From: Streptomyces lunaelactis | Lineage (GTDB): Bacteria > Actinomycetota > Actinomycetes > Streptomycetales > Streptomycetaceae | Length of the DNA: 64,000 bases | Direction: 5' to 3' | NCBI RefSeq assembly: GCF_003054555.1 | Contig: NZ_CP026304.1 | Coordinates: 6,448,001 to 6,512,000 of the forward strand | Part shown: one piece after another, positions 1-64,000 of the stretch | How the letters are laid out: every line of letters begins with the position of its first letter | How positions within the stretch are numbered: the first letter of the stretch is position 1 | The notes under the pieces: model-generated | What the model was told of the DNA's origin: nothing | The model's database searches: none | The model's input: only the letters and a program-made list of their open reading frames with translations | Program-made: the position numbers and the translations under genes

Positions 1-1
1 C

Positions 2-490
2 CGGGTCCTGGACGGCGGTCTGGCCGTGTGGACGGGCCCGTTGGAGACCAAGGTTCCCGATCCTTCGGAGGGCGCCTTCACCCCTGCCCCGGGCGCCCTT
101 CCCCTGCTGGACGCGGACGCCGCGGCCGGCCTGGCCCGCTCGGGCGTGCTGCTCGACGCGCGGGCGGCCGAGCGCTACCGGGGAGACGTGGAGCCGATCG
201 ACCGGGTGGGCGGGCACATCCCGGGGGCGGTCTCGGCCCCGACGATGGAGAACGTCGACAAGGACGGCCGCTTCCTCCCTGCCGGGACCCTGTCGGCCCG
301 CTTCAAGGCCCTGGGAGCCTCCGCGGCCGCGGAACCGGTCGGCGTCTACTGCGGCTCGGGCGTCTCGGGCGCCCACGAGGCCCTGGCCCTGGAGATCGCG
401 GGCTTCGAGCCGGCGCTGTACGCGGGCTCCTGGTCCGAATGGTCCTCGGACGTCTCCCGCCCGGTGGCGACGGGCCCCCAACCGGGCTGA
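2..490 (+). CDS. Thiosulfate/3-mercaptopyruvate sulfurtransferase, C-terminal part (partial)
   Basis: This is the distal part of a two-domain rhodanese that transfers sulfane sulfur from thiosulfate or 3-mercaptopyruvate to a thiol acceptor in the cytoplasm. The reading frame is open to the left edge, with a VLDGGLAVW stretch typical of the end of the first rhodanese domain, so the start lies outside the window. The second domain carries a DARAAERY substrate-binding region, a GHIPGAV segment and the active-site loop YCGSGVSGAH, whose Cys would carry the persulfide. It converges on sepH, with a terminator hairpin between them. Family assignment is firm. Which of the two substrates it prefers cannot be read from this fragment. 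Confidence 0.9.
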   Translation, partial: RVLDGGLAVWTGPLETKVPDPSEGAFTPAPGALPLLDADAAAGLARSGVLLDARAAERYRGDVEPIDRVGGHIPGAVSAPTMENVDKDGRFLPAGTLSARFKALGASAAAEPVGVYCGSGVSGAHEALALEIAGFEPALYAGSWSEWSSDVSRPVATGPQPG

Positions 491-632
491 GCACACAGGC
501 GCGTTGGCGGCGCGCGCCAGTGGGAACCAACGAGCGGCGCGAAGCTGCCGCCGCGCTCCCGCCGGGGGCCACGGAGTACCCCGTACCCCCAACTCCAGGG
601 CGAGTGGGTGGGACACCCCCCCGCACGCAAAA

Positions 633-661
633 GGTCCGGCACCTGTTCTCGGTGCCGGACC
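633..661. terminator. Bidirectional terminator hairpin between the rhodanese gene and sepH
   Basis: A perfect 11-bp inverted repeat (GGTCCGGCACC and its complement) encloses a 7-nt loop. On the minus strand it is followed by TTTTGCG, so it reads best as the intrinsic terminator of sepH. It can also stop the convergent rhodanese transcript. Confidence 0.75.
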
Positions 662-683
662 CCTGTGCGAGGCTCCGCGCCCC

Positions 684-1730
684 CTACTCCTGCTTCTTGC
701 GGCGCGTGCCGAAGACGATCTCGTCCCAGCTCGGGACCGCCGCGCGGCGGCCCGGGCGGACGCCGTCCGCCTCCGCCTGGCGGTCCGTCGTGCCCGTCAG
801 GCGGTCGCGGTGACCGGCCACCGAACGCGGCATCAGCACATCCGCGTACGCCGACCCCGCGCCCGCCGAGGCCGCAGGGGCCACCGGCTCCTCCGCCTCG
901 GGCTCCTGCACCGGCTCTGCCGTCGGCGGCTCCGGCGGTGCGGGGCGTTCGGGGACGACCATGTCGCCCCGGAAGCTCGGCACCGCCTCGAGCAGACTCG
1001 TCAGGGAGTCCCGCTCGCTCTCCGGTTCACCCGGCGGTGCCGGTGCGGTCGGACGCTCCAGCTGACGGTCGAGTGCCCGGTCCAGCGGCCGGTCCCTCGG
1101 CAGCCGCGCGATGCGCGGTACGAACGGAAAGCTCGGCTCCTGCGTCGCCGCGATCGTGTCGTCGGTCTCGCCGATCAGCGCACGCGCCTCGTCGTCGACG
1201 GCCTGGACGAGCCGCCGCGGCGGGTCGTACGTCCAGCTCGCCGAGTGCGGCTCGCCCGCCACCCGGTAGACCAGCAGCACCTCCCAAGTGCCGTCGTCCC
1301 GGCGCCAGGAGTCCCACAGCACGGTGTCCTTCTCGGCGCCGCGCAGCGTCAGCCGCTCGTGCACCGCTTCGCCGAGCTGCGGTCCGCTGTTCTCGCCGGG
1401 ACGTCGTACGGGAGTCTTGCGGGCCCGCTCCGCCATGAACGCGCGCTCCGCGAGCACCGGGCCCTCGAAACGCCGCACCCTGTCCACCGGAATCCCGGCG
1501 AGCTGAGCGACCTCCTCGGCGGAGGCACCTGCACGTATACGGGCCTGGATGTCGCGGGGGCGGAGATGGCTCTCCACCTCGATCTCGATCTGGCCGAGGC
1601 GGGCACGGTCGTTGCGTACGGCAGCGCGCAGCCGCTCGTCAATCGGAAGCGTGTACTCCGTGCTGTCCGCAGCCTTGAGCACCAGTCGTGTGCCGTCGTT
1701 GGAGACGGCCACGACACGCAGTTCGGGCAT
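684..1730 (-). CDS. sepH: SepH, FtsZ-stimulating septation protein
   Basis: SepH is a conserved actinobacterial cell-division regulator that binds FtsZ and promotes filament assembly during septation. The 348-residue protein begins with the conserved MPELRVVAVSNDGTRLVL segment. A DUF3071 N-terminal domain with a helix-turn-helix-like stretch (about residues 75-110, including AEEVAQLAGIPVDRVRRFEG) follows. The second half is a long, low-complexity region rich in Pro, Glu and Ala, ending in a basic tail. The start was placed at residue 30 of the longer open frame because the protein family starts there and GGAGG lies a few bases upstream. It is monocistronic, with its own terminator. Confidence 0.93.
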   Translation of the reverse strand: MPELRVVAVSNDGTRLVLKAADSTEYTLPIDERLRAAVRNDRARLGQIEIEVESHLRPRDIQARIRAGASAEEVAQLAGIPVDRVRRFEGPVLAERAFMAERARKTPVRRPGENSGPQLGEAVHERLTLRGAEKDTVLWDSWRRDDGTWEVLLVYRVAGEPHSASWTYDPPRRLVQAVDDEARALIGETDDTIAATQEPSFPFVPRIARLPRDRPLDRALDRQLERPTAPAPPGEPESERDSLTSLLEAVPSFRGDMVVPERPAPPEPPTAEPVQEPEAEEPVAPAASAGAGSAYADVLMPRSVAGHRDRLTGTTDRQAEADGVRPGRRAAVPSWDEIVFGTRRKKQE

Positions 1731-2216
1731 GGGGACCTCCCGGGTGGTGCCTGCCGACGTCACGTGCGTCGCTGCTTCCGCTAGTCGAGTGTGGCCTGCC
1801 CGGGTGCAGCCTGCCACAACCTTGCCGAGTTGCCCGGCGTGTCGGGCACAGGCCCTGGATCGCCGTTATGGCACGGTTACCTATTTGCGACTCTGAGTGA
1901 CTGGCTGGTCACTCTCCGCATCGGGTACCCGTGCGGTGCCGCGGCGCCGCCGGATCGAGCGCCGCTTTCGGCCCCCACCTGGGGTCCGAACGCCCACGAG
2001 GGAGCCCGGGCCCAGGGCTCGCCACAGTACTCCATTCGGGCCACGGGGGTGGACCGCCGCGCCGCCGAACTTCTCCAGGGGCACGGGAGTTGGGCGTCCG
2101 GGGCATGGATGACGAGGTGTCCTGATTCACAGAACCCACTCAAAGGGAACTATTCGCTTCGCTCAAATGTCCCTACCTGGTGCATGGTGGGACAGATGGG
2201 CAAGCAGGGGCTGGAG
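1731..2216. other. Intergenic region with a small inverted repeat
   Basis: This stretch holds the divergent upstream regions of sepH and the following membrane-protein gene. The only structure seen is a 7-bp inverted repeat (GAGTGAC, 6-nt spacer, GTCACTC) at 1895-1914, which could be an operator. The stretch from about 2120 to 2170 is locally AT-richer and may contain the promoter of the downstream gene. No convincing coding sequence was seen. Confidence 0.4.
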
Positions 2217-2708
2217 ATGGATCAGAAGTGGGACAGCGAAACAAACCGGACGGAACAGGACGGGGAGCAGGAACGGCGGCTTGATCTGAGCCCTGGCCCG
2301 AGGATGTGCGGACCCGGCTGATCCCGCAGGTGCCGCAGAACGGTGACGCCGAGGCGACCCGGCTGATGCCGCAGCTGCCGCACTCCGGGCCACAAGACGC
2401 CCCCGGCGAGAAGGAGTTCAGCCCGGCCAGTACGCACGGCACCCGCGTCCGGGGCTGGAAGCGCTCCGCCGTCGCCGCCGCTGTCGTGTTCGGCGTCGCC
2501 ATGATCGGCGTCACCGGGTACGAACTGGCCTCGGGCTCCGACCTCAGTGGCGGCAAGGGCACGACCCTGACATCCGTCGTCCGCGGCGGCAGTGAGAAGT
2601 CCTCGCCGCCGAGCACCCCTTCGCAGATCCCGAGCCACGAACCGAGCCACCGGCACGACCCCGGACCCCAGGTCCGGCGCGGGTGCCGGTGCGGCGATCG
2701 GAGAGTGA
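2217..2708 (+). pseudogene. Small single-pass membrane protein gene with two apparent frame shifts
   Basis: The segment encodes pieces of one hypothetical Streptomyces membrane protein spread over two frames. The N-terminus (MDQKWDSETNRTEQDGEQER) lies in one frame. After about 2303 the sense continues in another frame with RTRLIPQVPQNG and RLMPQLP repeats, then a transmembrane segment (SAVAAAVVFGVAMIGVTGY). A missing G in the run near 2303 would restore the frame. Near 2640-2665 the frame appears to return to the first one, giving a Gly/Ala-rich tail that stops 7 bases before the convergent oxidase gene ends. Either both indels are real and the gene is broken, or they are assembly errors. Function is unknown. 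Confidence 0.5.
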
Positions 2709-2714
2709 CTGCCC

Positions 2715-4040
2715 TCAGTCGCCGAGGACCCGGCGCAGGTAGTCGTTGGCGAACAGCCGCTCCGGGTCCAGCCGTTCCCGCAGCGCCGTGAACTCGCCGA
2801 ACCGCGGATAGACCTCGGAGAAGTACTCCGCGTCCCGCGTGTGCACCTTGCCCCAGTGCGGCCGTCCGCCGTGCGCGGTCATGAGCCGCTCCACCGCGGT
2901 GAAGTACGACTGGTACGGCGTGCCCCGGTAGAGATGCACGGCGATGTAGGCGGTCTCCCGGCCCGATGCCGTGGAGAGCGCGATGTCGTCCGCCGGGGCC
3001 GTACGCACCTCCACCGGGAAACTCACCCGCAGCGGCGAGCGCTCGATCATCGCCCGCACCTCGCGCAGCGCCCCGACCGCCGCCTCCCGCGGAAGCGCGT
3101 ATTCCATCTCAACGAACCGCACCCGGCGCGGAGATGTGAAGACCTTGTAGGGGATGTCCGTGTACGTACGGGCGGAGAGGGCGCGGCTGGAGATCCTGGC
3201 GATCGCCGGGATGGTCGCGGGGACGGCCCGGCCGACCGAACAGGCCAGCTGGAAGACGCCGTTGGAGAGGAGCTCGTCCTCGATCCAGCCGCCGATCTGT
3301 CCGGGCGGCGCGGCGGGGCCCGCGCTGCGGTTGTTGCGCTTGGTGTTGCAGTTGCCGGTGTGCGGGAACCAGTAGAACTCGAAGTGCTCGTTCTCCGCGA
3401 AGAGCGCGTCGAACTCGGCCGTGACCTTGTCGAACGTCATCGGCTCTTCACGGGCCGTCAGCAGGAATACGGGCTCGACGGTGAAGGTGATCGCGGTGAC
3501 GACGCCCAGCGCGCCGAGCCCGATCCGGGCCGCCGCGAAGATCTCCGGATTCTCCTTCTCGGAGCAGGTCAGCACCGAGCCGTCCGCCGTGACCAGCTCA
3601 AGGGCCTTGATCTGCGCGGCGATCGAGGCCGAGTCACGGCCCGTGCCGTGCGTGCCGGTGGAGGTCGCGCCCGCGACCGTCTGATCCATGATGTCGCCCA
3701 TGTTCGCGAGCGAGAGGCCCTCGCGCGCGAGGGCGGTGTTCAGCCGCTTGAGCGGGGTGCCCGCCTCGACCGTCACAGTCATGGCCGTGCGGTCGATCTC
3801 CCGGATTCCGGTCAGCAGATCGGGCCGGATCAGCACACCGTCGGTGGCGGCGGCAGCGGTGAAGGAGTGGCCCGTGCCGACGGCCTTCACCTTCAGGCCG
3901 TCCTCGGCCGCCCGGCGGACGGCGTCGACGAGCTCCTCGGTCGAGGCCGGCGAGACCTCTCGTACCGGACGGGCGGTCACGTTCCCGGCCCAGTTACGCC
4001 ACGGACTGCTCGTCCCGCTGGTCACGCTCGTCCTGCTCAT
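2715..4040 (-). CDS. D-arabinono-1,4-lactone oxidase family FAD enzyme
   Basis: The product is a 441-residue sugar-lactone/alditol oxidase that would oxidise aldonolactones or polyols using FAD and oxygen. The N-terminal FAD-binding domain (PCMH type) contains VKAVGTGHSFTAAAATDG, where the His after Gly is the usual site of covalent flavin attachment. The C-terminal ALO domain ends with the family signature HWGKVH and the active-site region near it. The start overlaps the end of the upstream MFS gene by 47 bases on the same strand, so the two are probably translationally coupled. The substrate is not determined by sequence. No secretion signal is seen. Confidence 0.88.
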   Translation of the reverse strand: MSRTSVTSGTSSPWRNWAGNVTARPVREVSPASTEELVDAVRRAAEDGLKVKAVGTGHSFTAAAATDGVLIRPDLLTGIREIDRTAMTVTVEAGTPLKRLNTALAREGLSLANMGDIMDQTVAGATSTGTHGTGRDSASIAAQIKALELVTADGSVLTCSEKENPEIFAAARIGLGALGVVTAITFTVEPVFLLTAREEPMTFDKVTAEFDALFAENEHFEFYWFPHTGNCNTKRNNRSAGPAAPPGQIGGWIEDELLSNGVFQLACSVGRAVPATIPAIARISSRALSARTYTDIPYKVFTSPRRVRFVEMEYALPREAAVGALREVRAMIERSPLRVSFPVEVRTAPADDIALSTASGRETAYIAVHLYRGTPYQSYFTAVERLMTAHGGRPHWGKVHTRDAEYFSEVYPRFGEFTALRERLDPERLFANDYLRRVLGD

Positions 4041-5238
4041 CGATCCCCTCCGGTTTCACCGGCCTGTTCAGCCGGCGGTACCCCAGGAGCGCCACCGCGG
4101 CCGCGAGCGCTCCCGCCGCGTTCGAGACCAGGTACCCGGCGTCCGCCCCGGCGGCATCGATCACCCAGCCGGCGACCGACGAGCCGACCGCGATCCCGAC
4201 CGCGAGCCCCGTGCCCACCCAGGTCATGCCCTCGGTCAGATTCGCGCGTGGTACGTGCTGCTCGATCAGGGCCATGGTGGTCACCATCGTCGGTGCGATG
4301 GCAAGGCCCGCGACAAAGAGCGCCACGGCCAGGAACGGCAGGTTCCCGGCCAGTTGGAGGGGGATCATACTCACGGCCATCGCACAGACGCCCAGCAGCC
4401 ACCTGCGCTCGCCCGACCCCTTGAGATGCAGCAGTCCGAAGACCACTCCGGCGAGGCAGGAACCGAGCGCGTACACGGCCAGCACCAGGCTTGCCGCCGC
4501 CTTGTGGCCCTGCTCCTCGGCGAAGGCCACCGTCACCACGTCGACCGAACCGAAGATCGCGCCCGTCGCGACGAACGTGCCCACCAGGACCTGCAGGCCG
4601 GGAGCGCGCAGCGCCGAGCCCTTGGTGTGGTGTTCCTTCGGCTGCGGTACGGGCTCGGTGGACCGCTGTGCGGTCAGCAGGAAGACGCCCGCCAGCAGAC
4701 AGAGGCCGGCGACCAGCGGGCCCGCTTCGGGGAACCAGACCGTGGAGAGACCGATGGCGGCGATCGGCCCGAAGATGAAGCAGGCCTCGTCGACGACGGA
4801 CTCGAAGGCGTACGCGGTGTGCAGTTCACGGGGCGAGCCCCGGTAGATCTCCGCCCAGCGGGCCCGGACCATCGAGCCGAGGCTCGGCACACAGCCGATC
4901 CCGGCCGAGAAGACGAACAGGGTCCAGTCCGGCCAGCCCTCGTGTGCGCAGAGCAGCAGTCCGCCCGCCGCGACGCCGGCGACCAGGGTGGCCGGCCGCA
5001 GTACACGGCGCTGGCCGTGCCGGTCCACCAGCCGGGATATCTGCGGGCCGAGCGCCGCGGCGGAGAGTGCCACCGTGGCCGAGAGCGCGCCCGCGAGCCC
5101 GTAGCGCCCGGTGAGCTGCGAGATCATCGTGACGATGCCGATGCCCATCATCGACAGGGGCAGCCGGCCGATGAAGCCGGCGGCGGAGAACGCCTTGGTG
5201 CCAGGGGCGGCGAAGAGGGCGCGGTACGGACTGGGCAA
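3994..5238 (-). CDS. MFS transporter
   Basis: The product is a 414-residue major facilitator protein with about twelve hydrophobic segments and the short basic loops expected of the fold (for example SRLVDRHGQRRVLRP after TM2, the motif-A-like loop). The start is TTG, chosen because GGAG lies 6 bases upstream and the following MPSPYRALFAAPGTKAFSAA is the usual start of this subfamily. It ends inside the lactone oxidase gene, so the pair forms one operon. The transported compound is unknown. Co-transcription with a lactone oxidase suggests a sugar-derived substrate, but similar MFS proteins are often annotated as drug exporters. Confidence 0.85.
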   Translation of the reverse strand: MPSPYRALFAAPGTKAFSAAGFIGRLPLSMMGIGIVTMISQLTGRYGLAGALSATVALSAAALGPQISRLVDRHGQRRVLRPATLVAGVAAGGLLLCAHEGWPDWTLFVFSAGIGCVPSLGSMVRARWAEIYRGSPRELHTAYAFESVVDEACFIFGPIAAIGLSTVWFPEAGPLVAGLCLLAGVFLLTAQRSTEPVPQPKEHHTKGSALRAPGLQVLVGTFVATGAIFGSVDVVTVAFAEEQGHKAAASLVLAVYALGSCLAGVVFGLLHLKGSGERRWLLGVCAMAVSMIPLQLAGNLPFLAVALFVAGLAIAPTMVTTMALIEQHVPRANLTEGMTWVGTGLAVGIAVGSSVAGWVIDAAGADAGYLVSNAAGALAAAVALLGYRRLNRPVKPEGIDEQDERDQRDEQSVA

Positions 5239-5427
5239 GGAGTTCTCCGGTAAGGCGCCTCACCGTGGCCCGTGGTGGGCGTGGGCCAGGGGGCGTTGTT
5301 GGTTGCTGTGCGGTGGGTGGTTTCGCGAGCGTAAGGCGTAAAGGCGGCGTTCGAAGGTTACGCCCCCGTGGCTGTCCCGCGCACGGCGGTTGTCCCGCCG
5401 GCAGAAGGGGGTGGCAGGATCGTTCTC

Positions 5428-6555
5428 ATGCCCGATCAGCGCGATCCAGCCCCTTACGACGCCCTGCTGCTGCTCTCCTTCGGTGGACCCGAGGGCCCGG
5501 ACGATGTCGTCCCGTTCCTGGAGAACGTGACGCGCGGCCGCGGCATCCCCGGGGAACGGCTCAAGGAGGTGGGTCAGCACTACTTCCTGTTCGGCGGGGT
5601 CAGCCCCATCAACGACCAGAACCGCGCCCTGTTGGACGCCCTGCGCAAGGACTTCGCCGAGCACGGCCTGGACCTGCCGGTGCACTGGGGCAACCGGAAC
5701 TGGGCGCCGTATCTCACCGACACACTGCGCGAGATGGTCCAGGACGGCCACCGTCGCATCGCCGTGCTCGCCACCAGCGCGTACGCCTCCTACTCGGGCT
5801 GCCGGCAGTACCGCGAGAACCTGGCGGACGCCCTGGCCACCCTGGAGGCGGAGGGACTTGAGCTGCCGCGCGTGGACAAGCTGCGGCACTACTTCAACCA
5901 CCCCGGCTTCGTGCGACCCATGATCGAAGGCGTCCTGGAGTCCCTCGCGGACCTTCCCGAGGAGGTACGGGCGGGCGCGCGGCTGGCCTTCACCACGCAC
6001 TCCATCCCGACGTCCGCGGCCGACACCTCAGGACCGGCCGAAGAGCACGGCGAAGGCGGGGCGTATGTACGCCAGCACCTGGAAGTGGCCCGGCTGATCG
6101 CCGACGCCGTACGCGACGAGACGGGCATCGAGCACCCCTGGGAGCTCGTCTACCAGTCGCGCAGCGGAGCCCCGCACATCCCGTGGCTGGAGCCGGACAT
6201 CTGCGACCACCTGGAGGAGCAGCACGCCGCGGGTGCACCGGCGGTGGCGATGGTGCCCATCGGCTTCGTCTCGGACCACATGGAGGTCCTCTACGACCTC
6301 GACACCGAGGCCACCGCCAAGGCCGCCGAACTGGGGCTGCCCGTGCGCCGTGTCTCGACCGTGGGCGCGGATCCGCGCTTCGCCGCCGCGGTCCGCGATC
6401 TCGTCCTGGAGCGCGCGGCGACCGAGCGGGGTGTCCACGCCGAGCGCTGCGCGCTGGGCGCCCTCGGCCCCTCCCACGACCTCTGCCCGGTCGGCTGCTG
6501 CCCGGCCAGGGCGCCCAAGCCCGCGGCCGCCGGTGCCGACAGCCCGTACGCGTAA
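5428..6555 (+). CDS. hemH: Ferrochelatase (coproporphyrin III type)
   Basis: The enzyme inserts Fe2+ into a porphyrin in the cytoplasm. In actinobacteria the substrate is coproporphyrin III, and the gene is also called cpfC. The 375-residue protein starts with [20 protein letters not shown], shows [21 protein letters not shown] and FTTHSIP (catalytic His191), and has [16 protein letters not shown]. The C-terminus has Cys341, Cys353, Cys357 and Cys358, matching the cysteine-rich tail that ligates a [2Fe-2S] cluster in actinobacterial enzymes. The downstream phosphatase gene starts 9 bases after the stop, so the two are probably co-transcribed. Confidence 0.95.
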
Positions 6556-6564
6556 GGAAGCCCT

Positions 6565-7380
6565 GTGACCGACGCTCCCGTGTCCGATCCGCTGCTGTCC
6601 GAACTCCTCGGTCTCGCCCTGGAGGCCGCCCGCCGTGCGGGGGAGCTGCTGCGCGACGGCCGCCCCGCCGACCTGGGCGTCGCCGCGACCAAGTCCAGCC
6701 CCATCGACGTCGTCACCGAGATGGACATCGCGGCGGAGAAGCTGATCACCGGCTTCCTGGCCGAGCACCGCCCCGACGACGGTTTCCTCGGCGAGGAGGG
6801 CGCCTCCTCCGTCGGCACCAGCGGCGTCCGCTGGGTCATCGACCCGCTCGACGGCACCGTCAACTACCTCTATGGCCTGCCGACCTGGGCGGTCTCCATC
6901 GCCGCCGAGCGGGACGGCGAGACGGTCGTGGGGGTGGTGGCGGCCCCGATGCGCCGCGAGACCTACCGCGCGGTGCTCGGTGGCGGCGCGTACGCCGACG
7001 ACAAGCCCCTCCAGTGCCGTCCCACGGCCCCGCTGGAGCAGGCCCTGGTCTCCACCGGCTTCAACTACGTCACGACCGTACGCAGCCACCAGGCGGACGT
7101 CGCCCAGCGGCTCATCCCGCGCCTGCGCGACATCCGCCGCAGCGGCTCGGCGGCCATCGACCTGTGCGACGTCGCCGCCGGCCGCCTGGACGGCTACTAC
7201 GAGCGCGGCCTCAGCCCCTGGGACCTCGCCGCGGGCGATCTGATCGCCCGCGAGGCGGGCGCCCTGACCGGCGGACGCCCCGGCGAACCGGCGAGCGGCG
7301 ATCTGGCGGTGGCGGCGAGCCCCGGCGTATTCGCGCCGCTCCAGTCCCTGCTGGACGAGCTCGGCGCCTGGCACGACTGA
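6565..7380 (+). CDS. Inositol monophosphatase family protein (SuhB-like)
   Basis: The product is a 271-residue Mg2+-dependent phosphatase of the inositol monophosphatase superfamily, hydrolysing inositol-1-phosphate or a related sugar phosphate. The metal-binding motifs are GEE at 76-78, WVIDPLDGT at 90-98 and the C-terminal WDLAAGDLIAREAGA. The start is a GTG shortly after the ferrochelatase stop. It is followed by a tandem repeat and a strong terminator, so it ends the operon. Some family members act on histidinol phosphate or NADP, and these alternatives are not excluded. Confidence 0.9.
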   Translation: MTDAPVSDPLLSELLGLALEAARRAGELLRDGRPADLGVAATKSSPIDVVTEMDIAAEKLITGFLAEHRPDDGFLGEEGASSVGTSGVRWVIDPLDGTVNYLYGLPTWAVSIAAERDGETVVGVVAAPMRRETYRAVLGGGAYADDKPLQCRPTAPLEQALVSTGFNYVTTVRSHQADVAQRLIPRLRDIRRSGSAAIDLCDVAAGRLDGYYERGLSPWDLAAGDLIAREAGALTGGRPGEPASGDLAVAASPGVFAPLQSLLDELGAWHD

Positions 7381-7390
7381 CACCCGGCCG

Positions 7391-7440
7391 TGCGCGTGAA
7401 CCGAGCCACAACAGATGCGCGTGAACCGAGCCACAACAGA
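7391..7440. repeat. Perfect 25-bp tandem duplication
   Basis: Two identical 25-bp units (TGCGCGTGAACCGAGCC... , 7391-7415 and 7416-7440) stand head to tail right after the phosphatase gene. The last three bases of the second unit form the foot of the terminator stem. The unit has no obvious dyad. It looks like a replication-slippage duplication rather than a binding array. Confidence 0.9.
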
Positions 7441-7478
7441 AGGGCCCCGACACCGTCCCGCGGCGTCGGGGCCCTTCT
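7438..7478. terminator. Bidirectional terminator, 14-bp stem
   Basis: AGAAGGGCCCCGAC pairs perfectly with GTCGGGGCCCTTCT across a 13-nt loop. It lies between the phosphatase gene and a convergent small gene and can serve both. Confidence 0.85.
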
Positions 7479-7505
7479 CAGGTCCGGTACCTGTACGGTC
7501 CGGCG

Positions 7506-7673
7506 CTACGCGGCGCTGACGTGCACGCCGTGCTCCGCGGCCAGGCGGTGCAGGTCGTCCAGCTCGGCCTGCTCGACATCCGCCAGGAAGTCGTCGCCCG
7601 CCTCTTGAGCCAGCGTGAGGTCGGTCTCGGCGGCCTTTATGCGCTGCAGAAGTCCTGCGGTGAATGCGTCCAT
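7506..7673 (-). CDS. Conserved 55-residue hypothetical protein
   Basis: This short gene encodes MDAFTAGLLQRIKAAETDL followed by an acidic, helix-rich sequence ending GVHVSAA. The ATG is preceded by a GAGGGGG ribosome site about 5 bases away. The composition (many Ala, Glu, Asp and Leu in an amphipathic pattern) suggests one or two helices. No known domain is evident. Its position between the phosphatase and cutRS matches the arrangement in other streptomycetes, from memory. Function is unknown. Confidence 0.75.
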   Translation of the reverse strand: MDAFTAGLLQRIKAAETDLTLAQEAGDDFLADVEQAELDDLHRLAAEHGVHVSAA

Positions 7674-7984
7674 GGTGCGCCCCCTCGTCGTGGGTCGGTG
7701 GCACGGGGGTGTGCCGACGGTGGGTGATCAACCCTGGAACAGGTCGTGGCGTGCCACTTACAGGGCGTGATCTAGGGTGTTTAGTCGTCCTCCCCAGGGG
7801 CTCCCTCAGAGAAACCTCAACTGGCCCGAGAATCCGGTGAATTCCTTCAGCCCCAGGTCGGCGGTTGTCGACCGGCTTCGCCTTACAGCCGGTTTACGCG
7901 CGTAACAGGCAGGATGGATGCGCACAGCCAGTGCTCACACATCTGCCCGATCACGTCTGACGGGCACAGCGGAAGGACAGCGAC
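7674..7984. other. Intergenic region upstream of cutR
   Basis: The stretch separates the divergent 55-residue gene from cutR. It must hold both promoters, but no clear -10/-35 pair or operator could be singled out. No additional gene was seen. Confidence 0.4.
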
Positions 7985-8638
7985 GTGCGCGTACTCGTCG
8001 TCGAGGACGAGCAGCTGCTCGCCGATGCGGTGGCCACCGGACTGCGCCGGGAGGCCATGGCCGTCGACGTCGTGTACGACGGCGCAGCCGCCCTGGAGCG
8101 TATCGGGGTCAACGACTACGACGTAGTGGTGCTGGACCGCGACCTCCCCCTGGTCCACGGTGACGACGTCTGCCGCAAGATCGTCGAGCTGGGCATGCCG
8201 ACCCGGGTACTGATGCTGACCGCCTCCGGTGATGTCAGCGACCGTGTCGAGGGACTCGAGCTCGGCGCGGACGACTACCTCCCCAAGCCCTTCGCCTTCA
8301 CCGAGCTCACCGCCCGGGTCCGCGCCCTGGGCCGCCGTACGACCGTGCCCCTGCCGCCCGTCCTGGAGCGCGCCGGCATCAAGCTCGACCCCAACCGACG
8401 CGAAGTCTTCCGCGAGGGCAAGGAGATCCAGCTCGCGCCCAAGGAGTTCGCGGTCCTGGAGGTCCTGATGCGCAGCGAGGGCGCGGTCGTCTCGGCCGAG
8501 CAGCTCCTGGAGAAGGCCTGGGACGAGAACACCGACCCGTTCACCAATGTGGTGCGTGTGACCGTGATGACCCTGCGCCGCAAGCTCGGCGAGCCGCCGG
8601 TGATCGTCACCGTGCCAGGCTCCGGCTACCGGATCTGA
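7985..8638 (+). CDS. cutR: CutR response regulator
   Basis: CutR is an OmpR/PhoB-type transcription factor phosphorylated by CutS. The receiver domain (about 1-115) has the acidic pair near residue 8, phospho-acceptor Asp51 in VVVLDRDLP and Lys101 in YLPKPF. The winged-helix domain follows (about 125-217), ending VIVTVPGSGYRI. At 217 residues it has normal length. The sensor gene begins 4 bases after the stop. Identification rests on the protein pair and on gene order (ferrochelatase, phosphatase, small gene, cutRS), which resembles the S. coelicolor cutRS locus (SCO5862-5863). In Streptomyces CutRS affects secondary metabolism and has been linked to secretion stress. Confidence 0.9.
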   Translation: MRVLVVEDEQLLADAVATGLRREAMAVDVVYDGAAALERIGVNDYDVVVLDRDLPLVHGDDVCRKIVELGMPTRVLMLTASGDVSDRVEGLELGADDYLPKPFAFTELTARVRALGRRTTVPLPPVLERAGIKLDPNRREVFREGKEIQLAPKEFAVLEVLMRSEGAVVSAEQLLEKAWDENTDPFTNVVRVTVMTLRRKLGEPPVIVTVPGSGYRI

Positions 8639-8642
8639 CCGG

Positions 8643-9869
8643 ATGGCCACCGCCCCGGCGCCACCGCAGGCACCTCCGAAACCCACCTGGGACCCGCGCG
8701 ATCCCGTGCGGCCCCTGCTGCGCCCCACGATCCGGATACGGCTGACGCTGCTCTACGGCGGGATGTTCCTGATCGCCGGCATCCTGCTGCTGTCGATCAT
8801 CTATCTGCTGGCCGCGCAGGCGCTGCACATCGGCAGCGAGCTGCCGTTCAAGATCGTGAACGGCAGTGTGAAGAGCGACATCTGCAACTTCCCCAGCGAG
8901 GCGCCGCCCGAGCAGTTCAACGCGGCGATGAACGCCTGTGTCAACGAGCAGCGCCAGCACGCCCTGGACGACCTGCTGCGCCGCTCCCTCTTCGCACTGC
9001 TCGGCCTGAGCGTCATCGCCTTCGCCTTCGGCTACGCCATGGCAGGACGAGTGCTCTCGCCGCTCGGCAAGATCACCCGCACTGCCCGGCAGGTGGCCGG
9101 CTCGGACCTCACCCGCCGGATCAAGCTGGACGGTCCGGACGACGAGCTCAAGGAGCTCGCGGACACCTTCGACGAGATGCTGGACCGGCTGGAGCGCGCC
9201 TTCAGCGCGCAGCAGCGGTTCGTCGCGAACGCCTCGCACGAGCTGCGTACACCGCTCGCGATCAACCGCACGCTGCTGGAGGTCCACCTCTCCGACCCCG
9301 GGGTCCCCGCGGAGCTCCAGCAGCTCGGCAAGACCCTCCTGGCCACCAACAAACGCAGCGAGCAGCTGGTCGAGGGCCTGCTGCTGCTCGCCCGCAGCGA
9401 CAACCAGATCGTCGAACGCAAACCGGTGGACCTGGCCGAGGTCGCCACCCGCGCGGTCGACCAGGTCCGCGCCGAGGCGGAGGCCAACGGCGTGGAGATC
9501 CGCGGGGAGCGCGCGCCCGCCGTCGTACAGGGCAACGGCGTCCTGCTGGAGCGCATCGCCCTGAACCTGGTGCAGAACGCCGTGCGCTACAACATCCCGG
9601 AAGGCGGGTGGGTGCATGTCTCCACCGAGCTCCAGCAGGGCGAGGCGGTCCTGGTCGTCGAGAACACGGGGCCGGTGGTTCCCGCGTACGAGATCGACAA
9701 TCTCTTCGAGCCCTTCCGGCGGCTGCGCCAGGAGCGGACCGGCAGCGACAAGGGTGTCGGCCTGGGGCTTTCGATCGCCCGCTCGGTCGCGAGGGCCCAC
9801 CGAGGCCGTATCATCGCGGAGCCTCGCGAGGGAGGCGGGCTCGTGATGCGTGTCACCCTCCCTGTCTGA
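8643..9869 (+). CDS. cutS: CutS sensor histidine kinase
   Basis: CutS is a membrane sensor kinase of 408 residues. TM1 lies at about 35-60 and TM2 at about 115-135, enclosing a short extracellular sensor of about 55 residues that contains exactly two cysteines, Cys81 and Cys99. A HAMP linker follows, then the dimerisation/phospho-acceptor box NASHELRTPLA with His199, the N-box LNLVQNAVRYN and the G-box KGVGLGLSIA. The paired extracytoplasmic cysteines suit a redox or disulfide-based signal. It is transcribed with cutR. Confidence 0.9.
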   Translation: MATAPAPPQAPPKPTWDPRDPVRPLLRPTIRIRLTLLYGGMFLIAGILLLSIIYLLAAQALHIGSELPFKIVNGSVKSDICNFPSEAPPEQFNAAMNACVNEQRQHALDDLLRRSLFALLGLSVIAFAFGYAMAGRVLSPLGKITRTARQVAGSDLTRRIKLDGPDDELKELADTFDEMLDRLERAFSAQQRFVANASHELRTPLAINRTLLEVHLSDPGVPAELQQLGKTLLATNKRSEQLVEGLLLLARSDNQIVERKPVDLAEVATRAVDQVRAEAEANGVEIRGERAPAVVQGNGVLLERIALNLVQNAVRYNIPEGGWVHVSTELQQGEAVLVVENTGPVVPAYEIDNLFEPFRRLRQERTGSDKGVGLGLSIARSVARAHRGRIIAEPREGGGLVMRVTLPV

Positions 9870-10272
9870 GATGCTGATCGACGCGACTCGGCGAGTTCGC
9901 TTCGTTCGCTTTACGCTGAATTTTCGGGACCCGTGTCCGAGAGGTCCGTGTGGCATCGATCACAGGGGCGAATTTCTGGCCATCTACTCTCTGTGATCAA
10001 GACTCTTACCGGAAAGCCGGTAAAAGTCCGGGTTTCCGGGGGTCGAGATCACGGGAAGTACACGGGGTGGCGCCCGTGAAGTGCGACATTCGGACCGTGT
10101 ACGGTCCCGATCGCCATCCAACCCGAGCACTCTTGAGGGCTCCGGTTGGGTGTCGATTGAGTAACAGACCTTGATGTGAGGCAAAATCTCCGCCTCGGGT
10201 CGGGCACAAGTCCGGCCTCTCACGCGTTACGTGCGCTGGAGACACCGCAGACACCCAGAGGGGGAGAGGCAC
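9870..10272. other. Intergenic region with a small hairpin
   Basis: This 400-bp gap lies between cutS and the DUF4193 gene. At 10006-10023, TTACCGG and CCGGTAA form a 7-bp hairpin with a 4-nt loop. Its role is unclear, either a weak terminator of cutS or an operator. The promoter of the downstream gene must lie here. No coding sequence was seen. Confidence 0.4.
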
Positions 10273-10569
10273 ATGGCAACGGACTACGACACCCCACGCA
10301 AGACCGATGACGACGTCGATTCGGACAGCCTTGAGGAACTGAAGGCCCGCCGGAACGACAAGACCACCTCGGCCGTCGATGTAGACGAGTTCGAGCAGGC
10401 TGAAGGCCTGGAGCTGCCCGGAGCGGACCTTTCCAACGAGGAACTGTCCGTTCGCGTGCTGCCCCGCCAGGCCGACGAGTTCACCTGCATGAGCTGCTTC
10501 CTCGTGCACCACCGCAGCCAGCTGGCGCGCGAGAAGAACGGTCAGCCGATCTGCCGCGACTGCGACTGA
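10273..10569 (+). CDS. DUF4193 zinc-ribbon protein
   Basis: The product has 98 residues. It begins MATDYDTPRKTDDDVDSDSL, is acidic through the middle and ends with a CMSCF...CRDCD pair of CxxC motifs that would hold one zinc ion. The start has a clear GGGGAGAGG ribosome site. The family is restricted to actinobacteria and is uncharacterised in most species. A nucleic-acid or RNA-polymerase partner would fit the zinc ribbon, but that is only inference. Confidence 0.88.
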   Translation: MATDYDTPRKTDDDVDSDSLEELKARRNDKTTSAVDVDEFEQAEGLELPGADLSNEELSVRVLPRQADEFTCMSCFLVHHRSQLAREKNGQPICRDCD

Positions 10570-10582
10570 GGTCCGGTCGGCC

Positions 10583-11524
10583 GTGGCAGGCGAGACACCG
10601 TCCAGGAAACGGCGCTTCCGGCGTCAGAAGCCGCCGGAGGCACATCAGGGCGGTACGGGCCCGGCAGAAGGCGCCACGGCGTCTGCCGAGCACTCGGCCG
10701 CCCTCCTGCCCCACGGCGCAGGAGACGACGAGCGGGGCCTGACGGCCTCGCTCGAAGGACTCGAAGGACAGAAAGCACTCGAAACCGCGGATCAGGCGGG
10801 GCCCCCGACGAGGACCCCCCGCCTGGCCGCAGTCAGGCAAGGCGTACGCAAGAGCGGCGAGAGCGCCAAAGTGGGGCTCGCCTACATCGCCGACCGGATC
10901 ATCGAGAACGCACCACGCGTCCCGGTGCGCGATCTCGCGAAACTGCGCAAGCAGTTCCCCGGCCTCGCTCCCGAGCAGCTCGCTGACAAGCTGGTCGCGG
11001 GCGCGGCGATCGGCACATCCACGGTGGGTGCGGGCATCGGCGCTGCCGCGATGCTGCCCGTACCGCCGGCGATGCCGGCCGAGCTGGCCACGGAGATCGT
11101 CGCCGTCGCCGCGATCGAGATGAAGCTCATCGCCGAGCTCCACGAGGTCTATGGACTGCGACCGCCCGGCAACCTCAAGGAGCGCAGCACCGCGTATCTG
11201 GCCTCCTGGTCGGAGGAGCGCGGGATCGACGCCGCCAGGCCGGCGACGGTCGACGCCGCACTCGGCGGTCACCTCAAACGCGAGCTGCGGCAGCAGATCA
11301 TGAAGCGCATGGTCCGCAATCTGCCGAACCTGATTCCGTTCATGGTGGGCGCGACCGTCGGCGCGTGGATGAACCGCCGTGACACCAAGAAGGTCGCGGA
11401 CCGCATCCGCAAGGACCTGCGCAGCAGACAGATCCCCTGGGACGCGCTGCCCGCGCTCCCGCCGCTGGAGCAGCCCAAGAGCCCCCTGGACACGACGGTC
11501 ACCCGCCGGGAGCTGGAGACCTGA
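10583..11524 (+). CDS. Conserved hypothetical protein, possibly EcsC-like
   Basis: The product has 313 residues and starts with GTG 13 bases after the DUF4193 stop. Residues 1-95 are basic and low-complexity. From about 95 a conserved helical domain begins (VGLAYIADRIIENAP), with a Gly/Ala-rich amphipathic stretch (LVAGAAIGTSTVGAGIGAAA) and a second hydrophobic segment near 250 (NLPNLIPFMVGATVGAWM). The pattern of two weakly hydrophobic Gly-rich helices recalls EcsC-family proteins. I did not recognise catalytic residues. It probably associates with the membrane. Confidence 0.65.
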   Translation: MAGETPSRKRRFRRQKPPEAHQGGTGPAEGATASAEHSAALLPHGAGDDERGLTASLEGLEGQKALETADQAGPPTRTPRLAAVRQGVRKSGESAKVGLAYIADRIIENAPRVPVRDLAKLRKQFPGLAPEQLADKLVAGAAIGTSTVGAGIGAAAMLPVPPAMPAELATEIVAVAAIEMKLIAELHEVYGLRPPGNLKERSTAYLASWSEERGIDAARPATVDAALGGHLKRELRQQIMKRMVRNLPNLIPFMVGATVGAWMNRRDTKKVADRIRKDLRSRQIPWDALPALPPLEQPKSPLDTTVTRRELET

Positions 11525-11537
11525 GCCGTCACGGCCG

Positions 11538-11996
11538 TCAGGCCGCGCGCACCGCCGTCACAGCGGCGGCCAGCGCCTTCGGGTCCCGGGTCGACACATA
11601 CACGTAGGGCGTGGGGTCGGCCGGGTCCGTGATCTCGATCCGCAGCGCTGTCGGGATGTAGCTGCGCAGCAGCATGTAGGCCCGCGCGTCGGCCTTGTAC
11701 GAACGCCAGGCGCGCGCTTCCTCCTCGTCCAGCACCTCGGCTTCGCCGAGCGCCGACAGCGGGATCCGGGCCTCGCCCGCGACCAGCGAGCCGGCCACCA
11801 CGCGGATGCGGACCGACCCGTACGAACTGACCACGACGCCCGCGACCGCGGCCGCGCCGATCAGGCCGCCGAGCATCGCCAAAGGACCGATCGGCAGCAT
11901 GATGAGACCGCCCGCGACACCCACCAGCGCGGTGATCAGCCACCACGAACGGGGAGCGGTCAGACGTTCTTCGTAGTGCGGGGCGGAAGGCTGCAT
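11538..11996 (-). CDS. DUF3093 membrane protein
   Basis: The product has 152 residues and starts MQPSAPHYEERLTAPRSWW. Two hydrophobic segments at about 20-60 (ALVGVAGGLIMLPIGPLAML and the next one) form a membrane hairpin. A soluble C-terminal domain follows, with RAYMLLRSYIPTALRIEI and YVYVSTRDP. This is the DUF3093 architecture, present in most actinobacteria next to dut. It converges on the upstream hypothetical gene with a 13-base gap. Its molecular role is unknown. Confidence 0.88.
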   Translation of the reverse strand: MQPSAPHYEERLTAPRSWWLITALVGVAGGLIMLPIGPLAMLGGLIGAAAVAGVVVSSYGSVRIRVVAGSLVAGEARIPLSALGEAEVLDEEEARAWRSYKADARAYMLLRSYIPTALRIEITDPADPTPYVYVSTRDPKALAAAVTAVRAA

Positions 11997-12053
11997 GAAG
12001 CCAAGCTTGGCACGGTGCGACCAGCGGGTAGCCGCGCGGGTAAGGTCTGCGCC

Positions 12054-12674
12054 GTGAGCACTGCGAAATCCCGGGGGGCGACCCCCGGACCCTCGGGCCG
12101 GGCTGCGGCGATGATCCCCCCGGCCGACGCCGTACCGCCGGTACGGCACCCCGAAGCCCCGGCCCCCGGAGAGCTCCTCGGTGCGCACTACGAGCACTGT
12201 TTCGGCTGCGGCGAGGCACAGCCCCACGGGCTTCACCTGGAGGCGCGCGCCGGTGAAGGCGTACGGGTCACCGCGGAATTCACCGTCAAGCCCGCCCACC
12301 AGGGCGCTCCGGGTCTCGCGCACGGCGGTGTGCTGGCCTCGGCCCTGGACGAGACGCTGGGCTCGCTGAACTGGCTGCTGCGGACGATCGCGGTGACCGG
12401 CCGGCTCGAGACCGACTTCGTACGACCCGTGCCCGTGGACACCGTGCTGCATCTGCAGGCCGAGGTGACCGCGGTCGCCGGACGCAAGATCTTCTCCAGC
12501 GCCGTGGGCCGCATCGGCGGCCAGGACGGGCCCGTCGCGGTACGTGCCGACGCTCTCTTCATCGAGGTCAAGGTCGACCACTTCATCGACAACGGCCGCC
12601 CGGAGGAGATCAGGGCAGCCATGTCCGACCCCGATCAGATCAGGCGCGCCCGCGCCTTCGAGGTGAACCCCTGA
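12054..12674 (+). CDS. PaaI/hotdog-fold thioesterase family protein
   Basis: The product has 206 residues. The hotdog domain (about 45-180) includes HCFGCGEAQPHGLHL, the active-site helix region GLAHGGVLASALDETLG and the strand VTGRLETDFVRPVP. These proteins hydrolyse acyl-CoA thioesters, and the natural acyl group here is unknown. The GTG at 12054 was preferred. An internal ATG at residue 20 is an alternative. The stop overlaps the dut start as TGATG, so the two are translationally coupled. Confidence 0.82.
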   Translation: MSTAKSRGATPGPSGRAAAMIPPADAVPPVRHPEAPAPGELLGAHYEHCFGCGEAQPHGLHLEARAGEGVRVTAEFTVKPAHQGAPGLAHGGVLASALDETLGSLNWLLRTIAVTGRLETDFVRPVPVDTVLHLQAEVTAVAGRKIFSSAVGRIGGQDGPVAVRADALFIEVKVDHFIDNGRPEEIRAAMSDPDQIRRARAFEVNP

Positions 12675-13186
12675 TGCGTGACCCTGTCGATGTCCTGATC
12701 CGTCGTGTGGACCCGGAAGTACCGCTCCCGACGTATGCGCACCCCGGCGACGCCGGAGCCGATCTGGTGACCTGCGAGGCCGTCGAACTCGCCCCTGGCG
12801 AGCGGGTCGTGCTGCCCACCGGGGTGTCCATCGCTCTCCCCGACGGGTACGCCGCCTTCGTCCACCCCCGTTCCGGTCTCGCAGCCCGCTGCGGAGTGGC
12901 CCTCGTGAATGCCCCGGGGACGGTGGATGCCGGGTACCGTGGGGAGATCAAGGTAATCGTGGTCAATCTCGACCCGCGCGAGACGGTGCGGTTCGATCGG
13001 TTCGACCGGATTGCCCAACTGGTCGTCCAGCAGGTCGAGAAGGTGCGCTTCCACGAGGTGGCGGAGCTTCCCGGCTCGGCGCGGGCCGAGGGGGGCTTCG
13101 GGTCCACCGGCGGTCATGCCGCTGTGGACGGCTCTACGGGTGGGAATCGATACGCTTCGGTCGTATCCGACCGGGAAGGACAGTGA
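12674..13186 (+). CDS. dut: dUTP diphosphatase
   Basis: The trimeric enzyme converts dUTP to dUMP and pyrophosphate, keeping uracil out of DNA and feeding thymidylate synthesis. All five motifs are present in 170 residues: HPGDAGADL (23-31), HPRSGLA (64-70), NAPGTVDAGYRGEI (78-91), DRIAQLVV (110-117) and the P-loop-like RAEGGFGSTG (135-144). The family Tyr in GYRGE closes the uracil pocket. The start overlaps the thioesterase stop. A C-terminal extension of about 25 residues after motif 5 is common in streptomycetes. Confidence 0.95.
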   Translation: MRDPVDVLIRRVDPEVPLPTYAHPGDAGADLVTCEAVELAPGERVVLPTGVSIALPDGYAAFVHPRSGLAARCGVALVNAPGTVDAGYRGEIKVIVVNLDPRETVRFDRFDRIAQLVVQQVEKVRFHEVAELPGSARAEGGFGSTGGHAAVDGSTGGNRYASVVSDREGQ

Positions 13187-13187
13187 C

Positions 13188-13964
13188 GTGTTCGGACGTC
13201 GCAAGAAGAGTGGTTCCGCCGAGGACGCGGCGGACGCAACGGGCGAGGCCGAGCAGGTCGTCGACGAGCGCGACACGGAGTACGCCGACGAGGAGGGGGC
13301 GCCCCGCCGGGCGAACCTTCCGCCGGCGCCCCGGCCCGACGGCCCCTGGGACGTCTCCGAGGTATCCAAGCCCGGCGAGGGCCGGGTCGATCTGGGCGGT
13401 CTTTTCGTGCCCGGAGTCGAGGGAATGGAGCTGCGCGTCGAGGTCGCCGGTGACGCGATCGTCGCCGCCACCGTCGTACTGCGCGACAGCGCCGTACAGC
13501 TGCAGGCCTTCGCGGCGCCCAAGAAGCAAGGCATCTGGGGCGAGGTCCGCGAGGAGATCGCCTCAGGCATCACCAAGCAGGGCGGCATCATCGACGAGGT
13601 CGAGGGTCCGCTGGGCTGGGAGCTGCGGGCGCAGGTGCCCGTACAGCTGCCCGACGGCACGGGCGGCGTACAGCTGGTGCGCTTCATCGGCGTCGACGGG
13701 CCGCGGTGGTTCCTGCGCGGAGTGATCTCCGGGCAGGGCGCGGTGCAGCCCGAGGCCGCCGGTCTGCTCGAGCAGATCTTCCGGGACGCCGTCGTCGTAC
13801 GCGGCGACGGGCCGATGGCGCCGCGTGACCCGATCGTCCTGAAGCTGCCGGAGGACGCGCAGATGGTGCCCGAGGGCGTCCAGCAGGAGGAGCAGGAAGG
13901 CTCCCGCTTCTCCGGAGGCATGGGGCAGCTGCAGCGCGGACCCGAGATCACCGAGGTGCGCTGA
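13188..13964 (+). CDS. DUF3710 protein
   Basis: The product has 258 residues. It starts with GTG one base after the dut stop (MFGRRKKSGSAED). The first 60 residues are acidic and disordered. The DUF3710 core from about 65 to 225 contains WGEVREEIASGI, GPLGWELRAQVPV and GVDGPRWFLRGVI. It is soluble and has no identifiable active site. The family always travels with dut and OB-fold or DUF3159 genes in actinobacteria. Function is unknown. Confidence 0.88.
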   Translation: MFGRRKKSGSAEDAADATGEAEQVVDERDTEYADEEGAPRRANLPPAPRPDGPWDVSEVSKPGEGRVDLGGLFVPGVEGMELRVEVAGDAIVAATVVLRDSAVQLQAFAAPKKQGIWGEVREEIASGITKQGGIIDEVEGPLGWELRAQVPVQLPDGTGGVQLVRFIGVDGPRWFLRGVISGQGAVQPEAAGLLEQIFRDAVVVRGDGPMAPRDPIVLKLPEDAQMVPEGVQQEEQEGSRFSGGMGQLQRGPEITEVR

Positions 13965-13985
13965 CACCTCGACCGAAAATCGACG

Positions 13986-14032
13986 AGGCCGGTGGCCCGT
14001 ACTCCCCCGAAGGGAGTACGGGCCACCGGCCT
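13986..14032 (+). terminator. Strong terminator after the dut operon
   Basis: A perfect 21-bp stem (AGGCCGGTGGCCCGTACTCCC and complement) with a 5-nt loop is followed by TTTCG. It ends the thioesterase-dut-DUF3710 transcript. Confidence 0.9.
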
Positions 14033-14188
14033 TTTCGCAGGTCAGCGCCAGGTTGGCGGCGCACCCGTAAGAGAGTCGTCAAGGGGGCGCCCATGGCCGT
14101 AAGGGAGCCGTCAACGGGAGGCTGGAACAGGCCATTAGGGGGTTTCCTCAAGGGGTCCAGGAATCCGAACCTCATCTAGGAGCACACG

Positions 14189-14272
14189 ATGGCCGACGTG
14201 GCCTTCGTCGTCACCACGGTCGCGGTCTTCGCGCTGGTGGCTCTCATCGCCAAGGGGGTGGCAAAGCTGTGA
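14189..14272 (+). CDS. 27-residue membrane peptide upstream of KdpF
   Basis: This tiny gene encodes a single hydrophobic helix ([20 protein letters not shown]) with a short basic tail ending AKGVAKL. It has a ribosome-site-like AGGAG 6 bases before ATG. Its stop overlaps the GTG of kdpF as GTGA, so it is translated as part of the kdp operon. It resembles KdpF in size and topology but not in sequence. A role as an extra small subunit or assembly factor of the Kdp pump is inferred from position only. Confidence 0.65.
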
Positions 14273-14358
14273 CCGCCGAGAACATCGTCGGCCTGATCGT
14301 GGCCGTCGCCCTGCTTGGATACCTCGTCCTCGCCCTTCTTTACCCGGAGAGGTTCTGA
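14269..14358 (+). CDS. kdpF: KdpF, small subunit of the K+-transporting ATPase
   Basis: The product is a 29-residue single-helix peptide ending [14 protein letters not shown] ([10 protein letters not shown]), the conserved KdpF tail. In E. coli KdpF binds KdpA and stabilises the KdpFABC complex in the membrane. It starts with GTG overlapping the preceding peptide stop and lies 8 bases before kdpA. Confidence 0.88.
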
Positions 14359-14366
14359 GCACAGAT

Positions 14367-16031
14367 ATGAGCCCCGTCCTCGCTGGTGTGCTCCAGATGC
14401 TTGCGCTGATCGCCGCGCTCGCGCTGGCGTACCGTCCGCTCGGCGACTACATGGCCGGCGTCTACTCCTCGAAGAAGCATCTGCGTGTCGAGAAGTGGAT
14501 ATACAAGGCCATCGGCGCCAACCCCACCGCAGAGATGCGCTGGCCCGCCTATCTGCGCGGTGTCCTCGCCTTCTCCGCCGTGGGCGTCCTCTTCCTCTAC
14601 CTGCTGCAGCGGCTCCAGGGCAGTCTGCCCGGCTCGCTCGGCTTCTCCTCCATCGACCCGGACCAGGCGTTCAACACCGCCGCGTCGTTCGTGTCGAACA
14701 CCAACTGGCAGTCGTACTACGGCGAGCAGGCCATGGGCCACGTCGTACAGACCGGCGGCCTCGCGGTGCAGAACTTCGTCTCCGCCGCCGTCGGCATCGC
14801 CGTCGCGGTGGCTCTCGTACGGGGCTTCGCCCGCTCCCGCACCGGTGAGCTCGGCAACTTCTGGGCGGACCTGGTCCGCGGCACCGTCCGCATCCTGATC
14901 CCGATCTCGGTGATCGCGGCGATCCTGCTGGTCGCCTGCGGCGCCATCCAGAACTTCGCGGGCATCCACGAGGTCGGCCAGTTCACGGGCGGCACGCAGC
15001 AGTGGAACGGCGGCGCCGTCGCCTCCCAGGAGGCCATCAAGGAGCTCGGCACCAACGGTGGCGGCTACTTCAACGCCAACTCGGCCCATCCCTTCGAGAA
15101 CCCCAACCCGATCTCGAACCTCCTCGAGATCTTCCTGATCCTCCTCATCCCCTTCGCGCTGACCCGCACCTTCGGCCGGATGGTCGGCTCGCTGAAGCAG
15201 GGATATGCGATCCTCGCCGCGATGGTGACCATCTGGATCGGGTTCACCGCGCTGATGATGTGGACCGAGTTCCACCACGGCGCCCCGGCGTTCGACGTCG
15301 CCAGCGGTGCGATGGAGGGCAAGGAGACCCGCTTCGGAGTCGGCGGCTCGTCGATCTTCGCGGTGGCCACCACGCTCACCTCGACCGGTGCGGTCAACTC
15401 CTTCCACTCGTCCTTCACCGGCTTCGGCGGCGGCATCACCATGCTGGGGATGCAGCTCGGTGAGATCGCCCCCGGTGGTGTCGGCTCCGGCATCTACGGC
15501 ATGCTGATCATGGCGATCATCGCGGTGTTCATCGCCGGTCTGATGGTCGGCCGTACGCCCGAGTACCTCGGCAAGAAGATCGGCACCCGCGAGATCAAGC
15601 TGGCGGCCTGCTACATCCTCATCACCCCGGCGCTGGTGCTCTGCTTCACCGCCGCGTCGATGGCTCTGCCGACCCCGGGCGACTCGATGACCAACTCGGG
15701 TGCCCATGGCTTCTCGGAGATCCTGTACGCCTTCACCTCGGGCGCCAACAACAACGGCTCGGCCTTCGCGGGTCTGAACGCCGACACGCAGTGGTTCAAC
15801 ACCACCATCGGTCTCGCGATGCTGCTCGGCCGCTTCCTCCCGATGGTGTTCGTCCTGGCGCTCGCGGGCTCGCTCGCCGAGCAGAAGCCGGTCCCTGCCA
15901 CCGCGGGCACGCTCCGCACCGAGAAGCCCCTGTTCACCGGGCTGCTGGTCGGAACGATCCTGATCATCACCGGTCTGACCTACTTCCCGGCGCTGGCGCT
16001 GGGTCCGCTCGCCGAAGGGCTGGCGTCATGA
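14367..16031 (+). CDS. kdpA: KdpA, K+-binding channel subunit
   Basis: KdpA is the potassium-selective channel-like subunit of the high-affinity K+-ATPase. The 554-residue protein has about ten hydrophobic helices. Four pore-loop regions include [13 protein letters not shown] and [18 protein letters not shown], the selectivity-filter-bearing loops typical of KdpA. Length matches the family (557 in E. coli). The last codons overlap kdpB as ATGA, coupling the two. Confidence 0.96.
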
Positions 16032-18178
16032 CCACCAACGTAAAGAAGCAAGAGGAGCCCGGCTCCATGTCCACCGCCACTGCGACCCGGGCGCCGCACA
16101 GCGATGTGCCCACCGGTCACAAGACCGAGCCCGGCCGGGTCGGCGGGGGTCTGTTCGACCCCAAGCAGCTGATCAAGTCCTTCCCGGACGCCGTCAGGAA
16201 GCTCGACCCGCGGGTGATGGTCAAGTCCCCCGTGATGTTCGTGGTCCTGGTCGGCTCCGTGCTGACCACCATTTTCGCGATCAAGGACCCGACCGACTGG
16301 TTCGGCTGGGCGATTGCTGCCTGGCTCTGGCTGACCACCATCTTCGCCAACCTGGCGGAGGCGGTGGCCGAGGGCCGCGGCAAGGCGCAGGCCGACACCC
16401 TGCGCAAGGCCAAGACCGACACCGTCGCGCGGCGTCTGAACGGCAAGGCCGAGGAGCAGGTGCCCGGCACCGAGCTGCGCATCGGCGATCTGGTCGTCTG
16501 TGAGGCGGGCGATGTCATCCCCGGCGACGGTGACGTCGTCGAGGGCGTCGCGTCGGTGGACGAGTCGGCCATCACCGGCGAGTCCGCTCCGGTCATCCGC
16601 GAGTCCGGCGGCGACCGCAGTGCCGTCACCGGCGGTACGAAGGTCCTCTCCGACCGCATCGTCATCAAGATCACGACCAAGCCGGGCGAGACGTTCATCG
16701 ACCGGATGATCGCCCTGGTCGAGGGCGCCGCCCGCCAGAAGACGCCCAACGAGATCGCGCTGAACATTCTTCTCGCGTCCCTCACGATCGTCTTCCTGCT
16801 CGCGGTCGTCACCCTGCAGCCGTTCGCGATCTACGCCGACGCCAGGCAGTCGATGGTCGTGCTGACCGCTCTGCTGGTGTGTCTGATCCCGACCACCATC
16901 GGCGCGCTCCTCTCCGCCATCGGCATCGCCGGTATGGACCGGCTCGTGCAGCGCAACGTGCTCGCGATGTCCGGTCGTGCGGTCGAGGCCGCCGGTGACG
17001 TCTCCACGCTGCTGCTCGACAAGACCGGCACCATCACCCTCGGCAACCGCCAGGCCGCCGAGTTCGTCCCGGTCAAGGGCGTCACCGAGGGCGAGCTCGC
17101 GGATGCCGCGCAGCTCTCCTCGCTCGCCGACGAGACGCCCGAGGGCCGCTCGATCGTGGTCCTCGCCAAGGAGAAGTACAACCTGCGCGAGCGCCACCAG
17201 GGTGAGCTCTCGCAGGCCGAGTGGGTGCCCTTCACCGCCCAGACCCGGATGTCGGGTGTGGACCTGTCCGAGAACGGCGAGGCCCGCAAGGTCCGCAAGG
17301 GCGCGACCGGCTCGGTCGTCTCCTGGGTCACCGAGCGCGGTGGCCAGGTGGCCGAGGACGCGGACACGACCGCCAACAAGATCTCGCAGGCAGGCGGCAC
17401 GCCGCTGCTGGTCGCCGTCGAGGACGACAAGGGCGCCCGCGTCCTGGGCGTCATCCACCTCAAGGACGTCGTCAAGGAGGGCATGCGGGAGCGGTTCGAC
17501 GAGCTGCGCCGCATGGGCATCAAGACGGTCATGATCACGGGTGACAACCCGCTGACCGCCAAGGCGATCGCGGACGAGGCCGGAGTCGACGACTTCCTCG
17601 CCGAGGCCACGCCCGAGGACAAGATGGCGCTGATCAAGCGCGAGCAGGCCGGTGGCAAGCTCGTCGCGATGACCGGTGACGGTACCAACGACGCGCCCGC
17701 GCTGGCCCAGGCGGACGTCGGTGTGGCCATGAACACCGGTACCTCGGCCGCCAAGGAGGCCGGGAACATGGTGGACCTGGACTCCAACCCGACCAAGCTC
17801 ATCGAGATAGTCGAGATCGGCAAGCAACTCCTCATCACCCGGGGCGCGCTGACGACCTTCTCGATCGCCAACGACGTCGCGAAGTACTTCGCGATCATCC
17901 CGGCGATGTTCGCGGTGGTCTACCCGGGCCTGGACAAGCTCAACATCATGGACCTGTCCTCGCCCAAGTCCGCCATCCTGTCCGCGGTCATCTTCAACGC
18001 GCTGATCATCATCGCGCTGGTGCCGCTCGCCCTGAAGGGCGTCCGGTACCGGCCGACGAGCGCGGACAAGATGCTCCGGCGCAACCTCGGGATCTACGGT
18101 CTGGGCGGACTGGTCGCCCCGTTCATCGGCATCAAACTCATCGACCTGCTCATCTCCCTCATCCCCGGAATCGGCTGA
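16028..18178 (+). CDS. kdpB: KdpB, P-type ATPase subunit
   Basis: KdpB is the catalytic P-type ATPase that powers K+ uptake through KdpA. The 716-residue protein carries the actuator-domain loop TGES (183-186), the phosphorylation motif DKTGT with Asp331, the KdpB-type segment [16 protein letters not shown], and the hinge [20 protein letters not shown]. Seven hydrophobic helices are expected, and those at about 70-110, 245-300 and 610-715 are clear. The N-terminal extension of about 40 residues before the first helix is longer than in E. coli. Confidence 0.97.
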
Positions 18179-18184
18179 TTCACG

Positions 18185-18913
18185 ATGAACAACTCCGTAG
18201 GCAGCACTGCACGGTTGATCGGGGCCGGGCTCCGTGCCCTCCTCGTACTGACCGTCATCTGCGGCGTCATCTACCCGCTCGCCATCACCGGCGTCGCGCA
18301 GGCCCTGTTCAACGACAAGGCCAACGGCTCCGAGGTCAAGTCCGAGGGCAAGGTCGTCGGCTCTTCGCTGATCGGGCAGACGTACAACCTCCCGAAGAAG
18401 AACGCCGACGACGCGGAGGAGGCGGCGGTCCCGGACCTGAAGTGGTTCCAGCCGCGCCCGTCCAACGGCCTCGGCAGCAACAGCGTCAACCCGCAGTACT
18501 CGCTGATCCTGTCCGGCGCCACCAACCGCTCCGGCGACAACGGCGTCGGCGAGGACGGCCGCTGCCCGAAGGACGCGAAGGACGCGGAGGAAGGCACCCT
18601 CTGCAAGTGGGTCGTCGAGGCCCAGGACGCCGTCGTCGCGGACAACACCACGGCCGACTACACGCCGAAGCCCTCGGACGTGCCGGCCGACGCCGTCACC
18701 TCCTCCGGCTCCGGCCTGGACCCGCAGATCTCCCCGGCGTACGCCAAGATCCAGGTCCACCGGGTCGCCGAGAAGAACAACCTCGACGTCAAGCAGGTCG
18801 AGAAGCTCGTCCAGGAGCACACCGACGGCCGTACCCTCGGCTTCATCGGCGAACCCCGGGTGAACGTCCTCGAGCTCAACATCGCACTCAAGCAGCTCAT
18901 TGCGAAGGGCTGA
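18185..18913 (+). CDS. kdpC: KdpC subunit
   Basis: KdpC is the single-span subunit that assists ATP binding by KdpB. The 242-residue protein has one N-terminal helix (ALLVLTVICGVIYPLAITG) and an extracytoplasmic domain with SSLIGQTY, FQPRPS and SGSGLDPQISPAYAKIQ, all KdpC signatures. It is about 50 residues longer than the E. coli protein because of inserts such as DDAEEAAVPDLK and CPKDAKDAEEGTLCK. The latter contributes two cysteines that could form a disulfide outside the cell. Confidence 0.95.
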   Translation: MNNSVGSTARLIGAGLRALLVLTVICGVIYPLAITGVAQALFNDKANGSEVKSEGKVVGSSLIGQTYNLPKKNADDAEEAAVPDLKWFQPRPSNGLGSNSVNPQYSLILSGATNRSGDNGVGEDGRCPKDAKDAEEGTLCKWVVEAQDAVVADNTTADYTPKPSDVPADAVTSSGSGLDPQISPAYAKIQVHRVAEKNNLDVKQVEKLVQEHTDGRTLGFIGEPRVNVLELNIALKQLIAKG

Positions 18914-18961
18914 TCGAGGACCGGCTGATCGAGTGACGGGCTGATCTCCGTCAACTCGGCT

Positions 18962-19004
18962 GCGGCCCGCAGTGGTTCTGGTGTCCCAGTCCATTGCGGG
19001 CCGC
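18962..19004 (+). terminator. Terminator after kdpC
   Basis: GCGGCCCGCAGTGG pairs with CCATTGCGGGCCGC over 14 positions, with one G-T wobble and a 15-nt loop, followed by TTCGTC. It separates kdpFABC from the downstream ABC ATPase. Confidence 0.7.
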
Positions 19005-19122
19005 TTCGTCGTACGCCCACGGGCGGGAGGCGGGAGGGAGTGCGCGTGCGGGAGGGCCGTTGCCGGGCCGGGTGCCCCCTGCACATACTGAGCCCGGACC
19101 GATTCCGTACGGGGGACCGAAG

Positions 19123-19878
19123 ATGACCGAAGACACCAGCGCGCACTCGGGGACGGCCGTTGCCGAGGACCCGGCCGCCGGGCCCATGGTGCGCGTGCAG
19201 AACCTGCACCGCTCGTACGGGACCGGGGCCTCGGCCGTGCACGCGCTGCGCGGCGTCTCCTTCGACATCCCGCGCGGTGAACTGGTCGCGCTCAAGGGCC
19301 GCTCGGGCTCCGGAAAGACGACGCTCCTCAACCTGGTCGGCGGCCTCGACTCGCCGGACGAGGGCCGCGTCACCGTGGACGGCACGGACCTCTCCGGCCT
19401 CGGCGAGAACGGGCTGCTCGAGCTCCGCCGCGACCGGATCGGCTTCATCTTCCAGTCATTCGGCCTGATCCCGATCCTGACGGCCGCGGAGAATGTCGGC
19501 GTGCCGATGCGGCTGCGCAGGACGGACCCGGGCGAGCGCGAGGAGCGCGTCGAGCTGCTGCTCGCCCTGGTCGGTCTCGCCGGTCACGCGGCACAGCGCC
19601 CCGGTGAGCTCTCCGGCGGCCAGCAGCAGCGCGTCGCCGTCGCCCGCGCGCTGGCCAACAGGCCGGCGCTGCTGATCGCCGACGAGCCGACGGGGCAGCT
19701 GGACGCGGAGACCGGGCTCGCGGTGATGGAGCTGCTGCGCGCGGTGGTACGCGGTGAGGGCGTGACGGCGCTGGTGGCGACCCATGACGCCCAGCTGCTC
19801 GGCCTGGCGGACCGGGTCCTGGACCTGACCGACGGCCACGTATCCGAGCCCGGCAGATCGAGCCTCGCCGGAGATTGA
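19123..19878 (+). CDS. ABC transporter ATP-binding protein (MacB/LolD type), no partner permease
   Basis: The product is a 251-residue cytoplasmic ATPase with Walker A GRSGSGKTT, signature LSGGQQQR, Walker B LLIADEPTG and the H-loop VATHD. The MacB/LolD type normally pairs with an FtsX-like permease, but none is adjacent: kdpC lies upstream and kdpD downstream. It may serve a permease elsewhere or have lost it. Residues 1-22 precede the ATPase core. The ATG at 19123 is the most plausible start. A link to potassium transport is not supported by sequence. Confidence 0.85.
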   Translation: MTEDTSAHSGTAVAEDPAAGPMVRVQNLHRSYGTGASAVHALRGVSFDIPRGELVALKGRSGSGKTTLLNLVGGLDSPDEGRVTVDGTDLSGLGENGLLELRRDRIGFIFQSFGLIPILTAAENVGVPMRLRRTDPGEREERVELLLALVGLAGHAAQRPGELSGGQQQRVAVARALANRPALLIADEPTGQLDAETGLAVMELLRAVVRGEGVTALVATHDAQLLGLADRVLDLTDGHVSEPGRSSLAGD

Positions 19879-20033
19879 GGCGCGGGGTCCGGGGCGGAGC
19901 CCCAGCAGGGCCCCGGCCGCATCAGAATCGCGTCAATACGCAGCAGAGGGGCCCCCTTCGGTCCGATTTGTCCGAATCTCTGGCCGTAGGGTCGACGCAG
20001 CGTACGCAGCTGATTCTGAAAGACAATGGGGCC

Positions 20034-22577
20034 ATGGGACGCGGCAGGCTACGGATATATCTCGGCGCGGCGCCGGGCGTCGGCAAAACGTACTCGATGC
20101 TGTCCGAGGCGCATCGGCGCGTCGAGCGTGGCACCGATTGCGTCGTGGCCTTCGTGGAGCACCACGGACGCTCCCGCACCGAGGTGATGCTGCACGGCCT
20201 GGAGCAGATCCAGCGCCGTGAGATCGAGTACCGCGGCACCGTCTTCACCGAGATGGACGTCGACGCCGTCCTCGAGCGCAAGCCCGCCGTCGCTCTCGTG
20301 GACGAACTGGCACACACCAATGTGCCCGGCTCGCGCAACGCCAAGCGGTGGCAGGACGTCGAGGAACTGCTCGCGGCCGGTATCGACGTCATATCCACTG
20401 TCAACATCCAGCACCTCGAGTCACTCGGCGACGTCGTCGAGTCGATCACCGGCGTACGCCAGCGGGAGACCGTCCCCGACGAGGTCGTCCGCCGGGCGGA
20501 CCAGATCGAGCTTGTCGACATGTCACCCCAGGCGCTCCGTCGCCGGATGGCGCACGGCAACATCTACACGTCGGACAAGGTCGACGCGGCCCTCTCCAAC
20601 TACTTCCGCCCCGGAAACCTCACCGCCCTGCGCGAGCTCGCCCTCCTCTGGGTCGCCGACCGGGTCGACGAATACCTCCAGCAGTACCGCGGCGAGCACG
20701 ACATCCGCTCCACCTGGCAGGCCCGCGAGCGCATCGTCGTCGGCCTCACCGGCGGCCCCGAGGGCCGTACCCTCATCCGCCGTGCGTCGCGGATGGCCGC
20801 CAAGGGCTCCGGCAGTGAGATCCTCGCCGTCTACATCGCCCGCAGCGACGGACTGACCTCCGCCTCGCCCAAGGAACTGGCCGTCCAGCGGACCCTCGTC
20901 GAGGACCTCGGCGGCACCTTCCACCACGTCATCGGCGACGACGTACCGTCCTCGCTGCTGGAGTTCGCGCGCGGCGTCAACGCCACCCAGATCGTGCTCG
21001 GATCCAGCCGCCGCAAGGCCTGGCAGTACATCTTCGGACCCGGCGTCGGCGCGACCGTCGCCCGTGACTCCGGGCCCGACCTCGACGTGCACATCGTCAC
21101 GCACGACGCGGTCGGCAAGGGCCGCGGGCTGCCGGTGGCACGCGGCGCGCGGCTCGGCCGCTCCCGCATCATCGCGGGCTGGCTGGTCGGCGTCGCAGGA
21201 CCGGCGGCGCTGGCGCTGCTCCTGACGAACGTCGACGCGGACCTCGGTCTCGCCAACGACATGCTGCTGTTCCTGTCGCTGACCGTGACGGCCGCACTGC
21301 TCGGCGGACTTCTCCCGGCACTGGCCTCGGCCGCCTTCGGCTCGCTGCTGCTGAACTACTACTTCACTCCGCCGCTGCACAAGCTCACGATCTCCGACCC
21401 CAAGAACATCGTCGCCATCGTGATCTTCGTGTCCGTGGCCGTCGCGGTCGCGTCCGTGGTGGACCTGGCGGCCCGCCGTACCCACCAGGCGGCCCGGCTG
21501 CGCGCCGAGTCCGAGATCCTCTCCTTCCTGGCCGGCAGCGTGCTGCGCGGTGAGACCTCGCTGGACGCGCTGCTGGAGCGGGTGCGGGAGACCTTCAGCA
21601 TGGAGTCGGTGGCGCTGCTGGAGCGGGTGAGCGACGTCGACCCCTGGACCTGCGCGGGCAGCGTCGGCCCCAGCTCCGTCGTACGTCCCGAGGACGCGGA
21701 CGTGGACATGCCGGTCGGCGACCATATGGCGCTGGCCCTGTCGGGCCGCGTACTGCCCGCCGAGGACCGCCGGGTACTGGCCGCCTTCGCCGCCCAGGCC
21801 GCGGTCGTGCTGGACCGGCAGCGTCTGGTCGGGCAGGCGGAGGAGGCCCGCAGGCTCGCCGAGGGCAACCGCATCCGTACGGCCCTGCTCGCCGCCGTCA
21901 GCCACGATCTGCGCACCCCGCTCGCCGCCATCAAGGCCGCCGTCTCCTCGCTCAGGTCCGACGATGTCTCCTGGTCCGAGGAGGACGAGGCCGAACTGCT
22001 GGAGGGCATCGAGGACGGCGCCGACCGACTCGACCATCTGGTGGGCAACCTCCTCGACATGTCGCGGCTGCAGACCGGCACCGTCACCCCGCTGATCCGG
22101 GTGACCGACCTCGACGAGGTCGTCCCGATGGCGCTCGTCGGGGTGCCCGCCGAGAGCGTCGGGCTGGACATCCCGGAGACGCTGCCGATGGTGGCCGTCG
22201 ACCGGGGACTGCTGGAGCGGGCCGTCGCCAACATCGTGGAGAACGCCGTCAAGTACAGCCCCGACGCCACACCCGTCACGGTGGCAGCGAGCGCGCTCGG
22301 CGACCGTGTCGAGGTGCGGGTCGCGGACCGCGGACCCGGTGTCCCGGATGAGGAGAAGGAGCGGATTTTCGAGCCGTTCCAGCGCTACGGTGACGCTCCA
22401 CGCGGTGCCGGAGTGGGACTCGGTCTCGCGGTCGCCCGCGGCTTCGTCGAGGCCATGGGCGGCACACTCACCGCCGAGGACACCCCCGGAGGTGGCATGA
22501 CCATGGTCCTCACCCTCAAGGCGGCGCCCGGGATCGCACCGGTCAGCCCCGATCTCTCCGCTCAGGTCACCTCATGA
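20034..22577 (+). CDS. kdpD: KdpD sensor histidine kinase
   Basis: KdpD is the turgor/K+ sensor that controls the kdp operon through KdpE. The 847-residue protein has an N-terminal KdpD domain (1-210) with Walker A GAAPGVGKT at 11-19 and LVDELAHTNVPGSRN, then a universal-stress-protein domain (about 230-360). Four membrane helices (about 385-480), a GAF-like region, the phospho-acceptor box VSHDLRTPLAAI with His624, the N-box IVENAVKYSP and GAGVGLGLAVARG follow. In many bacteria the USP domain binds c-di-AMP. ATG at 20034 fits the family start. The stop codon overlaps a possible upstream start of kdpE. Confidence 0.95.
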   Translation: MGRGRLRIYLGAAPGVGKTYSMLSEAHRRVERGTDCVVAFVEHHGRSRTEVMLHGLEQIQRREIEYRGTVFTEMDVDAVLERKPAVALVDELAHTNVPGSRNAKRWQDVEELLAAGIDVISTVNIQHLESLGDVVESITGVRQRETVPDEVVRRADQIELVDMSPQALRRRMAHGNIYTSDKVDAALSNYFRPGNLTALRELALLWVADRVDEYLQQYRGEHDIRSTWQARERIVVGLTGGPEGRTLIRRASRMAAKGSGSEILAVYIARSDGLTSASPKELAVQRTLVEDLGGTFHHVIGDDVPSSLLEFARGVNATQIVLGSSRRKAWQYIFGPGVGATVARDSGPDLDVHIVTHDAVGKGRGLPVARGARLGRSRIIAGWLVGVAGPAALALLLTNVDADLGLANDMLLFLSLTVTAALLGGLLPALASAAFGSLLLNYYFTPPLHKLTISDPKNIVAIVIFVSVAVAVASVVDLAARRTHQAARLRAESEILSFLAGSVLRGETSLDALLERVRETFSMESVALLERVSDVDPWTCAGSVGPSSVVRPEDADVDMPVGDHMALALSGRVLPAEDRRVLAAFAAQAAVVLDRQRLVGQAEEARRLAEGNRIRTALLAAVSHDLRTPLAAIKAAVSSLRSDDVSWSEEDEAELLEGIEDGADRLDHLVGNLLDMSRLQTGTVTPLIRVTDLDEVVPMALVGVPAESVGLDIPETLPMVAVDRGLLERAVANIVENAVKYSPDATPVTVAASALGDRVEVRVADRGPGVPDEEKERIFEPFQRYGDAPRGAGVGLGLAVARGFVEAMGGTLTAEDTPGGGMTMVLTLKAAPGIAPVSPDLSAQVTS

Positions 22578-22590
22578 CCGGGGCGACCGT

Positions 22591-22614
22591 GGCAGTGTCG
22601 GCAGCGACACTGCC
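22591..22614. promoter_or_regulatory. Inverted repeat in the kdpD-kdpE junction
   Basis: GGCAGTGTCG and its exact complement CGACACTGCC are separated by GCAG, forming a 10-bp stem. It sits 13 bases after the kdpD stop and 31 bases before the preferred kdpE start. It could be a processing or attenuation hairpin, or an operator. Confidence 0.6.
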
Positions 22615-22645
22615 GACAGTGACAGTGCAGAAAGGCAGGCCCGCC

Positions 22646-23335
<690 letters not shown>

Positions 23336-23385
23336 GTTCTCCGTTTGACACCCCCCGGCCCCCGCACCGGCACTCCGGTGGCCGG

Positions 23386-23397
23386 TACGCTTTCTGT
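23386..23397 (+). promoter_or_regulatory. Probable leaderless promoter of the OB-fold gene
   Basis: A TACGCT hexamer (TANNNT type) ends 6 bases before the ATG. Transcription would then begin at or next to the start codon, and no ribosome site is seen. No convincing -35 box lies at the right distance. Confidence 0.45.
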
Positions 23398-23814
23398 ATG
23401 AGTGCCGTACCCCGTTCCGAGAAGGCCGACCGGCCGGCGAAGCCCGCCGGCCGGTTCCGCCGCATGCTCGACCGGCTGTCCACCTCCCAGGAGGACCTCG
23501 AGTCCGAGGAGCTGCAGGAGGACGCCCAGGCCTCGGGGTGTACTCGCATCGCCGAATGCCGCGACCGCCAGATAGTCCGGGTGACTGGTACCTTGCGCAC
23601 GGTCACCCTGCGTCCGCGGGCCGGAGTGCCAGCGCTGGAGGCGGAGCTTTTCGACGGTACGGCCCCGCTGGACGTCGTCTGGCTCGGCCGCCGTTCCATC
23701 GTGGGCATAGAGCCGGGCCGCAGGCTCATCGCCTCGGGCCGGATCTCCATGAGCCACGGCCGCCGGGTGCTGTTCAACCCCAAATACGAACTCCGACCGC
23801 TCGGACAGGAGTAG
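23398..23814 (+). CDS. OB-fold nucleic-acid-binding domain protein
   Basis: The product has 138 residues. After a basic N-terminus (GRFRRMLDRLSTSQEDLESEE), an OB-fold spans about 45-135: REC-like strand IVRVTGTLRTVTLRP, then LEAELFDGTAPLDVVWLGRR and the closing strand GRISMSHGRRVLFNPKYEL. In actinobacteria this small protein sits upstream of DUF3159 and TrkA genes. It probably binds single-stranded nucleic acid. The partner is unknown. Confidence 0.85.
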   Translation: MSAVPRSEKADRPAKPAGRFRRMLDRLSTSQEDLESEELQEDAQASGCTRIAECRDRQIVRVTGTLRTVTLRPRAGVPALEAELFDGTAPLDVVWLGRRSIVGIEPGRRLIASGRISMSHGRRVLFNPKYELRPLGQE

Positions 23815-23817
23815 CCG

Positions 23818-24627
23818 GTGACGTCTCTCGACAAGCCGACCACCACGACGAACGACCAGAAGCAGCAGGAGAACGACGCGAAGGCCGTTACGGAGGCCGC
23901 GCTGTTCGAGGCCTTCGGCGGCGTGCGCGGCATGGTGGAGACGGTCCTGCCCGGACTGCTCTTCGTGTCGATCTTCACGGTCAACAAGGACCTCCATATC
24001 TCGGCCATCGCGGCCCTGGCGGTCTCGTTGCTGCTCGTCGCGGTGCGGCTGATCCGCCGGGACACCGTCAAGCACGCCTTCAGCGGCGTCTTCGGCGTGG
24101 CCTTCGGTGTGGTCTTCGCGATGATGACCGGCAACGCGAAGGACTTCTATCTGCCGGGCATGCTCTACACGCTCGGGCTGGCCGTGGCGTACATCGCGAC
24201 GACGATCGCGGGCGTCCCGCTGATCGGCCTGATCCTCGGCCCGGTCTTCAAGGAGAACCTCTCCTGGCGGACCCGTAACCCCGGCAGGAAGAAGGCGTAC
24301 GCCAAAGCGAGTTGGGCGTGGGGCCTGATCCTGCTCGCCAAGTGCGCGATCCTCTTCCCGCTCTACTGGTGGGCGGACACGGCCCAGCTCGGCTGGGTGC
24401 TGGTGGCGCTGAAGATCCCGCCGTTCCTGCTCGCGGTGTATCTGACGTGGGTCTTCCTGGCGAAGGCACCGGCGCCGATCGACGTCTTCGCGGAGATGGA
24501 GGCGCAGGAGCAGGCCGAGAAGGAGCGCGAGCGCACCGCGGAGCGGTTCGGGGAGGCGATGGAGCCTCTGGTCGACGAGACCGTCCAGAGCGTCGCGGAC
24601 GGCCCGGCCAAGCACCGCAAGCCGTAG
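23818..24627 (+). CDS. DUF3159 integral membrane protein
   Basis: The product has 269 residues. It starts with GTG 3 bases after the OB-fold gene stop, so the pair is co-transcribed. The first 25 residues are soluble (DQKQQENDAKAVTEAALFEA). Six or so hydrophobic helices follow, with conserved pieces FGGVRGMVETVLPGLLFV, FKENLSWRTRNPGRKKAY and WADTAQLGWVLVALKIPPF. An acidic-basic cytoplasmic tail closes the protein. It belongs to the actinobacterial DUF3159 family. Whether it is linked to potassium handling is only suggested by the neighbours. Confidence 0.88.
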   Translation: MTSLDKPTTTTNDQKQQENDAKAVTEAALFEAFGGVRGMVETVLPGLLFVSIFTVNKDLHISAIAALAVSLLLVAVRLIRRDTVKHAFSGVFGVAFGVVFAMMTGNAKDFYLPGMLYTLGLAVAYIATTIAGVPLIGLILGPVFKENLSWRTRNPGRKKAYAKASWAWGLILLAKCAILFPLYWWADTAQLGWVLVALKIPPFLLAVYLTWVFLAKAPAPIDVFAEMEAQEQAEKERERTAERFGEAMEPLVDETVQSVADGPAKHRKP

Positions 24628-24638
24628 CTCTGCTTGCG

Positions 24639-24688
24639 CATACGCCGATGGGGCGCCCGGATCACTCCGGGCGCCCCATCGGCGTATG
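24639..24688. terminator. Bidirectional terminator, 22-bp perfect stem
   Basis: CATACGCCGATGGGGCGCCC (start of a 22-bp arm at 24639-24660) pairs perfectly with 24667-24688 across a 6-nt loop. It separates the convergent DUF3159 and TrkA genes. Confidence 0.9.
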
Positions 24689-24699
24689 ACCGGCGGAAC

Positions 24700-25377
24700 T
24701 CAGCTCGTCGCGTCCTCGCGGCGGACCGACAGCAGGTCCTCCAGCTGCTCCTCGCGCGCCTGCGCAGCCACGAACAGCAGCTCGTCGCCCGCCTCCAGCG
24801 TCTCCTCGTCGCCCGGCGTCAGCACCCGCGAGCCGCGGATGATCGTGACCAGGGAGGTGTCCTCCGGCCAGGCCACATCGCTGACCTGGGTGCCGGCCAG
24901 TGCCGACTCCGGGGGCAGCGTGAGCTCGACCAGGTTCGCGTCGCCGTGGCTGAAGCGCAGCAGCCGTACGAGATCGCCGACGCTCACCGCCTCCTCCACC
25001 AGCGCCGACATCAGACGCGGTGTGGACACCGCGACATCGACGCCCCAGGACTCGTTGAACAGCCACTCGTTCTTGGGGTTGTTGACCCGGGCGACCACCC
25101 GGGGCACCCCGTACTCGGTCTTCGCCAGCAGCGAGACGACCAGATTGACCTTGTCGTCACCGGTCGCCGCGATCACGACGTTGCACCGCTGCAGTGCGGC
25201 CTCGTCCAGCGAGGTGATCTCGCAGGCGTCGGCCAGCAGCCACTCCGCCTGCGGCACCCGCTCCACCGAAATGGCGGTCGGCGCCTTGTCGATCAGGAGC
25301 ACCTCGTGCCCGTTCTCCAGGAGCTCGCCCGCGATGGAACGGCCCACCGCGCCCGCGCCCGCAATAGCGACCCGCAT
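24700..25377 (-). CDS. TrkA-type potassium uptake regulator (RCK), second of a pair
   Basis: The product has 225 residues with an N-terminal Rossmann RCK-N domain (MRVAIAGAGAVGRSIAGEL, acidic residue in LLIDKAP) that binds NAD(H), and a C-terminal RCK-C domain from about 145. It would gate a K+ channel or transporter as a ligand-responsive cytoplasmic subunit. It overlaps the upstream paralogue by one base (TGATG). Paired RCK genes of this kind resemble ceoC/ceoB of mycobacteria. No Trk membrane subunit is adjacent. The divergent KimA-like permease is the nearest K+ transporter candidate. Confidence 0.9.
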   Translation of the reverse strand: MRVAIAGAGAVGRSIAGELLENGHEVLLIDKAPTAISVERVPQAEWLLADACEITSLDEAALQRCNVVIAATGDDKVNLVVSLLAKTEYGVPRVVARVNNPKNEWLFNESWGVDVAVSTPRLMSALVEEAVSVGDLVRLLRFSHGDANLVELTLPPESALAGTQVSDVAWPEDTSLVTIIRGSRVLTPGDEETLEAGDELLFVAAQAREEQLEDLLSVRREDATS

Positions 25378-26045
25378 CAGTGACCGCCCTCCTCAGGGCC
25401 CTCGGCGAAGGCCGCCTCGACCTTCTCGATCTCGTCCGTACGCATCATCACGTGGACGAGGTCGCCCTCCTGCAGCACCGTCTGCGACGACGGCAGAATC
25501 GCTTCGCCCAGCCGGGTGAGGAACGCGACGCGCACGCCCGTCTCCTCCTGCAGCGTGCTGACCTTGTGGCCGATCCAGGAGGCCGAGGTGTGCACCTCGG
25601 CGAGCTGCACCCCGCCGCTCGGGTCGCGCCACAGCGGCTCGGCGCCGGACGGCAGCAGCCGCCGCAGCATCTGGTCCGCGGTCCAGCGGACCGTGGCGAC
25701 GGTCGGGATTCCCAGGCGCTGGTACACCTCCGCACGGCGCGGGTCGTAGATACGGGCCGCGACGTTCTCGATGCCGAACATCTCGCGTGCCACCCGGGCG
25801 GCGATGATGTTGGAGTTGTCGCCGCTGCTGACAGCGGCGAAGGCGCCGGCTTCCTCGATCCCAGCCTCGCGCAGCGTGTCCTGGTCGAACCCGACTCCGG
25901 TCACGCGGCGGCCACCGAACCCGGAGCCCAAGCGGCGGAAGGCCGTGGGGTCCTGGTCGACAACGGCGACCGTGTGCCCCTGCTGCTCCAGGGTCTGCGC
26001 GAGAGCTGCTCCCACTCGCCCGCATCCCATGATGACGATGTGCAC
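25377..26045 (-). CDS. TrkA-type potassium uptake regulator (RCK), first of a pair
   Basis: The product has 222 residues. It starts with GTG, giving MHIVIMGCGRVGAALAQTL, preceded by GGAAGGA. The Rossmann dinucleotide site is GCGRVG, with VVDQDPTAF at the end of the second strand. The RCK-C domain lies at about 135-215 (VLQEGDLVHVMM). It is translationally coupled to the second RCK gene and divergent from the KimA-like permease, sharing a 205-bp promoter region. Confidence 0.9.
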   Translation of the reverse strand: MHIVIMGCGRVGAALAQTLEQQGHTVAVVDQDPTAFRRLGSGFGGRRVTGVGFDQDTLREAGIEEAGAFAAVSSGDNSNIIAARVAREMFGIENVAARIYDPRRAEVYQRLGIPTVATVRWTADQMLRRLLPSGAEPLWRDPSGGVQLAEVHTSASWIGHKVSTLQEETGVRVAFLTRLGEAILPSSQTVLQEGDLVHVMMRTDEIEKVEAAFAEGPEEGGH

Positions 26046-26237
26046 GACCGTCCTTCCGGCTGTCAATGGTCTTTGCTCAGGCTTAGGTCCTGCGCGGCAG
26101 GACTTAACAGGGTCAGGGTCTCAGACCGCGGCCCAAGCTACACACGCGCGGTCCGCCCAGGGACCCCTCGCGCGCATGGAGCGGGAGATTCCGCAAAGGA
26201 GGGGGGTGCTGGGTGGGCCTGACCCATACGGAACGCT

Positions 26238-26250
26238 TACGATCCTCTGC
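26238..26250 (+). promoter_or_regulatory. Probable leaderless promoter of the KimA-like gene
   Basis: TACGAT (26238-26243) lies 7 bases before the GTG start, and no ribosome site precedes the start. This fits leaderless transcription. Confidence 0.4.
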
Positions 26251-28299
26251 GTGTCCAAACTGACCGACCTGCCCAAACGGATCCTGATCGGCAGGGCGCT
26301 GCGCAGCGACAAGCTGGGGGAAACGCTCCTCCCGAAGCGCATCGCCCTTCCCGTCTTCGCCTCCGACCCGCTGTCCTCGGTGGCGTACGCACCGGGCGAA
26401 GTCCTTCTGGTGCTCTCCATCGCGGGTGTGTCGGCCTACCACTTCAGCCCGTGGATCGCGGTCGCCGTCGTGGTGCTGATGTTCACCGTCGTCGCCTCCT
26501 ACCGGCAGAACGTGCACGCCTACCCGAGCGGCGGCGGCGACTACGAGGTCGCCAACACCAACCTCGGGCCCAGGGCCGGTCTCACCGTCGCCAGCGCCCT
26601 CCTCGTGGACTACGTCCTCACGGTGGCCGTCTCGATCTCCTCCGGGGTGGAGAACCTCGGCTCCGCGGTCCCCTTCGTCGTCGAGAACAAGGTTCTCTGC
26701 GCCGTCGCCATCATCATCCTGCTGACCCTGATGAACCTGCGTGGCGTGAAGGAGTCGGGCAAGCTCTTCGCGATCCCGACGTACGTCTTCGTCGCCGGCG
26801 TATTCGTCATGATCGCCTGGGGTGCCTTCAAGGGGATCGTGCTCGACGACACCATGAAGGCCCCGACCGCCGACTTCGAGATCAAGGCCGAGCAGCAGGG
26901 CCTGGCCGGCTTCGCGCTGGTCTTCCTGCTGCTGCGGGCCTTCTCCTCCGGCTGCGCCGCGCTCACCGGCGTCGAGGCGATCAGCAATGGCGTCCCCGCC
27001 TTCCGCAAGCCGAAGAGCAAGAACGCCGCGACCACCCTGCTGTTCATGGGCGGCCTGGCCGTCACCATGTTCTGCGGCATCATCGGCCTGGCCATGGCCA
27101 CCGACGTGAAGATGGCCGAGACACCCGCGCACGACCTGCTGCGAAACGGCACCCCGGTCGGCGACGACTATGTCCAGAACCCGGTGATCTCCCAGGTCGC
27201 GGCCGCGGTCTTCGGCGACGGGACGTTCTTCTTCGTGGTGCTCGCGGCGGCGACCGCGCTGGTGCTGTTCCTGGCCGCCAACACCGCGTACAACGGCTTC
27301 CCGCTGCTCGGCTCGATCCTCGCCCAGGACCGCTATCTGCCGCGGCAGCTGCACACCCGCGGCGACCGGCTGGCCTTCTCCAACGGCATTGTGCTGCTGG
27401 CAGGGGCGGCCATCCTCCTGGTCTGGGTCTACGGCGCCGACTCGACCAAGCTGATCCAGCTCTACATCGTCGGCGTCTTCGTCTCCTTCACCCTCAGCCA
27501 GACCGGCATGGTGCGGCACTGGAACCGCCATCTGAGGACCGAGAAGGACCCGGCCAAGCGCCGCCACATGATCCGCTCCCGGGCGATCAACACCTTCGGC
27601 GCCTTCTTCACCGGCCTGGTGCTCGTCGTCGTACTCGCGACGAAGTTCACGCACGGCGCGTGGGTGGCGCTGCTGGGCATGGTGATCTTCTACGGAACGA
27701 TGACCGCGATCCGTAAGCACTACGACCGCGTCGCCGAGGAGATCGCCGCCGCGGAGGAGCGCCCCGACGACTATGTGCGCCCGTCGCGCGTGCACTCCAT
27801 CGTCCTGGTCTCCAAGATCCACAAGCCGACGCTGCGCGCCCTCGCGTACGCCAAGCTGATGCGCTCCGACAAGCTCGAAGCCGTCAGCATCAACGTCGAC
27901 CCGGCCGAGACCAAGGCGCTCAAGGAGGAGTGGGAGCGGCGCGGCATCAATGTGCCGCTGAAGATCCTCGACTCCCCGTACCGCGAGATCACCCGGCCGG
28001 TCATCGAGTACGTCAAGGGGCTGCGGCGCGAGAGCCCGCGGGACGTGGTCAGCGTCATCATCCCCGAGTACGTGGTGGGTCACTGGTACGAGCATCTGCT
28101 GCACAACCAGAGCGCGCTGCGCCTCAAGGGGCGGCTGCTGTTCACCCCCGGGGTGATGGTGACCTCGGTGCCGTACCAGCTGGAGTCCTCGGAGGTCGCG
28201 AAGAAGCGGGCGAGGAAGCGCCAGGACTGGAACGCGCCGGGCTCGGTCCGGCGCGGGCCCGTGGACCAGCGTGCCAAGGAGCCGAGCGGCAAGGGCTGA
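26251..28299 (+). CDS. APC-superfamily permease, KimA-like (probable K+ transporter)
   Basis: The product has 682 residues with about twelve hydrophobic helices (about 40-480) and a soluble C-terminal domain from about 500 that resembles a UspA-like fold. The start region LLPKRIALPVFASDPLSSVA and SYRQNVHAYPSGGGDYEVAN match the KimA/YdaO branch, whose B. subtilis member is a K+/H+ symporter inhibited by c-di-AMP. Many database entries call it an amino-acid permease, and that is not excluded. The two RCK genes next door and kdp nearby favour potassium. The GTG start was chosen because MSKLTDLPKRILIGRAL begins the conserved part. Confidence 0.75.
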   Translation: MSKLTDLPKRILIGRALRSDKLGETLLPKRIALPVFASDPLSSVAYAPGEVLLVLSIAGVSAYHFSPWIAVAVVVLMFTVVASYRQNVHAYPSGGGDYEVANTNLGPRAGLTVASALLVDYVLTVAVSISSGVENLGSAVPFVVENKVLCAVAIIILLTLMNLRGVKESGKLFAIPTYVFVAGVFVMIAWGAFKGIVLDDTMKAPTADFEIKAEQQGLAGFALVFLLLRAFSSGCAALTGVEAISNGVPAFRKPKSKNAATTLLFMGGLAVTMFCGIIGLAMATDVKMAETPAHDLLRNGTPVGDDYVQNPVISQVAAAVFGDGTFFFVVLAAATALVLFLAANTAYNGFPLLGSILAQDRYLPRQLHTRGDRLAFSNGIVLLAGAAILLVWVYGADSTKLIQLYIVGVFVSFTLSQTGMVRHWNRHLRTEKDPAKRRHMIRSRAINTFGAFFTGLVLVVVLATKFTHGAWVALLGMVIFYGTMTAIRKHYDRVAEEIAAAEERPDDYVRPSRVHSIVLVSKIHKPTLRALAYAKLMRSDKLEAVSINVDPAETKALKEEWERRGINVPLKILDSPYREITRPVIEYVKGLRRESPRDVVSVIIPEYVVGHWYEHLLHNQSALRLKGRLLFTPGVMVTSVPYQLESSEVAKKRARKRQDWNAPGSVRRGPVDQRAKEPSGKG

Positions 28300-28417
28300 G
28301 GCTCCCGCGTTGGCTGACGCTCCCGCGTTCTTGTGGTGAGCGGCCGGGCAGCACCCACGTAGAGTGGTGGGTTGTTGTCCGGCCGTTTTTCCTTTGATCT
28401 TCTGGAGTCACCCCACC

Positions 28418-29746
28418 ATGCAGAACGCACCTGAGTCTTCGCTGGTCGGGGAGGAGTACGAGGTCGAGGTCGGCCCCGTAGCGCACGGCGGCCACTGCAT
28501 CGCCCGCACCGAGGAGGGGCGGGTGCTGTTCGTACGGCACACGCTGCCCGGCGAGAAGATCGTCGCCCGGATCACCGAGGGCGAGGAGGACTCCCGCTTC
28601 CTGCGCGCCGACGCCGTACGGATCATCGAGGCGTCCAAGGACCGCGTCGAGGCCCCGTGCCCGTACTCCGGACCCGGCAACTGCGGCGGCTGCGACTGGC
28701 AGCACGCCAAGCCGGGCGCCCAGCGGCGGCTCAAGGGCGAGGTGATCGCCGAGCAGCTGCAGCGGCTCGCGGGCCTCACCCCCGAGGAGGCCGGCTGGGA
28801 CGGCACGGTCGTGCCCGCTGAGGGCGACAAGCTGCCGAAGGGCGAGGTGCCGGCCTGGCGCACGCGCGTGCAGTACGCGATCGACACGGAGGGCCGCGCG
28901 GGGCTGCGCAAGCACCGCTCGCACGACGTCCAGCCGATCGACCACTGCATGATCGCCGCCCCGGGGGTCACCGAGCTCGGCATCGAGAAGCAGGACTGGT
29001 CGCAGATGGCCTCGGTCGAGGCGATCGCGGCGACCGGATCCAACGACCGCCAGGTCATCCTCACCCCGCGCCCGGGCGGCCGGCTGCCGCTGGTCGAACT
29101 GGACAAGCCGGTCTCGGTGTTGCGCGTGGAGGAGCGGGACGGCGGAGTGCACCGGGTGCACGGCCGCGCCTTCGTACGGGAGCGCGCCGACGAGCGTACG
29201 TACCGCGTCGGCATGGGCGGCTTCTGGCAGGTGCACCCGCAGGCCGCGGACATCCTGGTCAAGGCCGTGATGCAGGGCCTGATGCCGCGCAAGGGCGAGT
29301 CGGCGCTCGATCTGTACTGCGGTGTGGGCCTGTTCGCGGGCGCGATCGCGGAACGGATCGGAGAGGGCGGCGGGGTGCTCGGCATCGAGTCCACCAAGCG
29401 CGCGGTCGAGGACGCCCGGCACAACCTCCAGGACCTGGAGCGGGTACGCATCGAGCACGGCAAGGTCGAACAGGTCCTGCCGCGCACGGGGATCACCGAG
29501 ACGGACCTGATCGTGCTCGACCCGCCGCGCGCGGGGGCGGGCAAGCAGACGGTGAAGCACCTGGCGGGCCTGGGCGCACGGCGCATCGCGTATGTCGCCT
29601 GCGACCCGGCGGCGCTGGCGCGCGACCTGGCGTACTTCCGCGAGGGCGGCTACAAGCCGCGCACACTGCGGGCGTTCGACCTGTTTCCGATGACCTCGCA
29701 TGTGGAGTGTGTGGCGATTCTTGAACCGACGGCAAAGGGGCTCTGA
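28418..29746 (+). CDS. Class I SAM-dependent RNA (uracil-5) methyltransferase, TrmA/RlmCD family
   Basis: The enzyme methylates C5 of a uracil in tRNA or 23S rRNA. The 442-residue protein has an N-terminal TRAM domain (1-65), cysteines 81, 89, 92 and 177 suited to a [4Fe-4S] cluster, the SAM site LDLYCGVGLFAGAIAE, the motif DPPRAGAG, nucleophile Cys395 in VACDPAAL and general base Glu430 in SHVECV. ATG at 28418 has GGAG upstream. Its final 69 bases, which encode the Glu430 region, are repeated twice further downstream, so this gene is the insertion target of the islands. The copy present here restores a complete enzyme. Confidence 0.92.
   Translation: MQNAPESSLVGEEYEVEVGPVAHGGHCIARTEEGRVLFVRHTLPGEKIVARITEGEEDSRFLRADAVRIIEASKDRVEAPCPYSGPGNCGGCDWQHAKPGAQRRLKGEVIAEQLQRLAGLTPEEAGWDGTVVPAEGDKLPKGEVPAWRTRVQYAIDTEGRAGLRKHRSHDVQPIDHCMIAAPGVTELGIEKQDWSQMASVEAIAATGSNDRQVILTPRPGGRLPLVELDKPVSVLRVEERDGGVHRVHGRAFVRERADERTYRVGMGGFWQVHPQAADILVKAVMQGLMPRKGESALDLYCGVGLFAGAIAERIGEGGGVLGIESTKRAVEDARHNLQDLERVRIEHGKVEQVLPRTGITETDLIVLDPPRAGAGKQTVKHLAGLGARRIAYVACDPAALARDLAYFREGGYKPRTLRAFDLFPMTSHVECVAILEPTAKGL
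29678..29746 (+). repeat. Attachment-like repeat, copy A (3' end of the methyltransferase gene)
   Basis: The 69 bases from the GAC of Asp to the stop codon (FDLFPMTSHVECVAILEPTA region) recur at 43260-43328 and 58750-58818. Over the last 63 bases, copies A and B match at 54 positions, and most changes are synonymous. This end of the gene was probably supplied by an incoming element. Confidence 0.8.
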
Positions 29747-30158
29747 CCTGGAGTTTTCCTAGGTCGCTCAGGCGCGGCCGGGTGTGCTCGACCTTTTTCC
29801 CGACCCCCACCAGGTGAAGGGCGCCATACGCTCGGAACCCTCCCGTCTGACATGGGGTTTCGTTAGGGGGAATGAGGATGACGGTTGAGTTCCGATTCCC
29901 TCTCGGCATGGATGGTGGCCGACGGTCTTGACGCTCGGCTGACGCCCGTTCTGATGGGTTGTCACCTTTGATGCGAACTCGACACAGGCGCCCACCACTC
30001 CCTCCAGCGCGGCACGCTCCACCACGGCGCGTTCGCGTATAGACCGTCGGGTCGTGGTCCGGCCGTCACGAGTTCGGGCAGCGGCTGTGCTTCCCTCACA
30101 GATAGCTGGCATCAAAAGGCGACAGGCGTGAAAAGCCTCGTGCGAACCTCACCCTGCC
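29747..30158. other. Left arm of island I, no gene
   Basis: This 410-bp gap is similar to the stretch that follows copy B (43329 onward), with shared pieces such as CTCGACCT, GTCTGAC and GTCTTGACGCTC. It contains the arm motif TGACGCTCGGCTGACGC at 29929-29945. No coding sequence was seen. Confidence 0.6.
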
Positions 30159-30627
30159 GGGGTGATTGGCGTCAAGACCGGTTCCTCGCCCCAGCCGGCG
30201 CCAATCTGCTCTGGACCGCCGACGCCGTCGTGGACGGCGAGGAGCGACGCGTCATCGGCATGGTGATGGGGGTGCGAACGCGGGCACACTGCGCGAGAAG
30301 TTCAGGCTGGCGATGTACATGTGCAGCCGTGGCTTGTTCGAGGCGGCGCACAAGGGCCTCACCACGGCCACGGTCGTCGAGAAGGGCGACACCGTGGGTT
30401 ACGTCGATCACGCCCCCGGCGGCCGGACACCGGTCGTCGCCACGCAGGCTATGAAACTCGTCGGCTGGCCCGGTCTGAGGGTGCCGCTGGAGCTGGGCAG
30501 CGGCGGCAAACGTGTCCCCGGGCACTCGGCGAAGGCGGGCACCGTGGTGCGGGAGATGTCCGCCGGCGAGGGCCCGGACGCGGTACGGGCCCCGTCGCCC
30601 TGCGGGACGCCCTCGCAGGGAACCTAG
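30159..30627 (+). pseudogene. D-alanyl-D-alanine carboxypeptidase fragment with two frame shifts
   Basis: The C-terminal third of a PBP-type carboxypeptidase is readable across three frames. GVIGVKTGSSP (with the KTG box) lies at 30159-30191. GANLLWTADAVVDGEERR follows in a second frame. After about 30270 a third frame gives NAGTLREKFRLAMY, DTVGYVDHAPGGRTPVVA and HSAKAGTVV. The catalytic SxxK and SxN parts are missing upstream. It is dead debris just inside the left edge of island I. Confidence 0.75.
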
Positions 30628-30843
30628 CCTCGCTGGCTCCTACGAGGTGCCTGACCGGCTGTGCATTGCCGCCGTTACGGCGCAAGCGCTGTTCGGTGGG
30701 CCGCACGGCCACCGCCGGGACTGGCGCGGGCCGTCGGTGATGGGTCACCGGCGGCCCGCGTACTCGCTGAGCGGGTCACCGGTCATCGGTTGCCCGGGCC
30801 CGGCGCGCGCCTGAGGAAGGCTGTCTCGCCGCAGCGGGAGCCT

Positions 30844-31341
30844 CTACGGAGGCGGCTGGTTGAACAGTTGGACCAGCGCGGAAAGCGGATTGCCCGGCCG
30901 GAAGTACTCGGTCTCCACGGATTCCTTGAACGACCCGTCCCGCCTGCGCTCCACAACCCTCTTGTGCTTCTTCCGGCCGCGTGTGGCCAACAGGTACATG
31001 CCGTACATCATCACGATTCCCAGGATGGCGACCTCGATGACCGGCAGCTTCGCCTTGGCGTCCAGCAGAGCGTCGCGGACCATGTCCCTTTCTCCCGGTT
31101 CCTCCCAGGCCGTCGAAAGGATCACCAGCGCACCCTGTTCGAGGTACTCCGAATGCGAGGTCAGGAGGTGGAGAAGTTCCTCCGCCTCCGCCGCGTCAGG
31201 TGCTGCTGCCAGTACCTCGTCCCTCATTTCCTCGTAGTCGAGGTCGTCTGTGTGTGCGGCGAGGTAGTAGCGGGCCGCTTGCTGCACGGTGTCGGCGTCG
31301 GCCCCGATGTGCTCGAGAAACGCTGCCAGGGATTCCGTCAT
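30844..31341 (-). CDS. Single-pass membrane protein, last gene of the CHAT operon
   Basis: The product has 165 residues. The first 80 residues are acidic and helical (LAAFLEHIGADADTVQQAAR), followed by a hydrophobic helix (PVIEVAILGIVMMYGMYLLA) near 115, a basic stop-transfer RGRKKHKR, and a tail. ATG overlaps the CHAT stop as ATGA, so it is translated with it. No family was recognised. The N-terminal helical part could be an adaptor that docks on the CHAT protein, with the single helix anchoring the complex in the membrane or acting as effector. Both are inference. Confidence 0.75.
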   Translation of the reverse strand: MTESLAAFLEHIGADADTVQQAARYYLAAHTDDLDYEEMRDEVLAAAPDAAEAEELLHLLTSHSEYLEQGALVILSTAWEEPGERDMVRDALLDAKAKLPVIEVAILGIVMMYGMYLLATRGRKKHKRVVERRRDGSFKESVETEYFRPGNPLSALVQLFNQPPP

Positions 31342-34300
31342 CGCCAGTCTCCTTCGAGGGTCAGGGACCACGCCAACCAGGTCGGCAGGTCCTCGGTCGC
31401 GTCCAGGGACGCCTGCCGGAGTGCTCGTCCCAAGGGATGTCCTTCCATGAAGCGCGCTAGGGTGGCGTCGAGGACGGGCAGTGTCGCCGAGGCCACCACG
31501 TCCCAGCCGGGAGCGACAACCGCCGAGGTTCCCGCATGGCGCAGCGCCCCGAAGATGCCGAGACGGTCGCCCAGCCCGGCGTGGTGGCTCACGCCGCTGG
31601 AGCAGGCCGCGGAGAACACCGTGCGCGAGGCGTGGGGCAGCAGGGCGCAGTCACGCCAACTGAGCCGGTGGGCATTGCCCAGCGAGCTGCCGGCGGCGAC
31701 CGAATCGGCCAGCGGCGCGTTTCCGCGATGGGCGAGCATCAACGCCACTTCACGCTCGACGTGGTTGACGAGGCCATGGCACAGCAGAACCGCGACATCA
31801 CAGCGGCGCATCACCTCCTCGAAGGCCGCCATGTCACAGGCGCCTTCCTGCGGCGCCACCGCACTCGCCCCGAGCGCCGCGGCGCGGCCTGCGGACGCGC
31901 GCAGCGCCGCAGCAACCTCGGGTTGTTCGCCCGAACGCGGCACGGTCAGGACCCCAATGCGTTCCCTCGGCGGCACAGGCTGCCGCAGGAGCGAGTGGAG
32001 GGCCGTCCAGCCCGATGCGTACGACACCGACCAGTGCGGTCCGATCGCCGTGTGCCACGGCAGGCCGGCCATCGCCGCGTGGGGCAGGACGACGACGTGA
32101 TCGTCGGCTTCGGCACAGGTGCGCAGCACATTGACCATCCACTCTTCGGCCCGGCGCCACTCCGCCTGGTCCAGGGGGTCGCCCCGACGGCGGGGGCTCC
32201 AGTCGAACAGGCGCTTGCGGAGACGCGCCCCCAGTCGGGCGTAGTCGATCTGTTCCTGCGGGAGGAAATACGTCGTGACGTGGCCGGCTGCGTCGATGCG
32301 CGTCAGCACGGAGCAGAGACCGCTGTCGCGTTGATCGTCCTGGTGACGTACGTAGAACCATTCGACCACCACCAGGCCGTGGCCCGGCTGGGCCAGCCGG
32401 GCCACGGCAGCGTCGGTGAACCCCTCGTCCAATACGGTCACGTCCGGCAACCGGCGCCGGGATGCGGCCCGCCCGGCGGCGTCGCGCTGGAGCTCGGCCA
32501 CCATGCGGAAGTCCGGCCACTCCACTCGCGCGGCACCGTGGCTCCGTTGCGACGGCTCGGGCCCGCCGTCGGTGAGGACGCCGAGCAGGAGGCCGCCGAT
32601 ATCGGCAAGCGGGGCGCCCAGTTTCGCCGGTCCGTGGACGACCTTGCTGACGTCGGGTACGCCTCCGATCTCGGCGGCCACGGCGGTCGGGACCGCCGCC
32701 AGGTGAAGCCGGGCCGCTTCGGTGTCCGCGTGGGCGTACGCGTCGAAGGCCAGCTTCAGCAGGGTCATCCCGTCGGGCGCCAGGCCATGGCGTTCCCCGA
32801 CCGCGTGGGCCTCGCGCCACGCCTCGGCCACGAGGTCGTCCCCCGGGGCGCCGGTGTTCATGGCGTCGAGAAGCTCGGCGCGGCACCTGTGGGCGGCGGC
32901 GGCGAGCGTCGCGTGACCCGCCGCCTCGCTCCGCCCCGCGAAGGCGTGCAGCAGCGGGGGCAGAGCGGCGGCCCGCGCCTCGGCCGCCGAGTGCAGCTCG
33001 GCCCGCCTGTCGAGGAGGGCCGCCCAGGCGCGGGACTCCGTCAGCAGATCGGGTCCGTCCGCTGTGGCGGCTGCCGCGCCCTTGAGCCCCGAACCACTGG
33101 TCAGGAGGCCGATCGCCTCGTCGCTCCGCCCACGGACGGCCAGCTGGTGCGCCCGGAGCAGGGCATAGTGCCGGGAGCGGTCCAAGGACGAGAGCCTCTC
33201 GGCCATGGCCAGGGCGGCCTCGGCAGCCGACCGGTCGCCGACTGCCTCGTGCGCCATGGCTTTGTACTCGAGCAGTGACGGGTCCGGCCCCGAGAGCTGT
33301 ATCGCCTTCTCGATTCCGGGCAGCGCCAGGTCGGGTCGGCCCAGGCCGAGTTGGGTCAGGGCGAGATTGGTGAGCGCCCAAGGGTGCCTCGGGGACGTCT
33401 CGTCCAGCAGACCGAGGACCGCTACCCGGATGGCGAGCGCCTCTGCCAAGCGTCCCGAACCCTCCAGCGCGGTGGCCCGTTCGTGGTGGAGGTTCACTTT
33501 CAGATCCGTGTCCAGTTCCGCTTCCCACGGCTGGGGGGCGGTGCCGAGCCTGGTGATCACCGACGCGGGCCGGTGCGCACGGTTCAGCGCTCCGGCCAGC
33601 CAGGTCTCCGAGCGGCCCCGCGCGACGCCGTCCCCGCCCAGACACTCCCGCAGGGTCACCTCGACGGCCTCCAGGTCCTCCACCCGTCCTTGGGCGACCA
33701 GGAACTCGGCATGGAGCCGGACGAGCGCGACCAGCTCATCGGGGCCGCGCGTGGCCGCCTCGCGGCGCAACTCCTGAACCACGCCCTCCACCGTGCTGAC
33801 GGTGCTGCGCAGGTGCGCCTGGCCCACCGCTTCCATCAGGTGGGGGTGCCCGGCGTCCGTGGCGATCTCTTCGAGGAGTGCGGGCCCGCCCGGCAGGTCC
33901 AGGCCCCCGCGCCCTTCGGTCATGTGCGTGGCCAGTACCGCTCCGGCGGCCCCCCAGGCGTGCTCGTGGGGGATGGTCGCCCGCGCGCGTTCGGCCGCTA
34001 CGCGGCTCGCCGTGATGTACCGCGCCGGGGGCCGCCGCGCCCGTGCCGCAAGTTCGTGCGCGAAGTAGAGCTCCGCCCACTGCTTGCCCCGGGGGTTGGG
34101 AACTCCGGTGCCGGAGTGAAGGCTTGCCAGGACGGCTTCGAGGACGTAGGGCACCAGTCCCTCCTGCCCGTGGAGGACCTCGTGCGCCGCCGCGGCCAGC
34201 CGGGACCGGTCCGGGCCCCGGTCGACGTAGGCGTGCAGATCCTCCTCGAAGGTCACGCCGGGCGGCGGCGCGCACTTGGCGTCGATGAACGCGCTCCATT

Positions 34301-34934
34301 CCCTGCACAGTTCGTCCAGCGTGGCAAGCTGTACGAGGGTCAGCGCGGCCAGGCGGTCGGCGTGGGCGTATCGGTGGGGCGCGACCAGGGGGGCCAGCGC
34401 CGAGTCGTCGGATTCGTCCGCGTCGGCGCCACCAAGCTCCAGCCGGGGGAACTCGCCGGCCACGGCGAGGTGTCCAGCGGCGAACACGGCCGGGGTGAGC
34501 GTCCGCCATTGGGCGGAGATCAGCACCGGCATCGTGCCGTCGGCGACCGCGCGGACGACGGAACGGAGCGGTCCGAGCTGCCCGGCCAGCTCCGTCGTGA
34601 CGGCCCGCCGCAGGGCTTCCGCGTCCGGATGCTCGACGAGCCGGGGGGCTGCCGCACCGGGGAGCAACGCCCGCAGATTCGCCCACATGACGGAGGCAGT
34701 GGGGCTGTGTCCCCTTACCTGTCCCGCTGTGTAGTAGGCGGCGCCCTTACTGGGGAGGACCGCGATGAGCATGGGGGTCCGCCCCAGCGCTGCCCGGCAT
34801 GCCGGGCAGCGCACACTGTCCAGATCGCCGCGCAGGAGCGCGCCGAGGAGGACGACATCGGTCTCACCGATCAGACGAACGCTGCTCCCGGCGCCCCCCT
34901 GGAACGAGGCGCCGCACCGCGCGCACCTCAACAC
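31338..34934 (-). CDS. CHAT-domain (caspase-like) protease with CpXC-like N-terminus and TPR-like middle
   Basis: The product has 1198 residues. Residues 1-60 hold two CxxC pairs (CARCGASF and CPACRAAL) separated by about 35 residues, the layout of a CpXC zinc domain. The middle is helical with TPR-like repeats, clearest around residues 540-620 (HPWALTNLALTQLGLGRPDL, DPSLLEYKAMAHEAVGDR). The C-terminal CHAT peptidase domain (about 900-1190) has the catalytic pair His1053 in LLCHGLVNH and Cys1111 in FSAACSSGVSH. The start is GTG, overlapping the AAA gene by 7 bases. CHAT proteases act in programmed death and defence modules (gasdermin activation, type III-E CRISPR). No substrate is evident here. 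Confidence 0.88.
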   Translation of the reverse strand: MLRCARCGASFQGGAGSSVRLIGETDVVLLGALLRGDLDSVRCPACRAALGRTPMLIAVLPSKGAAYYTAGQVRGHSPTASVMWANLRALLPGAAAPRLVEHPDAEALRRAVTTELAGQLGPLRSVVRAVADGTMPVLISAQWRTLTPAVFAAGHLAVAGEFPRLELGGADADESDDSALAPLVAPHRYAHADRLAALTLVQLATLDELCREWSAFIDAKCAPPPGVTFEEDLHAYVDRGPDRSRLAAAAHEVLHGQEGLVPYVLEAVLASLHSGTGVPNPRGKQWAELYFAHELAARARRPPARYITASRVAAERARATIPHEHAWGAAGAVLATHMTEGRGGLDLPGGPALLEEIATDAGHPHLMEAVGQAHLRSTVSTVEGVVQELRREAATRGPDELVALVRLHAEFLVAQGRVEDLEAVEVTLRECLGGDGVARGRSETWLAGALNRAHRPASVITRLGTAPQPWEAELDTDLKVNLHHERATALEGSGRLAEALAIRVAVLGLLDETSPRHPWALTNLALTQLGLGRPDLALPGIEKAIQLSGPDPSLLEYKAMAHEAVGDRSAAEAALAMAERLSSLDRSRHYALLRAHQLAVRGRSDEAIGLLTSGSGLKGAAAATADGPDLLTESRAWAALLDRRAELHSAAEARAAALPPLLHAFAGRSEAAGHATLAAAAHRCRAELLDAMNTGAPGDDLVAEAWREAHAVGERHGLAPDGMTLLKLAFDAYAHADTEAARLHLAAVPTAVAAEIGGVPDVSKVVHGPAKLGAPLADIGGLLLGVLTDGGPEPSQRSHGAARVEWPDFRMVAELQRDAAGRAASRRRLPDVTVLDEGFTDAAVARLAQPGHGLVVVEWFYVRHQDDQRDSGLCSVLTRIDAAGHVTTYFLPQEQIDYARLGARLRKRLFDWSPRRRGDPLDQAEWRRAEEWMVNVLRTCAEADDHVVVLPHAAMAGLPWHTAIGPHWSVSYASGWTALHSLLRQPVPPRERIGVLTVPRSGEQPEVAAALRASAGRAAALGASAVAPQEGACDMAAFEEVMRRCDVAVLLCHGLVNHVEREVALMLAHRGNAPLADSVAAGSSLGNAHRLSWRDCALLPHASRTVFSAACSSGVSHHAGLGDRLGIFGALRHAGTSAVVAPGWDVVASATLPVLDATLARFMEGHPLGRALRQASLDATEDLPTWLAWSLTLEGDWR

Positions 34935-35818
34935 GACGCCTGCCAGGACGAGCCGATACGGCGTGCCGCCTCACGTACCGCCTCGACCTCGCGCAGCAGG
35001 TCCGCGAGGGCGACGCGCCGCTCGTCCCCCTCCCGTTGGACGGCCCGCGCGGCGGCACGCACGATGACGTTGACGATGTCGGCACCGGACAGTCCTTCGG
35101 AGCGGGAAGCCAGTTCGCGCGGATCGACATCCGCGGCCCGGGGCAGTTCGTCGAGCAGCATGCGCTCCCAGAGGCGCGCCCGGGTCGCCTCGTCGGGCAA
35201 CGGAATCTCGATATGGGCGATCATGCGGCGCACGAACGCCGGGTCGTAGTCGGCGGCGCGGTTGGTGGCGAAGACCACGACCGAGCCGCCTCGGTCGAGT
35301 TCACCGAGCAGCACGGAACGGTTGAGGTTGGCGGAGTCGGCCGCCTCACCGCCCGAGTGTTCCCGGGCGGTGAGCAGCGCGTCGGCCTCGTCGAAGAACA
35401 GCACGGCACCGGTCCGCTCAGCGGCGCGGAACACCGAAGCGATGTGTTTCGGCGTGTCCCCCACGTACTTGGAGACGAGCGCGGTGTAGTCGACGACGAG
35501 CAGCTCCCGCTCCAGCGCCGAGGCCATCACCTCGGCGCAGAGCGTCTTGCCCGTGCCCGGCGGGCCGTACAGGTTGACGGCCATACCGGTCCGGTGCGGT
35601 ACCAGCCGGGCGAGGTTCCAGGTTTCCAGCAGCGTCTGCCGGTGGGTGACGATGGTCAGTGTCTGCCGGAGCTGCTCGAGGACGACGTCCGCCACGATCA
35701 GCTCGTCCAGCTTCCGTACGGGCCGTCGCCGCTCGCCCGCGACCGGGTCTTTGGCGGCCGGTGGCAGTGCGGCGACGGCGGCGGGCCGGGCTGTTCCGTT
35801 GGTGCTCCATGCCGGCAT
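34928..35818 (-). CDS. AAA+ ATPase of the CHAT operon
   Basis: The product has 296 residues. Residues 1-45 form a linker. The AAA module has Walker A GPPGTGKT (85-92), Walker B FFDEAD (141-146), sensor-1 Asn186 in VVFATN, arginines 197-198 in FVRRM and a helical lid with LSGADI. The type is that of FtsH/SpoVK/katanin-like ATPases, which form hexamers and remodel proteins. It starts one base after the preceding stop (TGACATG) and overlaps the CHAT gene. It may deliver or unfold a substrate, or gate activation of the CHAT protease. Confidence 0.9.
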   Translation of the reverse strand: MPAWSTNGTARPAAVAALPPAAKDPVAGERRRPVRKLDELIVADVVLEQLRQTLTIVTHRQTLLETWNLARLVPHRTGMAVNLYGPPGTGKTLCAEVMASALERELLVVDYTALVSKYVGDTPKHIASVFRAAERTGAVLFFDEADALLTAREHSGGEAADSANLNRSVLLGELDRGGSVVVFATNRAADYDPAFVRRMIAHIEIPLPDEATRARLWERMLLDELPRAADVDPRELASRSEGLSGADIVNVIVRAAARAVQREGDERRVALADLLREVEAVREAARRIGSSWQASC

Positions 35819-35819
35819 G

Positions 35820-36314
35820 TCAGCGCTCCCCGTTCTCGTCACCGAACAGCTCGTTGTCCCTGGTCTGCACGATCTGGAGCGTCCCCTTCTCGTGGAATGC
35901 GCGCCAGCGGGCCAGCTCCTCCTCGGAGAGGTTGCCGAGCTCGGTCCACACCTCCTGTTGCTGCTTTCTTGGGGGCTGCCCCTGTCGGGCGGCGTCGACC
36001 ACCACGCTGGTGAGCTTCAAGGCCCAGTGTCCGTTCGGCCGGCGAACCAGCTCGGCGGTCTGGTCGAGCAGTACCTGGCGGACGCGGAGCCATGCCCTGC
36101 GTACCTCGTCCAGCTTCCGCGCGGAGAGGTCGTGGATGTGCAGGTAGGCGAGCCGCAGGTCTTGGGCCAGCGCGGGGAACCGGGCCTCGGCCCACGGCAG
36201 AAGGCTCTGTTCGGCCCATTGCAGGACCCGGAGCCAAAGGGTCTCCACGGCCTTGACGGCCAGCCAGGCGGCACCCCCGGCGAAAGCCATCCAGATCAGG
36301 ATGGGAAGCGGCAT
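35820..36314 (-). CDS. N-terminally anchored membrane protein of the CHAT operon
   Basis: The product has 164 residues and starts MPLPILIWMAFAGGAAWLAV, a membrane helix. A long soluble helical region follows (LRLAYLHIHDLSARKLDEVR), with high Arg and Glu content that suggests coiled coil, and the tail is DNELFGDENGER. The start is one base after the preceding stop (TGACATG), the same junction as the next gene. No family was recognised. It may tether the AAA/CHAT complex to the membrane. Confidence 0.78.
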   Translation of the reverse strand: MPLPILIWMAFAGGAAWLAVKAVETLWLRVLQWAEQSLLPWAEARFPALAQDLRLAYLHIHDLSARKLDEVRRAWLRVRQVLLDQTAELVRRPNGHWALKLTSVVVDAARQGQPPRKQQQEVWTELGNLSEEELARWRAFHEKGTLQIVQTRDNELFGDENGER

Positions 36315-36315
36315 G

Positions 36316-36837
36316 TCACACCTCCGCCGCGGTCGGTGGATAAACGGTGAAGCGGGTCTCCGTCTCGCCGGCCATGATCCGCGCCTCGGTGACCCGGTGC
36401 GGGACGTCCAGACCGTCCGCGTACGTCTTGTTCCGGTAGACCACCGGCTTGTCGCCGTTGCGGACGACGAGTTCGACAACCCGCACGTACGGTCCTTCGA
36501 TGTACTCGAAGATCACCGTGAGGGCGATAAGGATCTCCCTCAATTGGTCGACGAGCGCCTCGTCCACCCGCTCTCCGCCCCCGGGCGAGAGGACACGGGG
36601 GTCGTCCTCCTCGCACAGCCGCATCAGAGCCACCCGCAGGGCCGCGGGCGGAGCGGGCAAGAGCTGCGCCATCCGGTCCGCCACCCGGCGGTACACATCT
36701 CGCTTGTGGTGCACGAGGCGGAGATCCACCTGGTCGCCGTCGCCGTCGCCGTCCCCGTCCTTCCGGACGGCGCGCAGAAGGCGCTGGGCGATGGTGGACC
36801 TGGTTGCGGTGGCTTCCTCCGGGACTTCGCCGGTCAC
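36316..36837 (-). CDS. First gene of the CHAT operon, unknown function
   Basis: The product has 173 residues. GTG was chosen because GAGGAGG lies 4 bases upstream. After a short N-terminus comes a DGDGDGDQ acidic repeat made by a GTC/GCC microrepeat, then a helical region (RDVYRRVADRMAQLLPAPPA, LREILIALTVIFEYIEGP) and a C-terminal beta-rich part (VELVVRNGDKPVVYRNKTYA, TRFTVYPPTA). The protein looks soluble. No domain was recognised. Being first and with the best ribosome site, it is likely made in excess over the downstream partners. Confidence 0.72.
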   Translation of the reverse strand: MTGEVPEEATATRSTIAQRLLRAVRKDGDGDGDGDQVDLRLVHHKRDVYRRVADRMAQLLPAPPAALRVALMRLCEEDDPRVLSPGGGERVDEALVDQLREILIALTVIFEYIEGPYVRVVELVVRNGDKPVVYRNKTYADGLDVPHRVTEARIMAGETETRFTVYPPTAAEV

Positions 36838-37026
36838 TGTGCCTCCTCGTGGTCGGGACGCGGGTTGCGCCCGCTGGCTCCCGCGGGGAGCCGCCCTTCC
36901 ACGGTCGCAGAGCGGCGAGCAGCCGACGATCCTCCCAGGGTGTGTGTACGGGGATGGAAACCTCCCCCTCCGAGGGGTAGCTGCCATCACCCGTCAGGTC
37001 GGCCCATGTGTGCTCGGCTCGTTGAG

Positions 37027-37039
37027 TAGGCTTGTGGCC
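37027..37039 (+). promoter_or_regulatory. Probable leaderless promoter of the response regulator
   Basis: TAGGCT ends 7 bases before the ATG and no ribosome site precedes it. The region 36838-37039 is shared with the divergent CHAT operon. Confidence 0.4.
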
Positions 37040-37705
37040 ATGCCCATCCGAGTCGTACTGGCCGAAGACGACGTACTCCTGCGCAAGGGTCTGGCCCAAC
37101 TGATCGACGCGGAGCCCGGTTTGGAGGTCGCAGGGGAGGCGGCGGACCTTTCGACGGCTCTCGAGCAGATCGACACGCTGCGTCCCGACGTCGTCGTGAC
37201 CGACATCAGGATGCCACCCATGAAGAAGGACGAAGGTATCCGGCTCGCCGCGCTGCTGCGGGAGCAACACCCCTCGATCGGTGTGGTGGTGCTGAGCCAG
37301 CACAAGGAACCGGCCTACGCCTACGCGCTGTTCGAACACGGTGTCGCTGGTCGTGGGTACCTGATCAAGGAACGGGTCGCGGAGGTGCGGGATCTGACGG
37401 ATGCCGTCCGGCAGGTGGCCGCGGGACTGTCCGTCGTCGACCCTGCCGTGGTCGAGACCATGGTGCGGACCCGCAGCAGCGGCAAGCGGTCCGCGCTGGA
37501 CGCACTGACGCCTCGGGAGCTGGAGGTGCTCCGTCACATGGCGCAGGGAAAGAGCAACGCGGCGATCGGCAAGGTGCTCGGGTTGACGGAGGGGGCGGTC
37601 CAGAAGAACACCAACGCCATTTTCGCCAAGCTCGGTATCGCAGAGGAACGGGACATCAACAAGCGGGTGCGGGCGGTGCTGCTCTTCCTCGACCAGGACG
37701 GGTAG
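37040..37705 (+). CDS. NarL/LuxR-family response regulator
   Basis: The product has 221 residues. The receiver domain has the acidic pocket in VVLAEDD, phospho-acceptor Asp55 in VVVTDIRMPP and Lys110 in YLIKERV. The C-terminal LuxR HTH includes LTPRELEVLRHMAQGKSNAA and NTNAIFAKLGI. It is divergent from the CHAT operon and convergent on the ABC-kinase operon, whose kinase is its likely partner. Sharing the CHAT promoter region, it may control that operon. Confidence 0.9.
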   Translation: MPIRVVLAEDDVLLRKGLAQLIDAEPGLEVAGEAADLSTALEQIDTLRPDVVVTDIRMPPMKKDEGIRLAALLREQHPSIGVVVLSQHKEPAYAYALFEHGVAGRGYLIKERVAEVRDLTDAVRQVAAGLSVVDPAVVETMVRTRSSGKRSALDALTPRELEVLRHMAQGKSNAAIGKVLGLTEGAVQKNTNAIFAKLGIAEERDINKRVRAVLLFLDQDG

Positions 37706-37776
37706 CGTCCGGCGCCGCGCGGACGGGCACGCCCCCGGGACCGCCCCGTGGAAGGAAACGGGCCGTGCGGCAGCCC

Positions 37777-40122
37777 TCATTCCGCCCGCAGCTCGGCGGC
37801 CACCGCGCGGTCTTCCCGCCGCGTCCAGGCGGTCGGCAGCACGATGCTCGCGACGAGCACCGCCGCGGCAGCGGCCGCCACCCATGCGCCCGGCAGGAGC
37901 ACATCCCCCTCCACCCCCGACGCGGTCGCCACCTCCCACCACACCAGCCGCCCCAGGCCCAGCCCCATCGGCACACCGAGTGCCAGGGCCGGTGCTACGA
38001 GCGCCGCGGCCATGGTGACGCGCAGCGCTCCGACCCGGACCGGGGTGAAGCCCAGTGCCCGGGCCACGGCCGTCGCCCGCCGGCTGCGCCGCCGCGTCTG
38101 CCACAGGGAATGGGTGACGGCCACGACCACCCCGGAGGCCATCACGCCGGTCAGGAAGCCGAGCAGGGGCCGCAGCCCGTCGAGCGTCGTGATCTCCTGG
38201 GGCGTCTCGGCACCGTAGATTTCGAGGTTCCGCTCCATGGACGCCCGCAGGGCTTCGAGCTGGCCGGGCTCCGCCGTGATGCGGGCGTCCTGTCTCGGCG
38301 GTGTCACCGCCACTCGGTCGAGACCGGATGGGGAGAAGACCGCGCTCGCACCGAGACGCTCGCTCGCATCGGTCGGCTGGTTGGTGATGACGCCGACGAC
38401 GCGCAGCGTCGCGGTGGATCCGTCGGCGAGGGTGACGACGAGACGGCCGTCCCGCTTCCGGGCCTGGAGCTGGTCGGCGAGCCGTGGCCCGAGGGCCACC
38501 TCATCCGCCGCGGCGGGGCGCCGACCCGAGATCACGGTCACTTCTCGGGCCCCGCTGACCGGCCGATAGGCGTAGGCGCGCACCATGTCGCCTCCAAGGA
38601 CGACTTCACCGATGCTCACGACGTCGATCGCCGCGACTCTGGCATCGGTGGCCAGGCGTGCGACGTCCGGAGCCTTGGCGTCCATCAGCGAGATGTCGGC
38701 GGGCGCCCCGTAGCGCGAGGGAGTGGACACCAGCCTGTCCAGACTGGTCGAGAACGTCGAGACAGCGACGCTCAACGTGACGACCGCCGCCAGTCCGAGG
38801 ACCTGGTTGGCCATACCGGTGCCACGGCCCTGTCCGGGCCCCCAGGCCATGCGTAGCCCGGCCAGGAGGACCGGGCTACGCCGTACGAGCGGAAGCCATG
38901 GCCCGCGCCGCGGCGTTGCGTCGCCCGCGGGCGTGCTGCGCAGGACCGCCGCGGCCGTCGCACCGGAGAGCGCGAGGTGGATCAGGGCGATGGACGTCCC
39001 GCCGATGAGCGCGATCCCCGGGTTTGGCAGGTAGCCGGGCGTGGGCTCGAACGCCCGCAGCGCGCCGAGCGGCTCCAGCAGTCCGGCGGCCAGACCGGTC
39101 GCGGTACTCGTCGAGCCCGCGACCGCCGCACTGGGTAGGGCGGCCGCCGTTCTCGCCACCGCCCGTTCGAGGCGTGTCATCCCAAGAGCCGCCTCGACGC
39201 GGTGGGCGGTGAGGCTCTGGGCGTGCCGGCGGTTGAGGGCCTGTGTCGTGATCAGGAGCGCGGCCACGGCTGTGACCCCCGCCGACATGGTGAGCCCGGC
39301 GACCAGGACCCGGCGCACGGGGGCCACCAAGGGGTCCTCGGTCGCCGTCGGATACCGCACCTGCAGCGGCCCCAGTTCCGCCAGCTCCGGGGGCGCCGGG
39401 TTGGCCGCGGCGAGAGCGGTGAAGGCCCGGTCGAAGTCCCGCCGGGGCTCGTCACCGGGAGCCAGCCGCAGAAACGAGACATGACCGGCGGAGGACGACA
39501 CGTACCGGTCGGCGAACGCGGGAGTGGCGATGGCGGTGCCAGCATCGCTTCCCCACAGCGGCATCCTTCCGATGCCGACGACGTGCAACCTCACTCGCGG
39601 ACCGGCCGGCTTGCCGAAGCCGACGCCGAAGCGGGCGACCTGCTGGCCCGTCAGCAGCGTCATGTCGATCGTCGAGCCGGCCGAGACGCCGGATGCCCGG
39701 GCGTAGTCCTCGGAGAGCAGGACCTCATGCGGGGAGCCCTCCCGCGGCTCACGGCCCTCGAGCAGCACCGGCCGGACGAGGTCGGCGGGACGGCCGGGCC
39801 CCGCCATGACGCTCAGATAGGTGAGGGGGCCACTGTCCAATCGGCCGACCCAGATGTGCGGCGCCCATGATTCCTCCACCCCCGGCAGGGACGCCACCTG
39901 CTGGAGCAGCGCGTCCTGCGCGCCCACGACATGCGTGACCGCGTCCGGGCGGTGCACCGCTGCCACCAGCCTGGGGAAGGCCGAGTCGGTGCGCTGGGTG
40001 ACAGTAATAATGGCCATCACGCACCCCCCGATCAGGCCGAATATCAAGCCGATGACCAGTGAGCCGCGCCACCGGCTGCGCCATTCGGCCTTCGCGACCG
40101 CCAGGACGGCGCCCCACTGCAC
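37777..40122 (-). CDS. FtsX-like ABC transporter permease
   Basis: The product has 781 residues with the double FtsX layout. One hydrophobic helix sits near the N-terminus (GSLVIGLIFGLIGGCVMAII), followed by a large extracytoplasmic domain and two central membrane groups. A second external domain and three C-terminal helices follow. The start is GTG, one base after the kinase stop (V-Q-W-G-A), forming one operon with the kinase and ATPase. It is the membrane partner of the LolD/MacB-type ATPase. The cargo may be an antimicrobial peptide or lipid, as with kinase-linked ABC modules, but nothing in the sequence fixes it. Confidence 0.85.
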   Translation of the reverse strand: MQWGAVLAVAKAEWRSRWRGSLVIGLIFGLIGGCVMAIITVTQRTDSAFPRLVAAVHRPDAVTHVVGAQDALLQQVASLPGVEESWAPHIWVGRLDSGPLTYLSVMAGPGRPADLVRPVLLEGREPREGSPHEVLLSEDYARASGVSAGSTIDMTLLTGQQVARFGVGFGKPAGPRVRLHVVGIGRMPLWGSDAGTAIATPAFADRYVSSSAGHVSFLRLAPGDEPRRDFDRAFTALAAANPAPPELAELGPLQVRYPTATEDPLVAPVRRVLVAGLTMSAGVTAVAALLITTQALNRRHAQSLTAHRVEAALGMTRLERAVARTAAALPSAAVAGSTSTATGLAAGLLEPLGALRAFEPTPGYLPNPGIALIGGTSIALIHLALSGATAAAVLRSTPAGDATPRRGPWLPLVRRSPVLLAGLRMAWGPGQGRGTGMANQVLGLAAVVTLSVAVSTFSTSLDRLVSTPSRYGAPADISLMDAKAPDVARLATDARVAAIDVVSIGEVVLGGDMVRAYAYRPVSGAREVTVISGRRPAAADEVALGPRLADQLQARKRDGRLVVTLADGSTATLRVVGVITNQPTDASERLGASAVFSPSGLDRVAVTPPRQDARITAEPGQLEALRASMERNLEIYGAETPQEITTLDGLRPLLGFLTGVMASGVVVAVTHSLWQTRRRSRRATAVARALGFTPVRVGALRVTMAAALVAPALALGVPMGLGLGRLVWWEVATASGVEGDVLLPGAWVAAAAAAVLVASIVLPTAWTRREDRAVAAELRAE

Positions 40123-40123
40123 G

Positions 40124-41716
40124 TCACGCCTCCCTGCGGAGTGGCACGAATCCGCACACCGTGGTCCCGGCCCCTGGCGCCGACTCACAGGTCAGCTCAC
40201 CGCCGAGTGCCCGCAGCCGGTCCTCCATGTTCAGCAGACCTCTGCCGCGGTGAACGGACGCGGGGTCGAAGCCCGGGCCGTCGTCCCGGACCATGAGGTG
40301 CAGCCGGCCCTCAGACGCCCACAGGCGGACCGACACGGAGGCGCCCGGCGCATGTTTGGCGGCGTTCTGCAACGCCTCCGCGCAGCAGAAGTAGACCGCC
40401 GCCTCCACTCCGGGCGCGTAGCGGGTGCTGTCCGGCACATCCACGGTCACCGGGGCGGCACTGCGCGCCGCCACCGCTTTCAGCGCCGCACGCAGGCCGA
40501 AATCGGTCAGCACCGCGGGGTAGATGCCGTGTGCCAGGTCCCGCAGCGCGTCTGCTGCCTCCTTGACACGTTCGGTCAGTGCATCGAGGTCCGCCAGACA
40601 GGCCGCGCGTTCCCGGTCGCCAAACCGTGCCACGCGGCACAGCGAGTCGCGGACCCGGCCGATGGCGGCGACGAGTCCGGTGATATGTGCTTGCGCACCG
40701 TCGTGGAGGTCGCGCTCGATCGCGGCCCGGGCGGCGTCCGCCGCGGTGACCAGGCGGCTGCTCGACTCCTCCAACTGCTGGTTGATGCGCCGCAGATGGC
40801 GCAGGGTGTCTCCCAGCCGCTCGTCGAGCTCCCTGTTGCGCAGCACCATCGCCAGTCGCTGGGCGACCTCCATCAACGCCCGCTCCTCGGCCTCACCGAA
40901 CCGGTCCGCGTCGTCGTCCCGCTCGACGACAACGAGGGCGAGGACGTCCCGGCCGTGGACGGCGGGTGCGAGGCGCAACTCGCAGACCGTCCGGCCCTGG
41001 AGGAGATCCGGCAGCCAGCTGTGCAGCCAGCCGGATCCCGCGACCGAGACCCTGCGGAGCAGGCGGATGTCCGTCGCCCCCACGTCACCCGGTGGTTCAG
41101 CGGGCCTTGGTACGGATACGGAGCAGCGCAACGCACCCTCCTCGGCGGTCCACAGGTGGACCGCCGAAAGCTGCCAGTGACGGCGTAACGCCTCGGCGAG
41201 CTCGCGCAGCAGATCTGCCAACTCCGCACCGTGCGCGGAGCGGGAGGAGAAGACGGCCAGGAGATCGTCCGGAAGCCGTGCCGGGGGAGGTGCCCACCGG
41301 CGCAGTGCGGGTGACACGCGCCCGGCCGACGAGACGGCGAGCACGGCGGCCAGTGCGATGCCGGCCGTGGCCGCTCCCATCAGTTCGCCCTCGCCGTGGT
41401 CGGGCAGACGTCCCAGCAGCAGTACGGTCCCGGCGACACCGGCCATGACGGCCAGGGCGGTCGCCACCACCCAAGCGGCGACTGCGGTGGCGGGGCCACT
41501 GACCCGTCGAGGGCCGGCGACGAAGCCCGCGATCGGCCACAACAGGACGGCGGGAACGACGACGGTCAGGACCATCACCGGCAATGACGGCCCTCCGGTC
41601 GCCCACCGGACGAGAAGCAGGGCACTGCCCGTGGCTGCCGCCACCACAACGGCCGAGGCGGCCAATGACACCTGGGCTCGAAGTGCCACCGCACTCGACT
41701 GTCCGGTCGGGATCAT
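40124..41716 (-). CDS. NarL-type sensor histidine kinase
   Basis: The product has 530 residues. Four hydrophobic helices lie at about 12-37, 45-67, 75-102 and 112-130, then a GAF-like region (about 150-295), a coiled linker, the HisKA_3 box AAIERDLHDGAQAHITGL with His338, and a HATPase with ALQNAAKHAPG and GRGLLNMEDRLRALGG. ATG overlaps the ATPase stop as ATGA. It is the probable partner of the NarL-type regulator on the other side of the permease gene. Confidence 0.88.
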   Translation of the reverse strand: MIPTGQSSAVALRAQVSLAASAVVVAAATGSALLLVRWATGGPSLPVMVLTVVVPAVLLWPIAGFVAGPRRVSGPATAVAAWVVATALAVMAGVAGTVLLLGRLPDHGEGELMGAATAGIALAAVLAVSSAGRVSPALRRWAPPPARLPDDLLAVFSSRSAHGAELADLLRELAEALRRHWQLSAVHLWTAEEGALRCSVSVPRPAEPPGDVGATDIRLLRRVSVAGSGWLHSWLPDLLQGRTVCELRLAPAVHGRDVLALVVVERDDDADRFGEAEERALMEVAQRLAMVLRNRELDERLGDTLRHLRRINQQLEESSSRLVTAADAARAAIERDLHDGAQAHITGLVAAIGRVRDSLCRVARFGDRERAACLADLDALTERVKEAADALRDLAHGIYPAVLTDFGLRAALKAVAARSAAPVTVDVPDSTRYAPGVEAAVYFCCAEALQNAAKHAPGASVSVRLWASEGRLHLMVRDDGPGFDPASVHRGRGLLNMEDRLRALGGELTCESAPGAGTTVCGFVPLRREA

Positions 41717-42438
41717 GCCGGCCCGCCTCCGTCCGCCATGTCCTCCCCCGGCCCGGCCTCCAGGCAGCCGTCCCGCATGTGCACGACCCGGAGCGCCGCG
41801 GCGGCGACCTCCGGATCGTGCGTGACCAGCACGATGGTCTGCCCGTCCCGGTGAAGCCGTTGCAGCAACTCGATGATCTCCCTGGTCCCGCCCGAGTCGA
41901 GGGCTCCAGTGGGCTCGTCCGCCAGCAGGAGCGTGGGCCGGTTGGCGAGCGCCCGGGCGATGGCCACCCTCTGGCGTTGCCCACCGGACAGCGTGTGCGG
42001 TAAGTCCCCCGCTCTGCCGAGCAGCCCCAGGGTGTCCAGCAGAGTGGTCGCTCGCCGCTCGCTGTCGGCGGCGGAGGCACCACTCAGGAGTGCGGCGAGC
42101 TTCACGTTCTCCAACGCGGACATCTGGGGGACCAGTTCGAAGAACTGGAAGATCATGCCGATGTGTCTGCGCCGCATCCTGGCACTCTGCGCGGCCGACA
42201 GTCTCTCGACCCGCGAGCCGGCCACCGCGATGGCGCCCTCGTCCGGTTGGTCGAGGGCCGCGACAAGGTTCAGCAAGGTGGACTTCCCACACCCTGACGG
42301 CCCCATGATGGCGACGAAGTCGCCCATGCTCACGCGGAAGTCGACTCCGCGCAATGCTCGTACCGATGCGGCTCCCGTCTCGTAGGTCTTGAACAGTCCC
42401 CGTGTGACGAGGGCATCGCTCCCCTCCCGTGCCCGCAC
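41713..42438 (-). CDS. ABC transporter ATP-binding protein (MacB/LolD type)
   Basis: The product has 241 residues with Walker A GPSGCGKST, Q-loop IFQFFELVPQ, signature LSGGQRQR, Walker B LLLADEPTG and H-loop VTHD. It is the first gene of the ATPase-kinase-permease operon. The start is a GTG, seemingly without a leader. It pairs with the FtsX-like permease two genes downstream. Confidence 0.9.
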   Translation of the reverse strand: MRAREGSDALVTRGLFKTYETGAASVRALRGVDFRVSMGDFVAIMGPSGCGKSTLLNLVAALDQPDEGAIAVAGSRVERLSAAQSARMRRRHIGMIFQFFELVPQMSALENVKLAALLSGASAADSERRATTLLDTLGLLGRAGDLPHTLSGGQRQRVAIARALANRPTLLLADEPTGALDSGGTREIIELLQRLHRDGQTIVLVTHDPEVAAAALRVVHMRDGCLEAGPGEDMADGGGPA

Positions 42439-42450
42439 ACGGCCAGCGTA
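42439..42450 (-). promoter_or_regulatory. Probable leaderless promoter of the ABC operon
   Basis: On the minus strand TACGCT ends 6 bases before the GTG start. No ribosome site is seen. Confidence 0.4.
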
Positions 42451-42507
42451 GACAGCTACGGGTCGGTAGGTGCAGGAACCATGGCATCTGCCGCACGCGG
42501 TGACTTG

Positions 42508-42858
42508 TCAGGCGCGGCCGCCGAAGTCGTACCGCTCGACGAGCTCACGGACCGCCCGCCCGACGAGGCCGCTGTCTGCGTCACTCCGAGCCCGTGACGT
42601 GAGCCGGGCGATCACGCGCCGGAGGCCGGCTGCCCTCTGCCGTTCCTGCGCACGGTACGCGGCGTCCTGCTCCAACGTAACTTGCCCGCACAGTCCATCC
42701 ACGACGAGGCCCGGCGGCGAGTGAAGTGAGCCGGGCGCTGAAGGAGAGTGTGCACATGAATCCCACGTCCGCCGCCGTGACCGCGGCGGTGGTGCATCGC
42801 GGACGTCTCGGCGGCCCTTCGACATGCAAACCTGGGGCACGTGGTCGGTACTAGCCAC
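42508..42858 (-). CDS. Doubtful small open frame
   Basis: The C-terminal half (LEQDAAYRAQERQRAAGLRR, then VGRAVRELVERYDFGGRA) has the charge pattern of a real helical protein, but the N-terminal half does not. It may be a remnant of a small gene near the right end of island I. Family and function were not recognised. Confidence 0.25.
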   Translation of the reverse strand: MASTDHVPQVCMSKGRRDVRDAPPPRSRRRTWDSCAHSPSAPGSLHSPPGLVVDGLCGQVTLEQDAAYRAQERQRAAGLRRVIARLTSRARSDADSGLVGRAVRELVERYDFGGRA

Positions 42859-43067
42859 GCTGGCTGAACACTCACAGGCTACGTGAACTGGTACATGTCG
42901 ATCCCCAACCGATCACGCCCGACTGGGCCGATCGATGGGCGGCGATGTTGGAGGACGCCCGCACCCGAGGATGGCTGCGGGCAGACGCTGTCCGGGCGCA
43001 CATCGTGGGCATCACGGAAACCTCACGCACCTCCGTTGCACCGGTCACTCTGTCACTGGCGAATTAG
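42855..43067 (+). pseudogene. Remnant open frame without a start codon
   Basis: The frame opens after a stop at 42852 and reads LRELVHVDPQPITPDWADRW, then GWLRADAVRAHIVGITE, ending TLSLAN. It has protein-like composition but no start codon and no ribosome site. It looks like the C-terminus of a lost gene. No family was recognised. Confidence 0.35.
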
Positions 43068-43167
43068 CCGATGCGCCCCGGGAGCTGGGCTGCAGGTCAG
43101 TGCAAAGAAGAGGCAAGCCTTCGCCCCAGCCAGTCGCCGGTTGATCACGACGGGCAGGCCCGCCCCG

Positions 43168-43328
43168 TGACGCTCGTTTGACGCTCAGGGTCCCAAGATG
43201 TCGTCCACCGAGCCGAGAACCCGACCCTGACCTGCGGTTTCTGTTGGCTCGCTCCCTGTGACATCTTTCCGATGACCTCGCACGTGGAGTGCGTGGCGAT
43301 TCTTGAGCCTGCCTCAAAGGCCCTCTGA
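43168..43328 (+). repeat. Attachment-like repeat, copy B with left arm
   Basis: The arm motif TGACGCTCGTTTGACGC stands at 43168-43184. The core repeat at 43260-43328 reads as the last 22 codons of a methyltransferase gene plus a stop (IFPMTSHVECVAILEPASKA). The 92-bp left flank is related to the one before copy C. A further arm motif lies to the right at 43498-43514. The layout is that of an attR/attL junction between two tandem elements. Confidence 0.8.
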
Positions 43329-43727
43329 CCTGCGGGTTCTCCTTGGCGGTCGGGCGTGGTCGGTGGCGCTCGACCTGTTTCCCCCAAGTCCACCACGTGA
43401 GGCATGGCGCACGCTACCGCCGCCTGTCTGACCTGCGGCTTCGCGTAAGGGGGGTGCAGGTTGACTCGACTTCTGCGGGCCGGTTGGGGAAACGTCTTGA
43501 CGCTCGTTCGACGCTGATTCTGACGGAGCGTCATGCGGTCGTCCCGGGTTCGCCAGCGCGGCTCAATCGGAGTGTCGGGCAGCAGCATGCTTCTAGCGAT
43601 GCACACCGGGCGGGCGGCGGCTGCTCGAGCACGGCGGGATCGTGCACGCCGAGCCGGCCTGGCGGGGGCTTCATCCTGTTCGAGTCCGGCGTCCTGGAGG
43701 CCGAGGCGGCCCGCCAACTCCGTGCCG
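43329..43727. other. Left arm of island II, no clear gene
   Basis: The first 200 bases resemble those after copy A, including the arm motif TGACGCTCGTTCGACGC (43498-43514). The rest contains open frames on both strands without ribosome sites or recognisable protein families. Confidence 0.5.
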
Positions 43728-44380
43728 TCACCGCACACGACGGGCCCGCCGCCTTGGTCCCGGGCCTTGATTACGCCCTCTGGACAGAACGCGCCGCCCT
43801 CCAACTGCTCGACGAACACCGCGCCCTGGGCCGGTGTCCCCTCGACCTCCACAGTCGATGTCCAGATCACGGGCCTCTTCGAGGAGACGGGCCGCGAGGT
43901 CGTCGGCCCAATCTGCGGCCCAGGTGCGCAGAGCGGCGATGGTGGCGTCATCGAGTCCATAGGCGGCGAAGGCTTCATCGTCGGTCCAGTCGGCGCCCGT
44001 GAGGTTCGCCTGCAGGTCGCGCTCGAAGCGCCCACGGGCGTAGCGGCGGCCGAACTCCTCGAGCTCGGCATTGGTCCCGTGGCGGGAGGCCGCGAACACC
44101 TCGATCAGGTCGCGAGGTGCTCCGCGGCCGGCGAGGGCGCGGACTTTGGTCCCGATCACGTCCTCCTCCGCGAGGACAGGTCCAGACGGGCTCTGGGCGA
44201 CCGGCCGCCAGAAGACCTCTTTGAGGATGTCGACTTCGCAGTCCTGTCCCGTGACCGGGTCGGTCACGGTGAAGCGGGCGGACAGCAGGGCGGTCTGCAG
44301 CGCGTGCACCTTCCAGCTCGCGGGTCATCCGGGCGAAGACGGCTCGACCGCCCGTGCACCCCGCAGTCGGCACGCGGTCG
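43728..44380 (-). pseudogene. AbiEii-type nucleotidyltransferase toxin remnant
   Basis: The readable part contains CEVDILKEVFWRP, EDVIGTKVRALAGRGAPRDL and WTDDEAFAAYGLDDATIAAL, the C-terminal half of the nucleotidyltransferase AbiEii/AbiGii toxin family. Upstream, FARMTRELEG is in a different frame (shift near 44310), and the nucleotidyltransferase core with its GS and DxD motifs is absent. No AbiEi antitoxin is present. It is probably inactive. Confidence 0.6.
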
Positions 44381-44412
44381 GTAGCGGATGCGTGCGCTCG
44401 CTCGGCGTTCCG

Positions 44413-44817
44413 TCAGCTGTCCGCGCCGGCTGCGGTGAGGGAGGCGAGGGCGGCGTCGAGGCGTCGGGTGGCCTCCTCGGCGACCGGGCGCAGGGCATCC
44501 AGTTCGGTGAGGGCGACCATCGTGTTCGGGTTGAGGGCCTGTACGGCGGTGCGGTCTCCGTCTCGGCGGACGACGACGTTGCAGGGCAGCAGCAGGCCGA
44601 TGCTGCGGTCGGTCTCCAGGGCGCGGTGGGCGAGGGGCGGGTTGCAGGCGCCGAGGATGACGTAGTCCTCCATGTCGTGGTCGAGCTTGGCCTTGAGGGT
44701 GGCGGTGACGTCGATCTCGGTGAGGACGCCGAAGCCCTGCTCGGCGAGGACCTCGCGGACGCGGCTGACTGTGGTGGCGAAGTCGGTGTCGAGGTGCACG
44801 GTGCGGTCGTAGCGCAT
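44413..44817 (-). CDS. DUF302 domain protein
   Basis: The product has 134 residues and starts MRYDRTVHLDTDFATTVSRV. It contains the DUF302 core: FGVLTEIDVTATLKAKLD, YVILGACNPPLAHRAL and IGLLLPCNVVVRRDGD, with Cys in the ACNPP and PCNVV motifs. The ATG has AAGGA upstream. It is divergent from the persulfide dioxygenase gene and shares the palindromic operators between them, so it probably belongs to the same sulfur-responsive regulon. Biochemical function is unknown. Confidence 0.85.
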   Translation of the reverse strand: MRYDRTVHLDTDFATTVSRVREVLAEQGFGVLTEIDVTATLKAKLDHDMEDYVILGACNPPLAHRALETDRSIGLLLPCNVVVRRDGDRTAVQALNPNTMVALTELDALRPVAEEATRRLDAALASLTAAGADS

Positions 44818-44919
44818 GGCAGGGGTCCTTCCGGTCGGCTCGCACGGCGCGGACCGGGTGTCCGGCCGTGTGCGAGGTACTCGTGAGGTGTTCCCCCGGG
44901 CTTTCCCTGCGCTTGGAAA

Positions 44920-44968
44920 TACCCCCCGGGGTACTCGTGTTACGGTCGTAAGCATACCCCCTGGGGTA
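44920..44968. promoter_or_regulatory. Two CstR/CsoR-type operators
   Basis: Palindromes TACCCCCCGGGGTA (44920-44933) and TACCCCCTGGGGTA (44955-44968) lie 35 bp apart between the divergent DUF302 and dioxygenase genes. Both fit TACCCC-NN-GGGGTA, which recurs through island II and matches the GC-rich dyads bound by CsoR-family repressors. Confidence 0.75.
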
Positions 44969-44993
44969 ATTCTTCATTGGAAGGGAGTGCCTC

Positions 44994-46361
44994 GTGTTCT
45001 TCGTCGACACGATCGAGGTGGCCGGGCTCGGCAACCGCAGTTACCTGGCGGGCGGCGAGCGGACGGCGGTGGCGGTCGACCCGCCCCGTGACGTGGATCA
45101 GGTGATCGCGGTGGCCGCCCGGCGCGGGGTGCGGATCTCGCACGTCGTCGAGACGCACGTCCACAACGACTACGTCACCGGCGGCCTGGAGCTGGCCCGG
45201 ATCACGGGTGCGGCCTATCTCGTCCCTGCCGGGGCCAGGGTCTCCTTCGAGCGCGCGCCGGTGCACGACGGCGACCACGCGGAGATCGACTCGGACGCGG
45301 GCCTGACCCTGCGCGCCGTGGCGACCCCCGGTCACACCCCGCACCACACCTCCTATGCGCTGGAGGAGAACGGCACGGCGGTCGCGGTGTTCACCGGCGG
45401 TTCGCTGCTGATCGGCACGGTGGGCCGCCCGGACCTGGTCGAGCCGCGGCTGACGGAGCAACTGGCCCGCGCACAGCACGCCTCCGCGCACCGCCTGGCC
45501 GCCGAGCTGCCCGACGACACGGCCGTGCTGCCCACGCACGGATTCGGCAGCTTCTGCTCGTCCTCCCAGGCCGAGGGCGGCGCCACGACCATCGGCAAGG
45601 AGAAGGCGTCCAACGAAGCCCTCGTCCGGGACGTGGACACCTTCGTCGCCGACCTGCTGGCCGGCCTGGACGACATCCCCGCCTACTACACGCACATGGG
45701 CCCGGCCAATGCCGCAGGACCCGCGCCCGTCGATCTGACCCCGCCCGCCGTCGCCGACGCCGAGGAGATCGCCGTCCGGCTGGCGGCGGGGGAGTGGGTG
45801 GTGGACCTGCGCAACCGCGTCGCGTTCGCCGAAGGTCATGTCTCCGGCTCGTTCAACTTCGAGGCCGAAGGGCAGCTCGCGACGTATCTGGCCTGGCTGA
45901 TTCCGTGGGGCAAGCCGGTCGCGCTGCTCGCCGAGTCACCTGAGCAACTCGCCACCGCCCAGCGCGAGCTGGTCCGCGTGGGCATCGACCGCCCCGCTGC
46001 CGCGGCCACCGGCGAACCCGGCGACTGGGTCCGGGAGGGGGAGGCCCAGGCTTCCTTCCCGCGCGCCACCTTCGCCGATCTCGCCGGCCGGCACCCGGCG
46101 GAGGGAGTCGTCGTCCTCGACGTCCGGCGCGGCTCGGAGCGGGCGGCGGGATACATCGAGGGCTCGGTCCACATCCCGGTCCACGCCCTGCACCGCCGCC
46201 TCGGCGAGGTTCCTGACGGTGAGGTGTGGGTGCACTGTGCGGGCGGCATGCGGGCTGCCATCGCCGCCTCGCTGCTGGATGCCGCGGGTCGGGACGTCGT
46301 CGCGGTGGATGACTCCTTCGATGCGGCCGAGGAGGCGGGACTCACCGTCCGGACCCCCTGA
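44994..46361 (+). CDS. Persulfide dioxygenase-rhodanese fusion (CstB/ETHE1-like), first copy
   Basis: The product has 455 residues. A metallo-beta-lactamase domain (1-235) holds the non-heme iron site with THVHNDYVTGG, TPGHTPHHTSY and LPTHGFGSFC. It is followed by two rhodanese domains. The first (about 250-345) lacks the active Cys. The second (about 355-455) has VHCAGGMRAAI with Cys415. Such enzymes oxidise glutathione- or CoA-type persulfides to sulfite and pass sulfur to the rhodanese. GTG has GGAAGGGAG upstream. The operators directly in front suggest induction by sulfane sulfur. Confidence 0.9.
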   Translation: MFFVDTIEVAGLGNRSYLAGGERTAVAVDPPRDVDQVIAVAARRGVRISHVVETHVHNDYVTGGLELARITGAAYLVPAGARVSFERAPVHDGDHAEIDSDAGLTLRAVATPGHTPHHTSYALEENGTAVAVFTGGSLLIGTVGRPDLVEPRLTEQLARAQHASAHRLAAELPDDTAVLPTHGFGSFCSSSQAEGGATTIGKEKASNEALVRDVDTFVADLLAGLDDIPAYYTHMGPANAAGPAPVDLTPPAVADAEEIAVRLAAGEWVVDLRNRVAFAEGHVSGSFNFEAEGQLATYLAWLIPWGKPVALLAESPEQLATAQRELVRVGIDRPAAAATGEPGDWVREGEAQASFPRATFADLAGRHPAEGVVVLDVRRGSERAAGYIEGSVHIPVHALHRRLGEVPDGEVWVHCAGGMRAAIAASLLDAAGRDVVAVDDSFDAAEEAGLTVRTP

Positions 46362-46430
46362 CGGCGTCGGACGCTGCAGACGTCCCACCGATCTTCCGTA
46401 CCGACGAGGAAACAGGAGCGAGAAATCCGT

Positions 46431-46817
46431 ATGAGCATCCGACGAGACCGGGGCGGTCCGGGTCGCGTGACCGTGCAGGAGGCGGCCGCGCGCACCGGCC
46501 ACGGCGGCGCCGTCGGCAGCGGCGGTGACGCCGTGCTGCTGGATGTGCGTGAGCCGTACGAGTGGCAGGCGGGGCATGCGCCGCGCGCCGTTCATCTGCC
46601 GTTGTCCGCGCTGGCCGCCGGGGCGGGGCTGCCCGCCGAGGTGCAGGCGCGGCCCCTGGTCGTGATCTGCCGCTCGGGCAACCGGTCCCGGCGGGCCGCG
46701 GAACTGCTGGTCGCCCGGGGCGCGCAGGCCGTGGACGTGATCGGGGGGATGGGGGACTGGGCGGGGGCGGGTCTGCCGGTGGTGGGCGCACGCGGTGGGA
46801 ACGGCACCGTCGCGTGA
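46431..46817 (+). CDS. Single-domain rhodanese
   Basis: The product has 128 residues with LLDVREPYEWQAGHAP and active loop ICRSGNRSRRAAE carrying Cys80. It is co-directional with the dioxygenase and overlaps the exporter gene as GTGA. It likely shuttles sulfane sulfur within the cytoplasm. Confidence 0.9.
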   Translation: MSIRRDRGGPGRVTVQEAAARTGHGGAVGSGGDAVLLDVREPYEWQAGHAPRAVHLPLSALAAGAGLPAEVQARPLVVICRSGNRSRRAAELLVARGAQAVDVIGGMGDWAGAGLPVVGARGGNGTVA

Positions 46818-47560
46818 GCGCGGTCATACTCGCCCTGGCCGCCGGCGCGGTGATCGGCCTGGCGCTCGGCGCGCTCGGGGGCGGTGGCAGTGTGCTGGCC
46901 GTTCCCGCCCTGATCTACCTGCTCGGCTTCAGTCCGGTCGGGGCGACGACCGCGAGTCTGGTCATCGTCACGCTCACCTCGGTCACCGCGCTGGTCGCGC
47001 ACGCCCGTGACGGCCACGTCCGGTGGCGTACGGGACTGCTGTTCTCGGCGGCCGGGATCGGCCCGGCGATGCTGGGCGGCGCGCTCTCCACCCGTATCCC
47101 GGCGGCCGTACTGACGGCGGCCTTCGCCGTGGTCGCGGGAGTGGCCGCCCTGCGTATGCTGCGGTCCCGGCCGGCTGCGGAGGGCGCCGTGACGGTGCGG
47201 CCGGGGCGGGTGGCGGCCGCCGGTGGCGGACTCGGCGCGGTCACCGGTGTCCTCGGTGTCGGCGGCGGTTTCCTCGCCGTACCGGCCCTGGTGAACGTGC
47301 TGGGCCTGCGGATGCGGAACGCGGTGGGTACCAGCCTGCTGGTCATCACCGTCAACTCGCTGGCCGCGCTGGCGACGCGCGCCGGCACGGTCGAGGGGCT
47401 GGACTGGGCGGTCGTCGGGCCGTTCGTCGGCGCCGCGATCCTCGGCGCCTGGGACGGGAAGCGGCTGGCCGCGAAGATCTCGGGACACACGCTTCAGCGG
47501 ATCTTCGCGCTGGTGCTGCTGGCGGTGGCGGCCTTCATGCTGATCGACGCGGCGCTGTGA
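46814..47560 (+). CDS. TauE/SafE family sulfite/organosulfur exporter, first copy
   Basis: The product has 248 residues with about seven hydrophobic helices and two half-repeats bearing the family glycine motifs (ALGALGGGGSVLAVPALIY and VLGVGGGFLAVPALVN). It would export sulfite or thiosulfate-like anions produced by the dioxygenase. It starts with GTG overlapping the rhodanese stop. It converges on the CstR-like gene with a 21-base gap. Confidence 0.88.
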   Translation: MSAVILALAAGAVIGLALGALGGGGSVLAVPALIYLLGFSPVGATTASLVIVTLTSVTALVAHARDGHVRWRTGLLFSAAGIGPAMLGGALSTRIPAAVLTAAFAVVAGVAALRMLRSRPAAEGAVTVRPGRVAAAGGGLGAVTGVLGVGGGFLAVPALVNVLGLRMRNAVGTSLLVITVNSLAALATRAGTVEGLDWAVVGPFVGAAILGAWDGKRLAAKISGHTLQRIFALVLLAVAAFMLIDAAL

Positions 47561-47581
47561 CGGCCGCCGTGGCGAGAGTCC

Positions 47582-47902
<321 letters not shown>

Positions 47903-47952
47903 CTGTACGTCCCGGTTCGGGACGGCGTCGACCATTAAGGATCACATCTGCC

Positions 47953-48531
47953 ATGACCAACCCCTCCACCCTCGTCACCGAGCAGGCCCGCACCCGGCTG
48001 CACGAACTCACCGTCATCGACGTGCGCACGCCCGCCGAGTACGCCTCCGGCCACCTGCCCGGCGCCCTGAACATTCCGCTCGACCACGTCCGCCGTGCCC
48101 TGCCGGAGATACGGCACGCCGCCGGACGCCGTGACGTCCTGGTGGTGTGTGCCTCCGGAGCCCGTTCCGAGAACGCCTGCAAGCTGCTGGCCGAGCAGGG
48201 CATCACCACGGCCACGCTCGCCGGCGGCACCGGCGCCTGGGCCGCCGAGGGGCACGACCTGCACACACCGGCCGCCTGCGACACGCGGGCCGGCTGGAGC
48301 ATGGAACGCCAGGTCCGCTTCACCGCCGGCAGCCTAATCCTGCTCGGCCTCCTGCTCGGCCTGCTCGTGCACCCGGCCCTCCTGCTGCTCTCGGCCGGCG
48401 TCGCGGGCGGCCTGGTCTTCTCCGCCCTCACGAACACCTGCGGCATGGCGGTCGTGCTCGGCAAGCTGCCGCACAACCGCCCGCGCGCGGTCGATCTCGA
48501 CGCCACGCTGGCCGCTCTGCGCAGCCGCTGA
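47953..48531 (+). CDS. Rhodanese with C-terminal DUF2892 membrane domain, first copy
   Basis: The product has 192 residues. The rhodanese domain (1-110) has VIDVRTPAEYASGHLPGAL and active loop VCASGARSENACKLL. From about 120 comes WSMERQVRFTAGSLIL, a membrane hairpin and the DUF2892 motif LTNTCGMAVVLGKLPHN. It would transfer sulfur at the membrane surface. It is divergent from the repressor and shares its operator. A second version is encoded at 53760-54341. Confidence 0.9.
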   Translation: MTNPSTLVTEQARTRLHELTVIDVRTPAEYASGHLPGALNIPLDHVRRALPEIRHAAGRRDVLVVCASGARSENACKLLAEQGITTATLAGGTGAWAAEGHDLHTPAACDTRAGWSMERQVRFTAGSLILLGLLLGLLVHPALLLLSAGVAGGLVFSALTNTCGMAVVLGKLPHNRPRAVDLDATLAALRSR

Positions 48532-48540
48532 ACCCGTGTT

Positions 48541-48575
48541 CCGGGGCGCCCGTGGAGACTCCATGGGCGCCCCGG
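48541..48575. terminator. Bidirectional terminator between rhodanese and thioredoxin genes
   Basis: CCGGGGCGCCCGTGG pairs with CCATGGGCGCCCCGG over 15 positions, with one wobble and a 5-nt loop. Confidence 0.8.
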
Positions 48576-48578
48576 ACG

Positions 48579-48947
48579 TCATTTCGCTCCCCTCGAGCCC
48601 GCGGCCTGTCGGCGCACGTCGTCCATGTCGACGGCCCGGATCCTGCCGATGAGGTCTTCCAGGGCCTGCGGCGGCAGCGCGCCCGGTTGCGAGTACAGGA
48701 CGGTCCGGTCGCGGACGGCCATGAGTGTGGGGATGGAGGAGATCTGGAAGGCGCCCGCCAGTTCGGGCTGTGCCTCGGTGTCGACCTTGCCGAACACGAT
48801 GTCCGAGTGGCGCGCGGCCGCCTTCTCGTAGACGGGGCCGAACATCCGGCACGGTCCGCACCAGGCCGCCCAGAAGTCGATCAGCACGATCTCCGAACCG
48901 GTGACGGTTTCCTCGAAGTTGTCCTTGGTCAATTCCACGGTGGGCAT
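48579..48947 (-). CDS. Thioredoxin
   Basis: The product has 122 residues with the active site FWAAWCGPCRMFGP (Cys30-Cys33) and cis-Pro in ISSIPTLM. A C-terminal tail of about 15 residues exceeds the usual length. In this island it probably reduces protein persulfides or regenerates rhodaneses. An imperfect operator palindrome lies 22 bases before the ATG. Confidence 0.93.
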   Translation of the reverse strand: MPTVELTKDNFEETVTGSEIVLIDFWAAWCGPCRMFGPVYEKAAARHSDIVFGKVDTEAQPELAGAFQISSIPTLMAVRDRTVLYSQPGALPPQALEDLIGRIRAVDMDDVRRQAAGSRGAK

Positions 48948-48968
48948 GGCTTCCGGTCTCCTCTCGCA

Positions 48969-48982
48969 TACCCGGTGGGGTA
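48969..48982. promoter_or_regulatory. CstR/CsoR-type operator (imperfect)
   Basis: TACCCGGTGGGGTA, directly upstream of the thioredoxin gene. A second half-like GGGGTATA follows. Confidence 0.6.
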
Positions 48983-48996
48983 TTGGGGTATACGGT

Positions 48997-50691
48997 TCAA
49001 CCGGTGCCGGTCCGGATTTGTTCCAGGCAGACGGGCGGAAGCGGGAACCAGCGCATGCGCTCGAAGTCGGCCGGCAGCCCGGTGGGGCCGTCGTCGAGAC
49101 GGCCGGAACAAGCGGTGAACACCTCGCGGGCGCGGTCGAGTTGACCTGCCAGTGCCTCCTCACCCAGCCGACGGTGACGGGGTGCCGGGGCGCTGAGCCG
49201 ACCGTCCGCCGTGTAGCGCACGTCGGTCAGGCGCAGCGGCGGATCGGCGGCACCGGCGTGGTGGCGCCACTGTCCGGTGTGCGGATCGAAGCGGTAGTCG
49301 GGCAGGAGCCGGAGGCCGTGCGTGGCGATCAGGTCGACGGCGTCGATGAGGTAGTCGCGGACGGTGTCGCTGATGAAGTAGTTGAAGTTGATGCGGGTCC
49401 AGCCGGGTTTGATGCCGTCGCAGCCGTGGACGACCTCGTCGAGCAAGGCGTGGGAGGTGGCCGTGTCGATGGCGAGCAGGCGGTGGCCATAGGGGCCGGC
49501 GCAGGAGCAGCCGCCGCGGGCCTGGACGCCGAACAGGTCGTTGAGCAGGGCGACGACGTAGTTGTGGTGCAGGTAGGCATGGTCGCCGTGGCGGATGCGG
49601 AACGAGATGATGGACAGGCGGCGGGCGTGGTGGTTGCCGAGGATCTCGATCCGCGGGTTGGTGTCCCAGCGCGCGAGGGCGTGCCGCCAGTGGCGTTCCT
49701 CGGCGGCCTGGATGGTGTCGGTGCCGACGGCCTGTTTGAGGGCGAAGACCAGTCCCGCGCGGATGGATTCCACGATGGCCGGGGTGCCGCCCTCCTCGCG
49801 GGCGACCGGGTCGTCGAGATAGCGGTGGTGGAGCGGGTCGACGAAAGCGACGGTTCCGCCGCCGGGCGCCGTGGGCACCTTGTTACGGACCAGGTCACGG
49901 CGGACGACGAGCACGCCCGGGGTCTGCGGGCCGCCGACGAACTTGTGCGGGGACAGGAACAGCGCGTCCTTGTGGTCCCTGGCGCCCGGAGCGCTCTCCG
50001 CCATCCGGAGCGGGATGTACGGTGCCGCCGCCGCGTAGTCCCAGAACGACAGGGCGCCGTACGCGTGCAGCAGTCCAGTGATGCGGTCGGTGTCGGTGAG
50101 GATGCCGGTGACGTTGGAGGCGGCGGAGAAGCTGCCGATGCGCAGCGGCCGGTCGGCGTACCGCCGCAAGGCTGTTTCGAGCCCGGCGAGGTCGATGTGC
50201 CCGTCCGCGTCCTCGTCGATGACCACGACGTCGGCGATCGACTCGCGCCAGGGCAGTTCGTTGGAGTGGTGCTCGTACGGCCCGACGAAGACCACCGGGC
50301 GCTCGGCCTCGGGCGGCTTCGCCGGGCGGCGCAGCTCCAGGATGCCGACCAGCTTGTTGACCGCCGCGGTGGAGCCCGAACCACAGAAGATCACGAGGTC
50401 GTCGTCGGTACCGCCGACCGCGTCGCGGATGATCCGGCGGGCGTCCTCGCGCAGTCGGGTCGTCTGCAGGCCGGTGCTGGAGCTCTCCGTGTGGGTGTTG
50501 CCGTAGCGGGGCAGCACCTGCTCGCGGACGAAGTCCTCGACGAAGTCCAGCGAGCGTCCGGAGGCGGTGTAGTCCGCGTAGACGATCCGTTTCGGGCCGT
50601 ACGGGCCGTCCAGCACCTCGTCGTCACCGATGAGCCCGCCCCGGATGCGCTCCAGCAGGGCCGACGCGGCCGGCGCCAGGGACGTGCTCAT
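48997..50691 (-). CDS. Aminotransferase class V / cysteine-desulfurase-like PLP enzyme
   Basis: The product has 564 residues. The PLP fold (about 20-420) shows CGSGSTAAVNKLVGIL, YEHHSNELPWRES, the Schiff-base lysine in LSPHKFVGGPQTPG, and a GGCSCAGPYGH loop with cysteines placed like the active loop of NifS/SufS enzymes. About 140 residues follow the usual end of such proteins. It is coupled to the upstream OsmC gene by ATGA. Cysteine desulfuration would feed sulfane sulfur to the rhodaneses, but the true substrate is unproved. Confidence 0.85.
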   Translation of the reverse strand: MSTSLAPAASALLERIRGGLIGDDEVLDGPYGPKRIVYADYTASGRSLDFVEDFVREQVLPRYGNTHTESSSTGLQTTRLREDARRIIRDAVGGTDDDLVIFCGSGSTAAVNKLVGILELRRPAKPPEAERPVVFVGPYEHHSNELPWRESIADVVVIDEDADGHIDLAGLETALRRYADRPLRIGSFSAASNVTGILTDTDRITGLLHAYGALSFWDYAAAAPYIPLRMAESAPGARDHKDALFLSPHKFVGGPQTPGVLVVRRDLVRNKVPTAPGGGTVAFVDPLHHRYLDDPVAREEGGTPAIVESIRAGLVFALKQAVGTDTIQAAEERHWRHALARWDTNPRIEILGNHHARRLSIISFRIRHGDHAYLHHNYVVALLNDLFGVQARGGCSCAGPYGHRLLAIDTATSHALLDEVVHGCDGIKPGWTRINFNYFISDTVRDYLIDAVDLIATHGLRLLPDYRFDPHTGQWRHHAGAADPPLRLTDVRYTADGRLSAPAPRHRRLGEEALAGQLDRAREVFTACSGRLDDGPTGLPADFERMRWFPLPPVCLEQIRTGTG

Positions 50692-51140
50692 GGCTCCAGC
50701 TCGATCTCGATCTCGGGCGGCTGATGGAGGGTGTTGTGCACCGTGCAGTGCGAGGCCACGGCCAGCAGGGCCGCCCGGCGCTGCTCGGGCAGCTCCGGCG
50801 GCGGCATGACCACGATGCGCAGGGAGGTGACGCGGGCGGGGCGGTCGCTGGCCATGGTGAACTCCGTACGGACGCGCAGTCCTGTCTGGCTGAGGCCGTG
50901 CCGGTGGAGGAAGCGGCCCGCGTAGAAGGCGACGCAGGTGGCCAGGGACGCGGCGAACAGTTCGGTGGGGGTGGGCGCGGTGTCCGTACCGCCGGCCTCG
51001 ATGGGCTGGTCGACCTGGAAACGATGCCCGCGGATGTCCACGGTATAGGCATCCCGCTCGACGTGGGCGACCTCGAAACTGTGCACGTCCATGGACTGCG
51101 GCCGGTTCGTGCTCAGGGTGTGTGGTGTGCTGCCGGTCAT
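50688..51140 (-). CDS. OsmC family protein
   Basis: The product has 150 residues with the OsmC core: PTPTELFAASLATCVAFYAG and LLAVASHCTVHNTL, giving the two reactive cysteines of the family. OsmC/Ohr proteins reduce organic peroxides, and some act on persulfides. It is the first gene of the OsmC-desulfurase operon, with operator-like palindromes upstream. Confidence 0.9.
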   Translation of the reverse strand: MTGSTPHTLSTNRPQSMDVHSFEVAHVERDAYTVDIRGHRFQVDQPIEAGGTDTAPTPTELFAASLATCVAFYAGRFLHRHGLSQTGLRVRTEFTMASDRPARVTSLRIVVMPPPELPEQRRAALLAVASHCTVHNTLHQPPEIEIELEP

Positions 51141-51268
51141 GGCGGGGCCCTTCTCGCCGGTGTCGACTGCTGACGGATCCCAGTCGACCGCGCACCGTGC
51201 GACGAATCGAGAGGCCGACGGGGTGCGCCGGGGGCCGTTCGGCCCTCGTGGGAGCTGGCGTAGTGATA

Positions 51269-51358
51269 TACCCTGCCAGGTATTTTACCAGGGGGTTCGC
51301 GGCGGGCGAGGGGCCGCAGGTGTCGACGGAGTGGGTCGAAGACATACCCGGGTGGGTA
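51269..51358. promoter_or_regulatory. Two CstR/CsoR-type operators between OsmC and SQR-like genes
   Basis: TACCCTGCCAGGTA (51269-51282, imperfect) and TACCCGGGTGGGTA (51345-51358, perfect 5-bp arms) lie in the divergent promoter region. Confidence 0.65.
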
Positions 51359-51416
51359 CTCGAATGGGGACCTGCGGCCCATGCCCCGCCCTCATCTCCC
51401 GCACGACAGTGGGGAC

Positions 51417-52391
51417 ATGGGCAAACACATCGTGATTCTCGGCGGTGGAACCGCCGGCACCATGACGGCCAACCGCCTGCGTCGCACGTACGACGCGGGC
51501 GAGTACCGGATCACGGTCGTCGATCAGGACGACGACCACCTCTACCAGCCGGGGTTGCTGTTCGTGCCGTTCGGGCTCGCCCAGCCGCACCACCTCATCC
51601 GGTCCCGTCCGCGGCAGCTGAACACCGCCGTCGACTACAAGCAGGCGCGGATCGAGCGGGTCGACCTGGACGCGCGGACGGTGCACCTCGCCGGCGGCAT
51701 CCGGCTGGGCTACGACGTCCTCGTGGTCGCCACCGGCGCGACGCTGCTGCCGGAGGAGACCGAAGGGCTGACCGGCCCGGGCTGGGGCGAGAACGTCTTC
51801 ACCTTGTATGACCTGCCCGGCGCCGTGGGTCTGCACCACGCCCTGGAGCGCTTCGAGGGCGGCCGGGTCGTGATCGATGTGGCAGACCTGCCGCTCAAGT
51901 GCCCCGTCGCGCCCCTGGAGTTCGCCTTCCTGGCCGACTGGTACTTCCAGCGCCGCGGCATCCGCGACAAGGTCCAACTGGCCTACGTCACCCCGCTGGA
52001 CGGCGCCCTCACCAAGCCGGTCGCCGCCAAGGCGCTGGGCGGTCTGCTGGCGGACAAGGGCATCGAGCTGGTCACCGAGTTCACGCTCGGCGAAGTTGAC
52101 GGCGAAGGTGGCCGCCTGGTGTCGTACGACGAACGCGAGGTGCCCTTCGACCTGGCGGTGGTCGTGCCGCTGCACGGCGGCGCCGAATACGTCGAGCGCT
52201 CCCCGGGCCTCGGCGACGAGCTGAGCTTCGTCCCCGTCGACCCCCACACCCTTCAACACCCGTAATTCTCCGAGGTGTTCGCGATCGGGGACGCGGCGGG
52301 CCTGCCGGCCTCCAAGGCCGGCTCGGTGGCCCACTTCGACGAAGCAGTTGGCATGCCCGTCGCGGCCGGTGGCCAGATCATCTACACCTGA
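51417..52391 (+). pseudogene. Sulfide:quinone oxidoreductase-like flavoprotein, truncated and rearranged
   Basis: The frame encodes an FAD/NAD-binding oxidoreductase of the SQR group: MGKHIVILGGGTAGTMTANR, LYQPGLLFVPFGL, LKCPVAPLEFAFL with a redox Cys, and VDPHTLQHP. A TAA at 52263 interrupts it. The same frame then resumes with FSEVFAIGDAAGLPASKAGS, and after SVAHF the native C-terminal quarter is missing. The last 65 bases instead read, on the opposite strand, DGHANCFVEVGH, a piece typical of the lost C-terminus, suggesting an inversion. The product is unlikely to be functional. Confidence 0.75.
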
Positions 52392-52392
52392 G

Positions 52393-52893
52393 ATGGCCGG
52401 TACCGTACCCGGCCTGCCGGACAGAGTGCGGCGCGTGCCGGCGGTGGTCGCCCATCCCGACGACGAGTCGTTCGGGCTGGGCGGACTGCCGGCCCTGCTG
52501 TCCGACGTCGGCGTGCCCACGGCGGTGCTCTGCTTCACCCATGGTGAGGCGTCCACCCGGCACGGCAGGCGCGGCGACCTGCATACCCTCCGCGCGGGCG
52601 AACTCGCCTGCACCGCAAGGGAACTGGGCGTCGAGCGGGTGGAACTGGCCGGTCACCCGGACGGCGGTCTCGCTGACGTCCCCCGGCATCGGCTCGCCTC
52701 GGAGACGGCCCGACTGATCGGCGAGGGGCGCCCCAGCCACCTCCTCGTGGAGGGCGTCACTGGGACCACGAACTGGCAGGTTCGGCAGGTGCCGCTACGC
52801 GTCGTGCGGCGATGGCGCGGTGCCGCTGCGGATGGTGTCCTCACCTGTGGGGTGGGGGACCGTCTGTGCGTCTTCCCCGATGGACGGCGCTGA
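52393..52893 (+). pseudogene. PIG-L deacetylase, C-terminally truncated
   Basis: The first 115 residues fit a LmbE/PIG-L zinc deacetylase: AHPDDESFGLGG, LCFTHGEAST and GELACTARELGVERVELAG. The frame then passes SHLLVEGVTG and loses the HPDH zinc-ligand region. What follows is not family-like and overlaps the end of the opposite-strand exporter gene. An internal deletion probably joined it to the neighbouring sequence. It is likely inactive. Confidence 0.7.
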
Positions 52894-53763
52894 TACGTCG
52901 TTGGTCAGGCTCCGTGTTCGCTCGGCGTTGCGCAGCATGTACCAGCTGAATACGACCCCCGCCGCCGCGGCCACGGAGGCCCAGGTCCACGGACTGGTCA
53001 GCAGGGTGTGGCGCAGGTCGGAGCTGATCTGCTGGCTCAGTACGAAGACGCCCATGACGGCGACGAACCAGCCGAAGGACTTGCGCAGCGCGTCCTGTGG
53101 GATGCGCCCGGCGAGGAAGCCGCCGATCACGCTGCCGACGACAGCGGTTGCCGTCACGAGCGCGGCGAACCCCCAGTCGATGTGCACGCTGGCGAGGTAA
53201 CCGGCCAGCCCGGCGAAGGACTTCATGGAGATGACCAGCAGCGAGGTGCCGACGGCCACGGTCATCGGCAGCCCGCCGAGCAGCGCGAGGGCCGGGACGA
53301 CCAGGAAGCCGCCGCCCGCGCCGACCAGGCCGGTGACCAGTCCCACCACGATGCCGTCCAGCAGGACGTGGAGGACGGGGAGTTCGTGGTGGACCCGCTT
53401 CGGCGCCCCGCGACGGCCGCGGATCATGGCGACGGCGGTAGCGATCATCATGAGGGCGAACGCGAGCAGCAGGACGGTGCCGGGGATGAACTCGGCCAGT
53501 CGTCCGCCCGCGTAGGCGCCCGTCATGCCGGCCAGACCGAACAGCAGCCCGGTCCGCCAGCGGACGCGTCCGGCACGGGCATGCGAGACCACTCCGGCGG
53601 CGCTGGTGACGCCGACGACGAACAGGGAGGTGGCGATGGCCTCCTTGGTTTCCATACCGGCCAGGTAGACCAGGATGGGCACGGTCAGGATGGACCCGCC
53701 GCCGCCCAGGATGCCGAGGCTGACCCCGATGAGCAGCGACGCTGCGATGATCACGGCGATCAT
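52795..53763 (-). CDS. TauE/SafE family exporter, second copy
   Basis: The product has 322 residues with about eight hydrophobic helices and the family motifs SLGILGGGGSILTVPILVYL and GLVGAGGGFLVVPALALL. It is longer than the first copy because of a linker (RRGAPKRVHHELPV) and an extra C-terminal helix plus tail. The ATG overlaps the rhodanese-DUF2892 stop. It probably exports sulfite or thiosulfate. Confidence 0.88.
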   Translation of the reverse strand: MIAVIIAASLLIGVSLGILGGGGSILTVPILVYLAGMETKEAIATSLFVVGVTSAAGVVSHARAGRVRWRTGLLFGLAGMTGAYAGGRLAEFIPGTVLLLAFALMMIATAVAMIRGRRGAPKRVHHELPVLHVLLDGIVVGLVTGLVGAGGGFLVVPALALLGGLPMTVAVGTSLLVISMKSFAGLAGYLASVHIDWGFAALVTATAVVGSVIGGFLAGRIPQDALRKSFGWFVAVMGVFVLSQQISSDLRHTLLTSPWTWASVAAAAGVVFSWYMLRNAERTRSLTNDVSAPSIGEDAQTVPHPTGEDTIRSGTAPSPHDA

Positions 53764-54341
53764 GACGAGCCTCGCAGGGCGGCGACGACGGTGTCGAGGT
53801 CGGTGCGCGGGCCGCGGTTGTAGGGGAGCTTCGCCAGCAGCATGCCCATGGCGCAGGTGTTGGTGAGTGCGGCGACGGTCAGTCCGGCGCCGACGGCGGT
53901 GCCGATCAGGTGCAGTCCGGGCAGGAACAGGCCGGCGATGCCGGTGACCACCACGATGGATCCGGCGATCAGGCGCACCTGGCGTTCCAGGTCCCAGCGT
54001 TCGGGGCCGCGGGTGAGTGGGCCTCCTGCGGTCTCCCACGCCGTGACGCCGCCGTCGAGGACGCGCAGGTTGGGCAGTCCGGCCTCGGCCAGGGCTTGTT
54101 CGGCCTGGGCGGCGCGGGCGCCGGAGCGGCAGATGAGGATGACGTCCTCGTCGAGGTGGTGCAGCAGTTCGGTGCGGTGTTCGCGCAGGGTGTCGAGGGG
54201 GACGTTGTAGGAGCCGGGGATGTGGGCGGTGCGGAACTCGCCGGGCGTGCGCACGTCCAGCAGGCGCGGGCCTTCGCCGTTCCGTGTCAGGTCGCGCAGG
54301 GTGGCGGGATCGAGTCGGGGCTTGTCGGCGTGGATGGTCAT
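53760..54341 (-). CDS. Rhodanese with C-terminal DUF2892 domain, second copy
   Basis: The product has 193 residues with RLLDVRTPGEFRTAHIPGSY and active loop ICRSGARAAQAEQAL, then RWDLERQVRLIAGSIVVV and the DUF2892 motif LTNTCAMGMLLAKLPYN. AAGGAACCCCC precedes the ATG. It is coupled to the downstream exporter. Confidence 0.9.
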   Translation of the reverse strand: MTIHADKPRLDPATLRDLTRNGEGPRLLDVRTPGEFRTAHIPGSYNVPLDTLREHRTELLHHLDEDVILICRSGARAAQAEQALAEAGLPNLRVLDGGVTAWETAGGPLTRGPERWDLERQVRLIAGSIVVVTGIAGLFLPGLHLIGTAVGAGLTVAALTNTCAMGMLLAKLPYNRGPRTDLDTVVAALRGSS

Positions 54342-54386
54342 CGGGGGTTCCTTGCTGTCCGTGAAGCGTTCTTCTTGTGAGGGGGA

Positions 54387-54421
54387 CCGGGCGGTGGCCG
54401 ACGGTTTCGGCCGCCGCCCGG
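54387..54421 (-). terminator. Hairpin between dioxygenase and rhodanese genes
   Basis: CCGGGCGGTGGCCG pairs with CGGCCGCCGCCCGG with one wobble and a 7-nt loop. It would attenuate transcription from the dioxygenase into the rhodanese-exporter pair. Confidence 0.6.
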
Positions 54422-54433
54422 GAGCGGTGTGGA

Positions 54434-55819
54434 TCAGACGTCGGCCGGTGCAGGCAGGGCGAGCCAGGCGCCGTAGCCGCCGAGCAGGTCGGAGACGTCG
54501 GTGCGGCCCTGGTGGCGCAGCAGGCTGGCGGCGATGGATGAGCGGTGGCCGCCCGCGCACTGGACGACCAGGGGACGGTCAGCCGGGATCTCGTCGATAC
54601 GGCGGGCGAGTTCGGCCAGCGGGACGTGCAGGGAGCCCTCGATGAAGCCCTCTTCGCGTTCGGCGATGTTGCGCACGTCCAGGACCAGCGGGGGTTCGTC
54701 GCCGTCGAGCAGGTGGCACAGTTCGTCGGCGGTCAGCCGGCTGGCCTGTTCCAGCTCGTCGGCCAGCGCGGGGAACGCGCCCTCGGGCTCCCGGAGATAC
54801 CCGCCGACCTTGTCGAAGCCGATCAGGGCGAGTCGGGTGACGACTTCCTCCTCGCGGTCCTGCGGCGCGATGACGACGACGTCCTGCTCGGGGGCGACGA
54901 CCATGCCGGCCTGCTCGGCGAAGCGGCCGTCCGCGGGCACGTTGACCGAGCCGCGCAGATGCCCGGGTGCGAAGTCCTGCGGCGAACGGGCGTCGAGGAC
55001 GACCGCTCCGGCCGCGCGCCGATCCATGAACTCCGCGGCCGACAGCGGCCGGGGCGCGGCGGCCTTGTCGAACAGGCCGTGCTCCTTGCGGTTGAGGATG
55101 GCGTCGTAGACGAAGTAGGCGGGCGCGGACGACTGTCCCTCGGTGACCAGCGCGACGAACTTCTCCTCGCTCATGGGCCGGCAGGCGTAGTTGGTGGCGC
55201 GCTGTTCGCCGATGGTGGACTGGCGCTGGGTGGAGAGGTTCTTGCCGCAGGCGGATCCGGCGCCGTGGGCGGGGAAGACCCGTACGGCATCCGGGAGGGA
55301 CATCAGTTTGTTCTGGATGGTGTCGTAGAGCATGCGGCCGAGTTCGTCGGCGGTCACGCCGATCGAGGCGAGCAGGTCGGGCCGGCCCACGTCGCCGATG
55401 AACAGCGCGTCGCCGGTCAGCACGCCGTAGGGGACGGCGTCGGCGGCGTGCTCGTAGACCAGGACGCTGATCGACTCCGGTGTGTGGCCGGGAGTTTCGA
55501 GGATCTGCAGCGTGACGTCGCCGAGGCTGATCCGCTCGCCGTCGGTCAGCTTGTGGATGGGGTATTCGGCCTCGGCGCGCTGCCCGTAGCCGATCCAGGC
55601 GCCGGTGCGGTCGGCCAGCTCCAGGTGGCCGGCGAGGAAGTCGGCGTGGAAGTGGGTGTTGATGACGGTCTCGATGGTGAAACCGTGCTCGGCGGCGTCC
55701 GTGAGGTACTCGGAGACGTCGCGGCGGGGGTCGACGACGACGGCCTTGCCGGTGGTCTCGTCGGCGATCATGTAGGACGCCTGGGAGAGGCAGTCGAGGT
55801 AGTACTGGGCGAAGAACAT
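54434..55819 (-). CDS. Persulfide dioxygenase-rhodanese fusion, second copy
   Basis: The product has 461 residues. The metallo-beta-lactamase domain carries the complete HxHxDH motif in NTHFHADFLAGH, TPGHTPESISVL, TGDALFIGDVGRPDL and FPAHGAGSACG. Two rhodanese domains follow. The first lacks a catalytic Cys. The second has VVQCAGGHRSSIAASLL. It differs clearly from the first copy (HVHNDY there), so the two come from separate lineages rather than a recent duplication. An operator palindrome sits 46 bases upstream of the ATG. Confidence 0.92.
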   Translation of the reverse strand: MFFAQYYLDCLSQASYMIADETTGKAVVVDPRRDVSEYLTDAAEHGFTIETVINTHFHADFLAGHLELADRTGAWIGYGQRAEAEYPIHKLTDGERISLGDVTLQILETPGHTPESISVLVYEHAADAVPYGVLTGDALFIGDVGRPDLLASIGVTADELGRMLYDTIQNKLMSLPDAVRVFPAHGAGSACGKNLSTQRQSTIGEQRATNYACRPMSEEKFVALVTEGQSSAPAYFVYDAILNRKEHGLFDKAAAPRPLSAAEFMDRRAAGAVVLDARSPQDFAPGHLRGSVNVPADGRFAEQAGMVVAPEQDVVVIAPQDREEEVVTRLALIGFDKVGGYLREPEGAFPALADELEQASRLTADELCHLLDGDEPPLVLDVRNIAEREEGFIEGSLHVPLAELARRIDEIPADRPLVVQCAGGHRSSIAASLLRHQGRTDVSDLLGGYGAWLALPAPADV

Positions 55820-55864
55820 GGTCGGGTGACCTCCATGTCGGATGGGGATTACATACGGATCAGA

Positions 55865-55878
55865 TACCCCGGGGGGTA
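55865..55878. promoter_or_regulatory. CstR/CsoR-type operator
   Basis: TACCCCGGGGGGTA with 6-bp arms, in front of the second dioxygenase gene. Confidence 0.75.
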
Positions 55879-55924
55879 TGTAAACGGGTCTGGTCCGCCC
55901 TTGTCGGAGGGCGGGAATGGTGGC

Positions 55925-55953
55925 CGGCCCGGGTCGGGGGAAGCCCCGGGCCG
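55925..55953 (-). terminator. Hairpin after the second SQR-like gene
   Basis: CGGCCCGGG pairs with CCCGGGCCG across an 11-nt loop, just past the stop of the SQR-like gene. Confidence 0.6.
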
Positions 55954-55958
55954 ACCGG

Positions 55959-57187
55959 TCAGAGGCGGCCGGTGAGCATGCCGTGCCAGTACACCGGCGG
56001 CAGCCCGTACCGCTTGAACACCCACATCGTGCGCCGTTCCTTGAAAGGGTTGAGCAGCGGGAACGAGGGTGTGGGGTTCAGGTCGTAGTCGAACTCGGCG
56101 AGCAGCATCCGGTCGCGGGCGGTCACCAGCGGGCAGGACGTGTAGCCGTCATACCGGTGCGAGGGGGCCAGGCCGTTCATGACGTCGAGCAGATTGCCGG
56201 CCACGACAGGGGCCTGCTTGCGCACCGCGGCACCGGTCTTGGACGTAGGCAGGTTCGCCACGTCGCCGAGCGCGAAGACATGGTCGTAGGACGGGTGTTG
56301 GAGCGTGTACTTGTCCGCGGCGACGAAGCCCTGCGGGCTCGCGGGGTCGGCGAGCGGCCCTGTCTTGATCCAGTCGGGTGCGCTCTGCGGCGGGACGGCG
56401 TGCAGGAGGTCGTAGCCGATGGTCTCCTTGGTGCCGTTCGTATGGTCGGTGACGGTGACCTCGCGGGCGTCGCCGTCGACGGCGGTCATCTCGGAGCGCA
56501 GCCGCACCTTGATGCCGTACCGGGCGGCCACCTTCTCCAGCACCTCTGACCAGGCGGGCACCTTGAACATCGCCGCGTCCGGGATGACAAAGATGATGCG
56601 GATGTCGTCCAGGACCTTCTGCTTGCGCCAGTGGTCGGCGGCCAGGTAGGCGATCTTCTGCGGGGCGCCGCCGCATTCAGCGGGGTCGCGGGGTGGGTGA
56701 AGACGGCCGTGCCCGAGCGCATGTTCTTGATCAGGTCCCAGGTGCGCGGGGCGTACTCGGGTGCGTAGTTGCTGCTCACCCGACCGTGGCCGACGGCCTC
56801 GACGAGGCCAGGCACGCCGTCCCAGTCGAGCTGGAGGCCGGGCGTCAGCACCAGGTGTTCGTAGGTGAGTGCGTCGCCGCCGGACAGGGTCGCCGTGTGG
56901 TTGTCGGGGTCGACGGTCTGGGCGCGCCGGCGGATCCAGCGCACCCCGTCGGGTATGACGGAGGTTTCGGGGCGACGGGTGGCACGCAACGGGGCCTGTC
57001 CGCCGCCGACCAGGGTCCACAGCGGTTGGTACCAGTGGGTGTCGGACGGTTCGATCAGTGTGATGTCGCTGGCGCCGGCGCGGCGCAGGCGGGCGGCGAC
57101 GCTGATGCCGGCGCTGCCGCCGCCGATGACGGCGACGCGGTGTCGGCCGGAGATCGGGGCGTCGGCGGGGGAGGGTGTGGTGGCCAA
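55959..57187 (-). pseudogene. Sulfide:quinone oxidoreductase-like flavoprotein with one frameshift
   Basis: The N-terminal half (HRVAVIGGGSAGISVAARLR, DTHWYQPLWTLVGGG) and the C-terminal half (GGAPQKIAYLAADHW, HVFALGDVANLPTSKTGAA, LLAEFDYDLNPTPSFPLLNP) are in different frames. The switch is near 56677, where the expected KCGGAPQK joins through one missing base after CTGAA. Otherwise the gene is complete. The start is a TTG with AAAGGAG 7 bases upstream. It is a type of SQR that reduces quinone with sulfide to form persulfide or polysulfide. A sequencing error cannot be excluded, in which case the gene would be intact. Confidence 0.75.
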
Positions 57188-57234
57188 GGCGGTGCTCCTT
57201 TCCAGTTGGCCGTTGTGCGGGTGCCGGACGGGGG

Positions 57235-57561
57235 TCAGGCGGCGTGCTCGTGCGAACCGGCCGCGACCGGACGTCCGGCGCGGGCCCAGGCGAAGGTGCC
57301 GCCGGCCACGGAGTAGGCGTCGATGCCGTTGGAGTTCATCCGGTCGGCGGCGGTCCTGCTGCGGTTGCCGCTGGCGCAGATCACGAACACCGGCCGGTCG
57401 GTGGGCAGTTCGCCGCACCGAGCGGGCACGGTGCGCAGCGCCATCAGCCGCGCGCCGGGGACGTGTCCGGCGGCGTACTCGTCCGCTTCCCGGACGTCGA
57501 CCACGAGTGCGCCGTCGGCCCAGGCCGCCGCGAACGCTTCCTGTGTCACTTCACGAGCCAC
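57235..57561 (-). CDS. Single-domain rhodanese
   Basis: The product has 108 residues with LVVDVREADEYAAGHVPGAR and active loop ICASGNRSRTAADRM. GTG has GGAGG upstream. It is the first gene of the rhodanese-SQR unit. The operator at 57579-57592 lies 18 bases before the start. Confidence 0.92.
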   Translation of the reverse strand: MAREVTQEAFAAAWADGALVVDVREADEYAAGHVPGARLMALRTVPARCGELPTDRPVFVICASGNRSRTAADRMNSNGIDAYSVAGGTFAWARAGRPVAAGSHEHAA

Positions 57562-57578
57562 TTCGTTGCCTCCTCAAT

Positions 57579-57648
57579 TACCCCCGGGGGTATCTCTCCG
57601 GCGAGAGTACGGCGGCCCGGAGGGGAGCGTCAAATACCCCTAGGGGTA
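57579..57648. promoter_or_regulatory. Two perfect CstR/CsoR-type operators
   Basis: TACCCCCGGGGGTA (57579-57592) and TACCCCTAGGGGTA (57635-57648) precede the rhodanese-SQR genes. The second is identical to the repressor-gene operator at 47889. Confidence 0.8.
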
Positions 57649-57689
57649 TTTTCCAGGGGAGGCAAGTCGCGGCTCGACACCGGGGCCGG

Positions 57690-58310
57690 GAACGAGCCGC
57701 GATCCATGGGGTGCGGCCCTTGGCAGCCGGAGGGTCAAGCGCGTCCCGCCGCCCGGTCCGGAGTCCGCCGTGACCGTGCCGCCGTGGGCGGTGACCCAGC
57801 TCCTTGACCACGGCCAAGCCGATGCCGCTACCACCTCCGGCACGAGCGCGGGCACCGCGCCACAGACGGTCGAAGACGTGCGGCAGCTCTTCGGCGGGGA
57901 TGCCCGGACCGGTGTCCGCCACCTCCACGAGCGCCTCGAAAGGGCGTGGTGGAGGTGGTGACCGTGACGGTGTCGCCGGGACGGCAGTGGCGGGCGGCGT
58001 TGCTCAGCAGGTTGCAGAGGGCCTGATGCAGCCGGTCGGCGTCCGCGCGGACCAGCAGGGCGGCGGGGCCGGGGACGGTGCGTACGGTCAGCCCGGCGGT
58101 GCGCAGCTCGGCCTCGCGCTCGGCCACGGCGGCTCCGGCCAGGGCGGTCAGATCCACCTCGGCCAGGTGCAGGGACAGCCGGGCCGACTCGGCCTCCCCG
58201 AGTTCTCCGAGGTCACCGACGATGCGGCCCAGCCGCAGTGCCTGGTCGTGCAGGGAGGCCAGGTGCTCGACCGACGGGTCGGCGTAGCCGTCGCGCAGCT
58301 CCTCGAGCCC
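57690..58310 (-). pseudogene. Sensor histidine kinase C-terminal remnant
   Basis: Pieces of a kinase core are readable in different frames: LHDQALRLGRIVGDLGELGE, LHQALCNLLSNAARHCRPGD, then VADTGPGIPAEELPHVFDRL, GSGIGLAVVKEL and VTAHGGTVTADSGPGGGTR. At least two frame shifts separate them, and the sensor region and phospho-acceptor His are missing. It is debris near the right end of island II. Confidence 0.75.
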
Positions 58311-58395
58311 CGACACGCGCCAGGTGTACGCCAACCTGCTCGCCGCCTCCGAGAAGCACCTGACGGCATTCGAGCACTGGATCGCCGACGAGTAG
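58303..58395 (+). pseudogene. DUF2202 protein C-terminal fragment
   Basis: The fragment reads SSPDTRQVYANLLAASEKHL followed by TAFEHWIADE and a stop. This fits the last helix of DUF2202 ferritin-like proteins. It is fused directly to the opposite-strand kinase remnant, marking a deletion or rearrangement junction near 58303. Confidence 0.5.
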
Positions 58396-58439
58396 GACGA
58401 GCGACAAGACGGGTAGGACGAGCAAAGGGAGACAGTCCC

Positions 58440-58690
58440 GGCCTGTACCTGCCCGGCCCGTCGGGTGTTGGCCGGCGAGAGGCCGGCGCTCGGGGTTCCC
58501 GCACGCGTGCTGCGGCGGCGCAGCACGAACACGGTGGTCATCGTGCCGGTTGTCAGCAGACCGGCGCCGACGGCGATCGGCAGGGCCGGGGAGGTGGAGC
58601 TGATGTCGGCGACGTGCCCCGGGAGTGCCCGAACAGCAAAGACGGCCTTGAGGCCATGACGCTCGTTTGACGCTCTGGGCGCCCGCACGC
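58440..58690 (-). other. Possible membrane-helix fragment
   Basis: The minus strand reads ALPIAVGAGLLTTGTMTTVF followed by VLRRRSTRAG, a single membrane helix with a basic stop-transfer, as at the C-terminus of many secreted or sortase-like proteins. No start, ribosome site or family was found. It may be another remnant. Confidence 0.3.
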
Positions 58691-58882
58691 GGCGCGGCGG
58701 GCCGAGAAAATGGGCCCTGACCTGGCCTTTTCCGAAACTCGATCAGGCCGACATCTTTCCGATGACGCATCATGTGGAGTGCGTTGCCATCCTCGAACCT
58801 GCCGCAAAGGGCGTCTGACCTGCGGTTTTAGGTGCTGTGCATTGTGGGCGTTACGGGCGATATCTTGACGCATATTCGACGC
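58657..58882 (+). repeat. Attachment-like repeat, copy C with arms
   Basis: The arm motif TGACGCTCGTTTGACGC (58657-58673) is followed, 93 bases from its start, by the core repeat (58750-58818) reading IFPMTHHVECVAILEPAAKG plus a stop. A right arm motif TGACGCATATTCGACGC lies at 58866-58882. It marks the right boundary of island II. Confidence 0.8.
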
Positions 58883-59076
58883 ACGTTCGACGCACGTTCT
58901 GAGGGGTCGTCACCACGCTGATCCTGCAGCTCACGCAGGATGGATGGCCCGGCTACCGAGGCCCGGCATTGCGGAAACTTGACTGGTCGCTGCCATGGAC
59001 GCCCATGCCCATGGCAGGGGCGGCCGTGACGCGAGACCCGCTGTGGCGGCTCTGAAAGCAAGGAAATCGCATTTCT

Positions 59077-59262
59077 GGCCCTGGGTCGTGAGTTGGTCAG
59101 CGAGGCGGACCACTGCCCTTTCCGCTTGGAGACTTTGACCAGCCCTCGACTCTGAAGTGCCTGGCAGCTGAGCTTGTGGGTAGTCCCTTCCCATACGCCT
59201 TCCGGGCAGCCTTGGCCGACCCAACGCAGGACCTGCAGTTGACGTTCGTTTAGCTGTTGCGG
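59077..59262 (-). pseudogene. Winged-helix-type hypothetical protein, N-terminal fragment
   Basis: The fragment reads QLNERQLQVLRWVGQGCPEG, then HKLSCQALQSRGLVKVSKRK and WSASLT. This N-terminal DNA-binding-like segment is common in Streptomyces proteins encoded near integrated elements, from memory. The rest of the protein is absent or out of frame. Confidence 0.5.
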
Positions 59263-59322
59263 CACGGGCAACAGGGTCAGAGTCGGAAGGGGCCGTGGAG
59301 CTCGGCGAGCCGGTCGGTCAGG

Positions 59323-59529
59323 GCACAGATTCTCGGAGTAGTTGACAGGGCAGGCGACCACGGACACGCCGTCGTCGTCCAGCGCGCGCCGCAGTGTCGG
59401 CAGCAGTTCACCGGCGGCCTTGATGTAGTGGCCGCGTGCGCCGAAGCTCTCGGCGTAGTTGACGAAGTCCGGGTTGGTGAAGCGGGTATGGCTGTGGCGT
59501 CCGAGTTCGAGCTCCAGCACCTCGGCTAC
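59323..59529 (-). pseudogene. Acetolactate synthase C-terminal fragment
   Basis: The fragment reads LELELGRHSHTRFTNPDFVN, YAESFGARGHYI and LLPTLRRALDDDGVSVVACP with VNYSENL. This is the end of the ThDP-binding domain of a catabolic acetolactate synthase. All catalytic regions upstream are missing, and the frame runs on into the winged-helix fragment. Confidence 0.65.
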
Positions 59530-59673
59530 ACAAGACCGGTCGTTCGCGCGTGTACGACCGGCCCCGCGGTCCGCTGCGGATGATGCCGTCCACGCCGACG
59601 TGAGAGCCGGCAGCGACAGCGGGGACTGCTGTTTCCCCGACTGCAACTGGCCTCCCGTCGGCAGCCACTCCCT

Positions 59674-60753
59674 CTACGACTGGAGAACCAGGTAACCGTC
59701 CGAATAGGGGAGCGCCTTCGCGCGCGGTAGATGCACCAGGAATTCCTCGATCGCAGGAACCCCGTCCTCTCGCGGCACCTTCGCCTTTATGGGCTGGCCG
59801 GCCACGTCGATCTCGAGCACGCGCTGAGGGCCGTGATCCTGGACACCGCGAAGCCTGGCGGCAAAGGTGTTCGGCCCGGGTTCCGTGACGACCTTGACGT
59901 ACTCGGGCCGGATTCCCACCTGGACCTCGCTGGTGCTCTCCGGGATGTCCCAGGCCACGGCCAAGGTCCGGCCTCCGAGGGTGAACTCCTGGTGCGCCCG
60001 GTCCAGGGTGAGGAAGTTCATGGCCGGTGATCCGATGAAGTAGCCGACGTATGCTGATGAGGGTGCCTCGAAGAGCTGCTCCGGAGTGCCCTGCTGCATG
60101 GCCTGGCCGTCCCTCATGACCAGCACTTCCTGCGCAATGCTCATGGCTTCGTACTGGTCGTGGGTAACGTAGATAACTGTGGGCTGGAACTGCTCGGTGA
60201 TCTCACGGATCTTCCGCCTCAAAGAGTGTTTCAGCTGCGGATCGATGACGGTCAGGGGCTCGTCCATCAGCACGGCCGCCACGTCGTCACGGACAAGGCC
60301 ACGGCCGAGCGAGATCAGCTGCTTGTCGTCCGCGGTGAGCCGCCGGGCGGGCTGCCCCAGCCGGTCGTCCAGGTCCAGCGCCTCGGCCACCTGATGGACC
60401 TTGGCATCGATCCTCGCCTTGTCCCACCGGCGGCACTGCAGCGGGAAGGCGAGGTTCTCGTACACCGTCATCGAGTGGTAGATGACGGGGAACTGGAAGA
60501 CCTGGGCGATGTTGCGCGCCTTCGTCGGCAGAGCCGTCACGTCGGCGCCGTCGAACAGGACCTGGCCCTGTGACGGTTTGACCAGCCCGGACAGGATGTT
60601 CAGCAGCGTCGTCTTGCCGCAGCCCGACGGCCCCACCAATGCGTACGTCTTGCCGGCCTCGAAGGTCAGCCTCAGTGGCTTGAGGGCCCACTGCTTCTCT
60701 CCGGCGCCGGGCGTGTAGCTGTGCCCGACGTCGACGATGTCCAACTGCGCCAT
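59674..60753 (-). CDS. ABC importer ATP-binding protein, GlpT-like
   Basis: The product has 359 residues with Walker A GPSGCGKTT, Q-loop VFQFPVIYHSMTVYENLAFP, Walker B AAVLMDEPLTVIDP and H-loop VTHD. The signature loop is LTADDKQLISLGRG instead of LSGGQ, a feature shared with GlpT of the glycerol importer GlpSTPQV. A C-terminal regulatory domain follows (about 250-359). ATG at 60753 was chosen: GGGAGGG lies 8 bases upstream, and it is one base after the stop of the companion ATPase gene. Confidence 0.88.
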   Translation of the reverse strand: MAQLDIVDVGHSYTPGAGEKQWALKPLRLTFEAGKTYALVGPSGCGKTTLLNILSGLVKPSQGQVLFDGADVTALPTKARNIAQVFQFPVIYHSMTVYENLAFPLQCRRWDKARIDAKVHQVAEALDLDDRLGQPARRLTADDKQLISLGRGLVRDDVAAVLMDEPLTVIDPQLKHSLRRKIREITEQFQPTVIYVTHDQYEAMSIAQEVLVMRDGQAMQQGTPEQLFEAPSSAYVGYFIGSPAMNFLTLDRAHQEFTLGGRTLAVAWDIPESTSEVQVGIRPEYVKVVTEPGPNTFAARLRGVQDHGPQRVLEIDVAGQPIKAKVPREDGVPAIEEFLVHLPRAKALPYSDGYLVLQS

Positions 60754-60754
60754 C

Positions 60755-61843
60755 TCAACGCCCTCCCACTGAAACAAGATCGTACGAAGGTGTCCGCACG
60801 AGCGAGCCCTTCTCGTCGAAGGCGTACAGCCGCTCGGGGCGTAGCCGGAGTTTCACAAGATCACCGAGAGCGACGTCATGGATGCCCTCGATCTGTATGA
60901 CGAACGGAGTCTTGCCGACTGCCGCGTGAACGAAGGTCTCGGAGCCGGAGATCTCCACGAAGGTGACCGCGCCCTCGACACCGGCGGAGGCCAGGCTGAC
61001 ATCCGTTGCCCGCAGGCCGAACTGGTAGGCGCCGTCGGGCAGGTCGGCGAGATGCGCGGATACGTGCGTGGCCTGGAAGCCGGCCACCGTGACCTGACCG
61101 CCCTCGATCCGGCCAGGGAAGATGTTCATGGGCGGGTCGTTGATGATGGATGCCACGGTGGTTGTCGCCGGGCGCTCGAAGACCTCCTGCGGGGGGCCGA
61201 CCTGGAGGATCCGTCCCTCGTGCATGACCAGCACCACGTCACCGAGCATCATCGCCTCGGCGGGCTCGGTCGTCGTATAGACCACTATTGTGTCGCCCTG
61301 GTCCGAGAAGAGGGTCTTGAACTCGTCGCGCAGCTGTTCGCGCAGTTTGTAGTCGAGGTTGGCCAGTGGCTCGTCGAGCAGGAGAATTCCCGTGCCGCGT
61401 GCGAGGGCGCGCGCCACGGCGACGCGCTGCTGCTGTCCGCCGGAGAGCTGTGACGGCTTGCGCCGCTCGAAGCCGGTCAGGCCGACAAGCGCCAGGCTTT
61501 TGCTGACCCGTCGTTGGATCTCGTCCCGTGACAGTCCCTGGCGGCGGAGCGGGAAGGCCACGTTGCCGAACACGCTGAGATGTGGGTAGTTGATGAACTG
61601 CTGGTAGACCATGGCGGTGTCGCGCCGCCAGACCGGCGTTCTCAGGAGATCGGCTCCGTCCCTGGTCAGGGAGCCGGAGTCCACCACCTGCAGTCCGGCC
61701 AGGGCCCGCAGCAGCGTCGTCTTTCCGGCCATGGTCCGGCCGATGACGGTGTGGAGCCGTCCCGGTTCAAAGATTGCGGTCACGCTCTTGAGATGGTCGA
61801 CGCCATCGATGGTCAGGCTCAGATCAGTGGCACTCAGGGTCAT
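60755..61843 (-). CDS. ABC importer ATP-binding protein, GlpS-like
   Basis: The product has 362 residues with Walker A GRTMAGKTT (Met in place of the usual Ser/Gly, as in GlpS proteins), VYQQFINYPHLSVFGNVAFP, canonical signature LSGGQQQR, Walker B ILLLDEPLANLD and a TOBE-type C-terminal domain. Together with the GlpT-like subunit it would form an ATPase heterodimer in which one site has a normal signature. The ATG overlaps the permease stop. Confidence 0.88.
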   Translation of the reverse strand: MTLSATDLSLTIDGVDHLKSVTAIFEPGRLHTVIGRTMAGKTTLLRALAGLQVVDSGSLTRDGADLLRTPVWRRDTAMVYQQFINYPHLSVFGNVAFPLRRQGLSRDEIQRRVSKSLALVGLTGFERRKPSQLSGGQQQRVAVARALARGTGILLLDEPLANLDYKLREQLRDEFKTLFSDQGDTIVVYTTTEPAEAMMLGDVVLVMHEGRILQVGPPQEVFERPATTTVASIINDPPMNIFPGRIEGGQVTVAGFQATHVSAHLADLPDGAYQFGLRATDVSLASAGVEGAVTFVEISGSETFVHAAVGKTPFVIQIEGIHDVALGDLVKLRLRPERLYAFDEKGSLVRTPSYDLVSVGGR

Positions 61844-62685
61844 CGGACTGCTCCCGACAGGTTGCCTTTTGACAGATAGCGCTCCACCCAGATGGCGAGC
61901 AGGACCAGCGGCGCCACACCGAACAGGGCAGCCGCGGACAGGGTCCACCAGGGCGGGATGGACGAGTTGAGGGCGACGACCGCCTGGGGCAGAGTCTGGA
62001 CCTCGGTGAAGGTCAGCCTGAAGGCGAAGAAGAAGTCGTTCCAGCCGAACACCGCGCAGAACATCGCGGCCACGGTCAGCCCGGGCAGGGAGTTCGGCAG
62101 GATCGCCCGCACGAAGGTCTGCAACGGCCCGCATCCGTCGAGCATGGCCATCTCGTCGATCTCACGCGGGATGCCGTTGAAGAAGTCCACCATCACCCAC
62201 ACCGCGATCGGCAGCAGCAGGGCGACCGTCACGATGACCAGTCCCGCGATGCTGTCCAGGAGGCCCGCCCACTGCAGCAGATAGAAGAAAGGGATCACCA
62301 GGACGACGGGCGGCATGATCCGTTGTGACACGAAGAAGAAGACGATGTCGCTGTTCTTGATGAAGCCGATCTTGAACCGGTAGCGGGACAACGCGTAGGC
62401 GGCCAGGGATCCGAGAACGAGGCTGATGGCCGAGGCGGCGATGGTGACGATGGCACTGTTGATGAAGGGCTGGATCACATCGATGCCACCGGCTCCGCCG
62501 AAGATGTTGCGCCAGCCGGTGGCGGTGGGCTGGTACTGGATCCAGGGAAGATATGTGGCGCCGCCCTGCACTGCGTTGGCGTCCTTGAAACTGGTCGTCA
62601 TGGCCCAGAAGAACGGTCCCGCGACGAAGCAGGCCCACACTGCGATCACGGTGTACTTGAATACGGGGTAAAGGCGCGGCCTCAT
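61840..62685 (-). CDS. ABC sugar/polyol permease, MalG type (GlpQ-like)
   Basis: The product has 281 residues with six hydrophobic helices. The EAA loop is EIDEMAMLDGCGPLQTFVRA, which contacts an ATPase subunit. The start overlaps the preceding permease stop as ATGA. It is one half of the import channel. Confidence 0.9.
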   Translation of the reverse strand: MRPRLYPVFKYTVIAVWACFVAGPFFWAMTTSFKDANAVQGGATYLPWIQYQPTATGWRNIFGGAGGIDVIQPFINSAIVTIAASAISLVLGSLAAYALSRYRFKIGFIKNSDIVFFFVSQRIMPPVVLVIPFFYLLQWAGLLDSIAGLVIVTVALLLPIAVWVMVDFFNGIPREIDEMAMLDGCGPLQTFVRAILPNSLPGLTVAAMFCAVFGWNDFFFAFRLTFTEVQTLPQAVVALNSSIPPWWTLSAAALFGVAPLVLLAIWVERYLSKGNLSGAVR

Positions 62686-63560
62686 GAGTGCCCCTTCAGC
62701 TTGAGGGCCCTGGTGAGCAAGGCGGCGACAACGGTGAGCGTGACGATCATCAGGACCAGGTAGGTCAGGGACATCGCCCCGCTGTAGCCGGTCTGCTGAT
62801 CCCGCAGCCCCTGGATGTAGAGGTAGTAGCCCGGAGTCTCCGTGGAGGAGCCCGGTCCCCCGGAGGTCAGCACGTAGACGCTGTCGGAGAGTTTCGAGGC
62901 CTCGATCAGCCGGATGATGACCGCCGCGACCGACACCGGCGCCATGAGCGGGAAGGTCACCTTCCAAAAGGTGCGCCACACGTCGGCGCCGTCGATCGCG
63001 GCGGCCATGAACGGTTCCTTGGGAAGGCTCAGCAGGCCGGCCAGCAGCAGCAGGAACATGAACGGGGTCCACTGCCAGACCTCGACGGTCATCAGCGCGA
63101 CCAGCGCCGGCCCGGACTCGGTGAGCCAGGCAACCTTGGTCAGGCCCAGCATCCCGAGGAGATCGTTCAGCGGCCCCAGCGACTCGTGGAAGATCATCTG
63201 CCAGATGGCGGCCATCACGACGGGAGTGGTCATCATGGGGACGAGGAACAGCACCCGCCAGAACCTGCGGCCGCGTACGTCGCGCCAGACGAGCAGGGCC
63301 ATGCCGAATCCGATGACGTACTGGATCAGGACGGTGCCGCCGGCCAGCAGGATCAGGCGCATGATCGACGACCAGAAGCGGCTGTCGTGCAGCATCGTGG
63401 CGTAGTTGGCCCCTGCGATGAAGTCCATCTGAGGGCTGCTGACGTTCCAGCCGGAGAAGCTCACGCGAATCGTGAACAGAAGGGGGAAGATGATGATCAG
63501 TAGGAGTGTGAGCAGTCCTGGGAGCAGGAACATGCTCTTGTGCCGGCGCAGGCCGTACAT
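62682..63560 (-). CDS. ABC sugar/polyol permease, MalF type (GlpP-like)
   Basis: The product has 292 residues with six or seven hydrophobic helices. The EAA loop is FMAAAIDGADVWRTFWKVTF, followed by PLMAP. AAGGAGCACC precedes the ATG. It pairs with the second permease. Confidence 0.9.
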   Translation of the reverse strand: MYGLRRHKSMFLLPGLLTLLLIIIFPLLFTIRVSFSGWNVSSPQMDFIAGANYATMLHDSRFWSSIMRLILLAGGTVLIQYVIGFGMALLVWRDVRGRRFWRVLFLVPMMTTPVVMAAIWQMIFHESLGPLNDLLGMLGLTKVAWLTESGPALVALMTVEVWQWTPFMFLLLLAGLLSLPKEPFMAAAIDGADVWRTFWKVTFPLMAPVSVAAVIIRLIEASKLSDSVYVLTSGGPGSSTETPGYYLYIQGLRDQQTGYSGAMSLTYLVLMIVTLTVVAALLTRALKLKGHS

Positions 63561-63588
63561 GGTGCTCCTTGTGGAAAGGGGCGGTCGC

Positions 63589-63625
63589 CCCCGGGTGGCC
63601 GGCCGGACCGGCCGGCCACCCGGGG
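63589..63625 (-). terminator. Strong hairpin between binding-protein and permease genes
   Basis: CCCCGGGTGGCCGGCCGG pairs perfectly over 18 bp with its complement around a single base. Such a structure between a binding-protein gene and its permeases usually favours the binding protein by stabilising or attenuating the transcript. Confidence 0.75.
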
Positions 63626-63640
63626 CGTCCTGTGGTCGGG

Positions 63641-64000
63641 TCAGCGGTAGTCCTCGAGCGCGACCACGTTGCGATAGGCGTCGTGGACGGTGTCCTTGCC
63701 GATCTGCTCGGTGATCTTGGCCCATTCCCTGGCCGCCTCGTCCAGCGCCTGCTGCGGCGTCTTCTGCCCCGCCAGAGCTGCGGCGACGCCGTTGGCCAGC
63801 GCGGACATGTACTGGTTGACGCCGGGGACACGCAGGTCGAAGACGCGGTTGGTGCTCTTCTCCATGCCGGAGAGCGTCTGCACGTACGACTTCGCGACGT
63901 CCTTGTCCCAGCCCTGCTTCTCCCAGAACGCCGCATCGAAGTGGGCGTTGCGGTAGGGATTGACGCCGAAGCGGCCGATGGTCAGGTCGAGGGCGGTATT
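63641..64000 (-). CDS. Extracellular solute-binding protein, C-terminus (partial)
   Basis: The frame is open to the right edge. The visible 119 residues include NTALDLTIGRFGVNPYRNAH, VPGVNQYMSALANGVAAALA and KTPQQALDEAAREWAKITEQ, the typical last helices of a family-1 sugar-binding lipoprotein. The gene order binding protein-permease-permease-ATPase-ATPase matches GlpV-PQ-ST in content. The signal peptide lies outside the window. Confidence 0.88.
   Translation of the reverse strand, partial: NTALDLTIGRFGVNPYRNAHFDAAFWEKQGWDKDVAKSYVQTLSGMEKSTNRVFDLRVPGVNQYMSALANGVAAALAGQKTPQQALDEAAREWAKITEQIGKDTVHDAYRNVVALEDYR

Follow-up and report, generated by a model that had tools for sequence, protein, structure and literature searches.

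Operon organization and gene content

The window analysed here (64,000 nucleotides of Streptomyces lunaelactis, contig NZ_CP026304.1, positions 6,448,001 to 6,512,000) carries a minus-strand operon of five genes, g1 to g5, at 30844..36837 (Table 1). The coordinates and tight gene coupling proposed in a first-pass annotation of the sequence were confirmed: TGACATG is present at both the g1/g2 and g2/g3 junctions, g3 and g4 overlap by 7 bases, and g4 and g5 share an ATGA. Compared with two relatives, all five genes show omega values of 0.06-0.40 and zero stops, and a plasmid homologue of the operon is annotated as five CDS; the operon is therefore more than a set of chance frames. Three of the products (g1, g2 and g5) fall in no Pfam family above cut-off and four (g1, g2, g4 and g5) have no PADLOC match. 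The first-pass annotation could not match the set to a named system, and no named system was matched for the operon by Pfam, NCBIfam or PADLOC.

Table 1. Features of the operon, its mobile element and the adjoining module (window coordinates)
Feature	Position	Strand	Basis
g1, 173 aa, family not named	36316..36837	-	ORF, GTG start; no family above cut-off
g2, 164 aa, one N-terminal TM-like segment, family not named	35820..36314	-	ORF, hydropathy
g3, AAA ATPase, 296 aa	34928..35818	-	Pfam AAA, motifs
g4, 1198 aa, C-terminal CHAT protease	31338..34934	-	Pfam CHAT, His1053 and Cys1111
g5, 165 aa, membrane partner, unnamed family	30844..31341	-	family search, structure model
g4/g5 stop/start overlap ATGA	31338..31341	-	ATGA or TTGA in all eight compared loci
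Element extent by repeats, roughly 13 kb	29750..43333	.	direct repeats
RNA methyltransferase gene 3' end, attachment-site-like repeat, island left end	29678..29746	+	repeat of gene 28418-29746
Orphan methyltransferase 3' end, right end of operon-bearing element	43260..43328	+	repeat
Second orphan methyltransferase 3' end, right end of tandem second element	58750..58818	+	repeat
NarL-type response regulator, divergent from operon	37034..37705	+	Pfam; in shared cassette
FtsX-like ABC permease	37777..40122	-	25.1 bits against a cut-off of 25.5; in shared cassette
Sensor histidine kinase, start not settled	40124..41713	-	HATPase_c 4.1e-13 in ORF 40124-42496
ABC transporter ATPase	41713..42438	-	ABC_tran 2.6e-37

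The g4 product is a predicted cysteine protease of the CHAT family, a member of the caspase superfamily. The earlier CHAT assignment, with His1053 and Cys1111 as the dyad, holds: Pfam CHAT (PF12770) matches at 1.3e-9, scoring 38.3 bits where the cut-off is 24, and the dyad is present in all 11 distinct proteins that were compared (an alignment of eight rows together with L019, L020 and L054). N-terminal zinc-ribbon-like CxxC pairs are followed by a helical/TPR-like middle and the C-terminal CHAT domain. TPR matches in the middle region lie below cut-off.

Hydropathy analysis gives one TM-like segment each in g2 (residues 5-23) and g5 (residues 101-119), in agreement with the two membrane partners originally described. 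The g5 model (pLDDT 82.8, pTM 0.57) comprises a six-helix domain, the TM helix (101-120) and a beta-hairpin tail; a Foldseek search of PDB chains gave no significant match for this fold. The protein belongs to an unnamed family of 93 clusters. Each residue of a Y113-G-M-Y-L117 motif within the TM helix is at least 90% conserved over 80 aligned rows, namely 78 of the 93 family hits, the window and locus L009 (whose row, here and in two other alignments, is cut at 10492, without its last residues, the frame continuing to 10543); the other 15 hits were excluded by eye as short, long or redundant. Judged from this alignment, such conservation exceeds what a membrane anchor should need. From its charge pattern, g5 more likely has its tail in the cytosol and its N-domain outside, an arrangement at odds with a model in which the N-domain simply docks onto a cytosolic protease.

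The identification of g3 as an AAA+ ATPase is supported by Pfam (AAA 3.3e-26, lid 1.2e-9) and by intact Walker A (GPPGTGKT), Walker B, sensor (ATN) and pore loop (KYVG) motifs, a set which we take to be that of threading AAA proteins. Its nearest solved relatives are of the p97/CDC48 class, and in both NCBIfam and PADLOC it is an IteA/IetA model that matches it best (2.7e-38 and 6.2e-38). An alternative GTG start at 35842 would give a g3 product of 304 aa. Omega values against two copies are 0.13 and 0.27 for g1 and 0.06 and 0.09 for g2. Genes g1 to g3 were found only in three near-identical Streptomyces copies, and it is therefore operon structure and selection that inform on their role.

A mobile cassette

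The proposed location of the operon in an integrative island is backed by direct repeats and by a natural comparison; the ORF scan turned up no integrase gene. Positions 30258-43333 are matched at 94.5% in Streptomyces sp. SID12501 at the same site; 29750-30172 belongs to a core-like stretch at 83.8% in the same comparison. Both chromosomal five-gene copies occupy one common integration site, a place in the Streptomyces chromosome that gathers such cargo. The cassette is also present on a linear plasmid. The plasmid copy is 97.5% identical and dS against SID12501 is low (mostly 0.05-0.17 for g1-g5, versus 0.51-0.52 in the core flanks), which points to horizontal movement. The cassette is also rare, and purifying selection acts on its genes.

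The common cassette includes a divergent two-component/ABC-transporter module, left out of the first-pass annotation, which accompanies the operon in each of its three five-gene copies; for the third, the ABC ATPase lay outside the selection comparison, and a separate comparison matches this copy through 43333. Neighbouring defence genes are few: on the plasmid, a Shedu SduA-domain gene lies some 0.7 kb away from the operon, and the neighbouring element contains one weak remnant of AbiEii. Four of five neighbours of two-gene forms (two from L009 and three from L013) had no match in PADLOC, and the fifth matched a TPR model only.

The g4-g5 pair as conserved kernel

All eight loci compared carry an overlapping g4-g5 pair. 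They represent about six lineages, among them Allokutzneria and a plasmid of Photobacterium; for L019 and L020 the g5 start was picked so that the two genes overlap, and an ATG one codon further upstream is an alternative in L020. The g4 gene comes first and CHAT is C-terminal in every case. These counts take L055 as the same contig as L008, and exclude L036 (a 53-residue match) and L056 (G101, only a frame-broken g5 fragment). Five of the eight loci contain the pair without g1-g3. At the level of sequence, the conserved kernel is the two-gene g4-g5 pair and not the five-gene set: the latter stands as an operon in the window but not as a conserved unit. Since the kernel occurs elsewhere without the ATPase, the ATPase-gated proteolysis suggested earlier could hold for no more than the five-gene form of Streptomyces.

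Conservation of the operon in the core of streptomycetes, which the first-pass annotation had set against its own proposal of a conflict system, is not seen. The CHAT query matched one of 120 other Streptomyces genomes (265 residues at 30% identity, with five candidates scored per genome), and this single genome carries the distant g4-g5 pair L020. A g5-profile match was obtained in 5 of 392 Streptomyces genomes, including that of the window, one of the five having a broken fragment only. Phage records gave no g4 or g5 match at the limits used. The g5 family can serve as a handle for finding CHAT-protease systems to which Pfam, NCBIfam and PADLOC gave no name here.

Proposed mechanism and alternatives

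The g4-g5 pair resembles a switch for cell defence or cell suicide of a kind not yet described, and the predicted conflict role of the operon is likely. In the proposed model, g4 and g5 assemble into a single membrane-located complex. Either g5 or the helical middle region of g4 would sense an invader or damage to the envelope, and the CHAT protease, once switched on, would act on g5 or another membrane-proximal target, leading to loss of membrane integrity or cell arrest. In the five-gene Streptomyces form, g3 could set the threshold by remodelling the complex, perhaps tethered by g2, with g1 as an accessory, and the divergent two-component/ABC module probably controls operon expression. Taken as a whole, a mobile membrane-bound CHAT-protease module is the best explanation available, with a probability somewhat below even. 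The two-gene and five-gene forms offer a natural comparison for the contribution of the AAA ATPase.

Bacterial gasdermins likewise couple a protease to a membrane-acting protein. In a bolder and quite doubtful version of the model, g4-g5 would be a membrane executioner set off by its protease and belonging to a new structural class, in which CHAT cleavage would free the YGMYL TM of g5 to assemble into a lesion: a functional counterpart of gasdermins on an unrelated fold, to which an AAA unfoldase gate would have been added in Streptomyces. Unlike gasdermins, g5 has a fixed TM helix and a length of 165 aa; Pfam gave no gasdermin match for it or for seven relatives, Pfam coverage of bacterial gasdermins not being assured. 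The pair is a compact target for asking whether bacterial caspase-like proteases use dedicated membrane partners beyond gasdermins.

The nearest printed idea is the EACC1-caspase two-gene membrane conflict system (Kaur et al. 2020, eLife e52696, System 4). There, a caspase-superfamily protease is paired with a small protein that has short extensions around one conserved TM, mainly in actinobacteria and sporadically in proteobacteria, a plan and distribution that g4-g5 shares. By analogy, g5 could be a constant membrane sensor or anchor and not a target, sensing a membrane change upon which CHAT cleaves other host proteins or itself. The strongly conserved TM and following beta-hairpin of g5 fit this possibility, which overlaps partly with the membrane-bound module favoured above, so that the two are not exclusive; it is nevertheless rather unlikely. 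The architecture is reversed, the EACC1 gene being 5' and the caspase N-terminal in the 3' protein in the published pair, whereas the protease gene comes first and CHAT is C-terminal here. Moreover, g5 has a six-helix N-domain, unlike EACC1, and no detectable sequence relation to it. As a candidate EACC1 (PF19953) it was rejected: there is no Pfam match in g5 or seven relatives, and the hhalign probability of the g5 family alignment is 0.3% against nine EACC1 sequences. The EACC1 model does match elsewhere (8 of 60 genomes), the window's own genome being without a match.

An envelope-stress or antimicrobial-peptide response, in which the kinase, regulator and ABC permease sense and the operon is the regulated proteolytic output, is unlikely. 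The response regulator adjoins the operon divergently and the module travels with it in the three five-gene copies; however, it was not seen beside the two-gene forms, in partly annotated ORF lists, and is therefore seemingly not needed by the kernel. Resemblance to IetAS is confined to the five-gene operon, where an AAA ATPase of related type lies beside a protease. That g3 is an IetA-type ATPase whose subtilase partner has been swapped for a CHAT protease is improbable, even though IteA/IetA are its best models: it scores 132.1 bits against a cut-off of 510 with about 80 N-terminal model positions unmatched, p97-class general AAA proteins also match it strongly, no subtilase is found among the five operon proteins, and the ATPase is outside the g4-g5 kernel. 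Ordinary membrane protein quality control by a split FtsH-like machine would account for the AAA, protease and membrane anchors, but the rarity and mobility of the operon make it very improbable.

A further comparison is with TPR-CHAT (Csx29) of Craspase, from type III-E CRISPR, which is reported to be part of a defence switch; like g4, it joins a TPR-like region to a CHAT protease within a single protein. No Cas protein, Cas7-11/gRAMP included, was found among nine element genes scanned with Pfam; in place of a Cas protein, g4 has a membrane partner.

A conserved protease–membrane protein gene pair

The genes for a 1198-residue CHAT protease (g4) and a 165-residue membrane protein (g5) are adjacent and in the same order in all eight loci compared, their stop and start codons overlapping by 4 bases (ATGA in seven, TTGA in L054). 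These loci are the window, L008 (Streptomyces SID12501), L012 (a plasmid of Streptomyces NBC_00467), L009 (Allokutzneria), L013 (a plasmid of Photobacterium GJ3), L019 (another actinobacterial genus), L020 (a distant Streptomyces) and L054 (Streptomyces); we picked the g5 starts in L019 and L020, the latter offering a second ATG one codon upstream. Because the window, L008 and L012 copies are 94-97% alike, the eight loci represent about six lineages. The Photobacterium g4 is 30.5% identical to that of the window over 84% of the latter, so either the pairing is ancient or it has passed between phyla. At the most distant locus, L020, the small protein matches the g5 profile with an hhalign probability of 90% over the transmembrane segment and tail, and the CHAT protein gives a profile match at 99% probability. 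Each of the eight sequences in the CHAT protein alignment has the CHAT histidine and cysteine, as do L019, L020 and L054. Three further CHAT/g5 match pairs (P0014/P0002, P0015/P0003, P0016/P0019), within each of which the longest contig is equally long, are consistent with linkage. Transposase-like ORFs, named by eye, lie on both sides of the Photobacterium pair (L013 9733-11771 and 17751-18848).

In the window, the pair belongs to a five-gene operon located as in the first-pass annotation, with TGACATG at two junctions, one 7-base overlap and one ATGA overlap. The five-gene set proposed there is real in this genome but is not the conserved unit, since g1-g3 were found in only three of the eight loci. 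With tblastn, none of these three genes was detected in L019 or L020 (E up to 0.1) or in L054 (E up to 0.05), and L009 gave only g2 matches at chance level (E 0.5-1). In L013, the ORF list has transposase-like ORFs upstream of the pair; g1 and g2 have no match anywhere on this plasmid, which carries a general AAA relative of g3 about 530 kb from the pair.

Coordinates of the operon genes and of the methyltransferase 3' ends in the window
Feature	Position	Strand	Basis
g1	36837-36316	minus	ORF in window sequence
g2	36314-35820	minus	ORF in window sequence
g3	35818-34928	minus	ORF in window sequence
g4	34934-31338	minus	ORF in window sequence
g5	31341-30844	minus	ORF in window sequence
Methyltransferase 3' end	29678-29746	+	end of gene 28418-29746
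Orphan methyltransferase 3' end	43260-43328	+	repeat comparison
Orphan methyltransferase 3' end, further copy	58750-58818	+	repeat comparison

Protein features

The Pfam matches of g1-g5 that pass cut-off are confined to g3, which has an AAA domain (3.3e-26), its lid and overlapping general AAA models, and to g4, which has a CHAT domain (1.3e-9); these assignments, and the single transmembrane-like hydrophobic segment in each of g2 and g5, agree with the earlier reading. No meaningful match was obtained for g1, g2 or g5 in NCBIfam or PADLOC. TPR matches in g4 are below the Pfam cut-off, and its best NCBIfam model, a type III secretion chaperone (5.6e-5, below cut-off), probably sits on TPR-like repeats. 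The N-terminal end of g4 has two CxxC pairs 39 residues apart, the first kept and the second variable among the relatives compared; the CHAT domain with His1053 and Cys1111 is C-terminal. The Walker A, Walker B, sensor 1 and KYVG pore loop motifs of g3, located in its sequence, are intact. The KYVG pore loop is typical of substrate-threading AAA proteins, and the solved structures nearest to g3 by sequence are of the p97/CDC48 class.

Rarity

Single-sequence searches of 5.8 billion predicted proteins gave 11 relatives for g5 and at least six for g4 (among the 7993 candidates sharing most words). A g5 profile of 14 sequences raised the former to 93, with named hosts in Streptomyces, Actinoplanes, Actinophytocola, Kribbella, Nocardia, Actinomadura and Photobacterium. 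Scanning genome contigs for a pattern led from 19 stretches to two loci. With nine candidates scored per genome, and S. lunaelactis always included, g5 profiles matched 2 of 394 genomes in the class, 3 of 396 in the phylum (one of them over 53 residues) and, within Streptomyces, 5 of 392 (one a broken fragment). The S. lunaelactis genome has seven CHAT places, six above cut-off, and a single g5. In another Streptomyces genome, a g5-relative fragment with a broken frame (L056 7422-7547) suggests decay of such systems.

Possible mode of action

The genes g4 and g5 overlap, pairing a protease whose catalytic dyad is intact with a membrane protein, and in Streptomyces they are mobile. Their products likely make one membrane-bound protease unit that is kept inactive. 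An invader or envelope signal would activate it, g5 acting as target or as sensor, and in the five-gene form the ATPase may set the threshold. We give this reading as a whole slightly under an even chance. The nearest published idea, judging from the main text of Kaur et al. 2020 (PMC7159879), in which the word CHAT is absent, is the EACC1-caspase pair; the comparison also drew on part of PMC8195603. The main rival, that g5 is a sensor only, as proposed for the small membrane component EACC1, seems somewhat less likely. For the Streptomyces form, the divergent module of NarL-type response regulator, FtsX-like ABC permease, sensor histidine kinase and ABC transporter ATPase points to an envelope signal; no such module was seen in the two-gene regions, whose ORF lists were partly annotated. 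The listed titles and abstract openings on CHAT with conflict systems, gasdermin, defence/phage, Streptomyces and AAA, TPR-CHAT transmembrane and AAA antiphage, which leave subscription literature mostly uncovered, contained no description of the pair, which may still have been described elsewhere.

Horizontal transfer and integration site

The cassette of operon and divergent module, without repeats (30835-42533), is found at 97.5% identity on the 396-kb linear plasmid of L012. In the comparison of the window with SID12501, dS lies at 0.05-0.17 for the five operon genes, FtsX and the kinase (over 406 codons of the kinase) and at 0.30 for the response regulator, while two core genes in the flanks have 0.51 and 0.52; the ABC ATPase, outside the fetched SID12501 piece, was left out. 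Since cassette dS is below that of the core flanks, the cassette moved horizontally after the two chromosomes split. Omega values of 0.06-0.40 across the cassette genes compared indicate that the encoded proteins are maintained. G+C shows neither a marked dip nor a rise over the operon, so composition gives a foreign origin no support. On the plasmid, a short Shedu SduA-domain gene (L012 19775-20290) lies about 0.7 kb past g5.

The C-terminal end of an RNA methyltransferase gene (28418-29746, plus strand) recurs as two orphan copies, the three ends coding, in table order, for DLFPMTSHVECVAILEPTAKGL, DIFPMTSHVECVAILEPASKAL and DIFPMTHHVECVAILEPAAKGV. A whole-genome protein search recovered both copies and one more at C1:134959-135033; each of 12 relatives has a single match. 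The copies in the window look like the marks of two tandem integrated elements. SID12501 has a like element in the same place. It matches window 30258-43333 with 94.5% identity and terminates at its own repeat copy, so the right end lies near 43.33 kb. This copy and about 90 bases beyond resemble window 58752-58912 (76% over 169 bases). The left end, about 29.75 kb by the repeats, is less sharp; because 29750-30172 falls within an 83.8% core-like stretch relative to SID12501, the recently shared part begins at about 30.26 kb. TTGACGC-type repeats accompany the methyltransferase-end copies and, by eye, follow the stop codon in six of the eight same-genus relatives displayed (absent in L042 and L045), so the methyltransferase 3' end resembles a shared site of integration. 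None of the ORFs scanned, among them some but not all of the small ones, was identified as an integrase. The attachment-site-like stretch 43167-43400 has matches of about 70% identity at two places on each of three further large Streptomyces replicons in a plasmid collection, hinting at an element family that also lives on plasmids.

The SID12501 comparison also suggests a second, tandem insertion at 43.3-58.8 kb. Its MBL-fold, rhodanese-like, TauE-like, thioredoxin-like and CsoR-like genes, mostly named by eye, are apparently a sulfur-handling set. Within it, 43728-44309 may be what is left of an AbiEii-type nucleotidyltransferase (Pfam 6e-4, below cut-off; PADLOC 3e-3).
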